DNA of 64,000 nucleotides from an uncultured Gemmata sp. Its GTDB lineage: Bacteria; Planctomycetota; Planctomycetia; Gemmatales; Gemmataceae. Every line of letters starts with the position of its first letter. The first letter of the stretch is position 1. The notes under the pieces are model-generated. The model saw nothing but the letters and a program-made list of their open reading frames with translations, did no database searches and was not told the origin of the DNA. Positions 1-64,000 of the stretch are shown piece after piece. Position numbers and translations under genes: made by a program. The stretch is from positions 186,001 through 250,000 of the forward strand of contig CALDUT010000004.1 of assembly GCA_937924775.1 (NCBI GenBank), given 5' to 3'.

Positions 1-2
1 AT

Positions 3-563
3 CCGGCCTTCAAAAAAGCCCTCGTCTTTGTCAGCCGCTGCCAGAACTTCGCCAGCGAATTCAATACGGCCCCCTGGGCGAAGAAAAACAACGATGGCAG
101 CTTCATCTACAGCGGCGCTAATGGTGGTGAAAATCGTCGGACCGATGGTGAAGGTGTGAAAACGGACATGGCCGGCTACGGCTCTATGACTTACGCAGGA
201 ATCAAAAGCATGATCTACTGCGGCGTGAGCAAAGACGATCCACGCATCAAAAAAGCCCTCGAATGGATCGCCCACAACTACACCCTCGACAGCAATCCCG
301 GCATGCCGGAAGCCAACAGCCAACGCGGGCTGTACTACTACTACCACACCTTCGCCAAATGCATGGATGCCCTCGGCATCGACGAATTCACGGAGGCCAA
401 AGGCGTTAAACACGATTGGCGGGCGGATCTGACCGCGGCCTTGGTCAAACGCCAGAACCCCGATGGCAGTTGGACCAACATGAACGATCGCTGGATGGAA
501 GGCGACCCGAACTTGGTCACCGGCTATGCGTTGATGGCCTTGAGTTATTGCAAGAAGAAGTAG
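3..563 (+). CDS. Prenyltransferase/squalene-cyclase repeat protein, C-terminal part
   Basis: This is the 3' part of a gene whose start lies before the window; the open frame runs from base 3 to the TAG at 561-563. The encoded ~186 residues contain alpha/alpha-toroid repeat signatures of the squalene cyclase/prenyltransferase family: an NNDGSF box near the start, an MAGYGSMTYAGIKSM helix and a QNPDGSW box near the end. In planctomycetes such proteins are usually secreted or envelope-associated with no known enzymatic product, so a cyclase reaction should not be assumed. It resembles the full-length gene at 30836-32002 in repeat style and the two may be paralogues. A GTG at 156 is in frame, but homology-type sequence continues upstream of it, so it is internal. 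Confidence 0.75.
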   Translation, partial: PAFKKALVFVSRCQNFASEFNTAPWAKKNNDGSFIYSGANGGENRRTDGEGVKTDMAGYGSMTYAGIKSMIYCGVSKDDPRIKKALEWIAHNYTLDSNPGMPEANSQRGLYYYYHTFAKCMDALGIDEFTEAKGVKHDWRADLTAALVKRQNPDGSWTNMNDRWMEGDPNLVTGYALMALSYCKKK

Positions 564-585
564 TTGTCCTCTGTAGAACAGCCTT

Positions 586-1320
586 ATGGGCGACATCGGG
601 CTCCTCGCCGCGCTGATCTTTGGCGTGGCGTTGCTGTATTCCTCGGTTGGTCATGCCGGGGCGTCGGGCTATTTAGCCGCGATGGCCTTGTTTGGCCTCG
701 AACCTGGCCAGATGCGATCGGCGGCTTTGGTCCTCAACATTCTCGTAGCCACCATCGGTACCATCCGCTTCGCCCGCGCCGGGTTGGTCACATGGTCGCT
801 ACTATGGCCTTTCAGCCTAGGGGCTATCCCTATGGCGTGGCTTGGCGGGTTCTTGACCTTGCCCGCGGCCGTGTACCGACCCTTAGTGGGGGTCGTCCTC
901 CTCTTTTCCGCCGTTCGCATAGTTGCTCGTTCGTCCCGTGATGGTGGAGCTCCTACTCGACGGCCACCGATTGTGGTCGCACTGATGTGCGGAGCAGGAA
1001 TTGGCCTTGTGTCGGGCCTAACCGGCACCGGGGGCGGTATCTTTCTCTCGCCATTGCTACTATTGATGCGTTGGGCTGAAACCAAGAAAACCTCCGGGGT
1101 GGCCGTGACGTTCATTCTGGCCAACTCGCTGGCCGGGTTGGTCGGTTTGTGGATGCATCAGCCCACCCTGCCCACCGGCCTTGAGCTGTGGGCGGTGGCC
1201 GCAGTGGTGGGGGGGCTGATCGGCTCCGAATTGGGCAGCCGGCGTTTGGGGAATCCCACATTGCGGAAACTGCTAGCGCTGGTCCTCGTGATCGCCGGGC
1301 TGAAAATGATCCTGGCCTGA
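586..1320 (+). CDS. TauE/SafE (TSUP) family membrane exporter
   Basis: A 244-residue, almost entirely hydrophobic protein with about seven to eight membrane segments in two halves, the layout of the TSUP family (PF01925) that exports sulfite, sulfoacetate or related organic anions. The N-terminal half has the small-residue VGHAGASGYLAAMAL segment and the second half GLTGTGGGIFLSPLLLL, the paired glycine-rich motifs of this family. It starts 22 bases after the preceding stop and may be co-transcribed with it; no strong Shine-Dalgarno is visible. It converges on the glycosyltransferase that ends at 1341. The substrate cannot be read from the sequence. Confidence 0.88.
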   Translation: MGDIGLLAALIFGVALLYSSVGHAGASGYLAAMALFGLEPGQMRSAALVLNILVATIGTIRFARAGLVTWSLLWPFSLGAIPMAWLGGFLTLPAAVYRPLVGVVLLFSAVRIVARSSRDGGAPTRRPPIVVALMCGAGIGLVSGLTGTGGGIFLSPLLLLMRWAETKKTSGVAVTFILANSLAGLVGLWMHQPTLPTGLELWAVAAVVGGLIGSELGSRRLGNPTLRKLLALVLVIAGLKMILA

Positions 1321-1340
1321 AGATTCTGATGGCGGTAGTT

Positions 1341-2495
1341 TCAAGCGGCTTGGCGGCGATTGACCGCGGGTTCGCGAACAACGGCATCGAGGTAGGCAAA
1401 TAACTCCGCCTCGAAGCGGTCTTTGCGGAACAGCAGGGCTTGGCGACGGGCGGCGCGGGGGTCGAAACGGTCGGTCTCTTTTTCGAATTGCTCGATGGCG
1501 GCGCAGAGGGCGTCAGTGTTTTGTTCGTGGAACAATACGCCGGTCGGTTCGGCGGTTTCGCCCAACGGCAGAACGGTTTCCCTCAGTCCGCCACGGGCGA
1601 AACCGATCACCGGACAACCACAGGCTTGGGCTTCGAGGGGAACGATGCCGAAGTCTTCCTCCCCGGGAAATAGCAAGGCCCGGGCCCGGCGCAGGTGGTT
1701 GCGAATCACGGCGTTGGATTGCCAGCCGAGGAACGTAACATTTGGCCCAGCAAGGGCTTGTAGCTTGGCGGCGTGTTGCCCGCAGCCGATGACAATGAGC
1801 TTGCGACCCAACTGCCGGCAGGCTTCGATGGCCAGATCGAACCGCTTGTAGGGGGCCAGGGCAGAAACCACCAGATAGAAGTCTTCCCGAGGTTGGGTCG
1901 CGGGGGTGTAAAACTCGGTATCCACCGGCGGGTAGATGACGACCGCCTCTCGTTGATAGCAATCGCGGATACGCTGCCGGACCGTGTGGCTGATAGCCAC
2001 AAAATGGGTGACGCGACGAGCGGTTTGCCGATCCCACGCCCGCAAACGGGCCAAGAGGAGGTCGATCGCTTGGGCTTTCAACCGGCCCCAGCGACGGGGA
2101 GATGCAAAATACGCGTCCTTCATATGCCAGGCGTAACGCATCGGCGTGAAGCAGTAACACACATGCGGTACCCCGGGCGGGGCTTGGGCCGACTTGGCGA
2201 CCGCGTGGCTGAGACTGACAACCAATTCCGCGTCGGGAATCCGCCAGCCGGCGGCCCAGGGCATCAGCGGTAACAGGTAGCGATAGTAGCGCTCGACTCT
2301 GGGCAGCGAATTGAGAAAACTGGTGCGAATCCGCAGACGTTCGATTGTGGGGGAAACGACCCCGGGTTTGTGGATCAGCGTGTACAGGGTGGCCTGTGGC
2401 CAGCGTCGGCACAGCGGTTCGAGGCATTTCTCGCCACCGCGCATTCCGGTGAGCCAATCGTGGACCAAAGCCACCCGTTTTCCTCCAGCATCCAT
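1341..2495 (-). CDS. Glycosyltransferase family 4 protein
   Basis: A 384-residue GT-B fold glycosyltransferase, likely acting on surface polysaccharide or lipid-linked sugars in the cytoplasm. The N-terminal domain begins VALVHDWLTGMRGGEKCLE, which provides the glycine-rich acceptor-side loop. The C-terminal domain has ALLFPGEEDFGIVPLEAQACG, the E-x7-E donor-binding motif of GT4 enzymes. An in-frame start eight codons further upstream (2519) exists, but the ATG at 2495 has an AGGAG seven bases upstream and begins right before the fold, so it is preferred. It is divergent from the PP2C gene at 2768 across about 270 bp. No other polysaccharide gene is adjacent, so its pathway is unknown. Confidence 0.88.
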   Translation of the reverse strand: MDAGGKRVALVHDWLTGMRGGEKCLEPLCRRWPQATLYTLIHKPGVVSPTIERLRIRTSFLNSLPRVERYYRYLLPLMPWAAGWRIPDAELVVSLSHAVAKSAQAPPGVPHVCYCFTPMRYAWHMKDAYFASPRRWGRLKAQAIDLLLARLRAWDRQTARRVTHFVAISHTVRQRIRDCYQREAVVIYPPVDTEFYTPATQPREDFYLVVSALAPYKRFDLAIEACRQLGRKLIVIGCGQHAAKLQALAGPNVTFLGWQSNAVIRNHLRRARALLFPGEEDFGIVPLEAQACGCPVIGFARGGLRETVLPLGETAEPTGVLFHEQNTDALCAAIEQFEKETDRFDPRAARRQALLFRKDRFEAELFAYLDAVVREPAVNRRQAA

Positions 2496-2767
2496 GCCAC
2501 GTCTCCTGACACAGTGCAAGCGATGGCGAAGTGTAGCGGGATTACCTCCGCCGCGGAAGAGAGAGTACGCCGGCCCAACAATTCGGCGGCTGTGTAAGCG
2601 TTTTCCGGCTTGGTGCTGTGGAAAACGGTGATTCCCACCGACCGCGTTGCGTGTTATGTGTTAGCTTTGTAAGTTGAAGGCAAACGATTTCCCGTCTCAC
2701 CGCAGATTCCTACGGGGGCGGAAATGCGTATTCACCAGCAGGCAGTTGGGACTCAGGAGGCGATCAG

Positions 2768-3523
2768 ATGGGCTTTGCGTTGAATATCGGTAAATGCAGC
2801 CTGCTTGGCAATTATCGCGAAAATAATGAAGATTCGATCGATGTGAAAGTCTTCCCGGACCTCACGGTCAACATCGTGGCCGATGGTATGGGGGGCCAGG
2901 CCGCGGGGGAGATTGCCAGCCGTAAAGCGGTCGAGACGATCCCGCGAGAGTTGCGGAAAAACCTCACCCCTACCATGAACGCAGAAGCGGTCAAAACCGT
3001 CATCCGTAAAGCGATTGTGCAAGCCAACGAAGAAATCATGGCGATGGGGGCCCTCGATAAGGACATGAAGAACATGGGGACGACCGTTGTCATGACGGTG
3101 TGGCGTCGCGGTCCGGAAATCTTCGTCGCCGGGGTGGGGGATAGCCGCTGCTATTTGGTTCGCAACAAGCGGATTCAGCAGCTCACCGTCGATCATTCGC
3201 TCGCCCAAGCTCTGGTGGAAGCCAAAACGATCACCGCCGCGGAAGCGAAAGATCACCGCTTTCGCAATGTGTTGTGGAAATACCTGGGCAGCAAGGAGGT
3301 GGGCGAAGGCCCCGAAGTGCAAGCGGTGCCCATTCAAGTGGGGGATCGCTTCCTGCTGTGTACCGATGGCCTCAGTGGCGTGGTCAGTGACGATGAGCTG
3401 GCGGAAGAAATCAGTGCCGCAACCGATATGCAGCAACTCGCCGAACGGTTAGGCCAACGAGCCCTCGACCAGAACTCTCGGGATAATGTCTCGTGTATTG
3501 TTTTTGAAGTTGTTGAGGGTTAA
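2768..3523 (+). CDS. PP2C-family Ser/Thr protein phosphatase
   Basis: A 251-residue cytoplasmic PPM/PP2C phosphatase with no extra domains, expected to remove phosphate from Ser/Thr residues phosphorylated by Hanks-type kinases using two metal ions. The metal and phosphate motifs are in order: RENNEDS near residue 20, VADGMGG near 37-43, GVGDSRCY near 123, CTDGLSG near 199 and DNVSCIV at the C terminus. The ATG follows a good AGGAGG eight bases upstream. It is single-gene, divergent from the glycosyltransferase and convergent with the SDR gene. No partner kinase is adjacent. A second, somewhat different PP2C lies at 22833-23741. Confidence 0.93.
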   Translation: MGFALNIGKCSLLGNYRENNEDSIDVKVFPDLTVNIVADGMGGQAAGEIASRKAVETIPRELRKNLTPTMNAEAVKTVIRKAIVQANEEIMAMGALDKDMKNMGTTVVMTVWRRGPEIFVAGVGDSRCYLVRNKRIQQLTVDHSLAQALVEAKTITAAEAKDHRFRNVLWKYLGSKEVGEGPEVQAVPIQVGDRFLLCTDGLSGVVSDDELAEEISAATDMQQLAERLGQRALDQNSRDNVSCIVFEVVEG

Positions 3524-3612
3524 ACCGCGAACCGCTGAACCCGAATCGTCCTTTTCCCCTCTGGCGGGGATGGTTTCACGTCGACGCGTCGTTTTGGAAT
3601 CGTAAATGCTTT

Positions 3613-4347
3613 TCACCAATACAGTTGCGTTGTCGGTTTGATGATCAGCTCGGGAATCGACACCCGTGGCGGTAGGGTGGCGACAAACAGAATCGCTTCC
3701 GCAACATCTTCGGGTTTCAGAATTTGCGCTCGGTGTTGATCTGTGACCGGCTTGGGGCGAACCGCAAGAATCGGGGTATCAATCTCTCCCGGGTAGATGT
3801 TGCTGACGCGAATGCCGCTGTCTTTTTCCTCGTTGGATAACACTAAACCCAAGCCACCCATCCCGAACTTGGCCGCGACATAAGCCGCTCCACCCAAGGG
3901 GTTGGCCCGTTTCCCCGCGACGCTGACGATATTGATAATCACGCCGTCTCTGCGGGCGAGCATCTGTGGCAATACGGCTTTGGTACAGAAAAACGCACCG
4001 TTGAGGTTGGCCCGGATCATCAAGTCCCACACTTCGGGTGTCAGTTCCCGCAGGGTTCGCTCTTTGATGTTCGTTCCCGCGTTATTGACGAGAATATCGA
4101 TGTGTCCAAAGGCTTTGGTGGCAAACTGCATGAGAGCCGCACATTGGCCGGCATCACCCACATCGGTGGGCAGAAAACGCAAGTTTTCCCCCGCTTTGAG
4201 TTCATGTGCCACGGCTTCGAGCTTGGTGGCGTCCCGCCCGGCGATCACGACGCGGCCGCCCTCCTGAAGGAATAACGCGGCGGTGGCTTTCCCCACCCCC
4301 GATCCGCCCCCCGTGATCACGGCGACTCGATTGGCGAGTTTCCCCAT
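3613..4347 (-). CDS. SDR-family NAD(P)-dependent oxidoreductase
   Basis: A 244-residue classical short-chain dehydrogenase. The dinucleotide-binding TGGGSGVGKA motif lies near residues 12-21, NNAG is near 88, and the catalytic set is the Ser in NIVSVAG followed by Y-x3-K in YVAAK. The arginine after the second beta-strand (AGRD) suggests NADP preference. The PGEID segment after the active site is typical. The substrate cannot be inferred. The start is supported by an AAGGGA sequence upstream. It is divergent from prfB with about 140 bp between the starts. Confidence 0.9.
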   Translation of the reverse strand: MGKLANRVAVITGGGSGVGKATAALFLQEGGRVVIAGRDATKLEAVAHELKAGENLRFLPTDVGDAGQCAALMQFATKAFGHIDILVNNAGTNIKERTLRELTPEVWDLMIRANLNGAFFCTKAVLPQMLARRDGVIINIVSVAGKRANPLGGAAYVAAKFGMGGLGLVLSNEEKDSGIRVSNIYPGEIDTPILAVRPKPVTDQHRAQILKPEDVAEAILFVATLPPRVSIPELIIKPTTQLYW

Positions 4348-4488
4348 AGGTTATTCCCTTCCCATCCGCAGGCGACCGCGACGACACTCCCCAGTCGCTT
4401 GCCCTTTTGGTTTAGAACCCTCTTCGATATGCTACTCTCTAATTAACAAAGTGGCCGTTGGTTTACAGAAAACACCCAGGAAAGCACG

Positions 4489-5617
4489 ATGAATCCCGAT
4501 TTACGCCGCCGAACCGATGAACTCTGCACCCGCCTCACCCAACTGCGGGACTCTCTTTGACATTGCCGGCAAAACCGCGGCTCGTAACCAACTCGAAGCG
4601 CAGCAAAGCGATCCTGAGTTCTGGAATCATCCGGAAAAGGCCAAAAGTGTTATTGGGCAATTGAAGGTTCTCAACTCGTTGCTGAAGCCTTACGAAGCGT
4701 TACAAACTGCTGTCAACGATCTGACCGCGATGGCCGAACTGGCGGTTGAAGATCCGTCGTTCGAGGCGGAAATGGAACCGGCCTTGCAGAAAGCCGAGAA
4801 ACAATACGAAGCCTTCGAGTTGCAAGCCATGATGAGTGGCAAGCACGACTCGTGTTCGGCGATCGTCGCCATCAAACCGGGGGCGGGCGGTACCGATGCA
4901 TGCGATTGGGCCGAGATTCTCTTCCGCGCCTACCAACGCTGGGCTGCCAATCACGATTTTGAGATCCCCAAAGACGAAATCGACCTTGAACCTAACCTCG
5001 AAGGCGGGATTCAGAGCGTCTCCTTCAAGATTGTTGGGCCGTATGCCTACGGCTACATGCAGAGCGAAATTGGGGTGCATCGCCTGGTCCGCATCAGCCC
5101 CTTTGGAGCGGGGGATACCCGGCAGACGTCGTTTGCTGCGGTCGATGTGCTGCCAGAACTGCCCGACGATATTGAAATCGTTATTAAGGATAGCGATTTG
5201 GAGTGGCAGCATTTCAGTACCGGTGGTCCCGGTGGGCAGCACCAGAATAAGACGCAATCGGGGGCCCGCGTCATTCACAAACCCACCGGCGTGCGGGCCG
5301 AGAGCCGGGTTGATAAAAGTCAGCATAAAAACAAAGAAAACGCTTTGAAGCTGCTCAAAGCCCGGCTTTACGCCCTCGAAGAACAAAAACGCCTGGGCGA
5401 TGTGACCAAACACTACGACTCGAAAGGGGAAATCGCCTTCGGATCCCAAATCCGCAGCTATGTGTTGCACCCTTACACCCTCGTTCGCGACGAACGGGAA
5501 GGGATCGACGTGAAAACGCCAGCGGTCATGGATGTTCTCAACGGCGATTTCGATATGTTCATGCACGCTTACTTGCGACACAAAACCGCCAAGGCCAATC
5601 AGGCCAAAACGAAATAA
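4489..5617 (+). CDS. prfB: Peptide chain release factor 2 with programmed +1 frameshift
   Basis: Release factor 2 terminates translation at UGA and UAA. The full protein is made by a programmed +1 shift. The ATG at 4489, preceded by AGGAAA, opens a 23-codon frame ending in CTT TGA; skipping T4558 and resuming at GAC 4559 enters the long frame, giving about 375 residues, normal for RF2. The slippery site CTT TGA C is the classic autoregulatory signal. A GCGGGA stretch just before it may act as the stimulatory internal Shine-Dalgarno. The SPF stop-codon-reading tripeptide (about residue 203) and the GGQ peptidyl-hydrolase motif (about 248-250) are intact. A start at 4517 in the long frame alone would yield an artificial N terminus. 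It heads the tsaE-trmB block. Confidence 0.97.
4552..4561 (+). promoter_or_regulatory. prfB programmed +1 frameshift site
   Basis: TCT CTT TGA C. The ribosome pauses at the in-frame UGA; when RF2 is scarce the peptidyl-tRNA on CTT slips forward one base and reads GAC, restoring the long frame. This is known RF2 feedback control. The sequence shows the slip codon, the stop and the downstream C that weakens termination. Confidence 0.95.
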
Positions 5618-5649
5618 CCTCCCAGACCGAAAAACCTAGCGGGGGTACT

Positions 5650-6120
5650 GTGGTTCACACGCTGGCGATTCCCGATCTGGTAGCAACTCAGACATGGGGC
5701 CAGCGGCTCGGGAAGCTCCTGTTTCCTGGGGCGGTGGTGGCATTGGTCGGGCCGCTAGGAGCTGGCAAAACGCATCTGGTGCGGGCTATTGCCGAAGGAT
5801 TGGGCGTGAAGAATCCAGCCGCGGTCAATAGCCCGACATTTGTTCTCATTCAGGAGTACCCGGCGCGGCTGCCCATCTACCATTTCGACGCTTATCGGCT
5901 CACCGGATCACAAGAATTCGCCGAGCTGGGGGTGGAGGAATACTTCCGCGGTGAGGGGGTTTGCCTGATCGAGTGGGCCGACAAAGTGGCGTCGGTCCTC
6001 CCGGCCGAGCGGTTATGGATCGACATTCAGATCGTTGATGCCACCCACCGCCGCTTCACCGTAACGGCCACCGGGCAACGGTACCAACACCTGATGGCTC
6101 AGTTGAAGCTAACGGATTGA
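5650..6120 (+). CDS. tsaE: tRNA threonylcarbamoyladenosine biosynthesis ATPase TsaE
   Basis: A 156-residue P-loop ATPase that works with TsaB and TsaD to install N6-threonylcarbamoyl on A37 of ANN-decoding tRNAs. The Walker A motif GPLGAGKT is at residues 34-41, followed by the family-specific SPTFVLIQEY and YHFDAYRL segments and LIEWADK near the C terminus. The length matches the family. The start is a GTG with a G-rich stretch four bases upstream; there is no nearer alternative that keeps the first strand. It lies 32 bp after prfB and is probably co-transcribed. The partners TsaB and TsaD are not in this window. Confidence 0.94.
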   Translation: MVHTLAIPDLVATQTWGQRLGKLLFPGAVVALVGPLGAGKTHLVRAIAEGLGVKNPAAVNSPTFVLIQEYPARLPIYHFDAYRLTGSQEFAELGVEEYFRGEGVCLIEWADKVASVLPAERLWIDIQIVDATHRRFTVTATGQRYQHLMAQLKLTD

Positions 6121-6203
6121 CCGATCCCTCGGCAGCACCCGCGGCCGGGTAGTCCGCGGCGCCGGCAATCCAGCTCAACTTGAAGCTTGTACGAGGGATC
6201 GGT
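6120..6203 (+). repeat. 12-bp inverted repeat spanning the tsaE end and following gap
   Basis: ACCGATCCCTCG (6120-6131) is repeated in reverse complement as CGAGGGATCGGT (6192-6203), with a GC-rich, itself partly self-complementary stretch between. It sits exactly between the tsaE stop and the next gene, so the transcript could fold into a long-armed structure. No T tract follows, so a simple rho-independent terminator is unlikely. Confidence 0.5.
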
Positions 6204-6255
6204 AACCTACAATTTCATACTCTCTTCATGAGCCACGGTTCTGCGGAAACACAGT

Positions 6256-7206
6256 ATGCCATTGACATTAGAGCAATACATCGAGCGACTGGAGGCACGA
6301 ACCGACTTGCCGTGGCCCGCGGCTCCCAAAATCGACCCGCCCAAAGCGAAAGCCAAGCTCAAGCCGCTGCCGGTTCGGGCAGTGTTTTGGACCGTCTACG
6401 GTACATTAGTGGCCGTGCCGCAGGGGGAATTGTTGTTTGAACATCCCCAAGAGTTCGTAACCCGGGCCGCGTTGGAGAAGGTCATCAAAGAATTCAAAAT
6501 GTGGCCGTCGATGACGCGAAAACCCGGCGCGCCATCGGAATACATGAAGGAATTGTTCGATGGGGCCCTGATGCGGCTGAAATTGGCCGGCAGCGGCGGA
6601 GAAAAATACCCCGAAATTCCCACCGAGCGCATTTGGGACGACATCGTCAAGAAACTCCAACAGAAAGATTATCATTTCGACGCAGCCACTTATGGTTCGC
6701 TCGACGATTACACCAGGAAGATCGCTTACTTTTACCACGCCAGTATTCAAGGGGCCGGACCCTATCCGGGGGCCAGCGAAGCGTTGCGGCTGGTGGCCGA
6801 TCGCGGCATTGTGCAAGGGTTGCTCGCCGATGGGCAGTGCTTCACCGTTGGGCAGTTGCAACGTTGCTTGAAACAACAAGACCCCAGTCTGGACATCAAC
6901 CACTATCTGCCGCCGGCTTGGCGAATCATTTCGGTCGAGAAGAAGGCACGCAAACCATCCGATACGCTGTTCAAAGCGGCGGCGGCGGTTGCCGCGGCCA
7001 AAGGCCTTTCTCCTGGGGAGATTCTGCACGTCGGATCGAACTTGACGCGGGACATTGCCCCGGCGAAAAAACACGGGTTTCGTACTGCGCTGTTTGCCGG
7101 AGATAAAAACAGCCTCGCGGCGACTCCCGAACAGTTGCTTGATCCCACCACCCGGCCCGACGCTCTCATTACGGAGTTACCACAGGTTGTGGAGTTGATC
7201 GCGTAA
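6256..7206 (+). CDS. HAD-fold protein lacking the catalytic aspartate (probable pseudoenzyme)
   Basis: A 316-residue protein with a haloacid dehalogenase (HAD) superfamily fold. The first strand reads AVFWTVYGTLV, where HAD hydrolases have hhhDxxGTL. Here Thr46 replaces the nucleophile Asp and Tyr48 is at the second position. The motif IV region reads LHVGSNLTRDIAPAKKHG, where the first Asp of the usual GDS is Ser. The lysine of motif III (around RKPSDTLFKAA) is kept. The loss of the phosphorylated Asp argues against phosphatase activity and for a binding or scaffold role. The N-terminal 40 residues are Lys/Pro-rich and not part of the core. It lies between tsaE and a hotdog gene on the same strand, 24 bp upstream of the latter. 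Confidence 0.8.
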   Translation: MPLTLEQYIERLEARTDLPWPAAPKIDPPKAKAKLKPLPVRAVFWTVYGTLVAVPQGELLFEHPQEFVTRAALEKVIKEFKMWPSMTRKPGAPSEYMKELFDGALMRLKLAGSGGEKYPEIPTERIWDDIVKKLQQKDYHFDAATYGSLDDYTRKIAYFYHASIQGAGPYPGASEALRLVADRGIVQGLLADGQCFTVGQLQRCLKQQDPSLDINHYLPPAWRIISVEKKARKPSDTLFKAAAAVAAAKGLSPGEILHVGSNLTRDIAPAKKHGFRTALFAGDKNSLAATPEQLLDPTTRPDALITELPQVVELIA

Positions 7207-7230
7207 TCATGGCGACAGGAGGAACTCACC

Positions 7231-7740
7231 ATGACCGCTGCTGTCAGCGAACTGGATTGGACCGCCTTCGATTTCGACCATCCGCTGGCCGGCATCGAGG
7301 ACATCCGGGTTATCAACCCGCATCGCTATGAATTCGAGATGCTCACCGGCATTGTTCACATTGATCCGCAACAACACCTCATCGTGGGTTACAAAGACCT
7401 GCGCGAAACCGACTTCTGGGTTCGTGGTCATATGCCGGGATTTCCTTTGTTGCCCGGGGTGTTGATGTGCGAAGCGGCCGCCCAGATGTGCGGCTACTAC
7501 TTCCATCATCAGAAGATCGGCACGCCCGGGGCTTTACTCGGTTTAGCCGGGCTTGAGGAAACACGCTTTGTACGCATTGTTCGCCCTGGGGAGCGGCTTA
7601 TTCTGGTCGGACGGGGTATCAAAGTTCACCGACGCTTGACGCGTTTCCGCGTCGAAGGTTTCGTTGCGACCGAGAAGGCCTTTGAAACGATTGTGACCGG
7701 TGTTCCATTGGGTCAGTTGGAGGAACTTCGCGGTGCGTAA
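7231..7740 (+). CDS. FabZ-like hotdog-fold 3-hydroxyacyl-ACP dehydratase homologue
   Basis: A 169-residue single-hotdog protein related to FabZ/FabA. The signature GHMPGFPLLPGVLMCEAAAQ (residues 66-85) keeps the catalytic His67 and Glu81 of FabZ, so dehydration of a 3-hydroxyacyl thioester is plausible. It differs from true FabZ by a longer N terminus, and no other fatty-acid gene is adjacent, so the substrate may be a specialised acyl chain. AGGAGG upstream of the ATG fixes the start. Its last eight bases overlap the start of trmB, suggesting translational coupling. Confidence 0.85.
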   Translation: MTAAVSELDWTAFDFDHPLAGIEDIRVINPHRYEFEMLTGIVHIDPQQHLIVGYKDLRETDFWVRGHMPGFPLLPGVLMCEAAAQMCGYYFHHQKIGTPGALLGLAGLEETRFVRIVRPGERLILVGRGIKVHRRLTRFRVEGFVATEKAFETIVTGVPLGQLEELRGA

Positions 7741-8497
7741 AACCCGCCGCCTGACACGCGAACAACTCGCTCCCTGGGTCTGGGAACTGCCGCAGAACAC
7801 CCCGCGGCGGCCCTCGGGTTTGCCAGTATCTGAAAACACGGCCACGCCGTCACAGGCCACGGCTACGATAGCCGAAAATCCGCCGCAGCCAATTGATTGG
7901 GGAGCTTTGTTTGGCAATTCCCATCCGGTCGAAATCGAAGTCGGGATGGGCAAGGGCCTGTTCTTGCTCAATGCCGCGATGACACGGCCTGACACCAACT
8001 TCTTCGGCATCGAGATTGTTCGCAAATACCAACTGTACGCAGCGACACGATTCGCGATCCGCCATCTGCTCAACGTCAAAACCGCCTGCGCCGATGCCAA
8101 ACTCTTGATCCGAGACTATGTGGCAGCTTCCAGCGTAGCCGCTGTGCATGTGTACTTTCCGGATCCCTGGTGGAAGAAACGCCACAAGAAACGCCGCGTG
8201 TTTACGCCGGAGTTTGCCGCCGATGTGGCCCGTATCCTCATTCCCGGAGGGCGATTGCTAATCGCTACCGACGTGGCAGAATACTTCGGTATCATGACCG
8301 CAATTGTGCGTGCCATGCCGGAGTTTGTCGAACGCCCTGAGGATGCCGAACGAGCGGCTCCGCGAACCGACGCAGGGTTTGCCACCAACTTCGAACGCAA
8401 GGCGTTGGCCCGTGGTGGGGTCGTCTGGCGTGCGGTATATGAACGGCTGCCTGTCGCCAGAGAATCGAGGCTTTCAGGACAAACCGCGAACGTCTAA
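7733..8497 (+). CDS. trmB: tRNA (guanine-46-N7)-methyltransferase TrmB
   Basis: An S-adenosylmethionine-dependent enzyme that methylates G46 in the tRNA variable loop. The SAM motif EIEVGMGKGLFL and the following FGIEI strand form the cofactor site. The diagnostic YFPDPWWKKRHKKRR segment carries the conserved Asp and basic tRNA-binding residues, and TDAGFATNFERK near the C terminus is the family TxFExK motif. The preferred start is the GTG at 7733, with GGAGGA seven bases upstream inside the preceding gene, giving about 254 residues. An earlier in-frame ATG at 7700 lies deeper in the hotdog gene and lacks a site. The N-terminal ~60 residues are a Pro/Thr-rich extension. Confidence 0.94.
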   Translation: MRKTRRLTREQLAPWVWELPQNTPRRPSGLPVSENTATPSQATATIAENPPQPIDWGALFGNSHPVEIEVGMGKGLFLLNAAMTRPDTNFFGIEIVRKYQLYAATRFAIRHLLNVKTACADAKLLIRDYVAASSVAAVHVYFPDPWWKKRHKKRRVFTPEFAADVARILIPGGRLLIATDVAEYFGIMTAIVRAMPEFVERPEDAERAAPRTDAGFATNFERKALARGGVVWRAVYERLPVARESRLSGQTANV

Positions 8498-8655
8498 CGT
8501 CGAATGGCTGCGTTCTTAGCCAAAGCAAAGGAGGCCTTTTCAGCAAAAAGCGGGAAGCGTATTCACCGCGAAGGCAGCGAGAAGCCAGAACGTCATATGT
8601 GAACCAGCGTTCGTTGGGGTGAGAAGCTGGATACACCCAAGGCTACCAATACAAC

Positions 8656-8689
8656 AGCCGGCGACAAACCCTTGTGTTGTTCGCCGGCT
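8656..8689 (-). terminator. Hairpin terminator candidate after the Cys-rich gene
   Basis: AGCCGGCGA (8656-8664) pairs with TCGCCGGCT (8681-8689), and pairing extends inward with one bulge. On the minus strand it lies 30 bases after the stop of the Cys-rich gene and is followed by GTTGTATTGG, moderately T-rich. Confidence 0.6.
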
Positions 8690-8718
8690 CGTCGGGACTG
8701 CTGACTACACGCCGATCA

Positions 8719-9111
8719 TCACTTCAGGCTGATGCCAGCGGTAGCCGCGTTGATCGCAAAGGTGGCAACGGTGCTGGCGTGATCGACGCAGCAATCGGCT
8801 CCCAATTCGCAGCAAACTTCGTTCGCGGCACAACAGGCCGACTTGGTACGAGTTTTTGCATTCACCGGGGCTTGGATCGCGCTACCGCAGCACAGTTCGC
8901 ACAGATCGCAGCAATCCGGGCAGCTTGTGGCGCAGTCCGGGCAGCTTGTGGCGCAGCACGTGAGCGATTCGACCGGGGCTTTCACGCAGCAGCCGCCGCT
9001 AGGGGCCACGGGGCAGTTCGCAAACGGGCAAGCTCCGTTGTAGGCGATGTAGTAATAACCCACGCCAGCACTGGCCATGAGGCAGGCAACAACAACTGCA
9101 ACGGTCTTCAT
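8719..9111 (-). CDS. Small secreted cysteine-rich protein
   Basis: About 130 residues with 21 cysteines, many as CC pairs or CxxC. The N terminus MKTVAVVVACLMASAGVGYYY is a signal peptide or membrane anchor, so the protein is exported. The Cys clusters (GGCC, TCC, SCPDC, LCELCC, EVCC, ADCC) suggest metal binding or dense disulfides; no named family is recognised. Two copies of CATSCPD come from a perfect 21-bp tandem duplication (8915-8956). The start at 9111 is chosen over an upstream in-frame ATG (9138) because AGGAG lies seven bases before it. It is followed by a hairpin terminator. The neighbour at 9242-9688 is also secreted and Cys-rich, so the two may share a role in metal or redox handling. 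Confidence 0.7.
   Translation of the reverse strand: MKTVAVVVACLMASAGVGYYYIAYNGACPFANCPVAPSGGCCVKAPVESLTCCATSCPDCATSCPDCCDLCELCCGSAIQAPVNAKTRTKSACCAANEVCCELGADCCVDHASTVATFAINAATAGISLK
8915..8956. repeat. Perfect 21-bp tandem duplication inside the Cys-rich gene
   Basis: Bases 8915-8935 and 8936-8956 are identical, beginning TCCGGGCAGC. The unit is a multiple of three and duplicates seven residues (CATSCPD type), so the frame is kept. Confidence 0.95.
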
Positions 9112-9241
9112 ATTCGATCTCCTGAGAAAGTCGTTCAAAGTTACCCAAAGGATGAATAGTTATATGCACGGGGTTTAGTTACCCCGCAGCAATGAACAAC
9201 ACACTACTGACCAGAAATAAACCGTGCAAGCCGATTCTGGA

Positions 9242-9688
9242 CTAACAACGGAGAACGTGCCGGCGGTAAAGGGATTCATAACAGGCATCGACCTCGAACC
9301 GCTGGGGCGGATCCAAGCCACCGTGCAGTGCGAGGTGTTCGGGGCAACCGACGGCCAAGGCGACTGCCACCGGTGGAAGCCGTTCGCTGGTTCGTTCGGG
9401 CGTTCCCAGCGCAACTTGGTTTTCCGGTTGAGCGATGTCGGGGCGGTCGGTACAGCAGGCACAAGGTTGTGGAGCCGGGGAAGGTGGAGGGCTTTCCCGA
9501 GCCGGTTCGTGGCAACAGATTTTTGCTGGCTGTGTACAGCAGGTTGAGCCTGGCGAAGTTGAGATCCGATCGACAGGCCGAGAGAGTATGAGTCTCAGAT
9601 GAAACAGGTGTCGTACAGTGCAACAGCACAAAAGGGGGGCGATAGTGATCAACACGGCCAGCCCGATGTGAGCCGAAGTGCGTATCAT
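9242..9688 (-). CDS. Predicted exported Cys-rich protein or lipoprotein
   Basis: About 148 residues with 13 cysteines. The N terminus MIRTSAHIGLAVLITIAPLLCCC is a signal sequence ending in a possible lipobox (PLLC), so it may be lipid-anchored. Later CC and CACC clusters (STCC, KICCHE, PCACC) alternate with Pro/Glu-rich linkers. No family is recognised. An in-frame start 15 codons upstream (9733) is possible; the internal Met is preferred because the signal peptide begins there. It lies 130 bp upstream of, and on the same strand as, the smaller Cys-rich gene, and is divergent from msrA. The shape of the protein supports coding, but the call is tentative. Confidence 0.5.
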   Translation of the reverse strand: MIRTSAHIGLAVLITIAPLLCCCTVRHLFHLRLILSRPVDRISTSPGSTCCTQPAKICCHEPARESPPPSPAPQPCACCTDRPDIAQPENQVALGTPERTSERLPPVAVALAVGCPEHLALHGGLDPPQRFEVDACYESLYRRHVLRC

Positions 9689-9939
9689 AGATCGCCCAGT
9701 ACGTACTGTTGTCCTTAACGATACCGACATCATACTAATTGTGCGCGTATACTATACCAAAGTCAACTGAAAAATTCCCAAAATTCGGGTCGATCACCGG
9801 ACAACTCCCGATTGGAGATCGCAAAAGCTGACACACTCTGTCTTTGTGGTTTTGTTGGCTCGGCTCGAAGCGGTGCATCCGGTGGGTCGTGTCCGCGAAT
9901 AGTATGGATGGCTGAGAGAATTCGCAGGAGAATCGCTTG

Positions 9940-10632
9940 GTGAACAGATCGTGGCTTCTGATCGCCACTTCCGGCAGCCTACTGACAGTATTGGCACTTG
10001 TACTACTTTGGGGAACCCGCGAGGGTTTTTCGATGCCAGAACACTTTCCCGCGTTGGATGCGGAAGAAATCGGTCCAGAGCCGGCCCTGTTGGGTGAGGA
10101 GGAGAGAGCCACGTTCGGTTCGGGGTGCTTCTGGTGTACCGAAGCGGTTTTCCTGCAACTGCAGGGTGTGAAGAAAGTCGAATCGGGCTACAGTGGCGGT
10201 TGGGTGAAGAACCCGACGTATCGCCAGGTTTGCTCGGGCACCACAGGCCACGCGGAGGTGGTGCACATCACTTACGATCCCAAGCAGATTCGTTACGCCG
10301 AATTGCTCGAAGTCTTTTGGCGGTCACACGATCCGACGACAAAGAATCGCCAAGGCAACGATGTCGGCCCGCAGTATCGCTCGGTGATCTTTTACCATAA
10401 TGACCGGCAAAAACAGCTCGCGGAACGCTATAAGCAAAAACTTGACGCCGCCGGGGTCTTTCCGGCTCCGATTGTTACCGAAATTGTGCCGTTTGAAGAG
10501 TTTTTTGTCGCGGAAGATTATCATCAAAACTATTTCGCCAATAATCCCAACCAAGGCTACTGCCGCGTGATCATTAGCCCAAAAGTCCACAAAATCCGCG
10601 AAATCTTTCGGGATAAACTGAAAACGGACTGA
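9940..10632 (+). CDS. msrA: Peptide methionine sulfoxide reductase MsrA, membrane-anchored or exported
   Basis: Reduces the S-epimer of methionine sulfoxide in oxidised proteins. The catalytic motif GCFWCTE is near residue 63, followed by the substrate-pocket segments GYSGG, GHAEVV and YRSVIFYHND. An N-terminal hydrophobic stretch (WLLIATSGSLLTVLALVLLWG) makes it a membrane-anchored or periplasmic form, unlike the cytosolic enzyme. The start is either TTG 9937 or GTG 9940; both use the same AGGAG, and GTG is the commoner codon. The gene is single and converges on the Ca2+-type ATPase. Exported MsrA beside exported Cys-rich proteins hints at envelope redox protection, which is an inference. 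Confidence 0.93.
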   Translation: MNRSWLLIATSGSLLTVLALVLLWGTREGFSMPEHFPALDAEEIGPEPALLGEEERATFGSGCFWCTEAVFLQLQGVKKVESGYSGGWVKNPTYRQVCSGTTGHAEVVHITYDPKQIRYAELLEVFWRSHDPTTKNRQGNDVGPQYRSVIFYHNDRQKQLAERYKQKLDAAGVFPAPIVTEIVPFEEFFVAEDYHQNYFANNPNQGYCRVIISPKVHKIREIFRDKLKTD

Positions 10633-10670
10633 CGCTCGGCTCGCGCAGCGACTCGGAACTTGGAGCCGTG

Positions 10671-10716
10671 GTCGCGGCCCATATCCGAGCGAACGGTACT
10701 GGACATGGGCCGCTAC
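10671..10716. terminator. Inverted repeat between convergent genes
   Basis: Bases 10671-10686 and 10701-10716 form a 16-bp stem with two mismatches around a perfect 9-bp core (GCGGCCCAT / ATGGGCCGC) and a 14-base loop. It lies between the msrA stop and the convergent ATPase stop, a typical place for a bidirectional terminator. There is no T tract. Confidence 0.45.
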
Positions 10717-10726
10717 AGCTCCACAA

Positions 10727-13714
10727 TCACGAAACCACGGTCCGATTCCGCATTCGCCGGCGAATGAGCCGGACTCCCTCGCCGACCCACAACACGACCG
10801 ACGTGCTGGCCAACAGCACCAACCATTCGGTCCCATCTAATGGAACGGTGCGGAACACACTTCCACCGAATTGGACGATCGCAATCTGCCCCAACAGGAT
10901 AACGCCGACCACCAGCAAGAAGCTTGTGTTGTTGAAAAGTCCGGCGAAGACCGATTCCGAACGGCCCATACACTTCGCGTTGAACAGATTCCAAAACTGC
11001 AACAGCACAAAGACGGTGAAGACCACCGTTCCGCCCCATGTCGGTTCGGTTGGCGATAGGTTCTCGGGGCCAAGATACCCGATCAGCCCGACGAGCGTTG
11101 CGACGAAGATCGCGGCCACCCCGAAAATGGCATAAGCCATAGCGCGAGTGACGATGAAGGCATCGGGCCGTCGCGGTGGTTGCTGCAAGACGGCATCGTG
11201 CGGGGGTTCCGTGGCCAGGGCCAGAGCCGCGAAGGTATCCATGATGAGGTTGACCCACAGCATTTGCATGACCGTCAGCGGTAACTCAAAACCGATAAAC
11301 GGGCCGAGGAACACAATGGTGAGTGCAGCAACGTTGATGGTGAGCTGGAACAACAAGAACCGCTGGATGTTCTCGTACAAAGCCCGGCCCCAGCGGACCG
11401 CATTGATGATGCTTTGGAAGGAATCGTCGAGCAGGATGATATCGCTGGCTTCTTTGGCCACTGCAGTGCCGGTTTTACCCATGGCCAGCCCAACATCGGC
11501 ATAATTCAAGGCCGGGCCATCGTTGACGCCATCCCCCGTGACCGCCACCACATGGTTGCGTTTGCGCAAAAGGGACACCAGGCGGAGTTTTTCTGCCGGT
11601 CGGGCGCGGGAAATGACCTTGACCCGTTCCGCGGCGGCTGTGGCCTCCGCTTCAGGAACCGCAGCGAACTCGGCTCCCGTCATATGCCGGTCGTTAGTGT
11701 CGGTCGGTTCCCACAGACCGATCTGCCGAGCGATTTCTTTGGCAGTATCGGAATTGTCGCCGGTGATCATTTTGAGTTCCACGCCGGCTTGTTTGCACAC
11801 GGCCACGGCCGCGGCCACATCTGGGCGGATGGGGTCGGCGATGGCGACGAAGCCCAGCCACGTCAAATTCCGCGCCAATTCTTCAATATTCTCGCTTTCG
11901 GTCAGCGAATCACGATAGGCAAAGCCGAGCACCCGCATGCCACGGGCTTGGTAGTTCTGGATGGCTTGGGTGATCGCCGTACGGTCGTCGGGAGTCAGCG
12001 GCCGGGTGGAGAAATCGCTATTCAGACCGTGGGTGCTGCGTTCTAAGAGTAACTCCGGAGCCCCTTTCATGTGTAACACTTCACGGCCCAACACCGGGGA
12101 ATGACCGATGGTGGCCATGAACTTGCGTTCGGTGGTGAAGGTCCATTGGGTTTGGATGTCGAAAGCTTTGCGTGCCACGATGTAATCGGCCCCAATGGCG
12201 TCCAGCCATAAAAGAAGTGAGCCTTCCGTGGGATTCCCCACCGGTGTGACCGGGCGCCCCGGTTCGCGGCTGAGGTGGGCCGTGGTGTTGGCCGCGATGG
12301 CTTCGACCACCAAATCACGCATCCGGCTGGCCGGCGGGTTCTCCTTGGCAATTCCAGGGAATTCGACTGCGAACACCCGCATCTCGTTGAGAGTCAACGT
12401 TCCGGTTTTGTCGGCACAAATGACGGTCGCGGCCCCGATGGTTTCACAGGCATCCATGCGGCGGACAAGGTTGTTACTGGCGGTCATTTTCCGCATGCTG
12501 TAGGCGAGGCTGAGGGTCACACTCATGGCCAAGCCTTCGGGCACCGCGACTACGATAATCGTCACTGCGATCATGAAGTTTCTGAGGAATTCTTGGGCGG
12601 CTGCCCGCGACAACCACTGCTCCGGCGAAGCCGCGATCCATCCGCCGGCGATTCCTACGCCAACGACGGCGGCAAACACCCCAAAACCGGCTAAGATGGA
12701 CATCAGCCATGGTTGGGTGGATTCCCAGAACCCCCCCTGGTCGTCCTTTTCCTCGGCGCTGTCGGTGCCGGTGGGTTGCAGCCCCAGCAGAGAGAGAGCA
12801 TCCTGAACGACGGGAAGCCAGACCTCTTTGAGGGCGATCGCCACCCCAAGAAACAAACCCGTTGCGAAGAGCCATTCCCCCTGTGTCAGATAGGCCAGTT
12901 CGCCAAACCACGCCGAGCGGACCACAAGAGCGATAAAGGTGAACAACGCCACCGTAAAGCCAACAACACCAATGACTTTGCTCAAATCGGCCAGTTGGCG
13001 TTTCAATGGGGCTCGGCCCTTGGCTTCGACGGTCGATTCCCGAAGTGTTTGGCCAATCTCGGTTCGGTCGCCCACCGCGGTGACGACAAAAACGCCATAA
13101 CCATCGACCACCGTCGTGCCGCGAAGCAACTGCCCTCGGCCGTAGGTCCGTCCTGGTTCCGTCGGACTATCACCAGCGGGTTCTTTTTTGACGGGCTTCG
13201 ATTCTCCGGTGAGCTTGGCATCGTTGACCAGGAGGGAAACGGCTTCGATGAGTTGACCGTCGGCGGGAATTTCTTCACCCACCTCCACCAAAACCGTATC
13301 CCCCACGACAATATCCCGCCGCGGCACGGTGGTGTAGGAGCCATCGCGGAGAACTTTCACCAGAACATCGTCGCTGGTTTGATTGAGAATGTCGAATTCC
13401 CGGTTAGCGCGGTATTCGTTCCAAAACGACAAAAAGGTAGCCAAAAAGATGGCGATGATAATCCCAACTCCTTCAGCCACTTTACCTTCCGCCAAACCGG
13501 CCACTATGGCCAAGCCGGCGGCGATCATCAAGATGCGGATGACCGGATCATCGAACTTCGACAGGTAAAGCTTCCACCACGGTTCTCGGGGGGCCGGGGT
13601 GAGGACGTTGGCTCCGTGTTGGGCCCGACTGGCCTCGACTTCTGCGGCAGTCAAGCCGCGGAGGGCTGATCCCGCGGCCGGTGGGGTATTGGTCGTGGTT
13701 GTTGGTGTCATCAT
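10727..13714 (-). CDS. Calcium-transporting P-type ATPase (P2 type)
   Basis: A 995-residue P2-type ATPase, most like eukaryotic-style PMCA/SERCA Ca2+ pumps, expected to export Ca2+ using ATP. In order: cation-ATPase N domain (GLTAAEVEASRAQHGANVL), actuator loop with KLTGESKPVKK, membrane motif VPEGLAMSVTLSLAYSM (the PEGL box of Ca2+ pumps), phosphorylation motif DKTGTLT with Asp435, KGAPELLLE in the nucleotide domain, MITGDNSDTA, and VTGDGVNDGPAL. The long C-terminal membrane region contains MQMLWVNLIMDTFAALALATE, including the N-x3-D residues of Ca2+ site II. The start is one of two adjacent ATGs. The 5' leader can form alternative stems (see 13726-13767). Confidence 0.92.
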   Translation of the reverse strand: MMTPTTTTNTPPAAGSALRGLTAAEVEASRAQHGANVLTPAPREPWWKLYLSKFDDPVIRILMIAAGLAIVAGLAEGKVAEGVGIIIAIFLATFLSFWNEYRANREFDILNQTSDDVLVKVLRDGSYTTVPRRDIVVGDTVLVEVGEEIPADGQLIEAVSLLVNDAKLTGESKPVKKEPAGDSPTEPGRTYGRGQLLRGTTVVDGYGVFVVTAVGDRTEIGQTLRESTVEAKGRAPLKRQLADLSKVIGVVGFTVALFTFIALVVRSAWFGELAYLTQGEWLFATGLFLGVAIALKEVWLPVVQDALSLLGLQPTGTDSAEEKDDQGGFWESTQPWLMSILAGFGVFAAVVGVGIAGGWIAASPEQWLSRAAAQEFLRNFMIAVTIIVVAVPEGLAMSVTLSLAYSMRKMTASNNLVRRMDACETIGAATVICADKTGTLTLNEMRVFAVEFPGIAKENPPASRMRDLVVEAIAANTTAHLSREPGRPVTPVGNPTEGSLLLWLDAIGADYIVARKAFDIQTQWTFTTERKFMATIGHSPVLGREVLHMKGAPELLLERSTHGLNSDFSTRPLTPDDRTAITQAIQNYQARGMRVLGFAYRDSLTESENIEELARNLTWLGFVAIADPIRPDVAAAVAVCKQAGVELKMITGDNSDTAKEIARQIGLWEPTDTNDRHMTGAEFAAVPEAEATAAAERVKVISRARPAEKLRLVSLLRKRNHVVAVTGDGVNDGPALNYADVGLAMGKTGTAVAKEASDIILLDDSFQSIINAVRWGRALYENIQRFLLFQLTINVAALTIVFLGPFIGFELPLTVMQMLWVNLIMDTFAALALATEPPHDAVLQQPPRRPDAFIVTRAMAYAIFGVAAIFVATLVGLIGYLGPENLSPTEPTWGGTVVFTVFVLLQFWNLFNAKCMGRSESVFAGLFNNTSFLLVVGVILLGQIAIVQFGGSVFRTVPLDGTEWLVLLASTSVVLWVGEGVRLIRRRMRNRTVVS

Positions 13715-13725
13715 GCGGCGACTCT

Positions 13726-13767
13726 AACTCGTAGATTTTTGGCTAGCACGAGTTGAAAGAGACTCGT
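13726..13767 (-). promoter_or_regulatory. Possible alternative-hairpin leader of the Ca2+-ATPase gene
   Basis: On the minus-strand RNA three short segments occur in order: ACGAGT (13767-13762), AACTCGT (13754-13748) and ACGAGTT (13732-13726). The middle one can pair with either the first or the last. The last lies just upstream of the start codon near the weak ribosome-binding region, so the second pairing could mask it. This layout resembles attenuators, but the stems are only 6-7 bp and may be chance. Confidence 0.3.
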
Positions 13768-13983
13768 TGGGTGAAAATGAGACAATAGTGATTCGCTCAC
13801 CTTACGCGAATATTACACATAATCGCGGGTGCGCCAGTGCTAGGAGGGGATGCGGCCCCTGTTGAGGAATGCTCTTTTCTTACAGGATAGAGGAAAGCCC
13901 CTGTAGCGAGAATGGATTCCTTGGTTGGGGACTAAGAGATTCTTCCGAATCCGCAGACGATAGACTGTCGACGTGTCGGCGTC

Positions 13984-14033
13984 GGTTTAAAGAACCACCG
14001 CTGCGAATCGCCGAAGCGGAGCCGCAGCGGTGG
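13984..14033 (-). terminator. Rho-independent terminator of the isomerase-like gene
   Basis: CCACCGCTGCG (13995-14005) and CGCAGCGGTGG (14023-14033) form a perfect 11-bp stem with a 17-base loop. On the minus strand it lies 56 bases after the stop of the isomerase-like gene and is followed by TTCTTTAAAC. Confidence 0.7.
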
Positions 14034-14089
14034 GGGAGGGGATGGCTGGTGGGGGGCCGCGGAGAAAGAGGCGGTTTTGGGGCCGTTTT

Positions 14090-14968
14090 CTATAAGCCCA
14101 GGACTTTATCCATGGTCGCGGAGAGCTTTTTGAGGTACTCTTCTCCGCCGCCGGCAACTTCAGCCGTCGCCCAGCCGGCGTAACCGATTTCGCCGAGGGC
14201 TTTGAGAATCTCGGGCCAATCCTCGTCGCCTTCGCCGATCGGCACCCATTGCTTGGATGTGCTGTAACCTTTGAAGTCGAACTTGAGCAAGCGGGGGCCG
14301 AGGCGGCGGATCCATTCGGCCGGCGGCACACCGTATTTGATCATGTTCGAACAGTCGAAGTACGCTCCGATCCATTCGCTCTTGAAGCTATCCACATACT
14401 CGATGAGCTGCTCGGGTTTGGTGATGAAATCATTCCAAACCACCTCAATCGCGATCTTGACTTTGTTCTTCTCCGCGTGGGGGAGGGCTTTCTTCACTTC
14501 GGCCTGCGAACGTTCAAAGCATTGTTCGTAGGTGACGCCGCCGCGGACCACCCCGGGCACCAGTAGCACGGTATCGGCCCCGAAGTACGCCGCGTCGTCG
14601 ATCGCTTGCAACAGAGCCAAAAGCCCTTCCTCGCGAACACCGGGATCTGGATCCGACAGGGGCAAATTCCAATGGACTGAGTCGATGACGCCGTGAATTT
14701 TCACTCCGGTTTCGTGGGCGGCTTTCAAGGCCGCCCGACGATTCAGCGCGCTGGGGCTCTCCACCTCGACACCGGCAAAGCCGCAGCGTTTGGCCAATTC
14801 GAACTTATCCCGCGTGGTGCGACCGCCTTGGATCATACCGTATTTGATGGCTTTGTTGAGTTTGGGCTTGGGGCGCATGTGGCCAAAAAGGTAGGAACCG
14901 GTCATGGCCGAGGCCGTGATCGCAGCGGTGGTGTGGAAGAAATCGCGACGACCGAGTGGATGATTCAT
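14090..14968 (-). CDS. Tat-exported sugar phosphate isomerase/epimerase-like TIM-barrel protein
   Basis: A 292-residue AP-endonuclease-2/xylose-isomerase-type TIM barrel. The N terminus carries a twin-arginine signal (GRRDFFHTTAAITASAM), so it is exported folded to the periplasm. Metal-ligand candidates lie at strand ends: E in AGVEVES, E in IAIEVVWN, D in IGAYFDCSN and E near the end (ATAEVAGG). The longer open frame reaches 15106, but the ATG at 14968 is chosen because the Tat motif starts there and CGAGGG precedes it. Planctomycetes carry many such exported isomerase-like proteins, often linked to carbohydrate breakdown; the substrate is unknown. It is single and followed by a clear terminator. 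Confidence 0.87.
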   Translation of the reverse strand: MNHPLGRRDFFHTTAAITASAMTGSYLFGHMRPKPKLNKAIKYGMIQGGRTTRDKFELAKRCGFAGVEVESPSALNRRAALKAAHETGVKIHGVIDSVHWNLPLSDPDPGVREEGLLALLQAIDDAAYFGADTVLLVPGVVRGGVTYEQCFERSQAEVKKALPHAEKNKVKIAIEVVWNDFITKPEQLIEYVDSFKSEWIGAYFDCSNMIKYGVPPAEWIRRLGPRLLKFDFKGYSTSKQWVPIGEGDEDWPEILKALGEIGYAGWATAEVAGGGEEYLKKLSATMDKVLGL

Positions 14969-15145
14969 CGGTGTGCCCTCGTTGTGAAAAGCAGTCACAC
15001 GGCACAGCGTCCTTTCCGGGCCGGCGAGTCGAGTATCCATTCGTACAAGCAAGGGCGACGGAGCCTTCCGTGCCAAGGAAGTTTGAACGGATTGTGACGA
15101 TATCACGAAGAGGATGCAAGAGGCCAGTTGGAGAATCTGTATCGG

Positions 15146-15646
15146 CTAGCGTGAATGGGCCCGCCATTCCACAGTGGCCGATTGCCCAGGAGCTTCCTCC
15201 ACTTCCACCCGCAGCACATCGGGGGTGAAATTTTCGTGGGTTTGCAGGGAAACCCACAAGCGACCAGCAATGTAACGGGCGATCAGTTCCGCGGTGGTGT
15301 TCTCGATGGGCAAAAGAATGCAATCCCCACGCGGAAAGAGCCATTCGCGATCGTCATAACGGACGTGGACCCGATTCCCTTCCTCTACCACGCGTATGAC
15401 CGGGTTATACAGCGGCAGCAGCATGTGATGGTCGAGTTCGTCAGTGATTTCCTTGGTGCGCCTTTTCAAGGCGATGAAATCGAAAACGTAATAATCCTCG
15501 TGCAGGGGGCCTTCTACCTCCACCGCGGCACGGTAGTTATGGCCGTGGAGGCGTTCGCATTGGTGACCGCGGTAACTGATGAAGTGCCCGCAGCAGAAAA
15601 TGAGATGATCTTTGGTGACGCGCACTTTGAAATGGTCAGCGGGCAT
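15146..15646 (-). CDS. 6-pyruvoyl-tetrahydropterin synthase / 6-carboxytetrahydropterin synthase family protein
   Basis: A 166-residue T-fold enzyme. Zinc ligands are the His in CCGHF and the two His in LHGHNY. The upstream Cys of CERLHGH (C-x3-HGH) is the catalytic Cys arrangement of the QueD/PTPS family, and ELDHHML supplies the His/Asp pair. It is the last gene of an operon otherwise devoted to methanopterin chemistry and starts three bases after the preceding stop, so a role in making the pterin part of tetrahydromethanopterin is more likely than queuosine synthesis; ptpS-like genes accompany H4MPT genes in other bacteria. That role is inference from context. Confidence 0.87.
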   Translation of the reverse strand: MPADHFKVRVTKDHLIFCCGHFISYRGHQCERLHGHNYRAAVEVEGPLHEDYYVFDFIALKRRTKEITDELDHHMLLPLYNPVIRVVEEGNRVHVRYDDREWLFPRGDCILLPIENTTAELIARYIAGRLWVSLQTHENFTPDVLRVEVEEAPGQSATVEWRAHSR

Positions 15647-15649
15647 GAT

Positions 15650-16528
15650 TCACAGCCAATCGGGAATATCCCAGTGAAACGGCAGAGCAGGCGTTACTTT
15701 ATTTTCCCGCAAGGCCACAAACAGGCAAGCCGTGATCATGTCGGCAGTCGTACCGGGGTTAAGTCGGTGGTCGGGGCTGCGCAAAACGCGGTCGAGGGCG
15801 ACACCGGCGGCCCGGCCTTCGGACGTGGCGATTCCCCCGCGCTGTAGCACCGCGGCGGCTTGCTGCTGGATCGCTTCCGCCACAGACCGCCCGTTTTTCC
15901 GGGCGATGAGCGAATCGGGAAAGTGGGCGAGCCAGTGCAACTGGGTGTCGATGATGGCTGCTTCCACCGTACCGAACTTCGCCAACGCAGCCTGAAATGC
16001 TGGCACGCCGAAATCTAACACATCAGCATAACCGGTGGCATACTGGCGGGCGATCAGATCACGCTCGGCGGCCAGTTGCATCGCTGCGAGCAGGTTGACG
16101 GTCGGTTCGGCGTGTACGTCTTGTTCGCTCGCCTGCCCCAACCCGCCCGGATGGGCTAAGCGAATAGCCCGGTAGGCCCACACCGCATCGTCGCGTGTCA
16201 GTTGCTGGAGAATCGCGTGCAATTCTTCACGCAGCAGCGGGGTTTGTTGGCACTGCAGCAGCGGAACCAGGAGCAAAATGATTCCGAGATTGGTGTTTTG
16301 CCCGACCAGAGCCCGGGTGGCCTGCACAGCGGCCCAAATCCTTCGGCCCACGCTCTCCGAGGCTGTTTGGGACAGAGCCTGATGAATGGCCACCGCACTG
16401 AGCAGGAAATCGCTGAGGTGGGTATCGGGAAAATCCGCGGTGCGGTGAACGTTGCCGACTTTCCGGGCCAGGGCCTCCCAGATGCAGGCGATCTGAGCCA
16501 GGGTCGCAGGATCACAGGACGGATTCAT
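15650..16528 (-). CDS. CitG-like (triphosphoribosyl-dephospho-CoA synthase family) protein of the H4MPT cluster
   Basis: A ~292-residue helical protein of the CitG/MdcB family. Supporting segments are HRTADFPDTHLSDFLLSA, GQNTNLGIILLLVPL (the conserved NTNxG box) and LNPGTTADMITACLFVAL, where the GTTAD box is typical. In methylotrophs a member of this family (Orf5) sits with mch and is needed for the H4MPT pathway, so citrate-lyase cofactor synthesis is unlikely here; no citrate lyase gene is present. The ATG at 16528 overlaps the previous stop as ATGA, fixing start and coupling; a longer frame to 16606 would run into the upstream gene. Its exact reaction is not known to me. Confidence 0.85.
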   Translation of the reverse strand: MNPSCDPATLAQIACIWEALARKVGNVHRTADFPDTHLSDFLLSAVAIHQALSQTASESVGRRIWAAVQATRALVGQNTNLGIILLLVPLLQCQQTPLLREELHAILQQLTRDDAVWAYRAIRLAHPGGLGQASEQDVHAEPTVNLLAAMQLAAERDLIARQYATGYADVLDFGVPAFQAALAKFGTVEAAIIDTQLHWLAHFPDSLIARKNGRSVAEAIQQQAAAVLQRGGIATSEGRAAGVALDRVLRSPDHRLNPGTTADMITACLFVALRENKVTPALPFHWDIPDWL

Positions 16529-17385
16529 GCGAAAGCCTCTTGCGTCAGAAAACGCACCACTTCGCAGGCCACATCCACACCACAGGCCGTCGCCAGCGCT
16601 CGCCACCCCGGCACAGCATTCACTTCGATCACGAAGAACTCCCCGTCTGTCCCCGGCAGTAAATCGACGCCGGCGATCGAACAGCCCACAACATCCGCCG
16701 CCCGTAGGGCCAGTTCCGCGTCTTCAGGACGCAATCGCACCGCCTCGGCGGTGCCCCCTTGGGCCACGTTGGTCCGCCAATCCTGAGCCGCGATCCGCCG
16801 CATGGCAGCGACCACACGGCCGCCGATCACGAAAACCCGCAAATCCCAACCCGGATGCGGGACAAATTGTTGCAAGTAGATCACCTGCCCGGTTTGTTCG
16901 AGGACGCGGAAGGTTCTCCAGGCAGTTTCCGCGTCGCTGAGGCGGCACATGCCGCGGCCTTCGGCACCGAATAGCGGCTTGAGGACCACATCCCCGCCCA
17001 GTGCGGCGAAGGCTTTCAGGGCGTCGTCAGAGGTTTGACATACGGCGGTGGGCGGAGTTGCGATGCCAGCCCGGGCCAACCTCGCAGTGGTGAGGTACTT
17101 ATCGACGCAAACTTCTACAGCCCGCGGCGAATTGACGACACGCTGACCGCGGGCGACCGCCTCGTGAAGCAAATCCATGCGAAACACGACCTGTTCGAGC
17201 GACCCAGCGGGCATGGTTCGCACGAGAATCGCATCGAAGTCTGTCAGAATATCGCCGGTGCTGGGCACACCCGCGCTCAGCTGGCGGAAGTCGAACACCG
17301 CAACTTCGTGCCGCAGCGCCCGGGCGGCTCGCCGAAGATCTTGAACGTGCCAACCGGTGCCGCCGGAGAGAATCGCGATCTGCAT
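16525..17385 (-). CDS. RimK-like ATP-grasp ligase of the H4MPT cluster
   Basis: A ~286-residue ATP-grasp enzyme of the RimK/MptN type, which couples an amino acid (commonly glutamate) to a carboxylate using ATP. The fold begins MQIAILSGGTGWHVQDLRRA. The nucleotide-binding lysine lies in DVVLKPLFGAEGRGM, and metal-binding residues in AGVDLLPGTDGEFFVIEVNAVPGW (the conserved ExN). Related proteins add the glutamyl tail to methanopterin-type cofactors, which fits the neighbours. The ATG at 17385 shares its A with the stop of mch (TGATG), showing translational coupling; the open frame continues 63 codons upstream into mch but that part is not family-like. Confidence 0.87.
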   Translation of the reverse strand: MQIAILSGGTGWHVQDLRRAARALRHEVAVFDFRQLSAGVPSTGDILTDFDAILVRTMPAGSLEQVVFRMDLLHEAVARGQRVVNSPRAVEVCVDKYLTTARLARAGIATPPTAVCQTSDDALKAFAALGGDVVLKPLFGAEGRGMCRLSDAETAWRTFRVLEQTGQVIYLQQFVPHPGWDLRVFVIGGRVVAAMRRIAAQDWRTNVAQGGTAEAVRLRPEDAELALRAADVVGCSIAGVDLLPGTDGEFFVIEVNAVPGWRALATACGVDVACEVVRFLTQEAFA

Positions 17386-18329
17386 CAGCCCCGCCCAAAC
17401 GATTTCTGGAGCAACTTCGGTTCCGTGTGGCCAAAACGGTGGCAGCGACCGGTTTTCAGATTGCGAAATTCGATCACCGCGGGGGAGAACAACAAGGGGT
17501 CGATTTGGTAGAAATCGCCGTTGTAACGAGCGAAAACCTCGGCGAACGGGGCCCCATAGTCGTGGGAGGCACACGCGGGTACCTGGGGGCCGATCTGTTC
17601 GAGTCGTTCGTCGTCAGCCCGCACCCACAGGATCACTTGGCCGCCGTAAAGAATCGCATCGTTGGTGCGGCCGATGGCGGTGACGAAATCGGCGGCCACT
17701 GGCGGTAGCGGCGCAACTCCATATGCGCTGACAACTTGCGTCACATCGAACTTCAGTATGTGCAGTTTGTGCAACGCCGTTTCCACCGAGCGGGCGACGA
17801 TTTGAGTGGTCCCGGCAAGGCTCATGGTCGGGGCTACCAGAAGCGTCAGATGTTCCACGACCGGGGGCAGCTTGCCGACAATCGCCGCGATGACCTCTTC
17901 CGTGGGGTGCTTGTGGGTTTCGAGAACACCGACGGCGACCCTCGATTCTTCTTTCCCGGGTATGTGTTGAAACAGCTCTTCCCGTGCGGCAATCGCGCGC
18001 AGGGGGCCAGAACCCATGGCGAAGAACGAACCGACGTTCACCGGCATGCCCGCATACTGCGACGCCAAACAGGCCCGAACGGGCTCATCGGTTGTGACCT
18101 GCACCGCGGGGCCACCCACCTCAGGGATCGGGTCAGGGACATATGCGACTTCGGCAAGGTCCGCCAGACAGACGCGGGCCATCAGCAGCCCGGCTGCCAG
18201 CGACCCGTGGACGGCGCCGCCGCAGTCGATCACCCGTGTTCCGGCCACGCGCGACACCGCGACACGCAGTGTGGCAGCCCGGCGTTCCATGTCATCGGCC
18301 AGGGCGTTCGCTCGTTCGTTCAAGGTCAT
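17385..18329 (-). CDS. mch: Methenyltetrahydromethanopterin cyclohydrolase
   Basis: Converts 5,10-methenyl-H4MPT to N5-formyl-H4MPT in the H4MPT-linked formaldehyde oxidation pathway. The 314-residue protein is collinear with the family. Recognisable segments are GSLAAGLLMARVCLADLAEV, VTTDEPVRACLASQYAGM, VNVGSFFAMGSGPLRA, VGVLETHKHPTEEV and IGRTNDAILYGGQV. The ATG at 18329 overlaps the preceding stop (ATGA). A frame extension to 18371 exists but lies within the previous gene. It is the diagnostic gene of this operon and shows the organism carries the archaeal-type C1 module known from methylotrophs and planctomycetes. The partner genes fae, mtdB and fhc are not in this window. Confidence 0.96.
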   Translation of the reverse strand: MTLNERANALADDMERRAATLRVAVSRVAGTRVIDCGGAVHGSLAAGLLMARVCLADLAEVAYVPDPIPEVGGPAVQVTTDEPVRACLASQYAGMPVNVGSFFAMGSGPLRAIAAREELFQHIPGKEESRVAVGVLETHKHPTEEVIAAIVGKLPPVVEHLTLLVAPTMSLAGTTQIVARSVETALHKLHILKFDVTQVVSAYGVAPLPPVAADFVTAIGRTNDAILYGGQVILWVRADDERLEQIGPQVPACASHDYGAPFAEVFARYNGDFYQIDPLLFSPAVIEFRNLKTGRCHRFGHTEPKLLQKSFGRG

Positions 18330-19465
18330 ACGGCGTTCCTGAAGAGTTGATCGAGTTGAATCGCGTGCCATTGTAACTGTTCGCGGACCTCAGCGGGGGA
18401 ATTTCCGATAGCCAAGACGCTTAACACCGGATGTCCGGCCTCGATCCGGCTACCGGGGTATGGAATGTCCGCGAAGTGGGGGCATTTCCAGGGGTCGAAA
18501 GCACCTGTGAGGTCGGCATCCCACGGTCCATGGGGTGGAAAAACAAGTGTGTGAGGAGCGTAGTAAATGGCTTTTCCCACCACCGGTGCGGGCGCGGAGC
18601 AGTTGTCGCTGAATCGCGGTGACGAATCGGCATCGGGGTGGAAGATCGCCCGCTGATACGCGTGTTCCAAGACTTCGACCGAAGCGGTGTAACGCGGATT
18701 GATTTCCAGCACCAGGAGCCGCCTATCGGTCTGCAGAAGGTCCGTCCCCCATACCCCACGAACGCCAGCGTCGTAAATCTGTTGGCCGAGTCGTTCAACA
18801 ATTGGACGAGGCCCTGCGATCGGTCCGATGTTGCCACAATACGCAAAGGGTTTGGCGTGCAGCCACGGCACACCGATGAGTTGTTCAGTAACGCCGAAGA
18901 GTGTGGCATTGACGAAAACCGCTGAGATGGCGGTTCCATCGCAGTATTCCTGAAAGTAGTGTTGGTGCGAAGCCGGTTCATGCGGTTGGGCGAAGCGGAT
19001 GCCGCGGCCACCACTGGAGCGGAGCGGCTTACGCAGCCATCGCGCCTCGGGCGGACAGGCTTCTGGCAGGGGAACCAGTTGGGGCATGGCTAGGCCGGCA
19101 TCCGCAACCAAAGCTCGCAGAGCGAAAGGATCGCGAACGCGGCGGAGAACCTCGGGGGGCGTTCCCCCGAGTTCATGATGCTGAGCGAGGCCACGCAGGA
19201 CGTGCGGGTCGTTCTCCAGCCCGCCGGTGTACAAAATCTGTGCAGGCGGCAGGGGTTGTACCAGTTGGGGCAGGGCGTCCGGGTAACGCTCCACTGGGCA
19301 GGGCACAGCCTTCGCGATTCGTTTCAGGTCGCGATCGGCGAACAGATCAACGGCCCATGCGGACAAGCCCGCCCGAACTAGAGAATGAACCGCGGCCCGG
19401 GCACTAGCCCCCACCACCCCGCGCCTCCGCGACCAGTCCCCTCCAGTGGATTCCATAGTGGCCAT
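18326..19465 (-). CDS. ATP-grasp domain protein of the H4MPT cluster (Orf17-like)
   Basis: About 379 residues. The N-terminal region (GVVGASARAAVHSLVRAGLSAWAVDLFAD) is the PreATP-grasp Rossmann domain. The central part has WLRKPLRSSGGRGIRF, the glycine-rich ATP loop with its lysine, and the C-terminal part has GVRGVWGTDLL and LVLEINPRYTASVE with the metal-binding ExNPR. In methylotrophs an ATP-grasp protein, Orf17, is a standard companion of mch and needed for the H4MPT pathway; this is its likely counterpart. The start could be ATG 19465, a nearby ATG at 19456, or GTG 19510 directly after the upstream stop; none has a strong ribosome site. It overlaps mch by four bases. Confidence 0.85.
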   Translation of the reverse strand: MATMESTGGDWSRRRGVVGASARAAVHSLVRAGLSAWAVDLFADRDLKRIAKAVPCPVERYPDALPQLVQPLPPAQILYTGGLENDPHVLRGLAQHHELGGTPPEVLRRVRDPFALRALVADAGLAMPQLVPLPEACPPEARWLRKPLRSSGGRGIRFAQPHEPASHQHYFQEYCDGTAISAVFVNATLFGVTEQLIGVPWLHAKPFAYCGNIGPIAGPRPIVERLGQQIYDAGVRGVWGTDLLQTDRRLLVLEINPRYTASVEVLEHAYQRAIFHPDADSSPRFSDNCSAPAPVVGKAIYYAPHTLVFPPHGPWDADLTGAFDPWKCPHFADIPYPGSRIEAGHPVLSVLAIGNSPAEVREQLQWHAIQLDQLFRNAV

Positions 19466-19510
19466 GGATGACTCGGCTGTTCCGCTCGATTGGCAGCCAG
19501 TTGCTCGCAC

Positions 19511-22420
19511 TTACCGTTCCACCGGGGTGGGCAGGCCGAAGAATTTGCGAATCGCTTGCAGTTCGCGGATCATCATGACACGCATGACATCGGCGTAATC
19601 GTCGGTCCAGGCTTCGACACCGCGGAGTTTGCGGACCGGGCGGAAGCCGTAGCCCGTTTCCTTGTGCAAAATCTCTCCCAGACTGACGAATTCCGAACGA
19701 TACTTCCGCATCCATGTGGCGAAGGCCTGAGCGTTCGGATCGGTGGTTCGCCCCTCGAGATAGTTCACTATCGCCTCCTGCGATTTGTTGCTATCAACTT
19801 TATCCAATTGGGCTTTCAACTCCGGGTAAAGGTGTTTGACCAGGTCGATCAGGGGAGTATCTTCGCCAAAGTCGCCCACCAGATCACCGATTCGGGAGCA
19901 GATCCGGTCGCCCAAGGCTTCGCGGGTGCGGGCCAGCAGGACCCAACTGGAAGCCGTTTTGCCAGGAAGCGAGCGATCGGCCGACCAGCCGTACAGTCCG
20001 TCGCCGTCATTCCACACCCGGGCGACCAAGTTGTGATGTTCTGCAATCGCGGCCACCACCGGTTCCAGATGGACGAACTTGTTGGAGATGTGCAGGGCAA
20101 GAATCCCGTCGTCGGTGAGCCGTTCCAAATACAGACCGACGGCTTCGTTGGTCAGCAGGTGTACTGGAATCGAATCGGAACTGAAGGCATCCACCAGCAG
20201 CATGGTGTATTTCCGATCAACGTCTTCCTTGAGTTTGAGTCGGGCATCGCCGACGCGGAAGTCGATGATCGCACCACGATCGCGGGCATCTTGGACGTAG
20301 GTGAATGGCCCCCGTTTGGGAGCTTGCCCCTCTTGGACCGCTTTGGGATTCATCACCATCCACGGTGTTTCGACGATGCGAATGACCGCGGGGTCGATTT
20401 CGTAGTACGTGAGGCGCTGCCCCTTGTTGGCATAGCAGGAGACGCTGCCGGTGCCCAAGCCCACCATGGCAAAGTCGGCGTTGGCGTCGGCACCGCCTTT
20501 GCGTAGGCGCATTTGGGTGAACGCTGCACCCACGGGGCCGGTGCGGTGATAATACGTCAGCGGTTCTTCACGAGGGCGGAAGAGGGCTTGCGTACTCAGA
20601 ACGAGTATGTTTTCCAGCGGGTTGGTCGCGGTGAGGCGTTGCAATTCGTCGGCCCAGTGGGGCACAAACTTCTCGTTGATCTGCGTACCGTGGAGGGTGG
20701 TCCCGTGGACCAGCCGGGTGTAGTGGCCCCGCTGTTCGACCTTCAGAATCCCAAAGAAGCTCCGTTCGCTGTACACCACTTCAACGGCATCGTCGTAAAC
20801 TTCTTCGCGAAAAGTCTTTAAGCCCAAAATGGCCGCGACACACAACCCAAATCGGATCGGCCGATCGACAAAGAAGAAGCAGGCCATCACCGGCACCGCA
20901 TACACGATGATGTTGTGGACCATCTTCACACCGACCGACAATGTTTCGGCCAAATTGGTGACCAATTTCAGGTACCACTGCTGTTCGCTGAACTTCAGCA
21001 GTTGCCAGAACGCGATGCCCATCAGCACGGGAACCGCGCTGTCGAGGACGCTTGGCAGATAGCTCCGGCGAGTGGACGGTTCGTCGTGAGCAGGCGCGTT
21101 TGGAGTGTGCCCATCCCCAGGAGCGGTACTGCTGAGTCCGGGAACCATGAAACACGCGATCACCATCACCAGTTTGTACTCATAGTCTTGAACGAAAATC
21201 ACCGGGGCAATCAACGAATTGAAAATACCCCCCAACACCCCACCAAAAGACATGATGAGGAAGTAAGTGGTCAGATACTTCGGCGGGGGGCGATCCCGCG
21301 CCAATTCATAATGACACATGAGGGCCGCGGCAAAAAAGGTCAGTAGGTGCAGCAGCAACCGCGGCCCGGTGCTGATGGGTACATCGGAAATCAGCACAAA
21401 CACCAAAAGCAGAATCATTACCGGGGCGAGGTTGCCAATCACCAGCCGGAACCAATCCGGAACCCGCCCGAAGGCGATGATAAAAGTGATCAGATAGAGT
21501 GCCAAAGGCCCCACCCACAGCAGCGGGACACTAGCAATGTCGGTGGTCATGTGGAAGGTGACCCCGAGCATAAGGCTACTGGGAACGAACGCCAAGAGGA
21601 TCCATTTGCCGCGGCGAAGCCAGCTCGGGGGCGGCTCCTCGGGCGTGGACGCCGAGTTGTTGGGTGGCGTAACCTCTTTGCTGGCCAGAGTTTTTGTTTT
21701 TCCACCGGATTCGCCACCCAGAGAGCTGCCAGGACGCGCCGATTTGGGCGAAGCGGGGGCCCCGGCTGTGGCGAGGACCGCCCCCGGGGGCACCCCCAAC
21801 GGATTGGCTGCCAGGTAACCGCACACGGTGATCAACCCGAAGAGGGCCACGAAACCTGCAGCCCAAAACCACGTCTGGGCCCCTTGGGTCATGTTCGGTT
21901 CAATAAAAATCGGATAACCCAGTAGCGAAATCAGGCTGCCGAAATTGCTGGCCGCATACAGAAAGTACGGGTCGCGCGCGGAGGGGTGCCCGGTGTAGGT
22001 GAACCATTTCTGCAAGAGTGTGGCGGAGGTGGAGACCACAAAAAACGGTATGCCAATGGCGATCAACAGAATCGCCAACACGCTCACAATGGCGCTTGAG
22101 CCTTCCGTTGGGGCCAAACTTTCCACCACCGCGATTGGCAGATGTCGCGAACTGCAGGCGATGGCCACCAGAAAAACGCCAATCGGCAACGACATTACGC
22201 CGATGTGAATCATCCATTGGTACCGGGTGTTGGGTAGCCGGGTGAGCCGGTCGGCGTACAGATAGCCCAACAGCAAGAGGGCCTGGAAGAACACCATACA
22301 GGCATTCCACACCGCGGGGCTACCGCCCAAAAGGGGCAACACCAGCTTGCCAACCATCGGTTGGACCATGAACAACAGCGAAGCGCTGACAAACAGCGTG
22401 ATGGCAAACAGAACAGGCAC
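19511..22420 (-). CDS. MFS-like membrane protein fused to a spermidine-synthase-like domain
   Basis: A 969-residue fusion. The N-terminal ~600 residues form about a dozen or more membrane helices in two blocks separated by a Pro/Ser-rich loop (about 215-265). The C-terminal ~370 residues are a SpeE-type Rossmann domain with AMVGLGTGSVSCYANKGQ (cofactor loop), YYEIDPAVIRI (acidic residue after strand 2) and LLVDAFSSDSIPVHLLT. Such fusions are common in planctomycetes; none that I know of has a proven polyamine reaction, and this could be a transporter-linked aminopropyl- or methyltransferase. GTG 22420 has CGGAG eight bases upstream. It directly precedes the H4MPT genes with almost no gap, so it probably shares their transcript. 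Confidence 0.85.
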   Translation of the reverse strand: MPVLFAITLFVSASLLFMVQPMVGKLVLPLLGGSPAVWNACMVFFQALLLLGYLYADRLTRLPNTRYQWMIHIGVMSLPIGVFLVAIACSSRHLPIAVVESLAPTEGSSAIVSVLAILLIAIGIPFFVVSTSATLLQKWFTYTGHPSARDPYFLYAASNFGSLISLLGYPIFIEPNMTQGAQTWFWAAGFVALFGLITVCGYLAANPLGVPPGAVLATAGAPASPKSARPGSSLGGESGGKTKTLASKEVTPPNNSASTPEEPPPSWLRRGKWILLAFVPSSLMLGVTFHMTTDIASVPLLWVGPLALYLITFIIAFGRVPDWFRLVIGNLAPVMILLLVFVLISDVPISTGPRLLLHLLTFFAAALMCHYELARDRPPPKYLTTYFLIMSFGGVLGGIFNSLIAPVIFVQDYEYKLVMVIACFMVPGLSSTAPGDGHTPNAPAHDEPSTRRSYLPSVLDSAVPVLMGIAFWQLLKFSEQQWYLKLVTNLAETLSVGVKMVHNIIVYAVPVMACFFFVDRPIRFGLCVAAILGLKTFREEVYDDAVEVVYSERSFFGILKVEQRGHYTRLVHGTTLHGTQINEKFVPHWADELQRLTATNPLENILVLSTQALFRPREEPLTYYHRTGPVGAAFTQMRLRKGGADANADFAMVGLGTGSVSCYANKGQRLTYYEIDPAVIRIVETPWMVMNPKAVQEGQAPKRGPFTYVQDARDRGAIIDFRVGDARLKLKEDVDRKYTMLLVDAFSSDSIPVHLLTNEAVGLYLERLTDDGILALHISNKFVHLEPVVAAIAEHHNLVARVWNDGDGLYGWSADRSLPGKTASSWVLLARTREALGDRICSRIGDLVGDFGEDTPLIDLVKHLYPELKAQLDKVDSNKSQEAIVNYLEGRTTDPNAQAFATWMRKYRSEFVSLGEILHKETGYGFRPVRKLRGVEAWTDDYADVMRVMMIRELQAIRKFFGLPTPVER

Positions 22421-22576
22421 GGGGACAACTCCGGGTGCGGATTCCGCGTGTCAGGGTAGGGCCGCAGGCACGGCCAATTATATCGAAATGTATCGAACCC
22501 CGATGCCAGAGAGTAGTTTCGCATGATGAGAAGCCGCTGACCGACGAGAACCTGTGTAAGCACGAGGGAGCGACCT

Positions 22577-22843
22577 ATGGCCAAGGTGGTATACTACTCT
22601 GGAACCGTGCAAGGAGTAGGTTTTCGGGCGACCGTGGCCCACTTAGCCCGCGGGCGACCCATCCGCGGATGGGTTCGCAACCTGCCCGATGGCCGCGTGG
22701 AGCTGTTGGCTGATGGCCGCGACAGCGACATCAGCGAATTTCTGGCCGCCATTCGCGAACGGATGGCCGACTACATCACCCGGGAAGACATCACGGAACG
22801 CGAATCCGACCCCAACCTCCACGGCTTCCGTATTACTTATTAG
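22577..22843 (+). CDS. acyP: Acylphosphatase
   Basis: An 88-residue enzyme that hydrolyses acyl phosphates such as acetyl phosphate or carbamoyl phosphate. The active-site loop GTVQGVGFRATV holds the catalytic Arg17 and GWVRNLPDGRVE holds Asn35, both intact. The length is typical. GAGGGAG upstream of the ATG supports the start. Its last 11 bases overlap the 3' end of the convergent PP2C gene, so the two transcripts are antisense at their ends. Confidence 0.95.
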   Translation: MAKVVYYSGTVQGVGFRATVAHLARGRPIRGWVRNLPDGRVELLADGRDSDISEFLAAIRERMADYITREDITERESDPNLHGFRITY

Positions 22844-23741
22844 AATTACCAGCGGGCCGCTGCGAGCGCTGCAAGGCGAGTTTTCCTTCCACCGGTGTCG
22901 GATCACCGCTGGTGTAGCGGCGTACGCGGGCTGCTACAACGGTGATGTTATCTTCGCCACCGGCTGCGTTGGCCGCGGTCACGAGCGCATCGACCGCATG
23001 TTGAATGGTCGGCGACTGCCGCAACAACGTGGCGATGGCCTCCTCGGGAAGGTGCCGCGTCAGCCCATCGGTGCAGAGAAGTAGCTCATCACTGGGCACG
23101 AGGGTCGCGTGATAGATGTCGGGGAGGACACCATTGCCCGAGCCGCCGATGTAATTCCACAGCGTATGGGCGAAAACCGATCCTTCGGCTTGTTCGAGCG
23201 TCAGAATCCCTTCGTCGATCGCCTTTTGGGCCACGGTGTGGTCGGTTGTCATGCGGGCTAACCGGCCCCCGCGATGCAGATAACAGCGGCTATCCCCGGC
23301 ATGGACCACATACACCCGTGGCCAGAGAATATACGCCAGGGTCAGAGTGGTTCCCATGCGCGGGAAGTTCGATTGGTTGGCGGCATTTGTAATGGTGGCC
23401 TGACAGGCTTCCACGGCGTGCCGGAGTTCGCTTTCCAATTCCCGTTCACGGCCATCCTGGTAGCGAAAAAACCACGGCATGGTCCGGGCGATGTACCATG
23501 AGAGGGTTTCCACCACGATGCCGCTGGCCAATTCCCCCCCAGCCATTCCACCCATACCGTCGGCCACCACGAGCAAATGCCCCAGCGTTGTCGAACTCAA
23601 TCCGCTGAGGTGCCCGCCGCTCAAACTGGTGTGGGTGATGCGCAGTTGCTTACACAAGTCCGCGATGAGGAAGTGATCTTCGTTGTTTTTGCGCACCCGG
23701 CCAATGTCGGTTCGACCCGCGAATTCCCAGACCACAGTCAT
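22833..23741 (-). CDS. PP2C-family Ser/Thr protein phosphatase
   Basis: A 302-residue PPM/PP2C phosphatase, the second in the window. Motifs: DIGRVRKNNEDHF near residue 12-24, VVADGMGGMAGG near 58-69, MGTTLTLAY, VHAGDSRCYLHRGG, LLCTDGLTRHL and GGEDNITVV. A loop insert after the first metal site (RITHTSLSGGHLSGLSSTTLG) and a short C-terminal tail distinguish it from the gene at 2768. GGGAGG lies upstream of the ATG. It converges on acyP with an 11-base overlap. It is probably a counterpart to Hanks-type kinases, none of which is adjacent. Confidence 0.93.
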   Translation of the reverse strand: MTVVWEFAGRTDIGRVRKNNEDHFLIADLCKQLRITHTSLSGGHLSGLSSTTLGHLLVVADGMGGMAGGELASGIVVETLSWYIARTMPWFFRYQDGRERELESELRHAVEACQATITNAANQSNFPRMGTTLTLAYILWPRVYVVHAGDSRCYLHRGGRLARMTTDHTVAQKAIDEGILTLEQAEGSVFAHTLWNYIGGSGNGVLPDIYHATLVPSDELLLCTDGLTRHLPEEAIATLLRQSPTIQHAVDALVTAANAAGGEDNITVVAARVRRYTSGDPTPVEGKLALQRSQRPAGNSNK

Positions 23742-24048
23742 AGGCTGATCCTCCCTCGGTTCTCAGGGAGCCGTTTTCGCGTTCGCCAGTTCCCTCCCGC
23801 ATCGGACGATGTTCACCGGGGCGTCCGAATCCCCCGTCAGAAGCCGTTGCCGACTGCTTGGGGCCCCCCTGTGTCAGGTGTGATGGAACCGGTTTCAGCG
23901 CATACGTTCTAGGTAGTAGGATAAACCAAAGAAGAAGCGGGCTGTATGGCTGAGTTTTGCTATCCGGTTGGGCAAGAGGAAGTCGCCTACGCGGTTGGGT
24001 TTTTAGGTGTCAACATCAGCACAACAAGCAGACGGTCGCCTCCATGGT
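23742..24048. other. Intergenic stretch, no gene seen
   Basis: About 307 bases between the radical SAM gene's 3' end and the PP2C start, both on the minus strand. It should hold the PP2C promoter and the radical SAM terminator, but I see no distinct hairpin with a T tract and no conserved reading frame. Confidence 0.5.
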
Positions 24049-25161
24049 TCAGTTGCGACGACCGAGTTGGATCAGTTCGCCAGTGTAGTTGGGTTTCTCG
24101 CCCTGCCAGCGGCCCACCTTTCCGCCACCGCCGTTGACGCCGGTGGCTAAGCCACGAGTCAACACATACCAGCAGAAAAAGCAGTGGTTGCTGGTGGCCC
24201 CGGGCAGGGCGGTGGGGTCGCGGGCAAGGATTTCGTCGCGGATGGCCGACAGTCCGCGGCGGAAAATGGTCCCGACGACCGGGTGCCGGCGGGCGAAAGC
24301 GATGATGTCTTCCACACTATCGGTGTAAATGTTGCCGATGGTGAGTTGGTCGAGATCGGACGCGAAGCCACAACACGGCTTGACTTCGCCCTTGGGGTTA
24401 ACGATCAGAGCTTGCCCCGGGCCTTCGCAGTAGTCCTCTTCGAACCAAGTCCCGTCCCACGGGTTGCCTGGAAGGTTTTCGGCCCGTTCCACCGGGGCGA
24501 GGTGATTCCAACAGACTGTCATTGTAAAGTCTTCGCTGACAAGAAGATAGCGCCCTAATAGCTCCGACCACGCGACCACCCCATCCAAGGCTTCGGCCAA
24601 GCGGCGAATCGGTTCGAGTCCCTGATCCACGGCCCGGCTGGCGTAGCTGAGCGAAAGAATCGTATCCCGGGCAAACACTTCTCGGGTTACGCGGCAAAAT
24701 TCAGCCAGTTTGGCAATATCCATGCCGTGGAATTTATCGACACTCAGCCCGATTTTGCCGGTGTAGCCCGCGTCGCGCAGTTCACCCAAGACCTGGCGGG
24801 CGTGGGCCGCGTTGTGATGCCATACTCCGTTGGTCATGAGTTTATCGAAGCGGAAATCGAGTTGGGCTGCGCGTCGCGTCAGAGCGAGGAGAAATTCGGG
24901 GTACAAAAACGGTTCGCCCCCCGTGAAACCGAGCCATTCAATGCCCGCCGCACGGGCTTCTTCGAGAAAGCGTAGCGCGGTGGGAATATCGAGCCGGTCG
25001 GCCCATTCGATGGGCACACAGCAATGCGGGCAGCGCAGGTTGCATTGATAAGTGCCCGCAAACGACAGGTAATTGGGGCGGAAAGTGCGGGTACGGCGTT
25101 TGACCGGCCGCACTTCGGCCCGGGGATTGGCAACACGCCTGTACGGAATTTGGTCAGCCAT
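24049..25161 (-). CDS. Radical SAM protein
   Basis: A 370-residue radical S-adenosylmethionine enzyme. The 4Fe-4S motif is C40-x3-C44-x2-C47 in CNLRCPHC, followed by GFTGGEPFLYPEF (the GGE SAM-binding motif). The C-terminal half has further Cys groups: DYCEGPG, VKPCCGFA and HCFFCWYV. These could hold an auxiliary Fe-S cluster as in SPASM/twitch proteins. The substrate is unknown. No small precursor peptide gene was noticed beside it. The ATG at 25161 has no clear ribosome-binding site. It is divergent from the giant PQQ-protein gene. Confidence 0.88.
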   Translation of the reverse strand: MADQIPYRRVANPRAEVRPVKRRTRTFRPNYLSFAGTYQCNLRCPHCCVPIEWADRLDIPTALRFLEEARAAGIEWLGFTGGEPFLYPEFLLALTRRAAQLDFRFDKLMTNGVWHHNAAHARQVLGELRDAGYTGKIGLSVDKFHGMDIAKLAEFCRVTREVFARDTILSLSYASRAVDQGLEPIRRLAEALDGVVAWSELLGRYLLVSEDFTMTVCWNHLAPVERAENLPGNPWDGTWFEEDYCEGPGQALIVNPKGEVKPCCGFASDLDQLTIGNIYTDSVEDIIAFARRHPVVGTIFRRGLSAIRDEILARDPTALPGATSNHCFFCWYVLTRGLATGVNGGGGKVGRWQGEKPNYTGELIQLGRRN

Positions 25162-25295
25162 AAATCATAAATAAGGTCATCGCTCGCGATCACTGATTCG
25201 TCAGAGAATAGAATAATGTAGAGAGTGCGGCGACACGGTTAGAAGTGTGGTCACCAATCGTCAAATTCTTCAACTGAAAATCCGCCGTGTAACTA

Positions 25296-25318
25296 GTGAT
25301 AGGGGTAACCCTCGTCAC
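25296..25318. other. Short hairpin with GNRA-type loop in the divergent intergenic region
   Basis: GTGA T AGGG GTAA CCCT CG TCAC: two short stems around a GTAA tetraloop. It lies midway in the 278-bp gap between the divergent radical SAM and PQQ-protein genes. It could be part of the 5' leader of the PQQ gene or an operator; function is unknown. Confidence 0.35.
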
Positions 25319-25439
25319 TTCTGGCGGTCGGCGTAGATTTCTCCTTGTCGCGAAACGCTCCGGCTGACACAATCGGTAGAGGAACTGACGCGGGTAGTGG
25401 CACAGACTTCCCACAAGTTTCAGCATAATAGGAACGGCC

Positions 25440-28400
25440 ATGCGTGGCATCAAACTCCGGCTGTTGTCGTGTATCGTTTTAGGCATCCTTGTGGGTTGGG
25501 CGGTTTCTTCCGGCACACCTGTGATCGGCAAACAGGTGATGGTTGCACCGGTTAAACCCGTTCCGCCGGATCAACCGGGCGGCAAGGACGACAAAGAAGA
25601 CCGCTCCGAACTCGATGCCAGCCTGCCGTTTGCCCCCCCCTACGAACGCGACCACAAACGCCGCCTGGAAGCCGTTCGCGACTACCTCAACGTCCAAGAC
25701 CCCAACAATATTAAATGGGGGGACGTGTGCAATTTCTTGCAATTGATCCTCGATTCCAAAAGCGATTCCTTCTTCGACGTCAAATACAAAGTTGGGACGA
25801 AAGTTCTGCTCAACCGGATCAGTGTGAAGACGGAAGCCAATCGGATTATTGGTTCGTTCCCGCCCGAAGGGTTACAATTCTACCAGCAACTGCAAGGTCA
25901 GAACGCGGCCAACCTTCTCGACGAGGCGATCAAAGCCAATTACGATCTGGCAATGCTGTCGGATTTGTCGCAGCGGTATTTCCACACCAAAGCCGGGGCC
26001 CAAGGAACCATTCTGCTGGCGACGATTTACCTGGAACGAGGCAATTATCTGGAAGCGGCGTATGCCTTTGAACGGTTGCTTCCCCGCACCGATATTGCGG
26101 ATCTGTTCACGCCGCTGACGTGGTTTAAAGCGTGCTTGGCCTTCAAACGCAGTGGTGATCCGCGGCATCAGGAACTGTATGAAAAATGCCTCGTTGACCT
26201 CACTAAAGCCGCCAAAGATGGCATCAAAATTGGTCGGAACACCTACAGTCTGGAGAAACTCCGGCGGGAATTAGAGCGACCGGTTTCCCTACTGGTGGCC
26301 AGTGCGGTGGTGGGCGAATGGCAAATGTGGGGCGGGAACGCCGCTCGTACCGCGGTGGTTGATGGGGGCCCGCCGTTCCTCGATCCGGTGTTCCGTACTT
26401 CGCTCTTCTATCAAGGGGATGATGAAGCGAATCTTTACATTAAAGGTGAATTAGATAAACTTTTCGCCCGCGATGGGAAAGTCACCCCCAAAGGCTTTAT
26501 CCCTCTGCCGGGGACCTTCCCGATCACCACCTCCGACGTTCTCATTTTCCGCGGTTACGATGGGGTTTATGGTGTAGCGACCAAAGACCGGGTGGTTGGT
26601 AACGGAGTCGTTCGCGCGGGGGACATTCTGTGGCGTTCCAAGACGACCGCTGGGTTGCACAATCTGCTTTCGGCTGAAGCGACCGACGATACCGACATGA
26701 AAGACGACGTTAAACGGTGGTGGGGTACCTACTCCAGCCGCAACGTCAATGTCTCAAGCATCTTTTACGAAAACCCGCTGATCGGGATGCTCTCCCACGA
26801 TGGGCAGTACGCCTATTTTGTGGATGACGTGGCCATCACACCGCCGCCGGTGATCAACCAACCGGAGTTTGGAATCGTCGGCGGGCCTCAGTTCCGCCAA
26901 AGCGGCGATCTGGCCGACATGGTTCGGGCGGGCCGGCTCGCCGCGGTAGATATTCGCACCGGGAACTTGAAGTGGGAACTGGGCCGTGTCAAACCCCATC
27001 CCGATGCCCCACCACTGCCCCCGCGACTCAACGAAGAAGAAGCCGACAAGACTAACGATGCCTTCCGCCTCTGTCTGGATGCGGTGTTTTTGGGAGCGCC
27101 ATTGCCGCTCAACGGTAAGCTGTATGTTCTCATCGAGCAAGCCGGGTGCATCCGCTTGCTATGCTTGGACCCGAAGAACCTCGTCCAAGTCCCTGGGCAA
27201 ACCCGCAAGCCGGCCTTGGTGTGGAGCCAAAAACTCGGCAAACCCAATACGACCCTTCCCGCAGACTCCGTCCGCCGTTACCAAGGGGCCAACCTCGCGG
27301 CCGGCGAAGGCATTATCGTGTGCCCGACCAACTGCGGTGTGGTCATCGGGGTGGACATTATGTCGCGGAGCCTCTTGTGGGCGCATGCATATCGCAAACT
27401 GGAAGCCTCCATGCGTCCACGGCAACCCCGTTGGGATCCCAACACCGGGATGCCCATCATCGACCCGCAACTGCCCAACGAGCGCTGGCGCTCTGGTGGG
27501 CCGCTGATCAGCCAAGGCCGGGTGATTCTGACCGCTTACGACTCGAACGTGTTGGAATGCCTCGATCTGCGCACCGGCAAGCTTTTGTGGTCGGTACCGC
27601 GGGATGCCAACGATCTGTACGTCGGCGGTGTGGCTAACGGCCGGGTCATCGTTGTGGGCAAAAATTCCGTGAAGGCCTACGCACTGTTCAATGAAGACAA
27701 ATCAACGCAACGGCCGCGTCTGGTGTGGGAAACGCCGCTGAGTGCGGGGACCGGGGCCGTGTCCCCCACCGGCCACGGCGCCCTCAGCCGCGATGCCTAC
27801 TATCTGCCGGTGCGGCAAGAGATCGCCGGCAAAGATTCCTCCATCCCCGCAGGCGAAATCTGGGCCATCAGCCTGGAAACCGGACAAATCACCTCGAAAA
27901 CCGCAGCACGGAAACGCAACGACACAGCCGAAGTTGCCAAATTCGGCATCGGTAACTTGGTCTTCCAAGATGGCATGGTGTACGCCCAATCGCCGTGGGA
28001 AGTTGCCTGCTACCCACAACTGCAACTGAAAATCGCCGAAATGGACCGGCGGCTCAAAGACAACCCCAACGACCCGCTAGGGCTTTTGGCTCGCGGGGAA
28101 TTGCGGCTGGATGATGGTAAACTCAAAGAAGCCATCGCCGATTTCAAAGCGGCGGCTCGCAATAATCTCCCACCCGAAAAAGAACCGCTGTTGCGTGAAA
28201 AGCTCTATATCGCTTACACAGAACTGCTGCGGGCCGATTTTGAAGCCGGGGAAGAGTTCCTCTCCGAATACGAGGCGCTGTGCGAGGTTCAACCAAGCCC
28301 CAACGAAACGCCCGAGGATCGCATTCGCCGGGAAGACGAAACCAAACGCCGCAAGCGCCTCCACTACTATTTGCTTGCTCGGGGCCGGGAAAAACAAGGC

Positions 28401-30461
28401 CGACTCAGCGAAGCTTTCGACCATTACTTGGCGCTGGCCAATCTGGGCGAAAGTAAACAACTGCTCGACACCCCGGATGAACCGAATGTCAAGATGCGGC
28501 CCGATGTCTGGGCCCGCGGCCGGATCGAATCGATGATCCGCCGCGCCGCCTCCCCCGAAGCCCGGAAATCCCTCGAAGAACGCGTAAATCGGGAGTGGCA
28601 GAAGGTCAAGGATAGCAACAACTTGCAGCAACTGCGGGAATTCGTCGCGGTCTTTGGCCCCTTCTTTGACTCAGGTCGCGAAGCCCAATTCCAACTCGCC
28701 GACCTGCTGCTGTCCACTAACAACGAAGCCGACGCCCGCGAAGCCCAAATGCATCTATCGCAACTGCGTGTCAGTGCCGACGATGTCACCATCCGTGCCC
28801 GGGCCACGGAAGCCCTCGCCCAACTGATGATCAAGAACCGCATGATGGAAGACGCCGTCGCCATGTACTTGCAGTTGGGGAAAGAGTTCCCCCACGTGGT
28901 CATTCGCGACGGCAAAACCGGTACCGACTTCCTCACCAACTTGCTGACCGACAAACGACTGTTGCCCTACTTGGAACCGACGCGCTATCCCATACCCACG
29001 CGGATGCGGGCCGAGGAACGCCGTGGCAATCAACCTGGTGTCAACTATGGTGCGCAATTCGAAGTGGAATCGCCCCGCGATCTGTTCCCTATGTATCGCC
29101 AATACCGCTTCGTCCTCGACCAAGTCTCCTCGGGCAACGGAACCTGGAGCCTATTGGGGTACGATCGCAACACGCAGAGTGTGCGCTTCCGCTTCTCTAA
29201 CATGATCTCGCCCAACCTGTACAACAATCAAGGTAAACCCATCCCCTACTCGCAATTTGTGCAAGGGGCCGGGCACCTCGTCCTCGTTCAGCTTGGCGTC
29301 AATGTGTACTGCTTCGATTTGGCCGAGAAAAAAGAGCTGTGGCAGCGGAATTTGCTCGGGGATAACACCGGAGATGTGAACCCCAACTTCCGGCAAAATC
29401 CACCGGTGGATATCGCCGCCGACGGCACATGCACTATCCGCTTCCCCGATGGCTATACGATGTTCCTCGGCCGCTCCACCGTGGTGCAACCCAACTACAT
29501 CGCCCTCCTGACCCGCGATGGCCTGGAATGCGTGGAGCCACAAAGCCGCCGCATCCTCTGGACACGCAGCGGCATCGCCGATCGCACACAAATTCATGGT
29601 GATGGCCGTTACATCGTGCTGCTGGAAACCGATACCGCCAATCGCGTCACTTCGTCCAAACTGCTCCGCGCGGCCGATGGTATGATCGTCGAGAATTCGC
29701 CGGATTCGGGCCGGGTCTTGGCCGAAGCCGCCTCTTATCAGCTCTTCGGCCGCTTCGCCCTGCTGACCTCAAGCCCCACCAGCAATCCGCGGGTTCTCCG
29801 ACTCTACGATCTGGCCACCGGGCAAGACGTGTGGAAGAAGGAAGTGGCCGAAAAATCCGTCGTCATCACCTCGCCGTTGAATTCGGAATGGACGGGCTTC
29901 CTCAAACCCGATGGCACCGCGGAAATCTATGCGGTACGTACCGGCGAACTGGTGACGACCTTGAAAATCGACGAAAAGAATGTGGCCGAACACGTCAAAC
30001 CGTGTGTCGGGGCCCAACTGCTGGCCGATGCCGACAAATTCTACCTGATTCTCGACCGTGATCCGAACGCCCCCGCGGCCAACGGCAACCGCGCGGTGCC
30101 GGTGTACAACAACACCATGCTCCGCTCCCAGAAGGTCAACGGCCCGATCTACGCCTTCGATCGGGCCACGCAAAAACGCCTCTGGATGTACGCCGACCTG
30201 CTCGACCATCAATGGATGGTCTTGGAACAATTCGCCGACCTGCCGGTGATCATTGCCGCAGCCCCGGTGATCACGCCCAACAACGTCTACAACTACGCGG
30301 TGGTCGTGATCGAGAAAGACCGTGGACGGATCATCTTCAATAAGATGTTGCAGAACAATGGGCTTTTTATGAACATGACGGTCGATTACAAAAACGGCAC
30401 GATCAGCCTCAACCGCTACGACACTCGCGTTGTCATTCAACCTGATGAGGCGAAGAAGTAG
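25440..30461 (+). CDS. Giant exported PQQ-like beta-propeller and TPR protein
   Basis: A 1673-residue exported protein. A signal peptide (RGIKLRLLSCIVLGILVGWAV) is followed by a helical region, then a first PQQ-like/BamB-type beta-propeller starting near residue 293 (EWQMWGGNAARTAVV) and running to about 860. A TPR-like helical block (about 860-1170) and a second propeller (about 1200-1650) follow. Blades carry the recurring pattern of A-x-D-x-x-T-G-x-x-x-W, e.g. AVDIRTGNLKWEL and CLDLRTGKLLWSV. No catalytic PQQ dehydrogenase residues are evident, so a binding or scaffold role in the periplasm is more likely. AGGAA precedes the ATG. It opens a 30-kb same-strand run of envelope genes. Confidence 0.88.
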   Translation: MRGIKLRLLSCIVLGILVGWAVSSGTPVIGKQVMVAPVKPVPPDQPGGKDDKEDRSELDASLPFAPPYERDHKRRLEAVRDYLNVQDPNNIKWGDVCNFLQLILDSKSDSFFDVKYKVGTKVLLNRISVKTEANRIIGSFPPEGLQFYQQLQGQNAANLLDEAIKANYDLAMLSDLSQRYFHTKAGAQGTILLATIYLERGNYLEAAYAFERLLPRTDIADLFTPLTWFKACLAFKRSGDPRHQELYEKCLVDLTKAAKDGIKIGRNTYSLEKLRRELERPVSLLVASAVVGEWQMWGGNAARTAVVDGGPPFLDPVFRTSLFYQGDDEANLYIKGELDKLFARDGKVTPKGFIPLPGTFPITTSDVLIFRGYDGVYGVATKDRVVGNGVVRAGDILWRSKTTAGLHNLLSAEATDDTDMKDDVKRWWGTYSSRNVNVSSIFYENPLIGMLSHDGQYAYFVDDVAITPPPVINQPEFGIVGGPQFRQSGDLADMVRAGRLAAVDIRTGNLKWELGRVKPHPDAPPLPPRLNEEEADKTNDAFRLCLDAVFLGAPLPLNGKLYVLIEQAGCIRLLCLDPKNLVQVPGQTRKPALVWSQKLGKPNTTLPADSVRRYQGANLAAGEGIIVCPTNCGVVIGVDIMSRSLLWAHAYRKLEASMRPRQPRWDPNTGMPIIDPQLPNERWRSGGPLISQGRVILTAYDSNVLECLDLRTGKLLWSVPRDANDLYVGGVANGRVIVVGKNSVKAYALFNEDKSTQRPRLVWETPLSAGTGAVSPTGHGALSRDAYYLPVRQEIAGKDSSIPAGEIWAISLETGQITSKTAARKRNDTAEVAKFGIGNLVFQDGMVYAQSPWEVACYPQLQLKIAEMDRRLKDNPNDPLGLLARGELRLDDGKLKEAIADFKAAARNNLPPEKEPLLREKLYIAYTELLRADFEAGEEFLSEYEALCEVQPSPNETPEDRIRREDETKRRKRLHYYLLARGREKQGRLSEAFDHYLALANLGESKQLLDTPDEPNVKMRPDVWARGRIESMIRRAASPEARKSLEERVNREWQKVKDSNNLQQLREFVAVFGPFFDSGREAQFQLADLLLSTNNEADAREAQMHLSQLRVSADDVTIRARATEALAQLMIKNRMMEDAVAMYLQLGKEFPHVVIRDGKTGTDFLTNLLTDKRLLPYLEPTRYPIPTRMRAEERRGNQPGVNYGAQFEVESPRDLFPMYRQYRFVLDQVSSGNGTWSLLGYDRNTQSVRFRFSNMISPNLYNNQGKPIPYSQFVQGAGHLVLVQLGVNVYCFDLAEKKELWQRNLLGDNTGDVNPNFRQNPPVDIAADGTCTIRFPDGYTMFLGRSTVVQPNYIALLTRDGLECVEPQSRRILWTRSGIADRTQIHGDGRYIVLLETDTANRVTSSKLLRAADGMIVENSPDSGRVLAEAASYQLFGRFALLTSSPTSNPRVLRLYDLATGQDVWKKEVAEKSVVITSPLNSEWTGFLKPDGTAEIYAVRTGELVTTLKIDEKNVAEHVKPCVGAQLLADADKFYLILDRDPNAPAANGNRAVPVYNNTMLRSQKVNGPIYAFDRATQKRLWMYADLLDHQWMVLEQFADLPVIIAAAPVITPNNVYNYAVVVIEKDRGRIIFNKMLQNNGLFMNMTVDYKNGTISLNRYDTRVVIQPDEAKK

Positions 30462-30835
30462 CACATCGGGTCACCGCCAGCCACTGACACAGCTGCCGCG
30501 ATAATAGGCGGCGGCTCCTCTCCCGTGTACCGTCTGATGACAACCCCACGGGCTGTTCCGGGGGCGTGGTGAGAACATCCCGCCCTCCCAAAAGAAGCTG
30601 TTTCTGCTGAAACGCCGGCGATTTTCGCCTGGAGAAACCCTTTGGTGGGCGGCTTGGGACCGGCGGAAACGGATGGGAGCTTGTCCCCTTCGGGACAGCC
30701 TCTGGGGTTAGCGCTGGTCAAAGTGTGACCGTGGAGTGTTAAAGTTTGCCCGGTCGGTCGTCTTAGCTGTACATCCCGTTACATCACAGTTACAAATGCT
30801 GTGGTTCTCGGGAGCATCCCCTTGGGAGATTGCCT
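30462..30835. other. Intergenic leader region
   Basis: About 374 bases with no credible gene. It contains a small strong hairpin (TGTCCC CTTC GGGACA, near 30687-30702) and a G-rich stretch. It probably contains a promoter for the downstream MoxR-linked genes; no consensus promoter can be named with confidence. Confidence 0.5.
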
Positions 30836-32002
30836 ATGCGCCGGAGTTGGTTCTTGGCGGCCGTCGCAGCCCCCCTGACCGCCACATTGTTAGCACTTCC
30901 CGCGTCGCGGTCGATTCAGGCCGCTGACAATAAGGACAGCAAAAAGTGGGATGTCGAAGGCGCTGTGGAGCGGGGACTGGAGTTTCTCAAAAAGCAACAA
31001 GCCCAAGACGGCTCTTTCTCCGCCCAAGGGGGCCAATACCCAACCACGATGACCGCGCTGGCGGGCATGTGCTTTCTGATGGAAGGTAGCACCCTCAAGG
31101 AAGGCAAGTACTCCGAACAAATCACGAAAGCCGTTAATTGGTTTCTGGCCCCGGCCCGGCAACAACCCAATGGGATGATCGGCGATGTCCGCAACCCCTC
31201 GGAGTCCGCCCGCTACATGTATGGCCAAGGGTTCGGCACGCTGTTTTTGGCGAGTGTTTATGGGGAAGAAGAAGACAGGGATCAGCGGGAAAAGCTCGAA
31301 AAACTCCTGAAAAAGTCGGTCGAGTTCATTTGCAAAGCCCAAACCTCGAAAAAGCACCGTAAACCGGAAGGGAAAGAAGTGGAGATTGGCGGCTGGGGCT
31401 ACGTCAGTGCGGCCGATGGTGGTAACTTCGATGAAGGCTCGGTGACGATCACGGCTCTCCAGGCGCTGCGGGCGGCCAAAAACGCCGGGATTCCGGTTCC
31501 CAAAGAAAATATCGACAAAGCCATCAACTACCTCGAAGCGTGCACCACTCCGGATGGGGGGGTGATCTACAGCTATGCCGGCGGGGGCGTGGCCGCCCGC
31601 GGACAAGGGCGACCGCCGATCACCGCGGCCGCCATCTGCTGTGGTTTCAGTGCCGGCCAATACGATGGCGAATTGCCCAAACGCTGGATCAAGTACTGCC
31701 GCGACAATATCCCCCTGGGCAAAGGTCGCCAAGCCCATGATGAATACCAAACGTACTACTTCGCCCAGGCGATCTACGCCCTCGGCGACGACAAATATGG
31801 CAAAATGTTCCCCAACGAACCGAAGGAATCGTGGCTGACGTGGAGCAAGTTCAAAGAAACCATGTTCCCCCAGATTCTGGATAGCCAGGATAAAACCACC
31901 GGGGGGTGGAACCAGGGCTACATCGGCCCCGTGTTCGTCACTAGCGTCAACCTGACAGTTCTCCAATTGGAGAAGGGGATTCTCCCGATTTACCAGAAGT
32001 AG
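30836..32002 (+). CDS. Exported prenyltransferase/squalene-cyclase repeat protein
   Basis: A ~388-residue exported alpha/alpha-barrel protein. After the signal peptide (MRRSWFLAAVAAPLTATLLALPAS) come toroid repeats with QAQDGSF, EIGGWGYVSAADGG, TPDGGVIYSY and KTTGGWNQGY boxes. The DxDD acid motif of true squalene cyclases is not seen, so an enzymatic role is unproven. ATG 30836 has GGGAG seven bases upstream and is preferred to the TTG two codons earlier. It resembles the truncated gene at the left edge of the window. It precedes moxR and is separated from it by a nested hairpin. Confidence 0.87.
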   Translation: MRRSWFLAAVAAPLTATLLALPASRSIQAADNKDSKKWDVEGAVERGLEFLKKQQAQDGSFSAQGGQYPTTMTALAGMCFLMEGSTLKEGKYSEQITKAVNWFLAPARQQPNGMIGDVRNPSESARYMYGQGFGTLFLASVYGEEEDRDQREKLEKLLKKSVEFICKAQTSKKHRKPEGKEVEIGGWGYVSAADGGNFDEGSVTITALQALRAAKNAGIPVPKENIDKAINYLEACTTPDGGVIYSYAGGGVAARGQGRPPITAAAICCGFSAGQYDGELPKRWIKYCRDNIPLGKGRQAHDEYQTYYFAQAIYALGDDKYGKMFPNEPKESWLTWSKFKETMFPQILDSQDKTTGGWNQGYIGPVFVTSVNLTVLQLEKGILPIYQK

Positions 32003-32004
32003 CC

Positions 32005-32084
32005 ACGCGGAAGTTCCGGCAGGTAGGGTTATACCGACTCAGCCTGCCGGTCAGCGTTGCCGGAGTCGCGATTTCCGCGTTTTG
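32005..32084 (+). terminator. Nested hairpin with T-rich tail between the squalene-repeat gene and moxR
   Basis: Outer arms ACGCGGAA (32005-32012) and TTCCGCGT (32073-32080) enclose inner arms CCGGCAGG (32016-32023) and CCTGCCGG (32043-32050). TTTGTTC follows. It may be a terminator or attenuator reducing read-through into moxR. Confidence 0.5.
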
Positions 32085-32166
32085 TTCGCGACACGCTCAC
32101 CCCGCGACGCCTATCTCAATCCCTTGTAACCCAATTTCCTGACCTCAATTTCCGAGACTGCCACCG

Positions 32167-33225
<1,059 letters not shown>

Positions 33226-33243
33226 CCCGCTCGACTGGAGTTC

Positions 33244-33268
33244 CGGGCCGCTCCGCGGGAGCGGCCCG
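33244..33268 (+). terminator. Very stable GC hairpin between moxR and the DUF58 gene
   Basis: CGGGCCGCTCC (33244-33254) and GGAGCGGCCCG (33258-33268) form a perfect 11-bp stem with a 3-base loop, 19 bases after the moxR stop. There is no T tract, so it may be an attenuator or an mRNA-stability element separating moxR from the downstream genes rather than a full stop. Confidence 0.55.
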
Positions 33269-33330
33269 AGAACCCCTGACTCCCCCCTCCCCAACGACCG
33301 GGAACCCCCGAAACCGCGAAAGATTTTCTC

Positions 33331-34278
33331 ATGGCCAAACGCATCGACTGGAATGACCCGCGGCGCTTTCTGGACCCGAAAGTCATTGCCCGCATCTCCC
33401 AACTGGATCTGCGCGCCCGGCAAGTGGTGGAAGGTTTCTTGTCGGGCATGCACAAAAGCCCCGTCTATGGGCAGAGTGTGGAGTTTGTTCAGCACCGCGA
33501 ATATATGCCCGGCGACGATCTCCGCCGCATTGACTGGAAAGTCTGGCAGCGGTCTGACAAATTCGTCGTCAAGCAATACGAAGCGGAAACGAACCTCCGG
33601 GCCTATGTCGTGGTCGATGCCAGCGAATCCATGCTCTATGGCATGGAGAAGCATCAGCGGGCCGGAACCCTCTACAAGTACGATTATGTGGCCACCGCGG
33701 CGGCCTGTCTGGCCTATCTGACCGTCAAACAGCAGGATTCCTGCGGCCTGATCACGTTCGATGCTGAAGTCCGCGAGTCGATCCCGCCACGCAGTTCGAT
33801 TCGCCACATGGACGCGGTCACCAAAGCTCTGCACATTTCCCAACCGCGGGAAAAAACCGACATCCTGAAGATCCTGCGTCAAGTCGCGGAGTCGATGCCC
33901 AATCGCGGTTTGGTGCTGATCTTCTCCGATCTGCTCTGCGATCGCGAGCCGCTCTTCAAAGGACTTGAAATGCTCCGGCACCGCCGGCACGATGTGATGG
34001 TCTTCCACATTCTGGATGACGACGAGCTATTGTTCCCGTTCTCGGGAATGACGAAGTTCGAAGGCTTGGAAGACCAACCCCACCTGCTGTGCGATCCCCG
34101 TTCGCTCCGCGAAGGCTACCTCGAAGAACTCGAACTGTACCTTACCGAAGTTCGCCGCGGCTGTACCCGCATCGGTATCGACTACACCCTGCTGCGCACC
34201 AGCGACTATATGGACGCGGTCCTCTCGAAGTTCCTCTATCAGCGGATGTCGGCCCGGGCCAACCCTGCCCGCCGCTGA
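33331..34278 (+). CDS. DUF58/vWA-like protein of the MoxR cluster
   Basis: A 315-residue cytoplasmic or membrane-proximal protein with the DUF58 core motif [18 protein letters not shown] (about 58-73) followed by a vWA-like fold. Its first strand VVVDASESM gives D96-x-S98-x-S100, a MIDAS-type metal site. DUF58 proteins are standard partners of MoxR ATPases. It has no N-terminal membrane helices, unlike many DUF58 proteins. It lies 105 bp after moxR beyond a stable hairpin. Confidence 0.92.
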
Positions 34279-34417
34279 GAGGAAGCTTGCCCCCTAACGT
34301 CGTGCGACAGCGGCGGGAGGCCGAGCCGAGAGTGACTAACAATCCGCCCGCCCTGAGGCTTGCTCGGTTTGCGCCGCCGGCGACCCCGACACTGAAATTG
34401 CTGAGAGATTTGCACCG

Positions 34418-37400
34418 ATGATGTCGTTTTTCCTCAATCCGTGGACCTTCGTGGCCGGCGCGCTGCTGGTCAGCACGCCGATTATCATCCACCTCATCAA
34501 TCGCATTCGCTTCCGCCGTATCCGCTGGGCGGCGATGGAGTTTTTGCTCAAAGCCCAAAAGCGGATGCGACGTCGCAAGATCCTCGAACAACTGCTATTG
34601 CTGCTGTTGCGGTGCTTGCTGGTATTCTTGGCCGGTGTGCTTCTGGCCCGCTACATCGGCTGCGGTACGGGGGAAGGCCAAGAAACCCGGCCCACCACGC
34701 ACGTCGTCATTCTCGACGATTCCCCCAGTATGGCCGATGCAGGCCGCCGTGAGGATGGCGGAGAAGCAGAAGCCTTTGCCGAAGCCAAGCGACTGGTTTA
34801 CGAAAAACTGTTGCCGGCGATGAACGAAGCCACGACCCCGCAGACATTTTTCCTGCTGCGGCTATCGGAATTGGATAAGCCCTATCCGGAGCCGACAAAA
34901 CAGATCGACGGCAAAACGGTTCCCAAAAGCCTTGAAGAAATCCGCGACGAAGCACGCGTCAGCGGCGAGCACATTCTGGCGGTGCAAAGTTATCTGAGTC
35001 AGTTCGCCAAACCCTCGGATGTGCGCCGCAGCCTCGTGGATGGCTTGGCCAAAGCCCAAAAAATCCTCGACGACGCCCCAGCCAACGATGCCCGCGTCGT
35101 TCACATCCTCTCGGATCTGCGGGCTGTGGATTGGACCCTCGATGGCCCGGCGATCCACGAATTCATCCGGAAATTCAAGGAAAACAGGATCACTGTCAAC
35201 ATCGTGGATGTGATGCATCCGGTACGGAAGGTCGATACGAAATCGCCGCGTTTCAACGATAACCTCGCCATCGTGGAATTGCGGCCCCGCAACCGGGTGG
35301 TGTCAGTCAATCAACAAACGGAAATTGAGGTCCGCGTTAAAAATTTCGGCAACACCGATATGCCCAACGTCCGCATCGACTTCTACCGCAACGAAGAACC
35401 GGACGTGATCCCAACAATCCAAATTCCCAACCTGCCGGCCAACCAGGAACGCACGGAAATCACCACCGCCACCTTCCACCGCACCGGGAGCAAGGAAAAG
35501 CCGTGGGAACGGTTCAATGTGGTTACCGCGGTCTTGGCTTCCGGCGAACCTGGCGGATTGAAGATCGACAACGTCCGCCGCACGGTGGTGGAAGTGCGCA
35601 ATACACTCAAGGTGCTGATGGTCGATGGCCGCACCATCGAAGGCGGCGTGGACATCCGCAACCGCCCCGAGGCCGATAGTGCCTATCTGCGAGCCATGCT
35701 GCTCAACCCCAAATTGGAAATGAAGCGGCATATCGGGGATATCGAAGTGATCAATGGCGAATATGGCCAACTCGATAAGATCGACCTGCGACCATTCACC
35801 ACCGTGTATTTGGTGAACGTCCCCACGTTGAGCGAAGCCGCGGTGGCCAATTTGGAGAAGTTTATCCGCAATGGCGGCGGGGTGGGCATCTTCCTGGGGC
35901 CCAATGTCAAACCGGAAGACTACAACCTGCGGATGTATCGCGGTTCTGCGGGTTTCTTCCCCTTCCCGTTGCCCGCCAACTATAGCAACGAACTGACCCC
36001 GCAACAGAAAGAGCTGCGCGCGTTCTCCTTCACGCCGCGGTTGATGGTCCGTGATCCGGCCATGCGGGAACACCCGGCCCTCAAGGGGGTCTATTCCGAT
36101 GAAAATGGCCGCCCCGTCAAGCCGGAGGTGATCGAGCGCTACTTCCGCTTCCCGATCATCGACCACCATTGGGAGGTGTCGCGCCGCGGCATTTGGCGCG
36201 AAGATAAATCGGTGCAGGAACTCTACTGCTTGCCTAACGAAGCCCCGATTTCGGAATTTGAAGGCCGGGTCGAGGCATTGGTCAGCGAAATTCGCAAACG
36301 TTACAATGAGCCGAAGTTCGAACGGGCCCGCCAGGTGCTCGATGGCCCCCGCAATCAACGCCGTTCGCAACTCGAAGAACTCCGCTTGCTGCCCAAAGAA
36401 GCCAATCCGCTCTCGGAATTGGCCCGGTTGCTGGATGAATTACTCTGCGATCAAACCAATACCGGCGATGAGAGCGAACCTATACTGCGCGAGTTCTGGA
36501 GCCAGCCGGAAATGGCGGAAGTCCGCCAACAAGCCATGCTGCTACGCGATGAAGCCAAATACGGCGACCCGCTGTATGTCGTCAAGCAATTCGGCCGCGG
36601 ACGGGTGGCGGTGATGACCACTGATGCTGGCGGGACCTACTCCGGCAAGAAAATCTGGAACGATTGGCCGTCGCTCAGTGGGGCCGCCGGGTGGGTGGTG
36701 GTCGCCGCGGAGATGCAAAAATATCTCTCCGGCGGGGGAGAAGATCTCAACCGGGCCGTCGGCCAGGAGTTCTTCGCCCAGTTCGATAGCCAGCGTTACG
36801 AACCCAAAGTGGAGGCGATGCTGCTGCTGAGTAGCCCCGTGGAGGAAGCGGGCCAACGCGAAGTCCGTATCCTGGAGAAAAAACTGGGCGAAATCACCAT
36901 GGATGCGCCGCCCCATCCCCCCGAGGCCCCGGCTGATGCCCCACCGCGGCCCTTCGAGCTGAAATTCGCCGATACTCGCGAAATGGGCACCTACATCTTT
37001 ACGCTGAAGCGGAAAAAGGATGATGCTCGCCCCGGGATGCCATTGACCCCCGACCCGTTGGGGGATCTGGACTTCGTCGGCGTCGCGTACAACGTCGATG
37101 CTCTCACCGAGGGGGATTTGCGACGCGAATCGAGCGAAGAACTCGAAAAACACACCGATAAAGTGCCCATTTACAACACCGAAGACCTCGCCTGGATCGA
37201 CAAGCTGAAACAAAAACCTTCGGATATGTCGAGCCGGCGCTGGATTTATCTGGTGATCCTGCTTCTACTGATGGCCGAACAAGCCTGGGCGGTGCGGATG
37301 AGCTACCATACTAAACCCGACGACCTGGAAACCCTCGCCCCCTCGGCGGCGGCCGCCTTTGCCCACGCGACGTTACCTGGGCCGCCGGCTCAGGGCGAAA

Positions 37401-37435
37401 CCGCGGACACTGAAATGGCGGCCCGCTCGGCGTGA
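34418..37435 (+). CDS. BatA-type membrane protein with vWA and amidotransferase-like domains
   Basis: A 1005-residue membrane protein. The first 80 residues (FFLNPWTFVAGALLVSTPII... then the RMRRRKILEQLLLLLLRCLL helix) form the BatA/aerotolerance N-terminal region with two membrane helices. A vWA-like domain starts at HVVILDDSPSMAD (MIDAS-type D-x-S-x-S). A CARDB-like beta domain lies around 280-390. A flavodoxin/GATase-like segment contains FIRNGGGVGIFLGPNV. A final membrane helix (WIYLVILLLLMAEQAWAV) is followed by a short cytoplasmic tail. Most of the chain should face the periplasm. It probably works with MoxR and DUF58. Start: first of two adjacent ATGs; no strong ribosome site. Confidence 0.88.
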   Translation: MMSFFLNPWTFVAGALLVSTPIIIHLINRIRFRRIRWAAMEFLLKAQKRMRRRKILEQLLLLLLRCLLVFLAGVLLARYIGCGTGEGQETRPTTHVVILDDSPSMADAGRREDGGEAEAFAEAKRLVYEKLLPAMNEATTPQTFFLLRLSELDKPYPEPTKQIDGKTVPKSLEEIRDEARVSGEHILAVQSYLSQFAKPSDVRRSLVDGLAKAQKILDDAPANDARVVHILSDLRAVDWTLDGPAIHEFIRKFKENRITVNIVDVMHPVRKVDTKSPRFNDNLAIVELRPRNRVVSVNQQTEIEVRVKNFGNTDMPNVRIDFYRNEEPDVIPTIQIPNLPANQERTEITTATFHRTGSKEKPWERFNVVTAVLASGEPGGLKIDNVRRTVVEVRNTLKVLMVDGRTIEGGVDIRNRPEADSAYLRAMLLNPKLEMKRHIGDIEVINGEYGQLDKIDLRPFTTVYLVNVPTLSEAAVANLEKFIRNGGGVGIFLGPNVKPEDYNLRMYRGSAGFFPFPLPANYSNELTPQQKELRAFSFTPRLMVRDPAMREHPALKGVYSDENGRPVKPEVIERYFRFPIIDHHWEVSRRGIWREDKSVQELYCLPNEAPISEFEGRVEALVSEIRKRYNEPKFERARQVLDGPRNQRRSQLEELRLLPKEANPLSELARLLDELLCDQTNTGDESEPILREFWSQPEMAEVRQQAMLLRDEAKYGDPLYVVKQFGRGRVAVMTTDAGGTYSGKKIWNDWPSLSGAAGWVVVAAEMQKYLSGGGEDLNRAVGQEFFAQFDSQRYEPKVEAMLLLSSPVEEAGQREVRILEKKLGEITMDAPPHPPEAPADAPPRPFELKFADTREMGTYIFTLKRKKDDARPGMPLTPDPLGDLDFVGVAYNVDALTEGDLRRESSEELEKHTDKVPIYNTEDLAWIDKLKQKPSDMSSRRWIYLVILLLLMAEQAWAVRMSYHTKPDDLETLAPSAAAAFAHATLPGPPAQGETADTEMAARSA

Positions 37436-37565
37436 GCGCTCCCGCGCCAGTGGGCTTGCGACGATCGTGACTACTGATTGAAGAACGATTTGGATCAATC
37501 GACGCGAAAGATGCGTCTGTCCTGATCAACCGGATACAACTGAGCCTGACACCCGCGATGTAGCG

Positions 37566-40500
37566 ATGAACGAAATCCCACTGCAACCGCAAACGACCAA
37601 ACAGAGCGAATTCATTTTCCGGCGGACGGTCGATTCCTTCGACCAATTCTCCGGGGACTTTCTCCACGCCCTGATGGGGCATCCGATCGCCAAAATCCTC
37701 CTGGCTTTGGCGATTGTGTCGCTGGTGGCACGCGTGGTGTACCGCTACGCCAACCCCGCGGCGCGGGCGTTGGGTGCCAAGGACCCGGTGGCACGGGCCT
37801 TGCGGATCGCCTCGTGGCTGTCCCTGGCCGCTGTGATCGTTTGGACCCTTGTGGCCTTCTACAACCGCGATCTCGAACAGGGGCGGGAGGTCGTGGAGGC
37901 CGTCTCCTCGTTCGGCTCGTCCAACGACATCAAGTGGTACTCGTTCACCATTGGCTTGTTCGCTTTGGGGTGTCTGTTTGTGGGTCTGATGTACTACAAG
38001 GACTCCCAGTCGGTGCGATGGTATTGGGCCGCACCCCTGGCGCTTTTGCGCATCAGTGTTTACGGTATTCTGTGCTTCATCTTCCTCTTGCCAGCCCTAC
38101 AAACCTGGGAAGACACCCAGAAACAATCCCGCGTCGTCATTCTCCTGGACATCAGCCATAGCATCACGTCTGACAAGGCGACCGACGAGGTGGTGACCAA
38201 ACCCGGGCAGAAGGCCAAGCGCCGTATCGATTACATCATGGACTTTTTGACCGATAAGGACGTCGCATTTTTGCAAAGACTTTTGGAGAAAAACCCTGTC
38301 GCGGTCTACGCCTTCGGCAGCCGGTTGGATGAATCCCCGCAGCTCATCGCCCCCGAAGGCCCCCTGTGGAGCCGCGAAGAATGGGAGGCATTCGCCACCT
38401 ACGATTTCCGCCCCCATCTTCTGCGGGGCATCAGCGGTGTCGGTCAAACGAAGATCGAGCAATCGGACGATTGGCAACCCACCGTACGTGCCGATGCCGA
38501 TTGGGCGACGACTTGGTACGCCCGTTTGGGCATGATCCGTACGGCGGCCGCGCTCAAGCAAGGGCGGGCCGAACCCGGTCAGAGCCTGGAAAAGTTCCGC
38601 GAACAGTATCCCGGCGGAACTTGGCTTTTGGAGTTGACCGGAGAGGACCTCGACCAACTGGCCCAAAACCTCGAACGGATCGAAAAGCGGATCGATGTGG
38701 CCCGCACCATCATGCGCGGGACCAATGTGCCCGATTCGATCACCGCGGCGATCAATCGGGAATCGGCCAACATGGTCCAGGGTATCATCGTTATCTCGGA
38801 TGGGCGGAGCAACCTCGGTTCGGAAGCCAGCTATGTCGAACTCCGCGAGCGGGCCCGCCGCGAAAAGATTCCCATCTTCACCATCGTAGCGGGGGAAGAT
38901 CGGCAAACCTCGGCGATTGTCATCAGCGACGTGCTGGCCCCCGATAGTGCCCCGGTGGACGAGGCGTGGGAGATCAACGTCGAAGCCGATGGGGTGAACC
39001 TTGCGAATAAGACCGTGGAGGTGGAGCTGCACCTGTTCAAGCCTGGCTCGGATTTCGACCGCGTCGATGCCCAAGGGTATCCGCTGAGCGACTACAAGAT
39101 GACGCAGCCGATGACCTTTGCCCCGGGCGACCCGCCACATGGGCAGGTCAAATTCATCATCGACCCGGCCGATCTCAACTTGCCCGACGATCTGACCACC
39201 GAATCCAAGGATGCGGCCATCAAAAAACGGGTTCTCAAGGAAGGTAAGTGGGGCGTGAAAGCCGTGATCGCCAAACACCCGGACGAAGCCTCGGCCGATG
39301 CCTTCCACGTCCGCGCTCGCCCCGATATTAATGTGGTCCAACAAAAACTACGGATTCTCCTGATCACCGGCGCTCCCGGGCGGGAGTTCAGCTTCTTGCG
39401 CACACTTTTGGTCCGCGAAATGCAGGATCAACGGGCGACACTGACGACCTACGTTCAAAACGAAGCCGGTACCAAAGGCCAACTGACCCCGGAAATCGGC
39501 GAAACCATCATCCTCCGGTTCCCCAACCGGCTCGATTTGAGCAACAAAGATTACGGCCCTGATGAGAAACCGCTCAATCTCAACGAATACGACGTCATTA
39601 TTGCCTTCGACCCTGATTGGAGCGAATTGTCCCGCTTACAAGCCGATGATCTGGCCCGCTGGGTACGGGAAGGCGGCGGCGGGCTGATTTTCGTGGCCGG
39701 CCCGATCAACACCTTCCAGTTGGCCCGGGTAGAAATTCCCAATGGTAATCTGGTTAATCTGCTGGAAATTCTGCCGGTGATCCCGGCGGATATCGTCGCC
39801 CAACGCATCCGGCCGACCCCGACGACCCCACGCCGCCTGCGGTTGTACCCAGAACGTATTCCGGGATCCGAGTTGTTAAAGCTTGATGAGAGTGTGCCCA
39901 ACGATCCTATCGCGGGGTGGGAACCTTTCTTCACCGATCGCGAAAAATACAGCCCCGATCCCGACTGGCGGAAGGAACTGTTCCCCCGCCGGGGGTTCTT
40001 CTCGGCGTATCCGGTGACCGAAGTCAAACCGGGCAGTGCCGTGTTGGCGGAATTCATGGATGTGTCGGATACCAACGAACCGGTCCCCATCCCGTGGATC
40101 GTTACCAACAATCCTTCGGCCTCGTACCGTACGGCCTATATCGGGAACGCGGAACTGTATCGATTGCGGCCCTATCGAGCGACAGAAAACATCGGCCGCG
40201 AATACTTTGAACGATTCTGGATCAAATTCATCAAGTACATGGCCGCCAAGCGGAACTTCAAGGCTCCGCGGGGCCGGGTGCTGGTGAGCAAGGAGGGGAT
40301 TTCGGGTATGCCGCTGCGGGTGCAGGCCCGGATTTTGAACGAATCGGCCAAACCCTACGCCCCCGCCGATATTGGCGCGAAATTCAAAATCGTCCAGGAG
40401 AAAAACGGCGAGAAACGCGAATTTGGCCCCTACAACCTCAGGCCTAAAGAGGGTGTCGACGGGGCGTTTGAAGGGTATTACGACGGCCAGGTGCTGCTGG

Positions 40501-41324
40501 AGTCCAGCAAATTCCCACCCGATGATTCGATCTATCGGGTGGTGGTCGACGTGCCTGACTCGCAAGACACCCTCACCGGGGAATTCCGTATCCGGCAATC
40601 GGACCCGGAAATGGACAACCGCCGCCCCGATGTGGCCGCGATGATCCGTATGGCCAGCGAATTCAACAAGGAATTCCAAGAAAGTCGCCTGGCCGACAAA
40701 GCCGCGGTGAAAATGGCCCTGGGTAAGTATCTGCCTAAGGAAGCGGGGGTGCAACGGCTGGCTTTCCGGCTCAACGATAAGGAAGAACTCAAACTCATCC
40801 CCGAGTGCATGCTGACGTTGAAGATGCAGAATCAGAACCGTGGGCCGATCTACGACTTGTGGGATATGCCCGTGATGCTGGATTTGTCGCGGGCCTATGT
40901 CTTCAACGGGTTGTGGGTCCTGATCGGCTCGTCGCTACTGCTGCTCGTGGCCCGCATTGGCTGGCACGCTAGCGCCAGCCAACTACCCAGGGCTGTGCGG
41001 GGATTGGTCATTGGCCTGTGGGTGTTGGTAAACTTGGCCGTGTTCATCGGTGGAGCAGTGGGGGTCGCCTTCGATCCCACCTATGTGTTGCCATGGCTGG
41101 CTGCGATGCTCGTCTTTGGTTTGGCCATCTTTGCCTTTCGAGCCGAATTGACGCCGGGGCTGACGATGCTGGGCATTCTCCTGGCCAGCGGCGTGGCTTT
41201 AGCGATTGCCTGCCAGGTGGGCGACTACACCGGCATGACCGTACCCATCAGCATCGCCTTGCTCGTGATTGTGTTGCTGTTGGGGTGCGAATGGGCCACC
41301 CGGAAATTGCTCCGCTTGGCCTGA
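37566..41324 (+). CDS. Giant multi-helix membrane protein with vWA and amidotransferase-like domains
   Basis: A 1252-residue protein. Four membrane helices near the N terminus (about 42-170) are followed by a vWA-like domain. Its first strand VVILLDISHSIT keeps D-x-S-x-S, and GIIVISDGRSNLGS forms a later strand. Next are CARDB-like beta regions, a GATase-like segment (DLARWVREGGGGLIFVAGPI), another beta domain, and at least four C-terminal helices (from YVFNGLWVLIGSSLLLLVA onward). The architecture parallels the preceding BatA-type protein, suggesting ancient duplication and a shared complex with MoxR. A hairpin with a T-rich tail follows the stop. The function is not known. Confidence 0.85.
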   Translation: MNEIPLQPQTTKQSEFIFRRTVDSFDQFSGDFLHALMGHPIAKILLALAIVSLVARVVYRYANPAARALGAKDPVARALRIASWLSLAAVIVWTLVAFYNRDLEQGREVVEAVSSFGSSNDIKWYSFTIGLFALGCLFVGLMYYKDSQSVRWYWAAPLALLRISVYGILCFIFLLPALQTWEDTQKQSRVVILLDISHSITSDKATDEVVTKPGQKAKRRIDYIMDFLTDKDVAFLQRLLEKNPVAVYAFGSRLDESPQLIAPEGPLWSREEWEAFATYDFRPHLLRGISGVGQTKIEQSDDWQPTVRADADWATTWYARLGMIRTAAALKQGRAEPGQSLEKFREQYPGGTWLLELTGEDLDQLAQNLERIEKRIDVARTIMRGTNVPDSITAAINRESANMVQGIIVISDGRSNLGSEASYVELRERARREKIPIFTIVAGEDRQTSAIVISDVLAPDSAPVDEAWEINVEADGVNLANKTVEVELHLFKPGSDFDRVDAQGYPLSDYKMTQPMTFAPGDPPHGQVKFIIDPADLNLPDDLTTESKDAAIKKRVLKEGKWGVKAVIAKHPDEASADAFHVRARPDINVVQQKLRILLITGAPGREFSFLRTLLVREMQDQRATLTTYVQNEAGTKGQLTPEIGETIILRFPNRLDLSNKDYGPDEKPLNLNEYDVIIAFDPDWSELSRLQADDLARWVREGGGGLIFVAGPINTFQLARVEIPNGNLVNLLEILPVIPADIVAQRIRPTPTTPRRLRLYPERIPGSELLKLDESVPNDPIAGWEPFFTDREKYSPDPDWRKELFPRRGFFSAYPVTEVKPGSAVLAEFMDVSDTNEPVPIPWIVTNNPSASYRTAYIGNAELYRLRPYRATENIGREYFERFWIKFIKYMAAKRNFKAPRGRVLVSKEGISGMPLRVQARILNESAKPYAPADIGAKFKIVQEKNGEKREFGPYNLRPKEGVDGAFEGYYDGQVLLESSKFPPDDSIYRVVVDVPDSQDTLTGEFRIRQSDPEMDNRRPDVAAMIRMASEFNKEFQESRLADKAAVKMALGKYLPKEAGVQRLAFRLNDKEELKLIPECMLTLKMQNQNRGPIYDLWDMPVMLDLSRAYVFNGLWVLIGSSLLLLVARIGWHASASQLPRAVRGLVIGLWVLVNLAVFIGGAVGVAFDPTYVLPWLAAMLVFGLAIFAFRAELTPGLTMLGILLASGVALAIACQVGDYTGMTVPISIALLVIVLLLGCEWATRKLLRLA

Positions 41325-41339
41325 TGGGGGACTATCGAC

Positions 41340-41378
41340 CGACCCCTCCTCCCCGAACAAGCGGGAAGGGGTCGTTTG
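41340..41378 (+). terminator. Rho-independent terminator candidate
   Basis: CGACCCCT (41340-41347) pairs with AGGGGTCG (41367-41374), pairing continues inward (TCCC/GGGA), and TTTGTG follows. It lies 16 bases after the stop of the 1252-residue gene. Confidence 0.6.
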
Positions 41379-41498
41379 TGCAGAAAATGGACAGCGGATT
41401 CTCCGCTCAATGCGGATGGCCGCTAAGGCTCTGTGAGCTTCGCGGATGATCTGTTCAGAAATTGGACACGCATTGAATTTTCAACTTGGTAACGACGT

Positions 41499-44400
41499 AT
41501 GGCCACCGTTCAAGATCAACCAGCCCGCCAACCGACCGATAAGCGATTCGCGGAAAGCGATCCCCAGATGTATCACCCGCTCGATCGGCTCCGCAGCATC
41601 ATCCGCCGCTATGTCGTCATCGAAGGGGTGCTCTTCGCGATTCTTTTTCTGGCGGTTTGGTTGGCCGTGGGCCTGATTCTCGACTACGGCCTGTTCAAAC
41701 TCACCGGCTGGGACTGGGTGCAAGATGGCGCGTGGTGGGTCCGGTTCGTGGGGCTGCTCATCGCGGGGGGGGTGTTTGCGTCGATCCTGATTTTCCGCAT
41801 CGTGCAGCGGCTGACCACGGAGTTGTCGTATCCTTCGCTCGCCTTGGTATTAGAACGCCGCTTTCCCAAGGTCTTGGGCGACCGGTTGATCACCGCGGTG
41901 GAAATGGCCGATGTCGAAGCGATGAGCCGCTACGGCTACTCCAAAGAGATGCTTCGGGCCACGATCGGTGAGGCCCGGCAGCGGGTCGGCACCGTGCCTG
42001 TTCAAGAAGTGTTCAACTGGCGGCGCTTGTGGACGCTGGGCCTGCTGACGATCGCGGTCCTGGCGACCACGCTCGCGTTCTCGTATGCCAGCTATGCCAT
42101 CGCCGCCCGGACAACCGACCCGGTTCGCTTCGGTTGGAAATTCGCCCATGTCGTAGGCATTTTCCTGGAGCGGAATGTGGCTCTTATGGATACCCCCTGG
42201 CCGCGACGGGCCCACCTCGAACTGGTCAATTTCCCGCCCGAAGGTGTCTTGACGGTCGGTCGCGATGCCGACGCCCCCACCATCACGGCGCGGGCATATC
42301 AGTGGGTGATCGCGGATCCCCAAGCCCCCGTCGGCTGGCGGCCGCTATTGTGGCAGGATTTGACGGAAGAACTCGTTGGTCGGCCCATCCCCGAACTGCC
42401 AGCGTTGCTGCAGAACGAAACTCACGACGACGTGATTATTGTGGCCTCGTCGGTCGACCCCCAGACACAGCCGACCCAATCTCTCTGGCGGAGCGGCCCG
42501 GAACCGAAGGGGCCGTCCCTTCAGAAAGTCGTCCGCGATGGCGTGCAGTATGAATACTTCCACGCCCCGACGGTCGATTCTGTGCAATGGTATGCTTATG
42601 AACCCCCTGGCGAAGACGCGACCACCGACGATGGCCAGCGTCATGCGCATATCAAAGCGGAATTGGGCAGCCGCTACGACGAAATCCAAGAGGTCTTCCG
42701 GGCCCTGATCGCGAAAGCCGACGATCCGAGCATGGGCCGGAAGCTGCGGCGGCTCGATGTGCCTGCCGGCGCGACCTTCAAGTTCTCGGGCCGCCGTACC
42801 GCCGGCAGTGGCGACCTGCCCCGCAAACCGAAAAATCAGTTCATTGGCGTGATCGCCGATAAAGACGGGCGGATGCCCAAAGAGGATGTCACCTTCGTGG
42901 TGCGGGCGGCCGATTTCGTCACCCCGGCCAAAAAGATCCGCCCCATTCCGCCGCCGAGCCTCAAACGGCTTTACCGCGAACAAGCTGAACCGGCTTACTT
43001 GCACCATGCCCCGCCCATTGATGCCGACAACGGCTTCTACGCTCTTGAAGGGCTGTTGCAGCGGATCGCAACCAAGGATTTGTCGCTCACCGGGGAACGC
43101 ACGGTCTTTGCTGTGCCCGCCGGCACTCAATTGACGCTCCGCGCAGAAGCGTACACCAACGACGCGGGGCAAATCGACGATGTCGATGCGATCGCTTCCG
43201 CGGTGGCCATTCCCCGCGTTGGCCGTTTCCCGGGTATGAAACTCAAGGACGGGAAACCTTCTGAAGAGCCCGTTCCTCTCCCCATCGAAGCCAACGGGGC
43301 CGGCTGGAGCATCACTTTTGACAACAAATTGGGCATTCCCGCCAAAGCCGCCCGGGGCGACAGCTTCCTGGCCCGCTGCGTGGCCATGATCCGCGAGGCC
43401 ACCAACTTCCAACTCCACGAAAATGTCGAATTCCGAGTTGAATTCGCCAACAAATACAACGTCAAAACCACACGAACCTTCCTCATCCAAGTGCAGCAGG
43501 ACCAGGCTCCGGTGGTGGAAGTGGCCGCGGATGTCATCCGCAAGCAGGGGAATCTCTATCTGGTGACTGCCAATGCCCGTATCCCCTTCAACACCGATAG
43601 CTTCATCAAGGACGACAACGGCTTGAGCAAAGTCGAATATGCTTTTGAATACTACCCGGAAGATTCCGATGTCGTCCGCGGGATTCGGGCCAAATTCGCG
43701 CTCCGTTGTCTGCTCGGAATACCGCTGCCGGGCGATTGGGCCTCGGCGGCGCTGCCGTTGGCCCATGCCGATAACCTCCGCTTCCTCGACCGCGGTGATA
43801 ATCGCCTCTACGGCTCAGCGATTGTGAGCGAATTCAACAGTCTCGTCATCCGCTTACAGCGCGACAATACCCAACGGCTCCACGAATTGCTGGCCACGCC
43901 CAAAACCGATTCCGAGGCCCCCCAAACGGTCAGGAAGGTCGAACTCAAAAGCCAGGATCGCGACTATTTCGACCTCAAAGAACTCAACGACCTGGGCAAA
44001 ATCGACCTTCGCCCCAAAAAGGATGAAGTGCAATCGATCTTCCGCATGGATTTGTACATCCAGGCGACCGATACCAACGTGGATAATGACACCGGCCCAC
44101 GCGTATCGCGCAATCCTGAACCGATCCGCCTACGGATCATCTCCGAGGGCGATTTGCTCCTCGAAATCGGCAAAGAACAGGATCAGTTGGGCTCTCGGCT
44201 TGATGAGGCCCTCGCTAAACTTGCGGCGGCCAAGCGGAATTACGAATTCGTTCGCAATTCTAATGGTTATAAAGCCGAAACTCCGGAGTTTGTCACCCCG
44301 GTGCAAGTGCGGTCGCAGGGTACCATCGGCGACATCGAAAAAGCGCGCGACATCGTCCAAACCGTAGGCCGCGAATTCCACCGGATTTACCGTGAATGCG

Positions 44401-45077
44401 AGGTGAACCGGCTCAACGAGAAAACCATCGAACAGTACCGCCGTTATGTGGATATGTTCGAAGAAATCCAAAGTGAAAATTCCTTCAAACTCAACCTCAC
44501 GACCACGTTTCCACGCACGCTCGGTTTGCTCAACCTGGTACAAAATTCGCTCAATGGTGGCCGGTGGGCTCCCCTGGTCGCGGTCAGTGATGCCGAAAAT
44601 GCCATCTACGCCCTCGAGCGGGAACTGCAAGCCATTCGCCGGGCGATCGGCGAAGCCCAAAGCCTCGATCTTTTGCGGAAAAAGATCGACAAGATTCGCA
44701 ACGATCAGGCCCGCATCGATCAAGAAATCCGCCGGATGAAGCAAGACTGGGAAGAACGTCTCAATAGCGATATCCCGACCTTCGGGGAGGTGGGCGCGGT
44801 CTTCCTCAACCGCGGCGAGAAGAAGACCATCTCGCAAAAGATCGACTGGAACCAGTACAAACAGGACGAGATCGTGGTGAAATTCTCGGTGGTGGATCCT
44901 AACAATAACCCGGTCACGGACGGGGTGATTGTCCCGGCGGAAATGACGCTCGATTTCGAGAAGCACCAATTCCGCTTTGAGTACACCATCGCCGGTGGCA
45001 GCAAACCGGGCGATTACAAAGTGCGGCTCTCCCCGGCCGTTGGCCCCCCCAAAGAATTCCCGGTAACTGTGAAGTAA
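41499..45077 (+). CDS. Giant membrane-anchored protein of the MoxR cluster, function unknown
   Basis: A 1192-residue protein. Three predicted membrane helices lie near the N terminus (about 40-65, 80-100 and 170-195). Between them is a conserved-looking helical segment (SYPSLALVLERRFPKVLGDRLITAVEMAD), reminiscent of DUF4175-type proteins, though I cannot confirm that family. The rest is a long periplasmic chain with beta-rich domains followed by a charged, probably coiled-coil region (about 880-1090). The C terminus is another beta domain. It is followed by secreted coiled-coil and helical proteins, consistent with one envelope assembly. The start has no strong ribosome site. Confidence 0.8.
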   Translation: MATVQDQPARQPTDKRFAESDPQMYHPLDRLRSIIRRYVVIEGVLFAILFLAVWLAVGLILDYGLFKLTGWDWVQDGAWWVRFVGLLIAGGVFASILIFRIVQRLTTELSYPSLALVLERRFPKVLGDRLITAVEMADVEAMSRYGYSKEMLRATIGEARQRVGTVPVQEVFNWRRLWTLGLLTIAVLATTLAFSYASYAIAARTTDPVRFGWKFAHVVGIFLERNVALMDTPWPRRAHLELVNFPPEGVLTVGRDADAPTITARAYQWVIADPQAPVGWRPLLWQDLTEELVGRPIPELPALLQNETHDDVIIVASSVDPQTQPTQSLWRSGPEPKGPSLQKVVRDGVQYEYFHAPTVDSVQWYAYEPPGEDATTDDGQRHAHIKAELGSRYDEIQEVFRALIAKADDPSMGRKLRRLDVPAGATFKFSGRRTAGSGDLPRKPKNQFIGVIADKDGRMPKEDVTFVVRAADFVTPAKKIRPIPPPSLKRLYREQAEPAYLHHAPPIDADNGFYALEGLLQRIATKDLSLTGERTVFAVPAGTQLTLRAEAYTNDAGQIDDVDAIASAVAIPRVGRFPGMKLKDGKPSEEPVPLPIEANGAGWSITFDNKLGIPAKAARGDSFLARCVAMIREATNFQLHENVEFRVEFANKYNVKTTRTFLIQVQQDQAPVVEVAADVIRKQGNLYLVTANARIPFNTDSFIKDDNGLSKVEYAFEYYPEDSDVVRGIRAKFALRCLLGIPLPGDWASAALPLAHADNLRFLDRGDNRLYGSAIVSEFNSLVIRLQRDNTQRLHELLATPKTDSEAPQTVRKVELKSQDRDYFDLKELNDLGKIDLRPKKDEVQSIFRMDLYIQATDTNVDNDTGPRVSRNPEPIRLRIISEGDLLLEIGKEQDQLGSRLDEALAKLAAAKRNYEFVRNSNGYKAETPEFVTPVQVRSQGTIGDIEKARDIVQTVGREFHRIYRECEVNRLNEKTIEQYRRYVDMFEEIQSENSFKLNLTTTFPRTLGLLNLVQNSLNGGRWAPLVAVSDAENAIYALERELQAIRRAIGEAQSLDLLRKKIDKIRNDQARIDQEIRRMKQDWEERLNSDIPTFGEVGAVFLNRGEKKTISQKIDWNQYKQDEIVVKFSVVDPNNNPVTDGVIVPAEMTLDFEKHQFRFEYTIAGGSKPGDYKVRLSPAVGPPKEFPVTVK

Positions 45078-45313
45078 CCCCGGAAGAACTCCCACTGGTA
45101 GCCGCGGCGGTTCCGCTCCAGGATCCGCCCGGTCGCCCCACGGAATACCAACGCGATTCCGGACCCCCCGGAAACGTAACAGGGTGTAACTACCAGCCGC
45201 TCTTGGGGGGGGGAGCAGTTGGCCGGCGGGGAAAATCTCGTCAGAATAATGACAGATCCATCACGCAGCGCGGGGGACCATCCCTCGACGCCACCCTGGG
45301 AGGGAAACGACTC

Positions 45314-47335
45314 ATGTTCTGCCGACCATCCCTGGCCCTGTCGCTCTCGTTCGCGGCGACAGCTAGTTTATTTGTTCTGACGTCGGTTCTCACGGCGCAA
45401 CCCCCAGCCAACTCGGCGGCAACCCCCGCCGATAGCTCTGGTATCAAACGCACCCAAGAAGAGAATCTGAAGTTCTTTAAACAGTTCTCCGAAGAGGTGT
45501 TGCGTCTGGCCCAAAAGTGGGAAAAAAGCGATGCGCCAGAAGATCGCGACCGGGCCAAATCCCTCCGGGCGGCTCTCAAACTCATCGAAGAAAAGGGAGT
45601 TGAGAAACTGTTCAGCGACTTGGTCGAAGGCCTGAGCAAGCGGGACCTCAACGGCACCGATTTCAGCACGCTTCTGGCCAAAGACAAAAAACTCATCGAA
45701 GCCCTCGATGAGATTCTCAACGTCCTCAACACCGAAGCGGAAATCGACCGCATCAAACGGGAAATCAAGGACCTCGAAGCCGCTGTGAAGGCCATCAAGG
45801 AACTCAAACGCAAACAGGAGAACCTGCGGGCCCAAACCGACATCGGCAAACGCGATAACGCCAAGATTGCCAAGGATCAAAAGGATTTGGCCAAAGAAAC
45901 GCAAGACGTGGCTAATGCCCTCAACAAGAACAACCAAGGCAACAACGGTCAGGGTGGCCAAGGCAGCCAACAAGACGCGCGGGCCGAAACCAAAGCCGAC
46001 GCCAAACCGGGTGATAACACCGGTGATGCCAAGTCCGACACCGGCGAGAACAAAAGCGACGCGAAAGGCGATGGCATGGGGAGCATGGGCGGCATGTCCG
46101 GCGACTCCCAAGCCGGTGAAGGTAAGCCTGCCGGCGAGGGCATGGGCGGCATGATGGGCGGAATGGGTAAAGAAGGCGGCGACAAGCCCGCCGGCGATCC
46201 CCAAGGCGGCGGGGACCCGAAAGCGGGTGATCCCAAAGCCAGTGGCAATCCGATGGGGGGCAACCCCATGGACCCCAAAGGAGGCGATGGCAAACCGTCA
46301 GGTGGTGAAGGCAAAGGCCAAGGCCAAGGGAAGGGGGAAGGCAAGCCCGGGGCCAGCGAAAGCCAAGGCGGTGGCGAAGGCAAGGGCATGGGCGGTGACG
46401 GCGGTATGGGAGGCATGGGCGGTATGGGAGGCCAAAGCGGTCAGCCCGGCAGCTCCAAAGGCGGTGGTCAGCAAGGCGGTGGTGGCCAGCAAAACCCCAA
46501 CCAACCCCGCGACCCGGCCCAAGAGAACGTCCAACAAGCTGTTCCGCCGCAACAACAGGCCGAAGACGACCTGAAGAAGGGTGATAACAAACAAGCCTCC
46601 AAGAATCAGGATAAGGCCATCGACCAATTGCAAAAGGCCATCGAAGAACTCGAAAAACGCCTCAAACAGTTGCGCGAAAAGGAGTTGGCGAAACTCTTGG
46701 CCAACCTCGAAGAGCGTGTCAGCCGGATGCTGAAGATGCAAATCGAGGTGAAGGCCGCAACCGAAGCCATCCACAACACCGTTCAGAATCTCGGTGGTAA
46801 ACCGGCTGTGGCGGAAATTCAAAAAAGCCAGGCCGAAGCCGAAAAGGAAGGTCAAATCATCGCCGAAGCCGACAAGGCTCTCAAACTGATGGAGGGCGAA
46901 GGCACCGCGGTTGTGTTCGCGGGAGTGTTGCAGTTGGTCAAAGGCGATATGGAATCGATCCGCAATCGCCTCAATGAAGCCCGCGTGGGTGAGGATACTC
47001 AGCAAATCGAGCAAGACGTCATCGATCAACTCAAGATGATGCTCGAAGCGCTGAAGAAAGCCAAACAGGAGTTGGAAAACAAACCGAGCGATTCCCAACC
47101 CAGCGACCCGAACGCGAAGAAGCAAGATCAGCAACTGGTCGAACTGATCAATCAACTGAAGCTGGTCCGGGCGCAACAGGAACAGCTCAACAAACGCACG
47201 ATCATGTATAACAAGCAAGACCCCGGAGAACAGGCCAAAGACCCGCTGGTCCAAGGTGAGTTGAAGAAACTGGCTGATCACCAGAAGTTCTTGCAAGATC
47301 TGATTCACAAGATCGCGACACAGGCCAACCAATAA
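45314..47335 (+). CDS. Exported coiled-coil protein with a Gly/Met/Lys-rich low-complexity centre
   Basis: About 673 residues. The signal peptide MFCRPSLALSLSFAATASLFV is followed by a charged helical region (about 35-210), a long low-complexity centre rich in Gly, Lys, Gln and Met with repeated GMGGMGG and GGGEGKG-type units (about 215-410), and a C-terminal coiled coil (about 430-670). No enzyme motif is visible; a structural or scaffold role in the periplasm is likely. The frame extends upstream to 45203, but ATG 45314 follows GGGAGGG and begins the signal peptide. It is followed by a GC hairpin. Confidence 0.82.
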   Translation: MFCRPSLALSLSFAATASLFVLTSVLTAQPPANSAATPADSSGIKRTQEENLKFFKQFSEEVLRLAQKWEKSDAPEDRDRAKSLRAALKLIEEKGVEKLFSDLVEGLSKRDLNGTDFSTLLAKDKKLIEALDEILNVLNTEAEIDRIKREIKDLEAAVKAIKELKRKQENLRAQTDIGKRDNAKIAKDQKDLAKETQDVANALNKNNQGNNGQGGQGSQQDARAETKADAKPGDNTGDAKSDTGENKSDAKGDGMGSMGGMSGDSQAGEGKPAGEGMGGMMGGMGKEGGDKPAGDPQGGGDPKAGDPKASGNPMGGNPMDPKGGDGKPSGGEGKGQGQGKGEGKPGASESQGGGEGKGMGGDGGMGGMGGMGGQSGQPGSSKGGGQQGGGGQQNPNQPRDPAQENVQQAVPPQQQAEDDLKKGDNKQASKNQDKAIDQLQKAIEELEKRLKQLREKELAKLLANLEERVSRMLKMQIEVKAATEAIHNTVQNLGGKPAVAEIQKSQAEAEKEGQIIAEADKALKLMEGEGTAVVFAGVLQLVKGDMESIRNRLNEARVGEDTQQIEQDVIDQLKMMLEALKKAKQELENKPSDSQPSDPNAKKQDQQLVELINQLKLVRAQQEQLNKRTIMYNKQDPGEQAKDPLVQGELKKLADHQKFLQDLIHKIATQANQ

Positions 47336-47349
47336 GTTGGTGTTTTCTG

Positions 47350-47382
47350 GCGGTGGGTGGAGACAGAACCCCCACCCACCGC
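47350..47382 (+). terminator. GC hairpin after the coiled-coil protein gene
   Basis: GCGGTGGGTGG (47350-47360) and CCACCCACCGC (47372-47382) form a perfect 11-bp stem with an 11-base loop, starting 14 bases after the stop. There is no T tract, so termination strength is uncertain. Confidence 0.55.
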
Positions 47383-47622
47383 GACGATTCCAACCCTCCG
47401 GAATCCCCGCATCCGGACGCAACCATACCCCCCAACGCCTGCGATCCCCTGATGAAGGATCGATGAGCAACGCAAATCGCTGAACCATCAGGAGTTGTGT
47501 TCAGCCGGCTGAATAGCTAAACTGCGGTTAGAAATCCCGTGATTGGTCGTCTGAATAGATGTCCGGTCGCGTTGGCTTGGAGAACTCTCCATCTGGTCAT
47601 TATCATTATGAGGAGCGATGCC

Positions 47623-48729
47623 GTGAAGATTCGGACTCTACTCGCGGTAGCCGCCGTCACGACCGGCCTGGCCGGCTTCGCGACCCCGGCTTTCGCTGCT
47701 GAACCGGCGAAAAAGCCCAGCTTCGGCTTCAGCACCTTGAAGTCGATGCCGTTGGAGACCGCCAAAGCGAAAGCCGCGGCGTACTTGAAATCGGTGGGCC
47801 ACTTCGACCAACAAGCCTTCGATGCGATTTGGGCTAACGACAAACGTTCGATCCTCGACCGGACCGCAGATGCCCTAGCGTTAGGTAACACGGAAGTGCA
47901 AGCGTTCCTGGCCCATGCCCGCAATCCCCAGGCATCGGCCCCCGCGGAAGTTCCGGCGATTTTGAAAGATGATAAGCAAGATTCGTTTTTCCGCACTAAT
48001 GTGGCGTTGGCCTTCGCCAAGGCCGCGGCCAGCCGCCGGGTGTACGAAGAAGCCCTCGAAGCACTAAGCACCAAGGGCATCGATCCTGAAGTCGCGGTCG
48101 ATCCGGCCAGCTTCTACTTCTTCAAAGCGGTGTCAGCCCACGCCACTATGAAGAAAGAAACGGCCATCTCCTCCATCGTCAAACTCCTCGATGATGTGGC
48201 CGATTCCCCCGCACGCTACACCATGGTCGCGACCCTGATGTTCTTTGACATCCAAAACTGGTCGCCCGATCCCAAAGACCTCTCGAACATCGAGAAACTC
48301 ATGGACAATAGCGGTCGTCGGCTCGATCTGGCCCGCGGCGGTGAAAAAACCCAAGATATCCAAAAGAAAATCATCTTCCGTTTGGATGAACTCATCAAAG
48401 AACTGGAAAACAAGAACAAAGGCGGCGGTGGCGGTCAAGCCAATGGCGGCAACTGCCCCGCCGGCGGTCAGAAACCCGGGAGCAGCCCCGGTGGCGGTAC
48501 GGTCAACCCCTCCAACCCAGCCTCTGATAGTGTGATCATGGGCGGCAGCGGGGCTGGCAAAGTCGATGAAAAGCAACTGCGGCAAATTGCCCAACAGTGG
48601 GGTTCGATGCCCGCGGCCGAACGGGCCAAGGTGATCAACGAAATCACCCGCGACCTGCCTCCGAAGTTCGAACCCATGATCCGCAACTACTTCGAAGCCC
48701 TCGACAAGATGCACGGCTATAAGAAGTGA
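47623..48729 (+). CDS. Exported helical protein, function unknown
   Basis: About 368 residues. The signal peptide VKIRTLLAVAAVTTGLAGFATPAFAAE ends in a clear AFA cleavage motif. The body is helical, with a Gly/Asn-rich insert (about 270-320) between the main helical block and a short C-terminal helical domain (KVDEKQLRQIAQQWGSMPAAERAKV). The GTG at 47623 has AGGAG seven bases upstream and is preferred to two in-frame upstream starts. The composition and location suggest it is a partner of the preceding coiled-coil protein; its C terminus resembles the low-complexity-linked helical ends seen there. No family recognised. Confidence 0.78.
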   Translation: MKIRTLLAVAAVTTGLAGFATPAFAAEPAKKPSFGFSTLKSMPLETAKAKAAAYLKSVGHFDQQAFDAIWANDKRSILDRTADALALGNTEVQAFLAHARNPQASAPAEVPAILKDDKQDSFFRTNVALAFAKAAASRRVYEEALEALSTKGIDPEVAVDPASFYFFKAVSAHATMKKETAISSIVKLLDDVADSPARYTMVATLMFFDIQNWSPDPKDLSNIEKLMDNSGRRLDLARGGEKTQDIQKKIIFRLDELIKELENKNKGGGGGQANGGNCPAGGQKPGSSPGGGTVNPSNPASDSVIMGGSGAGKVDEKQLRQIAQQWGSMPAAERAKVINEITRDLPPKFEPMIRNYFEALDKMHGYKK

Positions 48730-48756
48730 GCACGCGGTTGCTGACGGAAACCTTAC

Positions 48757-48788
48757 GGCGGTGGCCGCGTTCATCCCCGGCCACCGCC
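48757..48788 (+). terminator. GC hairpin after the helical exported protein gene
   Basis: GGCGGTGGCC (48757-48766) and GGCCACCGCC (48779-48788) form a perfect 10-bp stem with a 12-base loop, 27 bases after the stop. It is followed by ACTGTGTTAACC. Its arms resemble the hairpin at 47350-47382. Confidence 0.55.
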
Positions 48789-48882
48789 ACTGTGTTAACC
48801 CCGGGCCTTCAGAGGGGAGTTGGTATCATCCGATCCTCCCCCCCTCGATCCCACGGATTCCTTGACCCCCGCGAGATGAGCC

Positions 48883-50142
48883 ATGATGTTCACCCGGAAA
48901 TTGCTTCGCCCCGCGGCGGCTGTCCTCGTTGCCAGCGTGATGACGAGTGCGGCCCTGGTGGTAGCGACGGCCCGCGGCGACGATGTGACCACCACCGCCG
49001 GCAAAAAAATCAGCGGTAAGCTCGTTGGTGTCGATGCGAAAGGGATTACCTTTGTCACACAGCAAGCGCAGGTGGATATTCCGGGTCGCGATCTGGTCGT
49101 AGTAGACTTCGGGAACAAAATCCTGCCGCCCCCAGCGACCTATTCGGAAATCGAATTGACCGATGGATCGCTCCTGCGTATGAACCGGTTTGTTATCAAG
49201 GACAAAACCTTCGAGTGTGAGCCCTTGCCGTCACCCCATGAGGTGAAAGCCCCGACGTTCGACATTCCGATCCGCACCGTCTTCACTGCCATCAAGAAAG
49301 CTCACGATCCCAAAATCACCGCGGCATGGAAGAAGATGCTGGCCACACGCGGCAAACGTGACCTGTACGTTCTCGAACGGGAAACCGATCTCACCTATGT
49401 TCAAGGCACCATCGAATCGGCCAGTGCCGATGGCCGCGAATTGAAGTTCCAAAACGAAAGCGGCGATCGCACCGATACGCTGCTGCAATCCCGTGCGGCG
49501 GGCTATGTCTTCGCCCAACCACAACCCACCCAACTACCGCCGACGATCTGCCGGGTTCACGATGTGTACGGAAACATCCTCAACGCTACAGCCATCACGT
49601 TAGGTACCGACGAGAGCGTCACCGTGGTCACGGTTGCCGGGGCCAAGATTCACTACCCGTCGATCCGGGCTCTGGTACGGCTCGACTATGCTCAGGGAAA
49701 TGTCACGTATCTGTCGGACCTTGATCCAAAAGTGGAGGCGGCAGAACTGCCGGCCGATGAACTCAAATTGAACGTGACGGTCCCGTACTTGAAGGATCGT
49801 TCGCTGGCTAACGAGGCGATCAAGCTCGATAACACCGTTTTCCCTAAGGGCTTATGTATTGCTCCGGATACCGTCCTCACCTTCGATCTCACAAGTGACT
49901 ACAGCCAGTTGAAAGCCATGGCTGGCATCGACGAAAACGGGGCCAACGCCACCAGTAGCGCGAAACTCACGATCGAAGGAGATGGTCAGATTCTCTTCTC
50001 GGCCACCCTCAACCGCCAAGAGCGGGCGAAGCCGATTGTGCTGGCCATCACTGGCATCAAGCAACTGCGGGTGATTGTGGAAGCCGATACGCCCTTCAAT
50101 GGCAATTACGTCACGCTCGCCGACGCCCGCGTGCAGAAATGA
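48883..50142 (+). CDS. Exported NPCBM/NEW2-type domain protein
   Basis: A 419-residue exported protein. A signal peptide (RKLLRPAAAVLVASVMTSAALVV) is followed by small beta domains (the first with KKISGKLVGVDAKGITF, which recurs loosely later) and a C-terminal NPCBM-like carbohydrate-binding jelly roll (about 265-415). That domain includes VFPKGLCIAPDTVLTFDL and AMAGIDENGA, the usual pattern of this family. It probably binds glycans in the envelope. The start is one of two adjacent ATGs. Its stop overlaps a possible upstream start of the next gene (ATGA at 50139), suggesting read-through into the HtrA genes. Confidence 0.82.
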   Translation: MMFTRKLLRPAAAVLVASVMTSAALVVATARGDDVTTTAGKKISGKLVGVDAKGITFVTQQAQVDIPGRDLVVVDFGNKILPPPATYSEIELTDGSLLRMNRFVIKDKTFECEPLPSPHEVKAPTFDIPIRTVFTAIKKAHDPKITAAWKKMLATRGKRDLYVLERETDLTYVQGTIESASADGRELKFQNESGDRTDTLLQSRAAGYVFAQPQPTQLPPTICRVHDVYGNILNATAITLGTDESVTVVTVAGAKIHYPSIRALVRLDYAQGNVTYLSDLDPKVEAAELPADELKLNVTVPYLKDRSLANEAIKLDNTVFPKGLCIAPDTVLTFDLTSDYSQLKAMAGIDENGANATSSAKLTIEGDGQILFSATLNRQERAKPIVLAITGIKQLRVIVEADTPFNGNYVTLADARVQK

Positions 50143-50216
50143 TCCGATTGTCGATTCCGAAAACCGTGATGGTGGAAGCGAAACCCAACCTGCGAAACGC
50201 TCCTCAGGATAGCACC

Positions 50217-52061
50217 ATGATACGATCTGTCCTTCGTCTGTTGCGCTCGTGGGCGTGGCTTGGGCCGGTCGGGGCCACGCTGGCGTTGGTGGTGGCGGTG
50301 GCATTGCCCTGGGCCCCGGCGGCACCACTTGATGTGGACCGGGTCGTACTCGAGGAACAAAGCCAACGCATCGAAACCATCAAGAAAGTTCACCCGGCTA
50401 TTGTCGCGGTGTGCATGCAAGGTGGGCAGGGCGTCGGCAGCGGTGTTCTCATTGACCCTGAGGGTTACGCCCTGACCAACTTTCACGTGGTACAACCCAC
50501 CGGGCCGCTTATGCAAGCCGGGCTGGCCGACGGGGTTCTTTACGATGCGGTCGTCTGTGGGATTGATAAAGTCGGCGACGTCGCCCTCATCAAGCTATTG
50601 CCCAAAGAGAAGGGGAAACCTTTTCCCTACGTGAAACTCGGCGACAGCGACAAAGTCCGGGCTGGGGACTGGTCGCTGGCGATGGGCAACCCGTTCTCCC
50701 TGGCCATGGACTTCACCCCCACGGTGACCTTCGGGATTGTCAGCGGTGTGAACCGATACCAGCCGCCCGAAGGCAAGGGCTTACTCGAATACACCGACTG
50801 TATCCAGATCGAAACGTCGATCAATCCCGGTAATTCCGGTGGCCCTTTGTTCAATATGGATGGCGCATTGATTGGCATCAACGGCCGCGGTTCGTTTGAA
50901 AAGCGCGGTCGAGTCAACTCCGGTGTCGGTTACGCGATTTCGATCAACCAAATCAAGAATTTCCTGGGCCATCTGTACGGCGGCATCGATAGCGACCATG
51001 CCACCCTAGGGGCTGCCATCGGCACAGCCAACGAAGATGCCCCGTTGGCGCAGATGATCGTCAAACAGATTCTCGATGAAAGCGATGCCTACCGCCGGGG
51101 CTTACGCGAAGGCGATCAACTGCTGGAATTCGCCGGGCGGCGTGTCAATAGTACCAACGAATATAAGAATATTCTCGGTATCTATCCCAAAGAATGGCGG
51201 CTGCCGTTGACGATCCGCCGCGGCACCACCACCCGCGAAATACTTGTGCGGCTCATGGGCAACCAGGCCCAAGTCATCGAAAAGAAGGACCAACCGCCAG
51301 AACAACCGCAACCCCGGCCGCAACCGGTGCCGCTGCCCAAAGGCCCCCGCCCCAGTGGCGAGGCTGCCAAAATGTACGAAGCTCGCAAAGGTTTCTCCAA
51401 CTGGTATTTCAATGTTGTCGAGCAGAAGAAACTTCTGGAGAAGTTCAAAAACCACGGAGATTTCTCCGAACTCTGCGGCACTTGGACCATCGAGGGCCAA
51501 TATGAACAGCCCGACCGCCGCGGACCGATGAAAATCGTGCTGAGCGAAGGCGCAGAAGGCACGAAAATCACTATGAAGCTGAATATCGAAACGAGCCTCG
51601 AACCCCTGCGCCAGAGCGATCTGCGCTTGCAACAAGAACCGATTGGCAGCGGCGGCTTGATGATGGCCATGTATCACTATCGCCGCTTCCTGACCCTGGG
51701 AGCCAAAGGCTTTGAAGGTTTGTTCGCTTACGGTGGGTATGCCCCATTTTACCCGTTCCCGATCGATGGCTCGGAACCGAAATCGCTTGCGGCTTTGCGG
51801 GTGGACTGCGACCTGATGATCACCAAACACGGTTCGGTCGAGTGCCGTTGGTACTTTGCTCGCACCGATGGCACACTGCTGGGCTTTGAAACCTATGTGG
51901 CCAAAGATGCCGACAACCTCGACGACCGCGACCCCTGCGAAGTGTACTTCCACGATTACAAAGAGGTCGGCGGACGCAAACTGCCGCACACGATGAACGT
52001 CCGCTTCGGCAACAAACGCTATGCACTCCTAACTGTGACGAGCTACAACCTCGAAAAGTAA
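50217..52061 (+). CDS. HtrA-like serine protease with PDZ domain, intact triad
   Basis: About 614 residues. The N-terminal signal/anchor (IRSVLRLLRSWAWLGPVGATLALVVAVALPW) is followed by a trypsin-like domain. With numbering from ATG 50217 the triad is His90 in TNFHVV, Asp121 in GDVALIKL and Ser207 in NPGNSGGPL, so it should be an active periplasmic protease. A PDZ domain follows (about 265-360, DAYRRGLREGDQLLEFAGR). The C-terminal ~220 residues after a Pro/Gln linker form an extra beta-rich domain. The frame opens earlier at 50139, overlapping the previous stop, but the signal peptide begins at 50217. It is the first of three adjacent HtrA-type genes. Confidence 0.88.
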   Translation: MIRSVLRLLRSWAWLGPVGATLALVVAVALPWAPAAPLDVDRVVLEEQSQRIETIKKVHPAIVAVCMQGGQGVGSGVLIDPEGYALTNFHVVQPTGPLMQAGLADGVLYDAVVCGIDKVGDVALIKLLPKEKGKPFPYVKLGDSDKVRAGDWSLAMGNPFSLAMDFTPTVTFGIVSGVNRYQPPEGKGLLEYTDCIQIETSINPGNSGGPLFNMDGALIGINGRGSFEKRGRVNSGVGYAISINQIKNFLGHLYGGIDSDHATLGAAIGTANEDAPLAQMIVKQILDESDAYRRGLREGDQLLEFAGRRVNSTNEYKNILGIYPKEWRLPLTIRRGTTTREILVRLMGNQAQVIEKKDQPPEQPQPRPQPVPLPKGPRPSGEAAKMYEARKGFSNWYFNVVEQKKLLEKFKNHGDFSELCGTWTIEGQYEQPDRRGPMKIVLSEGAEGTKITMKLNIETSLEPLRQSDLRLQQEPIGSGGLMMAMYHYRRFLTLGAKGFEGLFAYGGYAPFYPFPIDGSEPKSLAALRVDCDLMITKHGSVECRWYFARTDGTLLGFETYVAKDADNLDDRDPCEVYFHDYKEVGGRKLPHTMNVRFGNKRYALLTVTSYNLEK

Positions 52062-52138
52062 GCGAACGGCTGATTCGACAGGATCACGGGTTGGTGATCC
52101 GCCGCCCACACGCATTCTTCTTCCGAGCACGACCTGCT

Positions 52139-53338
52139 ATGTGGACACGCACGATTTTGATGGGCATTCTCGCACTGGGGGCGATTCTGCCCACCCCTGT
52201 ACCGCTGGCCGCAGCCGATCCATTGGTGGATGTGGCCAAAGAAGCGAACAAGAAGATGGTGAAGTTGTTCGGAGCCGGTGGCTTTTCGCGGCTCAATAAC
52301 TACGCCACAGGGATTATCGTCAGCCCACAGGGGCACGTTATCACGGTGGCCAGCCAAATTCTCGATACCCCGGATTTGGTTGTCCATCTCTACGACGGCA
52401 CCCGCTTGCCAGCTCAGGTGCTCGTCACCGAACGTGAACTGGATATTGCCCTGCTCAAGATCCGGTCGCCTGGCAAGAAATTGGAAGACCCACTTGACGA
52501 ATCCCTCGAATACTTCGACTTCCTCGCCGCGGCCAAACGCCCGCCCGCGGAAGTGGGGGATTGGGTGATCGCGTTGAGCAACACCTTCGAAATCGCCCTG
52601 CGCGATGAACCCCTCAGCGTCCAGCGTGGGGTGATCGCAGCCTACACCAAAATGGCCGGTCGCCGCGGCGTCTTCGAGTTTCCCTACACCGGCGATGTGT
52701 ACATCGTGGATGCCATCACCAACAATCCCGGGGCTGCTGGCGGGGCACTGCTCAACCGCAAAGGCGAACTCCTCGGCATCATTGGCCGCGAACTCAAAAA
52801 TACCCTCAGCGAGACATGGATGAACTACGCGATTCCTGTCACCGGCAAAGCCGAGGTGGTGCAACGGGTCCTGCTGAAGGACAAAGACGGCAACGTTATC
52901 AAGGACAAAGACGGCAAGGAGGTATACGAAGAGAAAACCGTCACCGTGACCATGGCCGAATTCGTTGAATTGGGCATGCAAGGGAAGTACAAACCGATTG
53001 AAGGCAAAAACACCATCGGCGGCATCGGCGGTTATCACGGCATTCTCTTTGTCCCCAACATTCTCGACCGGACACCGGCCTACATCGAGGATGTTGTGCC
53101 CGGTTCCCCCGCCGACAAAGCCGGCCTGCGATCCGATGATCTGGTCAGCTTCATCGATGGCGAACCGGTCATCAGCATCAACGCCTTCAACGACTACATC
53201 AAGAAACGCACCCGGGCCGGTACCGTCGTGCGGCTGGAGGTGCGTCGCGGGGAAGTGCTGGAAACTATCGAACTGACACTCGAAGCCCACCCCGCCCCCC
53301 CGAATTCTTCGGGGCCGCCCACACCGCCCAAACAATAA
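52139..53338 (+). CDS. HtrA-like PDZ protein lacking catalytic His and Ser (pseudoprotease)
   Basis: About 399 residues with signal peptide (MWTRTILMGILALGAILPTP). The trypsin-like fold is recognisable: the His loop reads VITVASQIL, with Ser72 at the His position, Asp102 is kept in LDIALLKI, and the Ser loop reads NNPGAAGGAL, with Ala200 at the Ser position. With two triad residues gone, proteolysis is not expected. A PDZ domain follows (about 305-380, GSPADKAGLRSDDLVSFIDG). It probably binds exposed C termini or partners of the neighbouring active HtrA. ATG 52139 is preferred to the TTG at 52091 because the signal peptide starts there. Confidence 0.85.
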   Translation: MWTRTILMGILALGAILPTPVPLAAADPLVDVAKEANKKMVKLFGAGGFSRLNNYATGIIVSPQGHVITVASQILDTPDLVVHLYDGTRLPAQVLVTERELDIALLKIRSPGKKLEDPLDESLEYFDFLAAAKRPPAEVGDWVIALSNTFEIALRDEPLSVQRGVIAAYTKMAGRRGVFEFPYTGDVYIVDAITNNPGAAGGALLNRKGELLGIIGRELKNTLSETWMNYAIPVTGKAEVVQRVLLKDKDGNVIKDKDGKEVYEEKTVTVTMAEFVELGMQGKYKPIEGKNTIGGIGGYHGILFVPNILDRTPAYIEDVVPGSPADKAGLRSDDLVSFIDGEPVISINAFNDYIKKRTRAGTVVRLEVRRGEVLETIELTLEAHPAPPNSSGPPTPPKQ

Positions 53339-53488
53339 ACCGCCGCTAGCCAAGAGGGGAGCCGGTGCATTTGACCCATCCTGGCGCAGGTCCCCGATTC
53401 ACCCAAAAGGCGGTCTGCAGACTGAAACCACGACACCGTTGACATCGAATGGCTGACCAGATTTTGAACAACTTACGGAATCACACCG

Positions 53489-55654
53489 ATGCGAGCGATT
53501 TCCTACCGGCCGATACGCATGGGCGTCGCGATGATCACCGCGGTGCTGGCGACCGCCTCCCCGGTGATCGCCCAGGCACCGACCGATCTGAACGAAGCGA
53601 TTGAGCGAGCCTTGAAAGCCGCCTCCGCCCGGGTGGCCCCAACCATCGTGAAGATCGAAACCGCTGGCGGAGCCGAAGTGATCAGCGGCGGCAAGAAAGG
53701 CGGCCCACCCGGACCCATCATCCGCAAAGGTACCGGACCCACCACCGGGCTGATTGTTTCCGCCGATGGCTATGTCATTTCCAGTAGCTTCAACTTCGCC
53801 AACAAACCGACGGAAATCTTCATCACGGTGCCCGGGCGGCAGCGGTATGTGGCCAAAATCGTCGCCCACGACCAAACCCGTATGCTCACCCTCCTCAAGA
53901 TCGACGCCACCGATCTGCCAGTGCCGGTACCATTCCCCAAAAAGGAGATCGAGGTTGGTCAATGGGCCATCTCGCTGGGCCGTACCCTGGACAACAACAT
54001 CGATCGCCCACCGTCGATGAGCATTGGTATTGTCAGTGCGACCAATCGCATCTGGGGGAAAGCCATTCAAACGGATGCTAAGACATCCCCCGTCAACTAC
54101 GGTGGGCCTCTGGTGGCCGTCGATGGGCGGGTACTGGGTGTGATCGTTCCCGCGTCGAATCGGGCTGAAGGCGAAACCGCGGGGGTGGAAGTGTACGACG
54201 GTGGCATCGGCTTTGCCATCCCCTTGGAAGACATCAACCGCGTCCTGCCACGACTCAAGGAAGGCAAAGACCTCAAACGTGGTCTTTTGGGCATCAACCC
54301 CCAAGGGGCGGACGCCTACAACTTTCCCCCCATTATCGGGGCGATCCAACCCGACTCCGCTGCGGCCCGGGCCGGCTTGGCCATTGGTGACAAGATCATC
54401 GAAGTTACGGTGGGCGGTGAAACCAAAAAAGTTCCCAACTACTCGACCCTCCAGCACATTCTCGGCCCCCTGTACGAGGGCGACGAAATCGCGCTGAAGG
54501 TCGTTCGCGGCGATCAAGAACTGGAGTTCAAGAGCATCAAACTGATGGGCACCGTAACGGCCTATGTCGCCGCGTTTTTGGGGGTTCTGCCCATGCGGGA
54601 TGATCCGGGGCCAGGGGTTGAAGTCCGCTACGTTTACCCCAATAGCCCGGCCGCAGTGGCTGGCATCAAAGAAGGCGACCGCATCATGAAACTCGCTCCG
54701 GCGAATGTGCCCGCCCTCTCCCCCATCGCCAACCGGGCGGCACTCCTGGCCGCGATGCAACGCCTGACCCCCGGTACCGAAATTAAAATCGAATTGAAAC
54801 GCAAAGAAGGCGAGAAAGTCGAAACCATCACGGCGAAATTGGTCCCGATGCCCGATATTCTGCCGGAACGGCTGCCGTTGCCATCGTCGGCAGGCAAAGC
54901 CCTCGAGGAGCAGCCCAAACCCAAAGACCCGTTCCCTCCGGGGAAAAAACCGTTCCCGCCCAAGGAGCCGGGTTTCTCCAGCATTCATGCCCTGCAACCC
55001 GACGCCAAACAGGATGACAAACCCAAAATCGAAACCGGCTTCCTGACACGAACCAACGAAGCCCTCGGTCGCGAATACTGGGTTTACATTCCCGACAATT
55101 ACGACCCGAACGTTTCCCATGGGTTACTCGTGTGGTTCCATCCTGCCGGGCAAAGTAAAGACGGGGAGAAAATAATGAGAACCTTCCGCGACTTCGCGGA
55201 AGACCATCATTTCATCGTCATGGGGCCCAAATCGAACAACAACGATGGCTGGGTGGCCAGCGAAACCGAGTTGGTCATGCAGGATGTGAAAGCGGTCCTT
55301 GGGCAATACACCATCGACCGCAGCCGCGTCGTGGCCCACGGCATGGCCAAAGGCGGCGAGATGGCCTCGTATGTGGCCCTCAATGCCCGCGACGTATTCC
55401 GCGGTGTGGCCATCGTGGGTTCACCCCTGGGAACGGCCCCGAAGGATAACCTGGCCAATCAGCCGCTGTCGTTTTTCATCGCCGTGGGCGACAAAGACCC
55501 CATTCTCAAAGAGGTGCTGGAAAGTCGAGACTTGCTGCTTGAAAAGCGGTTTCCGGTGATCTACCGCGAAATGAAAGAGAGCGGCAAGGAATACTTCGAT
55601 CTGAAGACCTTTACCGATTTTCTCGCCTGGCTGGATTCACTCGATCGCATCTAA
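53489..55654 (+). CDS. HtrA-like pseudoprotease with PDZ repeats and a degenerate esterase-fold domain
   Basis: A 721-residue exported protein. The trypsin-like part has lost all three catalytic residues: Phe101 at the His position (VISSSFNF), Met132 at the Asp position (RMLTLLKI) and Tyr204 at the Ser position (NYGGPL). Two PDZ domains follow (about 260-345 and 365-455, SPAAVAGIKEGDRIMKL). A Pro/Lys linker leads to a C-terminal alpha/beta-hydrolase of the PHB-depolymerase/esterase type (about 510-721). Its nucleophile elbow reads AHGMAKGG, with Ala620 where G-x-S-x-G needs Ser. Both enzymatic modules therefore look inactive, and the protein is best seen as a binding scaffold. It is the last gene of the long plus-strand run. 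Confidence 0.85.
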   Translation: MRAISYRPIRMGVAMITAVLATASPVIAQAPTDLNEAIERALKAASARVAPTIVKIETAGGAEVISGGKKGGPPGPIIRKGTGPTTGLIVSADGYVISSSFNFANKPTEIFITVPGRQRYVAKIVAHDQTRMLTLLKIDATDLPVPVPFPKKEIEVGQWAISLGRTLDNNIDRPPSMSIGIVSATNRIWGKAIQTDAKTSPVNYGGPLVAVDGRVLGVIVPASNRAEGETAGVEVYDGGIGFAIPLEDINRVLPRLKEGKDLKRGLLGINPQGADAYNFPPIIGAIQPDSAAARAGLAIGDKIIEVTVGGETKKVPNYSTLQHILGPLYEGDEIALKVVRGDQELEFKSIKLMGTVTAYVAAFLGVLPMRDDPGPGVEVRYVYPNSPAAVAGIKEGDRIMKLAPANVPALSPIANRAALLAAMQRLTPGTEIKIELKRKEGEKVETITAKLVPMPDILPERLPLPSSAGKALEEQPKPKDPFPPGKKPFPPKEPGFSSIHALQPDAKQDDKPKIETGFLTRTNEALGREYWVYIPDNYDPNVSHGLLVWFHPAGQSKDGEKIMRTFRDFAEDHHFIVMGPKSNNNDGWVASETELVMQDVKAVLGQYTIDRSRVVAHGMAKGGEMASYVALNARDVFRGVAIVGSPLGTAPKDNLANQPLSFFIAVGDKDPILKEVLESRDLLLEKRFPVIYREMKESGKEYFDLKTFTDFLAWLDSLDRI

Positions 55655-55695
55655 ACGGTAACCCCCAGCGAGCGTGGGCTCTGGGCGATAGACCG

Positions 55696-55745
55696 GCCCT
55701 GCGTCACGGCCGAATCCTCTGGCCGTTGAGCAGGGCATTTGTTGT
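55696..55745 (+). terminator. Terminator at the end of the 30-kb plus-strand run
   Basis: GCCCTGC (55696-55702) pairs with GCAGGGC (55730-55736), enclosing an inner 6-bp stem (ACGGCC/GGCCGT), and ATTTGTTGTT follows. It lies 41 bases after the last HtrA-type stop and before the convergent regulator gene. Confidence 0.65.
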
Positions 55746-55834
55746 TGGTGCGTTGGCGGGATTCTTGGGAGGTGGCGTTTCCGCGAACCGTGGGCCCGCC
55801 GCGGCTGTTCTACACCGGTTGCGGAGTTCGTGGT

Positions 55835-57259
55835 CTACTCGCTGCGCAGTGAATCCGTGGAGTTCTTCTTCGCCTCGCCCAAACGGTGCTTCTCGATCAA
55901 ACGGTAGAGCGTCCGCCGGCTCACCCCCAAGGCCTTGGCAGCCTGGACTTTGTTGCCATCGTGCTTGCGCAACACCTCGGCGATGTGCTTGCGTTCGATC
56001 GCCTCCAAATCATCAGGATTGGGACTGATTTTGGCCGGCAGAGCGTTGTCGCTGGTCGCCGGCTTGCTGAAATGAATGAGGTTTTCGGGAAGGTCGTCGA
56101 CGGTGATGGTGTTACCTTCTGCGAGAATTTGTGCCCGTTCAATGACATTGGCCAATTCCCGGATGTTGCCGGGCCAATCGTAGCCGCACAAAACGGCCAT
56201 CGCGTGGTCGTCCACTTTCATCAAACCGCGACCGACCTGGCGGGTGTGCAAAAAGTGGTCAATCAAGGCGGGAATGTCTTCGCGGCGCTCCCGTAGCGCA
56301 GGAAGGGTGATCGTGATGACGTTGAGCCGGAAGAACAAGTCTTCGCGGAAACGGCCCGCCTGCACTTCGTCTTCGAGGGGTTTATTGGTTGCGGCGACGA
56401 TCCGGACGTTGGCATGCCGTTCCTGTGTGCTGCCCACACGCCGGTAGTGGCCATCTTCGAGGACCCGCAGAAGCTTGGCTTGGAGAGCGGGGGTCATCTC
56501 GGCCACTTCGTCGATGAACAGAGTGCCCCCCTCGGCGACTTCAAAGAGGCCGGGTTTGGCCCGATCGGCCCCGGTGAAAGCCCCTTTCTCATGACCGAAC
56601 AGCTCACTTTCGAGGAGGCTTTCTTGCAGGGTGGCACAATTGATGGTCACCATGGGTTTGTCGCGGCGGGGGCTATTGCCGTGGATAGCGCGGGCGACCA
56701 ATTCCTTACCGCTGCCGCTGGGCCCGCGCACAAGCACTGTGGCGTCGCTGGGGGCGACTTTGGCGATCAGTTGCACCACTTTTTGAACCACCGGGCTGGT
56801 ACCGACGATCTGGTAACGGGGTGAAGCATACGTCAGGTCGCTGACCACCTGACGGAGTCGGCGGACTTCTGTGCGAAGTCGGCGGACTTCCAAGGCCCGC
56901 TCAAGCACCGGTAAGATTGTCTGTAGGCGGAAGGGCTTGAGGATGTAGTCGAAGGCCCCGGCCTTCATCGCTTCCACAGCGGTTTGAATGGTGCCCTGGC
57001 CGGTCATGATGAGACCGACCAACGCTGGATCCATTTCTGTACACTTCCGGAGAAGCTCGATGCCGTTGGTGCCCGGCATCATCAAGTCCGACAACAGAAT
57101 GTCGAAGTCCCCCGTGCGCACCGCGTCGATGGCCAAGGCCGGCTCGGTCAGCCCGTGGGTGACGAACCCCTCTTCCGTGAGCGATTCACACAACGCACGC
57201 ATCAACTCCACTTCGTCATCGACGATCAGCAGACGACCCCGAGTAGCAGGCTTGGACAT
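55835..57259 (-). CDS. NtrC-family sigma-54-dependent response regulator
   Basis: A 474-residue regulator. Receiver domain with Asp58 as phospho-acceptor (LLSDLMMPG) and Lys in LKPF; AAA+ domain with Walker A GPSGSGKE (179-186), the sigma-54 contact loop GAFTGA (227-232) and [11 protein letters not shown]; and a C-terminal Fis-type helix-turn-helix ([21 protein letters not shown]). It activates RNA polymerase carrying sigma-54. It is the second gene of a pair with the histidine kinase, 33 bp downstream of it. Target promoters are unknown; I could not find a convincing sigma-54 promoter in the window. Confidence 0.95.
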
Positions 57260-57292
57260 GGGAATTCACACAACTCGCAGAGAATGTGACTG

Positions 57293-58969
57293 TTAATAAT
57301 CCCGCAGGCTGGCTACGTTGGTATCGGCCCGCAGCGGCAGGATGATCCGCACGGTAGTGCCTTTCCCGACTTCGCTTTCGATGACTAACCGGCCTTGGTG
57401 CTGTTCAATGATGCGTCGGCAGATGGCCAATCCCAAGCCGGTGCCTTTCCCTTCTTCCTTGGTGGTAAAGAAAGGATCACAGACCCGCGACAGCAATTCC
57501 GATGGTATGCCTACCCCGGTATCGCAAATTTCAATGACAATGGCCGCGCGGCCGTCGGGCAGTTGCCCGGTTTTGACGCGGGCGGTCAACCGGCCGCCGG
57601 TGGGCATGGCATCGGCGGCGTTGGTGGAGAGATTCAAAAAGACCTGCCGCAGCTGCTGACGGTCGGCATGGACCGGAGGTAGCCCGGGGCTGAAGTCGGT
57701 ATAAACTTCAATGCTCCGCTTCTTGAGATGGTGCGAAACGAGTTCGATGGTTTTGATGAGTTCGTCGCAAACATCGACGGTGGAAATCTGATCTCGCCCC
57801 GGGCGGCTGAATTGTAACAAATTGGAAACGAGATTGCTCATCCGCTCGACTTCGCCCTGAATCACTTCCAGTGGGCGTCGCCGCGGATCGTCCGGGGGTG
57901 TTTTATTCAGTAACCCCTCGATCCGTAAACTCACGGTGCCCAAGGGGTTATTGAGTTCGTGGGCGATACTAGCAGCCAATTCCCCCACGCCGGCCAGCCG
58001 GGCCGCCTGCCAGAGCTGTTGCGTGGTGGCCCGGAGTTCCTCGGTTTTGGCCTGCAGTTCGGCTAGAACTTGTTCACGTTGGCGAGCGGTTTCCTGCAGA
58101 GCTTCCTCAGCTTCCCGGCGGGCTGTAATGTCGCGCAGAATCAGGGTATAGACCAATTCCCCGCCCCATTCTGTTGTCGCGGTGGACACTTCCAGCGGCA
58201 CCGGCTGCCCGGTCGCACGTAGACCGCGAACCTCGATGGCCGTAGCAGTACCATTGCGTGGTGGTAACCCATCTGGCAGAAAACGGGCCAGCGGTGAACC
58301 GAGAGCCTGCTCGGCCCGGCAAGCAAAGATGCCCTCGGCAGCGGGGTTAAACAAAGTAATACGTTGCCGCGAATCGAGAACGATGATCGCATCATGCGCT
58401 GAGCGAATGATTGTATCGAGCCGGTTTTGGGTTTTCACCAACTCGGCTTTGGCCCGCAGTTGTTCGATTTCCCGCTGAGCCGCTTCGTAACGTTTGCGTT
58501 CAGTCACATCGCGAATGATCGCGGTGAACAACCAGCCATTGCCGCTGGGGAATTTTGAGATGGAAATTTCGGCGGGAAATTCACTACCATCTTTGCGTAA
58601 CCCATAGACTTCACGCCGTTCGGCCATAAGGCGTGAACTGTCCGGCGATTCCGCAAATTGTGCGACCTGGTGGGGATGGGTCAAACGGTAACGTAAAGGC
58701 AGGAGCAACTCCAATTCCTGACCCACCACCTCTTCAGGAGTGTAGCCGAAGATTTTCGCCGCGCCGCGGTTGAAAAGAACAATCCGCCGCCGGTGATCCA
58801 CGGTGATGATACCGTCTTCGGCCAGATTGATGATATCCGCGAGTTGATCGGGTGAAATTCGATCCAGCACGAGTTCTCGCAGGGCCAGCTCGCGTTCGCC
58901 GCGTGGTTCCCTTCTCTTCAGGTCAGAGTGAGATTGCCAATCCACGGTAGATTTTATTTCTGTAGGCAT
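57293..58969 (-). CDS. Two-PAS sensor histidine kinase, cytoplasmic
   Basis: A 558-residue kinase with no membrane segment, so it probably senses a cytoplasmic signal. Two PAS domains (about 40-160 and 180-285) precede a coiled coil. The phospho-acceptor is His337 in ASIAHELNNP, and the ATP-binding domain has NLSTNAADAM (N box), DTGVGIP (G1) and GKGTGLGLAICRRI (G2). It belongs to the NtrB-like class that pairs with NtrC regulators, and the regulator follows directly. The ATG at 58969 has no good ribosome site; a later start cannot be excluded. Two related 14-base motifs lie 37-85 bases upstream. Confidence 0.94.
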   Translation of the reverse strand: MPTEIKSTVDWQSHSDLKRREPRGERELALRELVLDRISPDQLADIINLAEDGIITVDHRRRIVLFNRGAAKIFGYTPEEVVGQELELLLPLRYRLTHPHQVAQFAESPDSSRLMAERREVYGLRKDGSEFPAEISISKFPSGNGWLFTAIIRDVTERKRYEAAQREIEQLRAKAELVKTQNRLDTIIRSAHDAIIVLDSRQRITLFNPAAEGIFACRAEQALGSPLARFLPDGLPPRNGTATAIEVRGLRATGQPVPLEVSTATTEWGGELVYTLILRDITARREAEEALQETARQREQVLAELQAKTEELRATTQQLWQAARLAGVGELAASIAHELNNPLGTVSLRIEGLLNKTPPDDPRRRPLEVIQGEVERMSNLVSNLLQFSRPGRDQISTVDVCDELIKTIELVSHHLKKRSIEVYTDFSPGLPPVHADRQQLRQVFLNLSTNAADAMPTGGRLTARVKTGQLPDGRAAIVIEICDTGVGIPSELLSRVCDPFFTTKEEGKGTGLGLAICRRIIEQHQGRLVIESEVGKGTTVRIILPLRADTNVASLRDY

Positions 58970-59006
58970 CGTTTCAAATCAGATGGGCTCTGTCAACGGG
59001 GAACTG

Positions 59007-59054
59007 TGCGATTTTGCACATTCCCGCACACCCCACTGACGCGATTTCGCACAC
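59007..59054. promoter_or_regulatory. Two operator-like repeats upstream of the kinase gene
   Basis: TGCGATTTTGCACA (59007-59020) and CGCGATTTCGCACA (59040-59053) share CGATTTYGCACA and are each near-palindromic. The 33-base spacing (about three helical turns) would place them on the same DNA face. They could be binding sites for the NtrC-type regulator or another repressor. The first also contains a DnaA-box-like TTTTGCACA. Confidence 0.45.
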
Positions 59055-59314
59055 TGAAACTGGGCAGCATCCCTGCTATACGGCTGTAACGGCTCCTCGA
59101 CTGTGCAGAAATCGTTCCAGAAAAGGTTCGGACACCCACGGACATCTACGCTGGGATTAATCCTTCTTTGGGTTTCCGCTCGCAAAAAACGTTGCCCGAC
59201 CAGTTTCCGACCGTTCCCATCCCACGGGTGGTGAGTCGTCCTGGGTTGATGTCTACTTTTGTCTAGTTAGAAAAGCGTGCCAATTTTGCGGTAAAAATGA
59301 TGAAAATTCGATTA

Positions 59315-59323
59315 TTATCCACA
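59315..59323 (+). other. Consensus DnaA box
   Basis: TTATCCACA, an exact match to the strong DnaA-binding consensus, in an AT-rich stretch. A single nonamer can occur by chance in a window this size; its position beside parS and within the inverted repeat makes it more notable. Confidence 0.55.
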
Positions 59324-59371
59324 TATTCAATGCCACCAAGGACTTCGGCGCGACATTCTAACCATCGCCGA

Positions 59372-59387
59372 CGTTCCACGTGGAACA
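59372..59387. other. parS-like ParB-binding palindrome
   Basis: CGTTCCACGTGGAACA contains the perfect 14-bp palindrome GTTCCACGTGGAAC (59373-59386). It matches bacterial parS of the TGTTCCACGTGGAACA / TGTTTCACGTGAAACA type at 15 of 16 positions for the first form. It lies in non-coding DNA. parS sites load ParB for chromosome segregation and usually cluster near the replication origin. Confidence 0.75.
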
Positions 59388-59729
59388 TTTTTCAACAAAA
59401 GTAGACATTACCACCCTACGCTTTCCACGACATCTCACCCACGCCGGGAGCTTCAGATAGCAACCCAGGCGGTAACCGCTCGCGGCTTTTGGTGGTCGAG
59501 AACCGACGTGTCGGCAATACCCTGCCCCATTTCATCGCTGCCCGAAAACAACTGTTGGCGGAAAGTCGGCTTTCGCGTGCTTCAGCCGCTCTGTTCGCAT
59601 TTGATTCTGGAACCCAGCGACCCCCGATTGGGAGAAACCCCTTGCTCTTGCCCTCCCCGGGGTAGACGATGATTGTGCCGGCGGTGAGGTGCGTGTCGCT
59701 CACCCCCCTAAAGGGTCCTGAGATGGGAT

Positions 59730-61976
59730 ATGCCTGCCGTGTCGTCTTCCGCTAGCTCGCTGGCCGCTTGGTTTTGCCCGATTTGTCGGGGTGTGCGAAG
59801 CCCGCAACCGGGGAGTTGCCCGCGGTGTGGCGTCGCCCTGGAACCGAACTGGCTTGCGCTGGCCGCCAGCCAACCGGCCATCAATAGCCGAGGGATTGTT
59901 TGGCGGTTGCTGGTGGCGTTGGTCTTCGGTTTGCCGCTGATCACGATGGTTGTGATTGAGAATGGTTGGGGAGAACACGTCGTCAGCGATCGGATGGGGG
60001 AGAAAGAGTACCTCCTCGTGCAAATGCTGGTGTGCGTTCCCATCGTCGTGTATGCGGCCACACCCTTTTACGCGCGGATGTGGCACTCGCTGCGGACGCG
60101 TCGGCCCACCATCGACACGCTCATCGGTTTGGGTATCCTGGCAGCTTTTCTCTACAGCTTTGCTGCGGTGGTCTATGTCTGGTGGGAGGTTGAACCACTG
60201 GCCCAGGACGTTCGGCCCGATCGCTTTGATTCGAAACTCCGCGGTGGTGTTCAACAGATTGCACCTTACCAAGAGGGTTATCTCGATCCCTTTTTTGCCA
60301 GCGCCGCTCTCATCACGCTATTAGCCCTTTTTGGCAAATGGTTGGAACTTCGTGCCCGAGAACGTTCGTGGGCGGTTCTTCAGAAGCTGATGCCGTTAGC
60401 TCCCAAAACCGCCCGAGTTGTATTGCCCGATGGCCGTCAGGAAGAACGGGACATTGCCCGCGTGCAACCGGGCGATCGTGTCCGGGTGCATCCGGGCGAA
60501 CGCATTCCTGTGGATGGCATCATTCGTGACGGCATCAGCACCATTGATGAAGCGATGCTGACCGGCGAAGCCACGCGTGCCGAACGGGGCCCCGGGGGGC
60601 GGGTATTGGCCGGTAGCGAGAACGGATTGCGACCGATCACGGTCGAAGTGATTCATGCCGGCGCGGAGACATTGCTGGATCAAGTTATCGGTCTGATCAA
60701 TCAGGCCCAGGCGCGGCGAGCCGCCTTTGAACGCACAACCGATCGACTGGTGGCCTGGTATATTCCCGCGATTCTGACGATCGCCAGCATCACGGCGTTG
60801 GTTTGGTCGCTGGCGGGTCCTTCCGATGCCAAATTCACTTATGCCGCGGTGTCTGCGGTGGCCGTGTTGGTAGTGGCCTGTCCTTGCGCTGCGGGCTTGG
60901 CCACATCCGCCGCGGTTTGGGTGGGCATGCGACGGGCCGCCCAAGCGGGGTTGCTTTTCCGCGATCCGGTAGCACTCGAAAGCCTCGCGGCCGTGGATAC
61001 CATACTGTTCGACAAAACTGGCACGCTGACCGAAGGCAAACTGAAGCTCATCGCTGTTGTGCCGAATACCGGGGTTTCCGAGGATGAAGTCTTGGTGGCG
61101 GCGGCCGCGATCGAACGCGGTAGCGAACACCCGGTGGGGTTGGCGATTGTCTGGGAAGCCTTCCGCCGCCAGGTGGATATTCCTATCGCTAGCGATGTGG
61201 AAAGGGTGATCGGGCAAGGGATTCGGGGAATTGTTCGCGGGCAACCGGTGTCTGTCGGCCGGCTGGGGTTCGTCCAGGAATCGGGTGTTCACAGCGACCT
61301 GATGTTGGGCGAGGCCCTCACGTTCCGGCATCGTGGTAATAGTGTGGTGTTCGTCGGCGAAGGAACACGGTGTTTGGGCTTGATCGTCATGAATGATCCA
61401 CTCCGCCCTGGGACTGCGGAGGCAATTGGGCGATTGCGTAACGAAGGCTTGCGGATAGTGTTAGTAACCGGAGATCACGCGGAAACGGCCCAAGGTGTTG
61501 CGGCTACAGTGGGAATCGATGACGTGGTAGCCGAGGCGTCACCCATTCAGAAGGTCGCTTTGGTCCAAAAACACAAAGGTGACGGACACATCGTGGCGAT
61601 GTGTGGCGATGGCGTCAACGATGCGCCGGCATTGGTTGCCGCCGACATTGGCATCGCGCTGGGCAGTGGTACCGGGGTCGCCATCGGAACCGCTGGGCTG
61701 ACCCTGCTGCGTTCCGACCTTTCGGCGATCCTCGCGGCTCGTCGTCTCAGCCAGGCGACAGTAACAACCATCCGCTGGAATCTTATCTTCGCTTTTGCCT
61801 TCAATGTTCTGGCGATTCCGATTGCTGCGGGGCTATTGGTCCCTCTGGGCGGTGGATTGATCAACTCCACTTGGGCGCTGGCCGCGAATGGTATTGGTTC
61901 GTTGGCCGTTTTATTGAATTCATTGTGGCTGAATTTTCGGCGACTGGAAATCTGCAGGCCCGCGGGACCATCGTAG
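59730..61976 (+). CDS. Heavy-metal-translocating P1B-type ATPase (copper-type)
   Basis: A 748-residue P1B ATPase. The N terminus has a four-Cys ribbon (C16-x2-C19, C30-x2-C33; FCPIC...GSCPRC) related to the heavy-metal-binding domain of CopB-type pumps but without its usual Met/His. The transport motif is C384-P-C386 (VVACPCAAGLAT; Ala replaces the more usual Leu after CPCA). The phosphorylation motif is DKTGTLT with Asp428, SEHPVG is the nucleotide-binding HP dipeptide, and GDGVNDAPAL is the hinge. It is expected to export Cu or a similar soft metal. There is no N-terminal GMxCxxC HMA domain. It converges on the Pst permease gene with three bases between the stops. Confidence 0.92.
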   Translation: MPAVSSSASSLAAWFCPICRGVRSPQPGSCPRCGVALEPNWLALAASQPAINSRGIVWRLLVALVFGLPLITMVVIENGWGEHVVSDRMGEKEYLLVQMLVCVPIVVYAATPFYARMWHSLRTRRPTIDTLIGLGILAAFLYSFAAVVYVWWEVEPLAQDVRPDRFDSKLRGGVQQIAPYQEGYLDPFFASAALITLLALFGKWLELRARERSWAVLQKLMPLAPKTARVVLPDGRQEERDIARVQPGDRVRVHPGERIPVDGIIRDGISTIDEAMLTGEATRAERGPGGRVLAGSENGLRPITVEVIHAGAETLLDQVIGLINQAQARRAAFERTTDRLVAWYIPAILTIASITALVWSLAGPSDAKFTYAAVSAVAVLVVACPCAAGLATSAAVWVGMRRAAQAGLLFRDPVALESLAAVDTILFDKTGTLTEGKLKLIAVVPNTGVSEDEVLVAAAAIERGSEHPVGLAIVWEAFRRQVDIPIASDVERVIGQGIRGIVRGQPVSVGRLGFVQESGVHSDLMLGEALTFRHRGNSVVFVGEGTRCLGLIVMNDPLRPGTAEAIGRLRNEGLRIVLVTGDHAETAQGVAATVGIDDVVAEASPIQKVALVQKHKGDGHIVAMCGDGVNDAPALVAADIGIALGSGTGVAIGTAGLTLLRSDLSAILAARRLSQATVTTIRWNLIFAFAFNVLAIPIAAGLLVPLGGGLINSTWALAANGIGSLAVLLNSLWLNFRRLEICRPAGPS

Positions 61977-61979
61977 CGG

Positions 61980-63938
61980 TTAGTCGGCCCGTGCGGCGGC
62001 GACCACCCGCTTGCCGGAAAGCAGCCGCACACTCACATTCAAACACAGCACCAGCAGCACCAGAACAAACGCCCCGGCCCACGCAAGGTTCTTCAACTGG
62101 TCGTTGGGCTGCGTTGCGAAATCGTAGACATAATACGGTAGCGACGGGGTCCGATCCGACAGCGACCGGGCCACAAATTGTGACCCCCCCGCGGTGAGAA
62201 TCAGCGGAGCCGTCTCGCCGGCGATCCGCCCAACCGCCAACAAAACCCCCGTGATGATGGCCGGAAACGCCGCCGGCAGCACCACCTTCAGCACCGTTTG
62301 CCGCTGCGTGGCTCCTAAGGCATAGCTGGCTTCCCGCAAGCTGTTGGGGACAAGCCGCATGGCTTCTTCCGCCGAACGAATCACCACCGGCAGCATCATC
62401 ACACCCAAAGCGAAGGCCCCTGCCCAGGCGGAGTACCCAAACCCACGATCCCCGGGCTTCAGCCAAAACGGATACACCAAAATGGCATACGCGAACACGC
62501 CAATGACGATCGACGGCACATTTCCCAGCATCTCTGCGACAAAACGCACCGGAGGCACCAGAGGATGATTGCGGTATTCGCTCAAAAGAACTGCGGCTAG
62601 CAGCCCCACCGGGATGGCGAAGACCGAGGCCAACCCCACCAGCGTGACACTGCCTACGAGAGCGTGGTACAAACCCGGCGGCTGGTCATTGGGGAGATTG
62701 GTGAAAAAAGCAAAGGTCACTTGACCAGCCCCTTGGAACGTGATGTAGCCCAAAATCAGAAACAGTGGAATGACAGTCAACGTCTGACAGAGCCACAGGA
62801 CCGCCGTCATGATGCGGTTGGCGACGGCGGCCCGTTTCGCAGCACGTTTCGCCCGTAGCGTTTGTTCGTGGCGGTGTACTGCGGGCGTCGTGAGACGGGA
62901 ATCATTGAACCCGACCGGGGCTGGCTCTGCGATGGTGATGCCCCGATGAGCATGGGGTTTGGCCATCCAGCGGACGACAACCCGCGCTGTGATATTCATG
63001 ATAAGCGCGATGAGCAGAAGTAACAAACCCAGGGCAATCAGCACACCCCGCTTGGTCACATCGGCCGGGCCGGTTTCGTGCAGTTGCTTGGCGATGAGGC
63101 TGGGGATGGTATCCCCGGTGGCATCGAGGGAAAAATCCAGGTATTGCGCATTGCCGATGACCATTGTCACGGCCATCGTTTCGCCGGCGGCCCGTCCTAA
63201 GGCTAACACACACGCGGCGATGATACCCGGCCGGGCATAGGGGAGCACCACCTTCCCGATGGTCTGCCAGCGGGTGGCCCCCAGGGCCAGAGAGCCTTCC
63301 CGTTGGGACCGGGGAACTGCCTGCATCACGTCGAAGCTCAAGGCGGTGATGTAGGGCAGAACCATGATCGCTAGCACCAGCCCAGCAGCGAGAAGGCCTT
63401 CTCCGGATTGATTCGAGTAACCCAACCATGCGAACGCGGGAGCCAGCCCACGCCGGGCCAGGAATTCCAACGCCCAAAAACCGTAGATGACACTAGGAAT
63501 CGCAGCCAGCAGTTCCAGGAGAAACGATGTCGTCCGCCGTACCCGGGGGTGGGCGATTTCCGACAAACACGCGGCCGCACCCACACCCAGCGGCACCGCG
63601 ATGAGCATCGCAATCACCGACGTCGCCACGGTACCGTAGACAAACAGTAATGCGCCGTAGCTGTTTTCCTTGGGGTGCCAGTCCGCACTCGTCAAGACAC
63701 GCAGTTCACCCAAGCGCGATAAAGCCGGCCACGCCTGGTAAGCCAAAACTGCAATCAGCGCAGCCGCAACGGCAAGGACAAACACCCCTGCGGATTGACT
63801 CAGCCAGCGAAACAGCCGGTCACCCATGGTGAACGACGAACGAGGCACTCGCGAAGGCTTCATCATGGCACAGGCCGTAGGAACATGAACGTGGCAGACG
63901 CCATCTGGAGGGGACGGCTCCGCCTGAGCTGTTGACAC
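61980..63938 (-). CDS. Fused PstC-PstA phosphate ABC transporter permease
   Basis: A 652-residue fusion of the two membrane subunits of the high-affinity phosphate importer. The N-terminal half (about 35-335) matches PstC, with LAAIPSVIYGFWALEFL and REGSLALGATRWQTIGKVVLPYARPGI (EAA loop). The C-terminal half (about 380-640) matches PstA, with MLGNVPSIVIGVFAYAI and REASYALGATQRQTVLKVVLPAAFPAI. A basic linker (about 355-380) joins them. In most bacteria these are two genes. The start is GTG 63938, ten bases after the preceding stop, with GGAG between; ATGs at 63866 and 63863 are alternatives. It pairs with the partial upstream gene, probably pstS; pstB is not in the window. Confidence 0.92.
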   Translation of the reverse strand: MSTAQAEPSPPDGVCHVHVPTACAMMKPSRVPRSSFTMGDRLFRWLSQSAGVFVLAVAAALIAVLAYQAWPALSRLGELRVLTSADWHPKENSYGALLFVYGTVATSVIAMLIAVPLGVGAAACLSEIAHPRVRRTTSFLLELLAAIPSVIYGFWALEFLARRGLAPAFAWLGYSNQSGEGLLAAGLVLAIMVLPYITALSFDVMQAVPRSQREGSLALGATRWQTIGKVVLPYARPGIIAACVLALGRAAGETMAVTMVIGNAQYLDFSLDATGDTIPSLIAKQLHETGPADVTKRGVLIALGLLLLLIALIMNITARVVVRWMAKPHAHRGITIAEPAPVGFNDSRLTTPAVHRHEQTLRAKRAAKRAAVANRIMTAVLWLCQTLTVIPLFLILGYITFQGAGQVTFAFFTNLPNDQPPGLYHALVGSVTLVGLASVFAIPVGLLAAVLLSEYRNHPLVPPVRFVAEMLGNVPSIVIGVFAYAILVYPFWLKPGDRGFGYSAWAGAFALGVMMLPVVIRSAEEAMRLVPNSLREASYALGATQRQTVLKVVLPAAFPAIITGVLLAVGRIAGETAPLILTAGGSQFVARSLSDRTPSLPYYVYDFATQPNDQLKNLAWAGAFVLVLLVLCLNVSVRLLSGKRVVAAARAD

Positions 63939-63948
63939 CGACTCTCCG

Positions 63949-64000
63949 CTACTCGAAAACCACGCTCTCGAGCCATTCTTGGGCTTTCTTCGTCAATTCC
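63949..64000 (-). CDS. pstS: C-terminal end of a probable phosphate-binding protein
   Basis: Only the last 16 codons (ending TKKAQEWLESVVFE) and the TAG are visible at the window edge. A gene immediately upstream of pstC in the same direction is usually pstS, and the amphipathic helical end fits a substrate-binding protein. The identity rests on context, not on this short sequence. Confidence 0.45.
   Translation of the reverse strand, partial: ELTKKAQEWLESVVFE

Follow-up and report, generated by a model that had tools for sequence, protein, structure and literature searches.

Why should a cell keep catalytically dead copies of an HtrA protease beside a live one? The usual description of HtrA proteases is of homotrimers whose subunits can all cut. 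The question is raised by the window, a stretch of 64,000 nucleotides from an uncultured Gemmata sp., whose list of open reading frames includes three HtrA/Deg-type genes, here called P1, P2 and P3, in tandem arrangement (Table 1). Each encoded protein matches Pfam Trypsin_2 over the cut-off (100.3, 68.0 and 65.8 bits, respectively), and P3 is DegQ-like in fold (VIA-align Z 27.0, rmsd 7.0, 361 residues aligned).

Table 1. Features of the trio locus and of the gene run upstream of it (window coordinates).
Feature	Position	Strand	Description
Genes B-E	32167..41324	+	MoxR AAA+ ATPase (32167), DUF58 (33331), BatA (34418), weak vWA (37566), by Pfam
Gene F, large protein	41499..45077	+	Pfam: none over cut-off; upstream neighbour conserved in class
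Gene G	45203..47335	+	Pfam: none over cut-off; conserved upstream neighbour
Gene H	47539..48729	+	Pfam: none at E 0.1; conserved upstream neighbour
Gene I, NPCBM-domain protein	48883..50142	+	Pfam PF08305, 65.8 bits; conserved directly upstream of trio
P1, HtrA/Deg protease	50217..52061	+	Intact triad, weak PDZ, C-terminal LolA/LolB-like domain
P1 triad	His116, Asp147, Ser233	+	Numbering from ATG 50139
P1 C-terminal domain, 233 aa	51360..52058	+	LolA/LolB-superfamily fold; predicted structure and fold matches
P2, pseudoprotease	52139..53338	+	Ser/Asp/Ala at triad sites, oxyanion glycine present, one PDZ
P3, pseudoprotease	53489..55654	+	Phe/Met/Tyr at triad sites, oxyanion glycine absent, two PDZ, C-terminal pseudo-esterase
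P3 C-terminal alpha/beta-hydrolase domain	54995..55651	+	Ala, Asp, Lys at expected Ser, Asp, His sites

The P1 frame runs from a first ATG at 50139 (alternative ATG 50217, where the sequence-only reading began the gene) to 52061, giving 640 aa when counted from 50139. For P2 the first possible start is TTG 52091, but ATG 52139 is preferred; P3 is 721 aa long. The residues that the sequence-only reading had placed at the three catalytic positions were recovered in aligned sequences, where the contexts are LTNF[H]VV, DKVG[D]VAL and NPGN[S]GGP in P1, ITVA[S]QIL, EREL[D]IAL and NPGA[A]GGA in P2, and ISSS[F]NFA, DQTR[M]LTL and SPVN[Y]GGP in P3. That reading had also given all three proteins a signal peptide and a PDZ domain. 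Hydropathy supports the former to the extent of a hydrophobic N-terminal segment in each. PDZ matches exceed the Pfam cut-off in one stretch of P2 and two of P3, and the claim is weakest for P1, in which three PDZ models match, all under the cut-off (best 19.8 vs 27 bits); the DegP model TIGR02037 aligns P1 residues 95-384, spanning the putative PDZ region. The arrangement on one strand after an envelope-type gene run holds, since MoxR, DUF58 and BatA genes precede the trio; of the 7 upstream stretches examined in relatives, 5 have genes B-E in the same order ahead of F. In a scan of positions 41000-56200, terminator-like sites numbered 33 vs 22.8 expected, none of them on the + strand between P1, P2 and P3; a promoter scan of the same interval gave 5 sites vs 5.0 expected and was of no help with operon borders. 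An artefact of the window or an assembly error was ruled out, as the trio was found again in independent genomes.

The substitutions recurred in every orthologue set examined. Once identical domains and those nested in others had been collapsed, and pieces shorter than 60 residues removed, 155 P1, 164 P2 and 173 P3 domains were reduced to 125, 137 and 145; the P2 triad count is 134, since three more domains have a gap at one of the sites and were omitted. The loci that we named (L087-L166) and the unnamed ones come partly from the same genomes, and their domains were merged only if identical. On this basis His, Asp and Ser are kept by P1 in 125/125 distinct domains, all with the oxyanion glycine, and by P2 and P3 in 0/134 and 0/145; the P1 proteins of L225 and L226 were counted as H/D/S since their sequences contain TNYHVV. 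The refuting condition set by the sequence-only reading, orthologues of the second and third genes with His/Ser, was not encountered: none of the 134 and 145, respectively, keeps both residues. Its picture of one intact-triad protease with two partners lacking the triad is supported, and these states are fixed across orthologues. The triad counts exclude loci fetched later, among them L240, in which P2 has Gly/Gln/Ser, and L237 and L241, in which P3 has Phe/Ala/Tyr and Phe/Gly/Tyr. Judged by these residues, P1 is an HtrA/Deg (S1C) protein with triad and oxyanion glycine, and P2 and P3 are homologues of the family, predicted not to be active members of it.

P2 and P3 could still be enzymes that use other catalytic residues, for example the near-invariant P3 tyrosine. 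The P3 Ser site is Tyr in 144 of 145 domains, and Asn203 and Tyr204 are each present in 144/145 within a run of invariant columns, which speaks for this reading. Yet the P3 His site is occupied by an aromatic residue in 142/145 domains and the oxyanion glycine (position 193), kept by P2 in 137/137, is found in 0/145 of P3, so that base and oxyanion hole are both gone; the P2 Ser site varies among A, G, Q, P, Y, H, F and others, with no common nucleophile. We regard such substitute catalysis as very improbable.

Loss of catalytic residues, taken alone, is also what functionless, decaying duplicates of P1 would display. Measured against genome G012, P2 and P3 have dN of 0.05-0.06 against dS of 0.8-0.9, much like P1 (0.064 and 1.07), giving dN/dS of about 0.06-0.07 for all three genes; P2 and P3 are thus both under purifying selection. 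P1, P2 and P3 form three old, separate clades, and the P2 and P3 frames are open in the sampled families. Together with the near-invariant residues, the dN/dS values and the separate clades rule out pseudogene decay, to which we attach next to no credence. The same data remove one sense of the stepwise triad loss previously proposed for this locus: there is no gene-to-gene gradient of recent decay. A stepwise loss can tentatively be read inside the P3 line, where relatives across the phylum whose His has already changed to Phe still carry Asp and, in a single instance, Ser.

Whether the three proteins belong together was judged from their inheritance. Among 198 genomes of the class, tallied by eye from tables, 146 have all three genes, 49 have none, two are partial (at contig ends) and one is ambiguous. 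Strong P3 matches in the class were those at E <=7.1e-68 (next, 4.1e-54), strong P2 matches those at E <=2.5e-58, and the cut-off for the P1 tail was 1e-3. The ambiguous genome, G055, has its P2 match at 1.0e-52 and carries genes F-G-H-I and then a P2-like gene (T/Q/F), and no P1 lies between gene I and that gene. In one family (f3), in which the best P2 match was 4.7e-29, all three genes are absent from 45/45 genomes. Outside the class, 21 of 187 sampled genomes of the phylum have a strong P2, and all 21 also have a strong P3. The weakest P2 match counted there was 4.3e-53, in G249, whose locus confirmed it, and the next genome stood at 4.7e-32; P3 was counted at E <=1.2e-78, a narrow gap with G219 at 4.3e-69. 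Since family f3 lacks all three genes and strong P2 occurs in just 21/187 genomes outside the class, the trio system is dispensable.

Gene order is largely conserved as well. The same order on one strand was seen in 45/49 of the loci fetched first and 65/80 of the named loci, two overlapping sets, and in 20/20 loci outside the class (20 of the 21 strong-P2 loci were fetched first, that of G231 later). P1 and P2 share a single open reading frame in L207 and L208, from two families, both draft assemblies. Other families have trios in another gene order. In this second kind of trio the third member falls outside the P2 group, and for this reason such trios may not be the same set reordered. In G061 and G157 the trio genes lie in three places on one contig, and in G103, G188 and G200 P3 is distant from P1 and P2 on the same contig; these unlinked trios rule out linkage as the sole cause of co-occurrence. 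Because genomes almost always have either the whole set or none of it, the distribution of the genes suggests that P1, P2 and P3 work as one machine, and a partnership among them is strongly supported.

Partnership need not mean a shared oligomer. P2 and P3 might share the pathway of P1 as free-standing PDZ proteins, each an adaptor, a chaperone or a ligand binder that passes clients to P1 or acts alongside it; unlinked co-inheritance demands merely a shared pathway. A study of MamE and MamO describes a MamO protease domain turned metal binder, whose contact with MamE the authors could not detect (PMC4794232), and P3, like MamO, has no glycine at 193. The single P1-P2 frame in two families and the conserved P1-P2-P3 order are nevertheless a better fit to a fixed stoichiometry, and we consider free-standing proteins rather unlikely. 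We incline somewhat towards one periplasmic HtrA system in which the P1 protease would be governed by the pseudoproteases P2 and P3 as a mixed oligomer.

Both P1 and P3 carry C-terminal domains that the sequence-only reading had overlooked. The P1 tail was modelled with confidence (AF2 pLDDT 95.8, pTM 0.92), and its best Foldseek match is LolA3 (E 5.5e-6, TM 0.48). LolA3, NE2245 and LolB were matched at E 5.5e-6 to 3.7e-5, with a TM of only 0.41-0.48 by query; MucB (E 1.7e-3) and RseB (best E 9.2e-3) were found as well, and VIA-align against 3bk5 gave Z 12.2 and rmsd 4.4 over 184 aligned residues. By sequence, Pfam returned DUF6544 alone, under the cut-off (E 0.032), and no LolA/LolB family; a search against PDB sequences gave 4 weak matches with no LolA/LolB chain among them. 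As modelled, the P1 tail is a LolA/LolB-superfamily fold by structure, not by sequence.

The P3 tail was assigned by sequence profile, the Foldseek and VIA lists for whole P3 being full of HtrA chains. Against PDB sequences the profile matched LC-Est1C (chain 3wyd, E 1e-15), a feruloyl esterase (2.1e-12) and, with these, 32 distinct sequences besides 3wyd at E <=0.01; as a single sequence, the P3 tail of the window stays under Pfam cut-offs. The esterase Ser-Asp-His is retained only in L157 and L162 among the 80 named loci. Profiles of the P1 and P3 tails found no match in 19/20 loci outside the class, and the tails are therefore not the core of the system.

In the mixed oligomer that we prefer, P1 would do the cutting, as the single catalytic type of the system. 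P2 and P3, which keep HtrA and PDZ domains, would most likely assemble with P1, perhaps as a 1:1:1 trimer replacing the usual HtrA homotrimer; their PDZ domains would bind substrate tails, and they may switch or gate P1 via the HtrA activation loops. RseB, beside DegS, senses or holds lipidated or unfolded envelope clients, and the LolA/LolB-like domain of P1 may do the same. On P3, the esterase-like tail probably serves as an extra binding module, and the trio may be linked to the MoxR-BatA gene products. A bolder version, which we offer tentatively and would not yet bet on, is an obligate 1:1:1 ring: an active HtrA with two distinct, fixed pseudo-active sites, a lipid- or lipoprotein-binding domain on P1 and a reader domain derived from a dead esterase. 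Such a ring would be conserved in nearly all of a class of Planctomycetota, as well as in a dozen other families, and would govern envelope assembly with the MoxR-BatA system. The P3 aromatic pair, with Phe/Tyr/Trp at the His site and Tyr at the Ser site, would then form a plugged pocket that reads a ligand and does not cut it.

A full-text literature search, with most subscription journals outside its reach, had no paper on the planctomycete trio among the matches listed. Mixed proteases with inactive subunits include ClpP/ClpR and FtsH/FtsHi, but these are ATP-dependent and belong to other protease families. DegS/RseB and AlgW/MucB serve in envelope-stress sensing and pair an HtrA protease with a LolA-like sensor. 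They resemble P1, whose tail matches MucB and RseB; in P1, however, both parts lie in one chain and the tail is nearer to LolA/LolB than to RseB/MucB. Chloroplast Deg5/Deg8 is likewise a Deg hetero-oligomer, but it combines homo-trimers 1:1, and the passages describing it mention the catalytic histidines of both proteins, rotated in crystals, and not lost triads (PMC4877387).

The closest precedent for the trio is MamE/MamO. In magnetotactic bacteria, active and inactive HtrA relatives lie in one conserved cluster, the triad of the inactive one being degenerate, MamO activates MamE without catalysis, and loss has occurred repeatedly in independent lineages (PMC4794232). The work of the protease MamE needs a noncatalytic partner, MamO, as that of P1 would in the trio. 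MamO has a non-glycine at 193, as does P3 (145/145), whereas P2 differs (G in 137/137). The trio is not a member of that system: the best scores to the NCBIfam MamE and MamO equivalogs, both from P1, are 111.7 and 44.7 bits against a cut-off of 800. It also belongs to another phylum, has two pseudoproteases and not one, and carries no TauE domain by Pfam but a LolA/LolB-like tail on P1 and an esterase-like one on P3. The trio is present in many planctomycete genomes, in more than 100 natural sequence sets with joined and unlinked versions, and it offers possible intermediates of its evolution, in which His is gone but Asp, and once Ser, remains, and a family without the whole set; the role of a pseudoprotease subunit is therefore testable here. 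Where MamE/MamO provides one worked case of dead copies kept beside a live HtrA, the trio provides another, with two pseudoproteases.

The sequence-only reading had described three tandem HtrA/Deg genes in the window, an active type (P1) and two pseudoproteases (P2 and P3), and open reading frames, domain matches and residue alignment bore out both their coordinates and their triad residues (table; triplets below give the residues at the His, Asp and Ser positions). It had also placed a PDZ domain in each protein; that of P1 is weak by Pfam.

Coordinates of the trio and of the other features discussed
Feature	Sequence	Coordinates	Strand	Remark
P1, HtrA/Deg-type	window	50217 or 50139-52061	+	full triad
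P2, HtrA/Deg-type	window	52139-53338	+	Ser/Asp/Ala at triad
P3, HtrA/Deg-type	window	53489-55654	+	Phe/Met/Tyr at triad
Genes F, G, H	window	41499-48729		upstream of trio
Sigma-54-type response regulator; PAS histidine kinase	window	55835-58969	-	convergent with trio; Pfam for the regulator, ORF reading only for the kinase
Heavy-metal P-type ATPase	window	59730-61976		ORF reading only
L179 (genome G055)	locus	5546-7793		F-G-H-I, then a P2-like gene (Thr/Gln/Phe), P1 absent between
L219 (genome G230)	locus, outside the class	2500-8382		MoxR and DUF58 genes between gene I and P1
L229 (window's own genome)	contig 3	153500-159500		two adjoining HtrA-like genes

At L229, a 390-aa protein carries TAAHV and GDSGG, and a motif scan of its 359-aa neighbor found no such Ser motif.

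Alignment of orthologous trios showed the substitutions to be fixed. Counted as distinct domains, with the later-fetched L240 and G231 outside the counts, H/D/S occurs in 125/125 P1, 0/134 P2 and 0/145 P3 domains; no P2 or P3 orthologue keeping both His and Ser was seen. The His site of P2 holds S (92), N (26), G (7), T (6), Q (2) or A (1), and its Ser site A (80), G (23), Q (9), P (6), Y (5), H (4), F (3) or a single S, N, E or D, the sole Ser (L074) being paired with Thr at the His site. In P3, the His site is aromatic in 142 of 145 domains and the Ser site is Tyr in 144, the exception being L205 (Ala/Gln/Val). The genome with L205, G164, carries a second trio (L240) with P2 Gly/Gln/Ser and P3 Phe/Lys/Tyr. 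Position 193 (chymotrypsin numbering) is Gly in all P1 and P2 domains and in none of the 145 P3 domains. Since P2 and P3 differ both at the triad and at position 193, the two pseudoproteases would be dead by two distinct designs. A non-glycine at position 193 is described for MamO (PMC4794232). Between the window and genome G012, dN/dS pairs were 0.064/1.07 (P1), 0.058/0.79 (P2) and 0.050/0.87 (P3).

When 198 genomes of the class were searched for P3, P2 and the P1 tail, all three were present together in 146, representing 15 of the 17 families sampled. None of the three was found in 49 genomes, comprising all 45 of family f3 plus G139, G048, G052 and G213; a draft-assembly gap can hide an adjacent trio, yet G052 is one contig and 99% complete. 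Two genomes have P1+P2 (G203) or P2+P3 (G209), the missing gene lying by position beyond the contig end, and G055 is ambiguous; its arrangement at L179 is possibly a decayed or reorganised trio. Loci L109 and L142 come from records titled Bacteroidales and Candidatus Kuenenia yet hold a planctomycete P3, which may reflect wrong titles or mixed bins.

The order P1-P2-P3 on one strand was found at 45 of 49 loci (the exceptions are two contig ends, a short contig carrying only P3, and the unlinked G058) and at 65 of 80 named loci, where the other 15 are stretches without P1, or without P1 and P2, some at contig ends and some unlinked. The trio is retained in some class genomes even where its genes are no longer linked: within one contig, they lie at 4.06, 3.73 and 6.61 Mb (G061), at 5.35, 1.55 and 1.42 Mb (G157), or with P1+P2 at 1.11 Mb and P3 at 8.45 Mb (G200), and P3 is 390 kb (G103) or 523 kb (G188) away in others.

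Genes F, G, H and I (NPCBM) sit directly 5' of the trio, with MoxR, DUF58, BatA and E (a weak vWA protein) before them. Although conserved alongside the trio, F, G and H gave no Pfam match above cut-off and no NCBIfam match at E 0.01. Most loci with enough upstream sequence have G, H and I before P1, and some of these three genes also stand there outside the class. MoxR-DUF58-BatA-E-F recurs in that order in five of seven further upstream stretches, the others holding only E-F or only F. The arrangement at L219 indicates that the MoxR link recurs in another layout.

Beyond the class, a strong P2 was found in 21 of 187 phylum genomes (12 families), which leaves the set far from universal across the phylum; a strong P3 was found in those 21 genomes plus G394, where it is on a 5.45-kb contig. 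All 20 loci fetched first have P1, P2 and P3, with P1 H/D/S, P3 aromatic/x/Tyr and P2 never H/D/S, and G231, added later, repeats the pattern. In L207 and L208, P1 and P2 share one uninterrupted frame (1290 and 1045 codons, stop to stop). At 19 of these 20 loci the P3 match ends at the first PDZ, and at 19 the LolA-like tail profile does not match P1; only L223 has both tails, which argues that the core is three protease-PDZ proteins.

Both tails are absent from the sequence-only reading. The 233-aa C-terminal domain of P1 has no Pfam match above cut-off. The AlphaFold2 model of this domain has high confidence (pLDDT 95.8, pTM 0.92) and finds LolA3 (E 5.5e-6), NE2245 (1.1e-5) and LolB (3.7e-5). 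TM-scores for these matches are moderate (0.41-0.48 by query length), and RseB/MucB match more weakly; against 3bk5, VIA-align gave Z 12.2 and rmsd 4.4 over 184 residues. The predicted fold matches the LolA/LolB superfamily. P3 is DegQ-like to about residue 450 (model pLDDT 87.4; Z 27.0, rmsd 7.0, 361 residues) and ends in an alpha/beta-hydrolase, whose profile finds LC-Est1C (E 1e-15) and feruloyl esterases. In the window this tail has Ala at the nucleophile and Lys at the His position. Among the 80 named loci, the esterase Ser-Asp-His is kept only in L157 and L162, the alignment being less sure in distant rows, so that P3, in most of the class members examined, combines a dead protease with a dead esterase. 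Judged by their residues, the tails of L157 and L162 may be active. In seven of nine loci from family f11, and likewise in G122 and G092, the open frame does not include the esterase-like tail.

In a tree built with the triad columns removed (quick method, SH-aLRT support, no bootstrap), P1 (99), P2 (99) and P3 (100) each form a single clade. Five loci from other families of the phylum hold a second kind of set, a trio or pair in which gene order differs and triads are partly lost. Three read N/N/F, F/D/S, H/D/S (L238); S/N/D, F/D/T, H/D/S (L242); and H/D/S, R/G/F, N/N/T (L236). In L239 and L243, proteins of type F/D/V and F/D/T stand beside H/D/S. The F/D/x proteins of these sets cluster with P3 (98) and the active ones with P1 (88); N/N/F, S/N/D and R/G/F do not join P2, and N/N/T of L236, which has no Phe, is placed within the P3 line (84). 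These partly lost triads are possible evolutionary intermediates of P3, whose line may, from few sequences, have lost His, then Ser, then Asp.

We propose that a single active HtrA type, together with two pseudo-subunits, forms a periplasmic unit, most likely a mixed oligomer, whose activity, contacts, stoichiometry, gating and clients we infer: P1 would cut, P2 and P3 would bind or gate, and the P1 tail would add a pocket for hydrophobic clients. None of the papers listed in full-text searches described a three-part active/dead HtrA set for Planctomycetota. Planctomycetes are reported to have many PDZ proteins (PMC6411480, whose main text contains neither 'inactive' nor 'catalytic'). The pairing of an active with a dead HtrA is itself already known.
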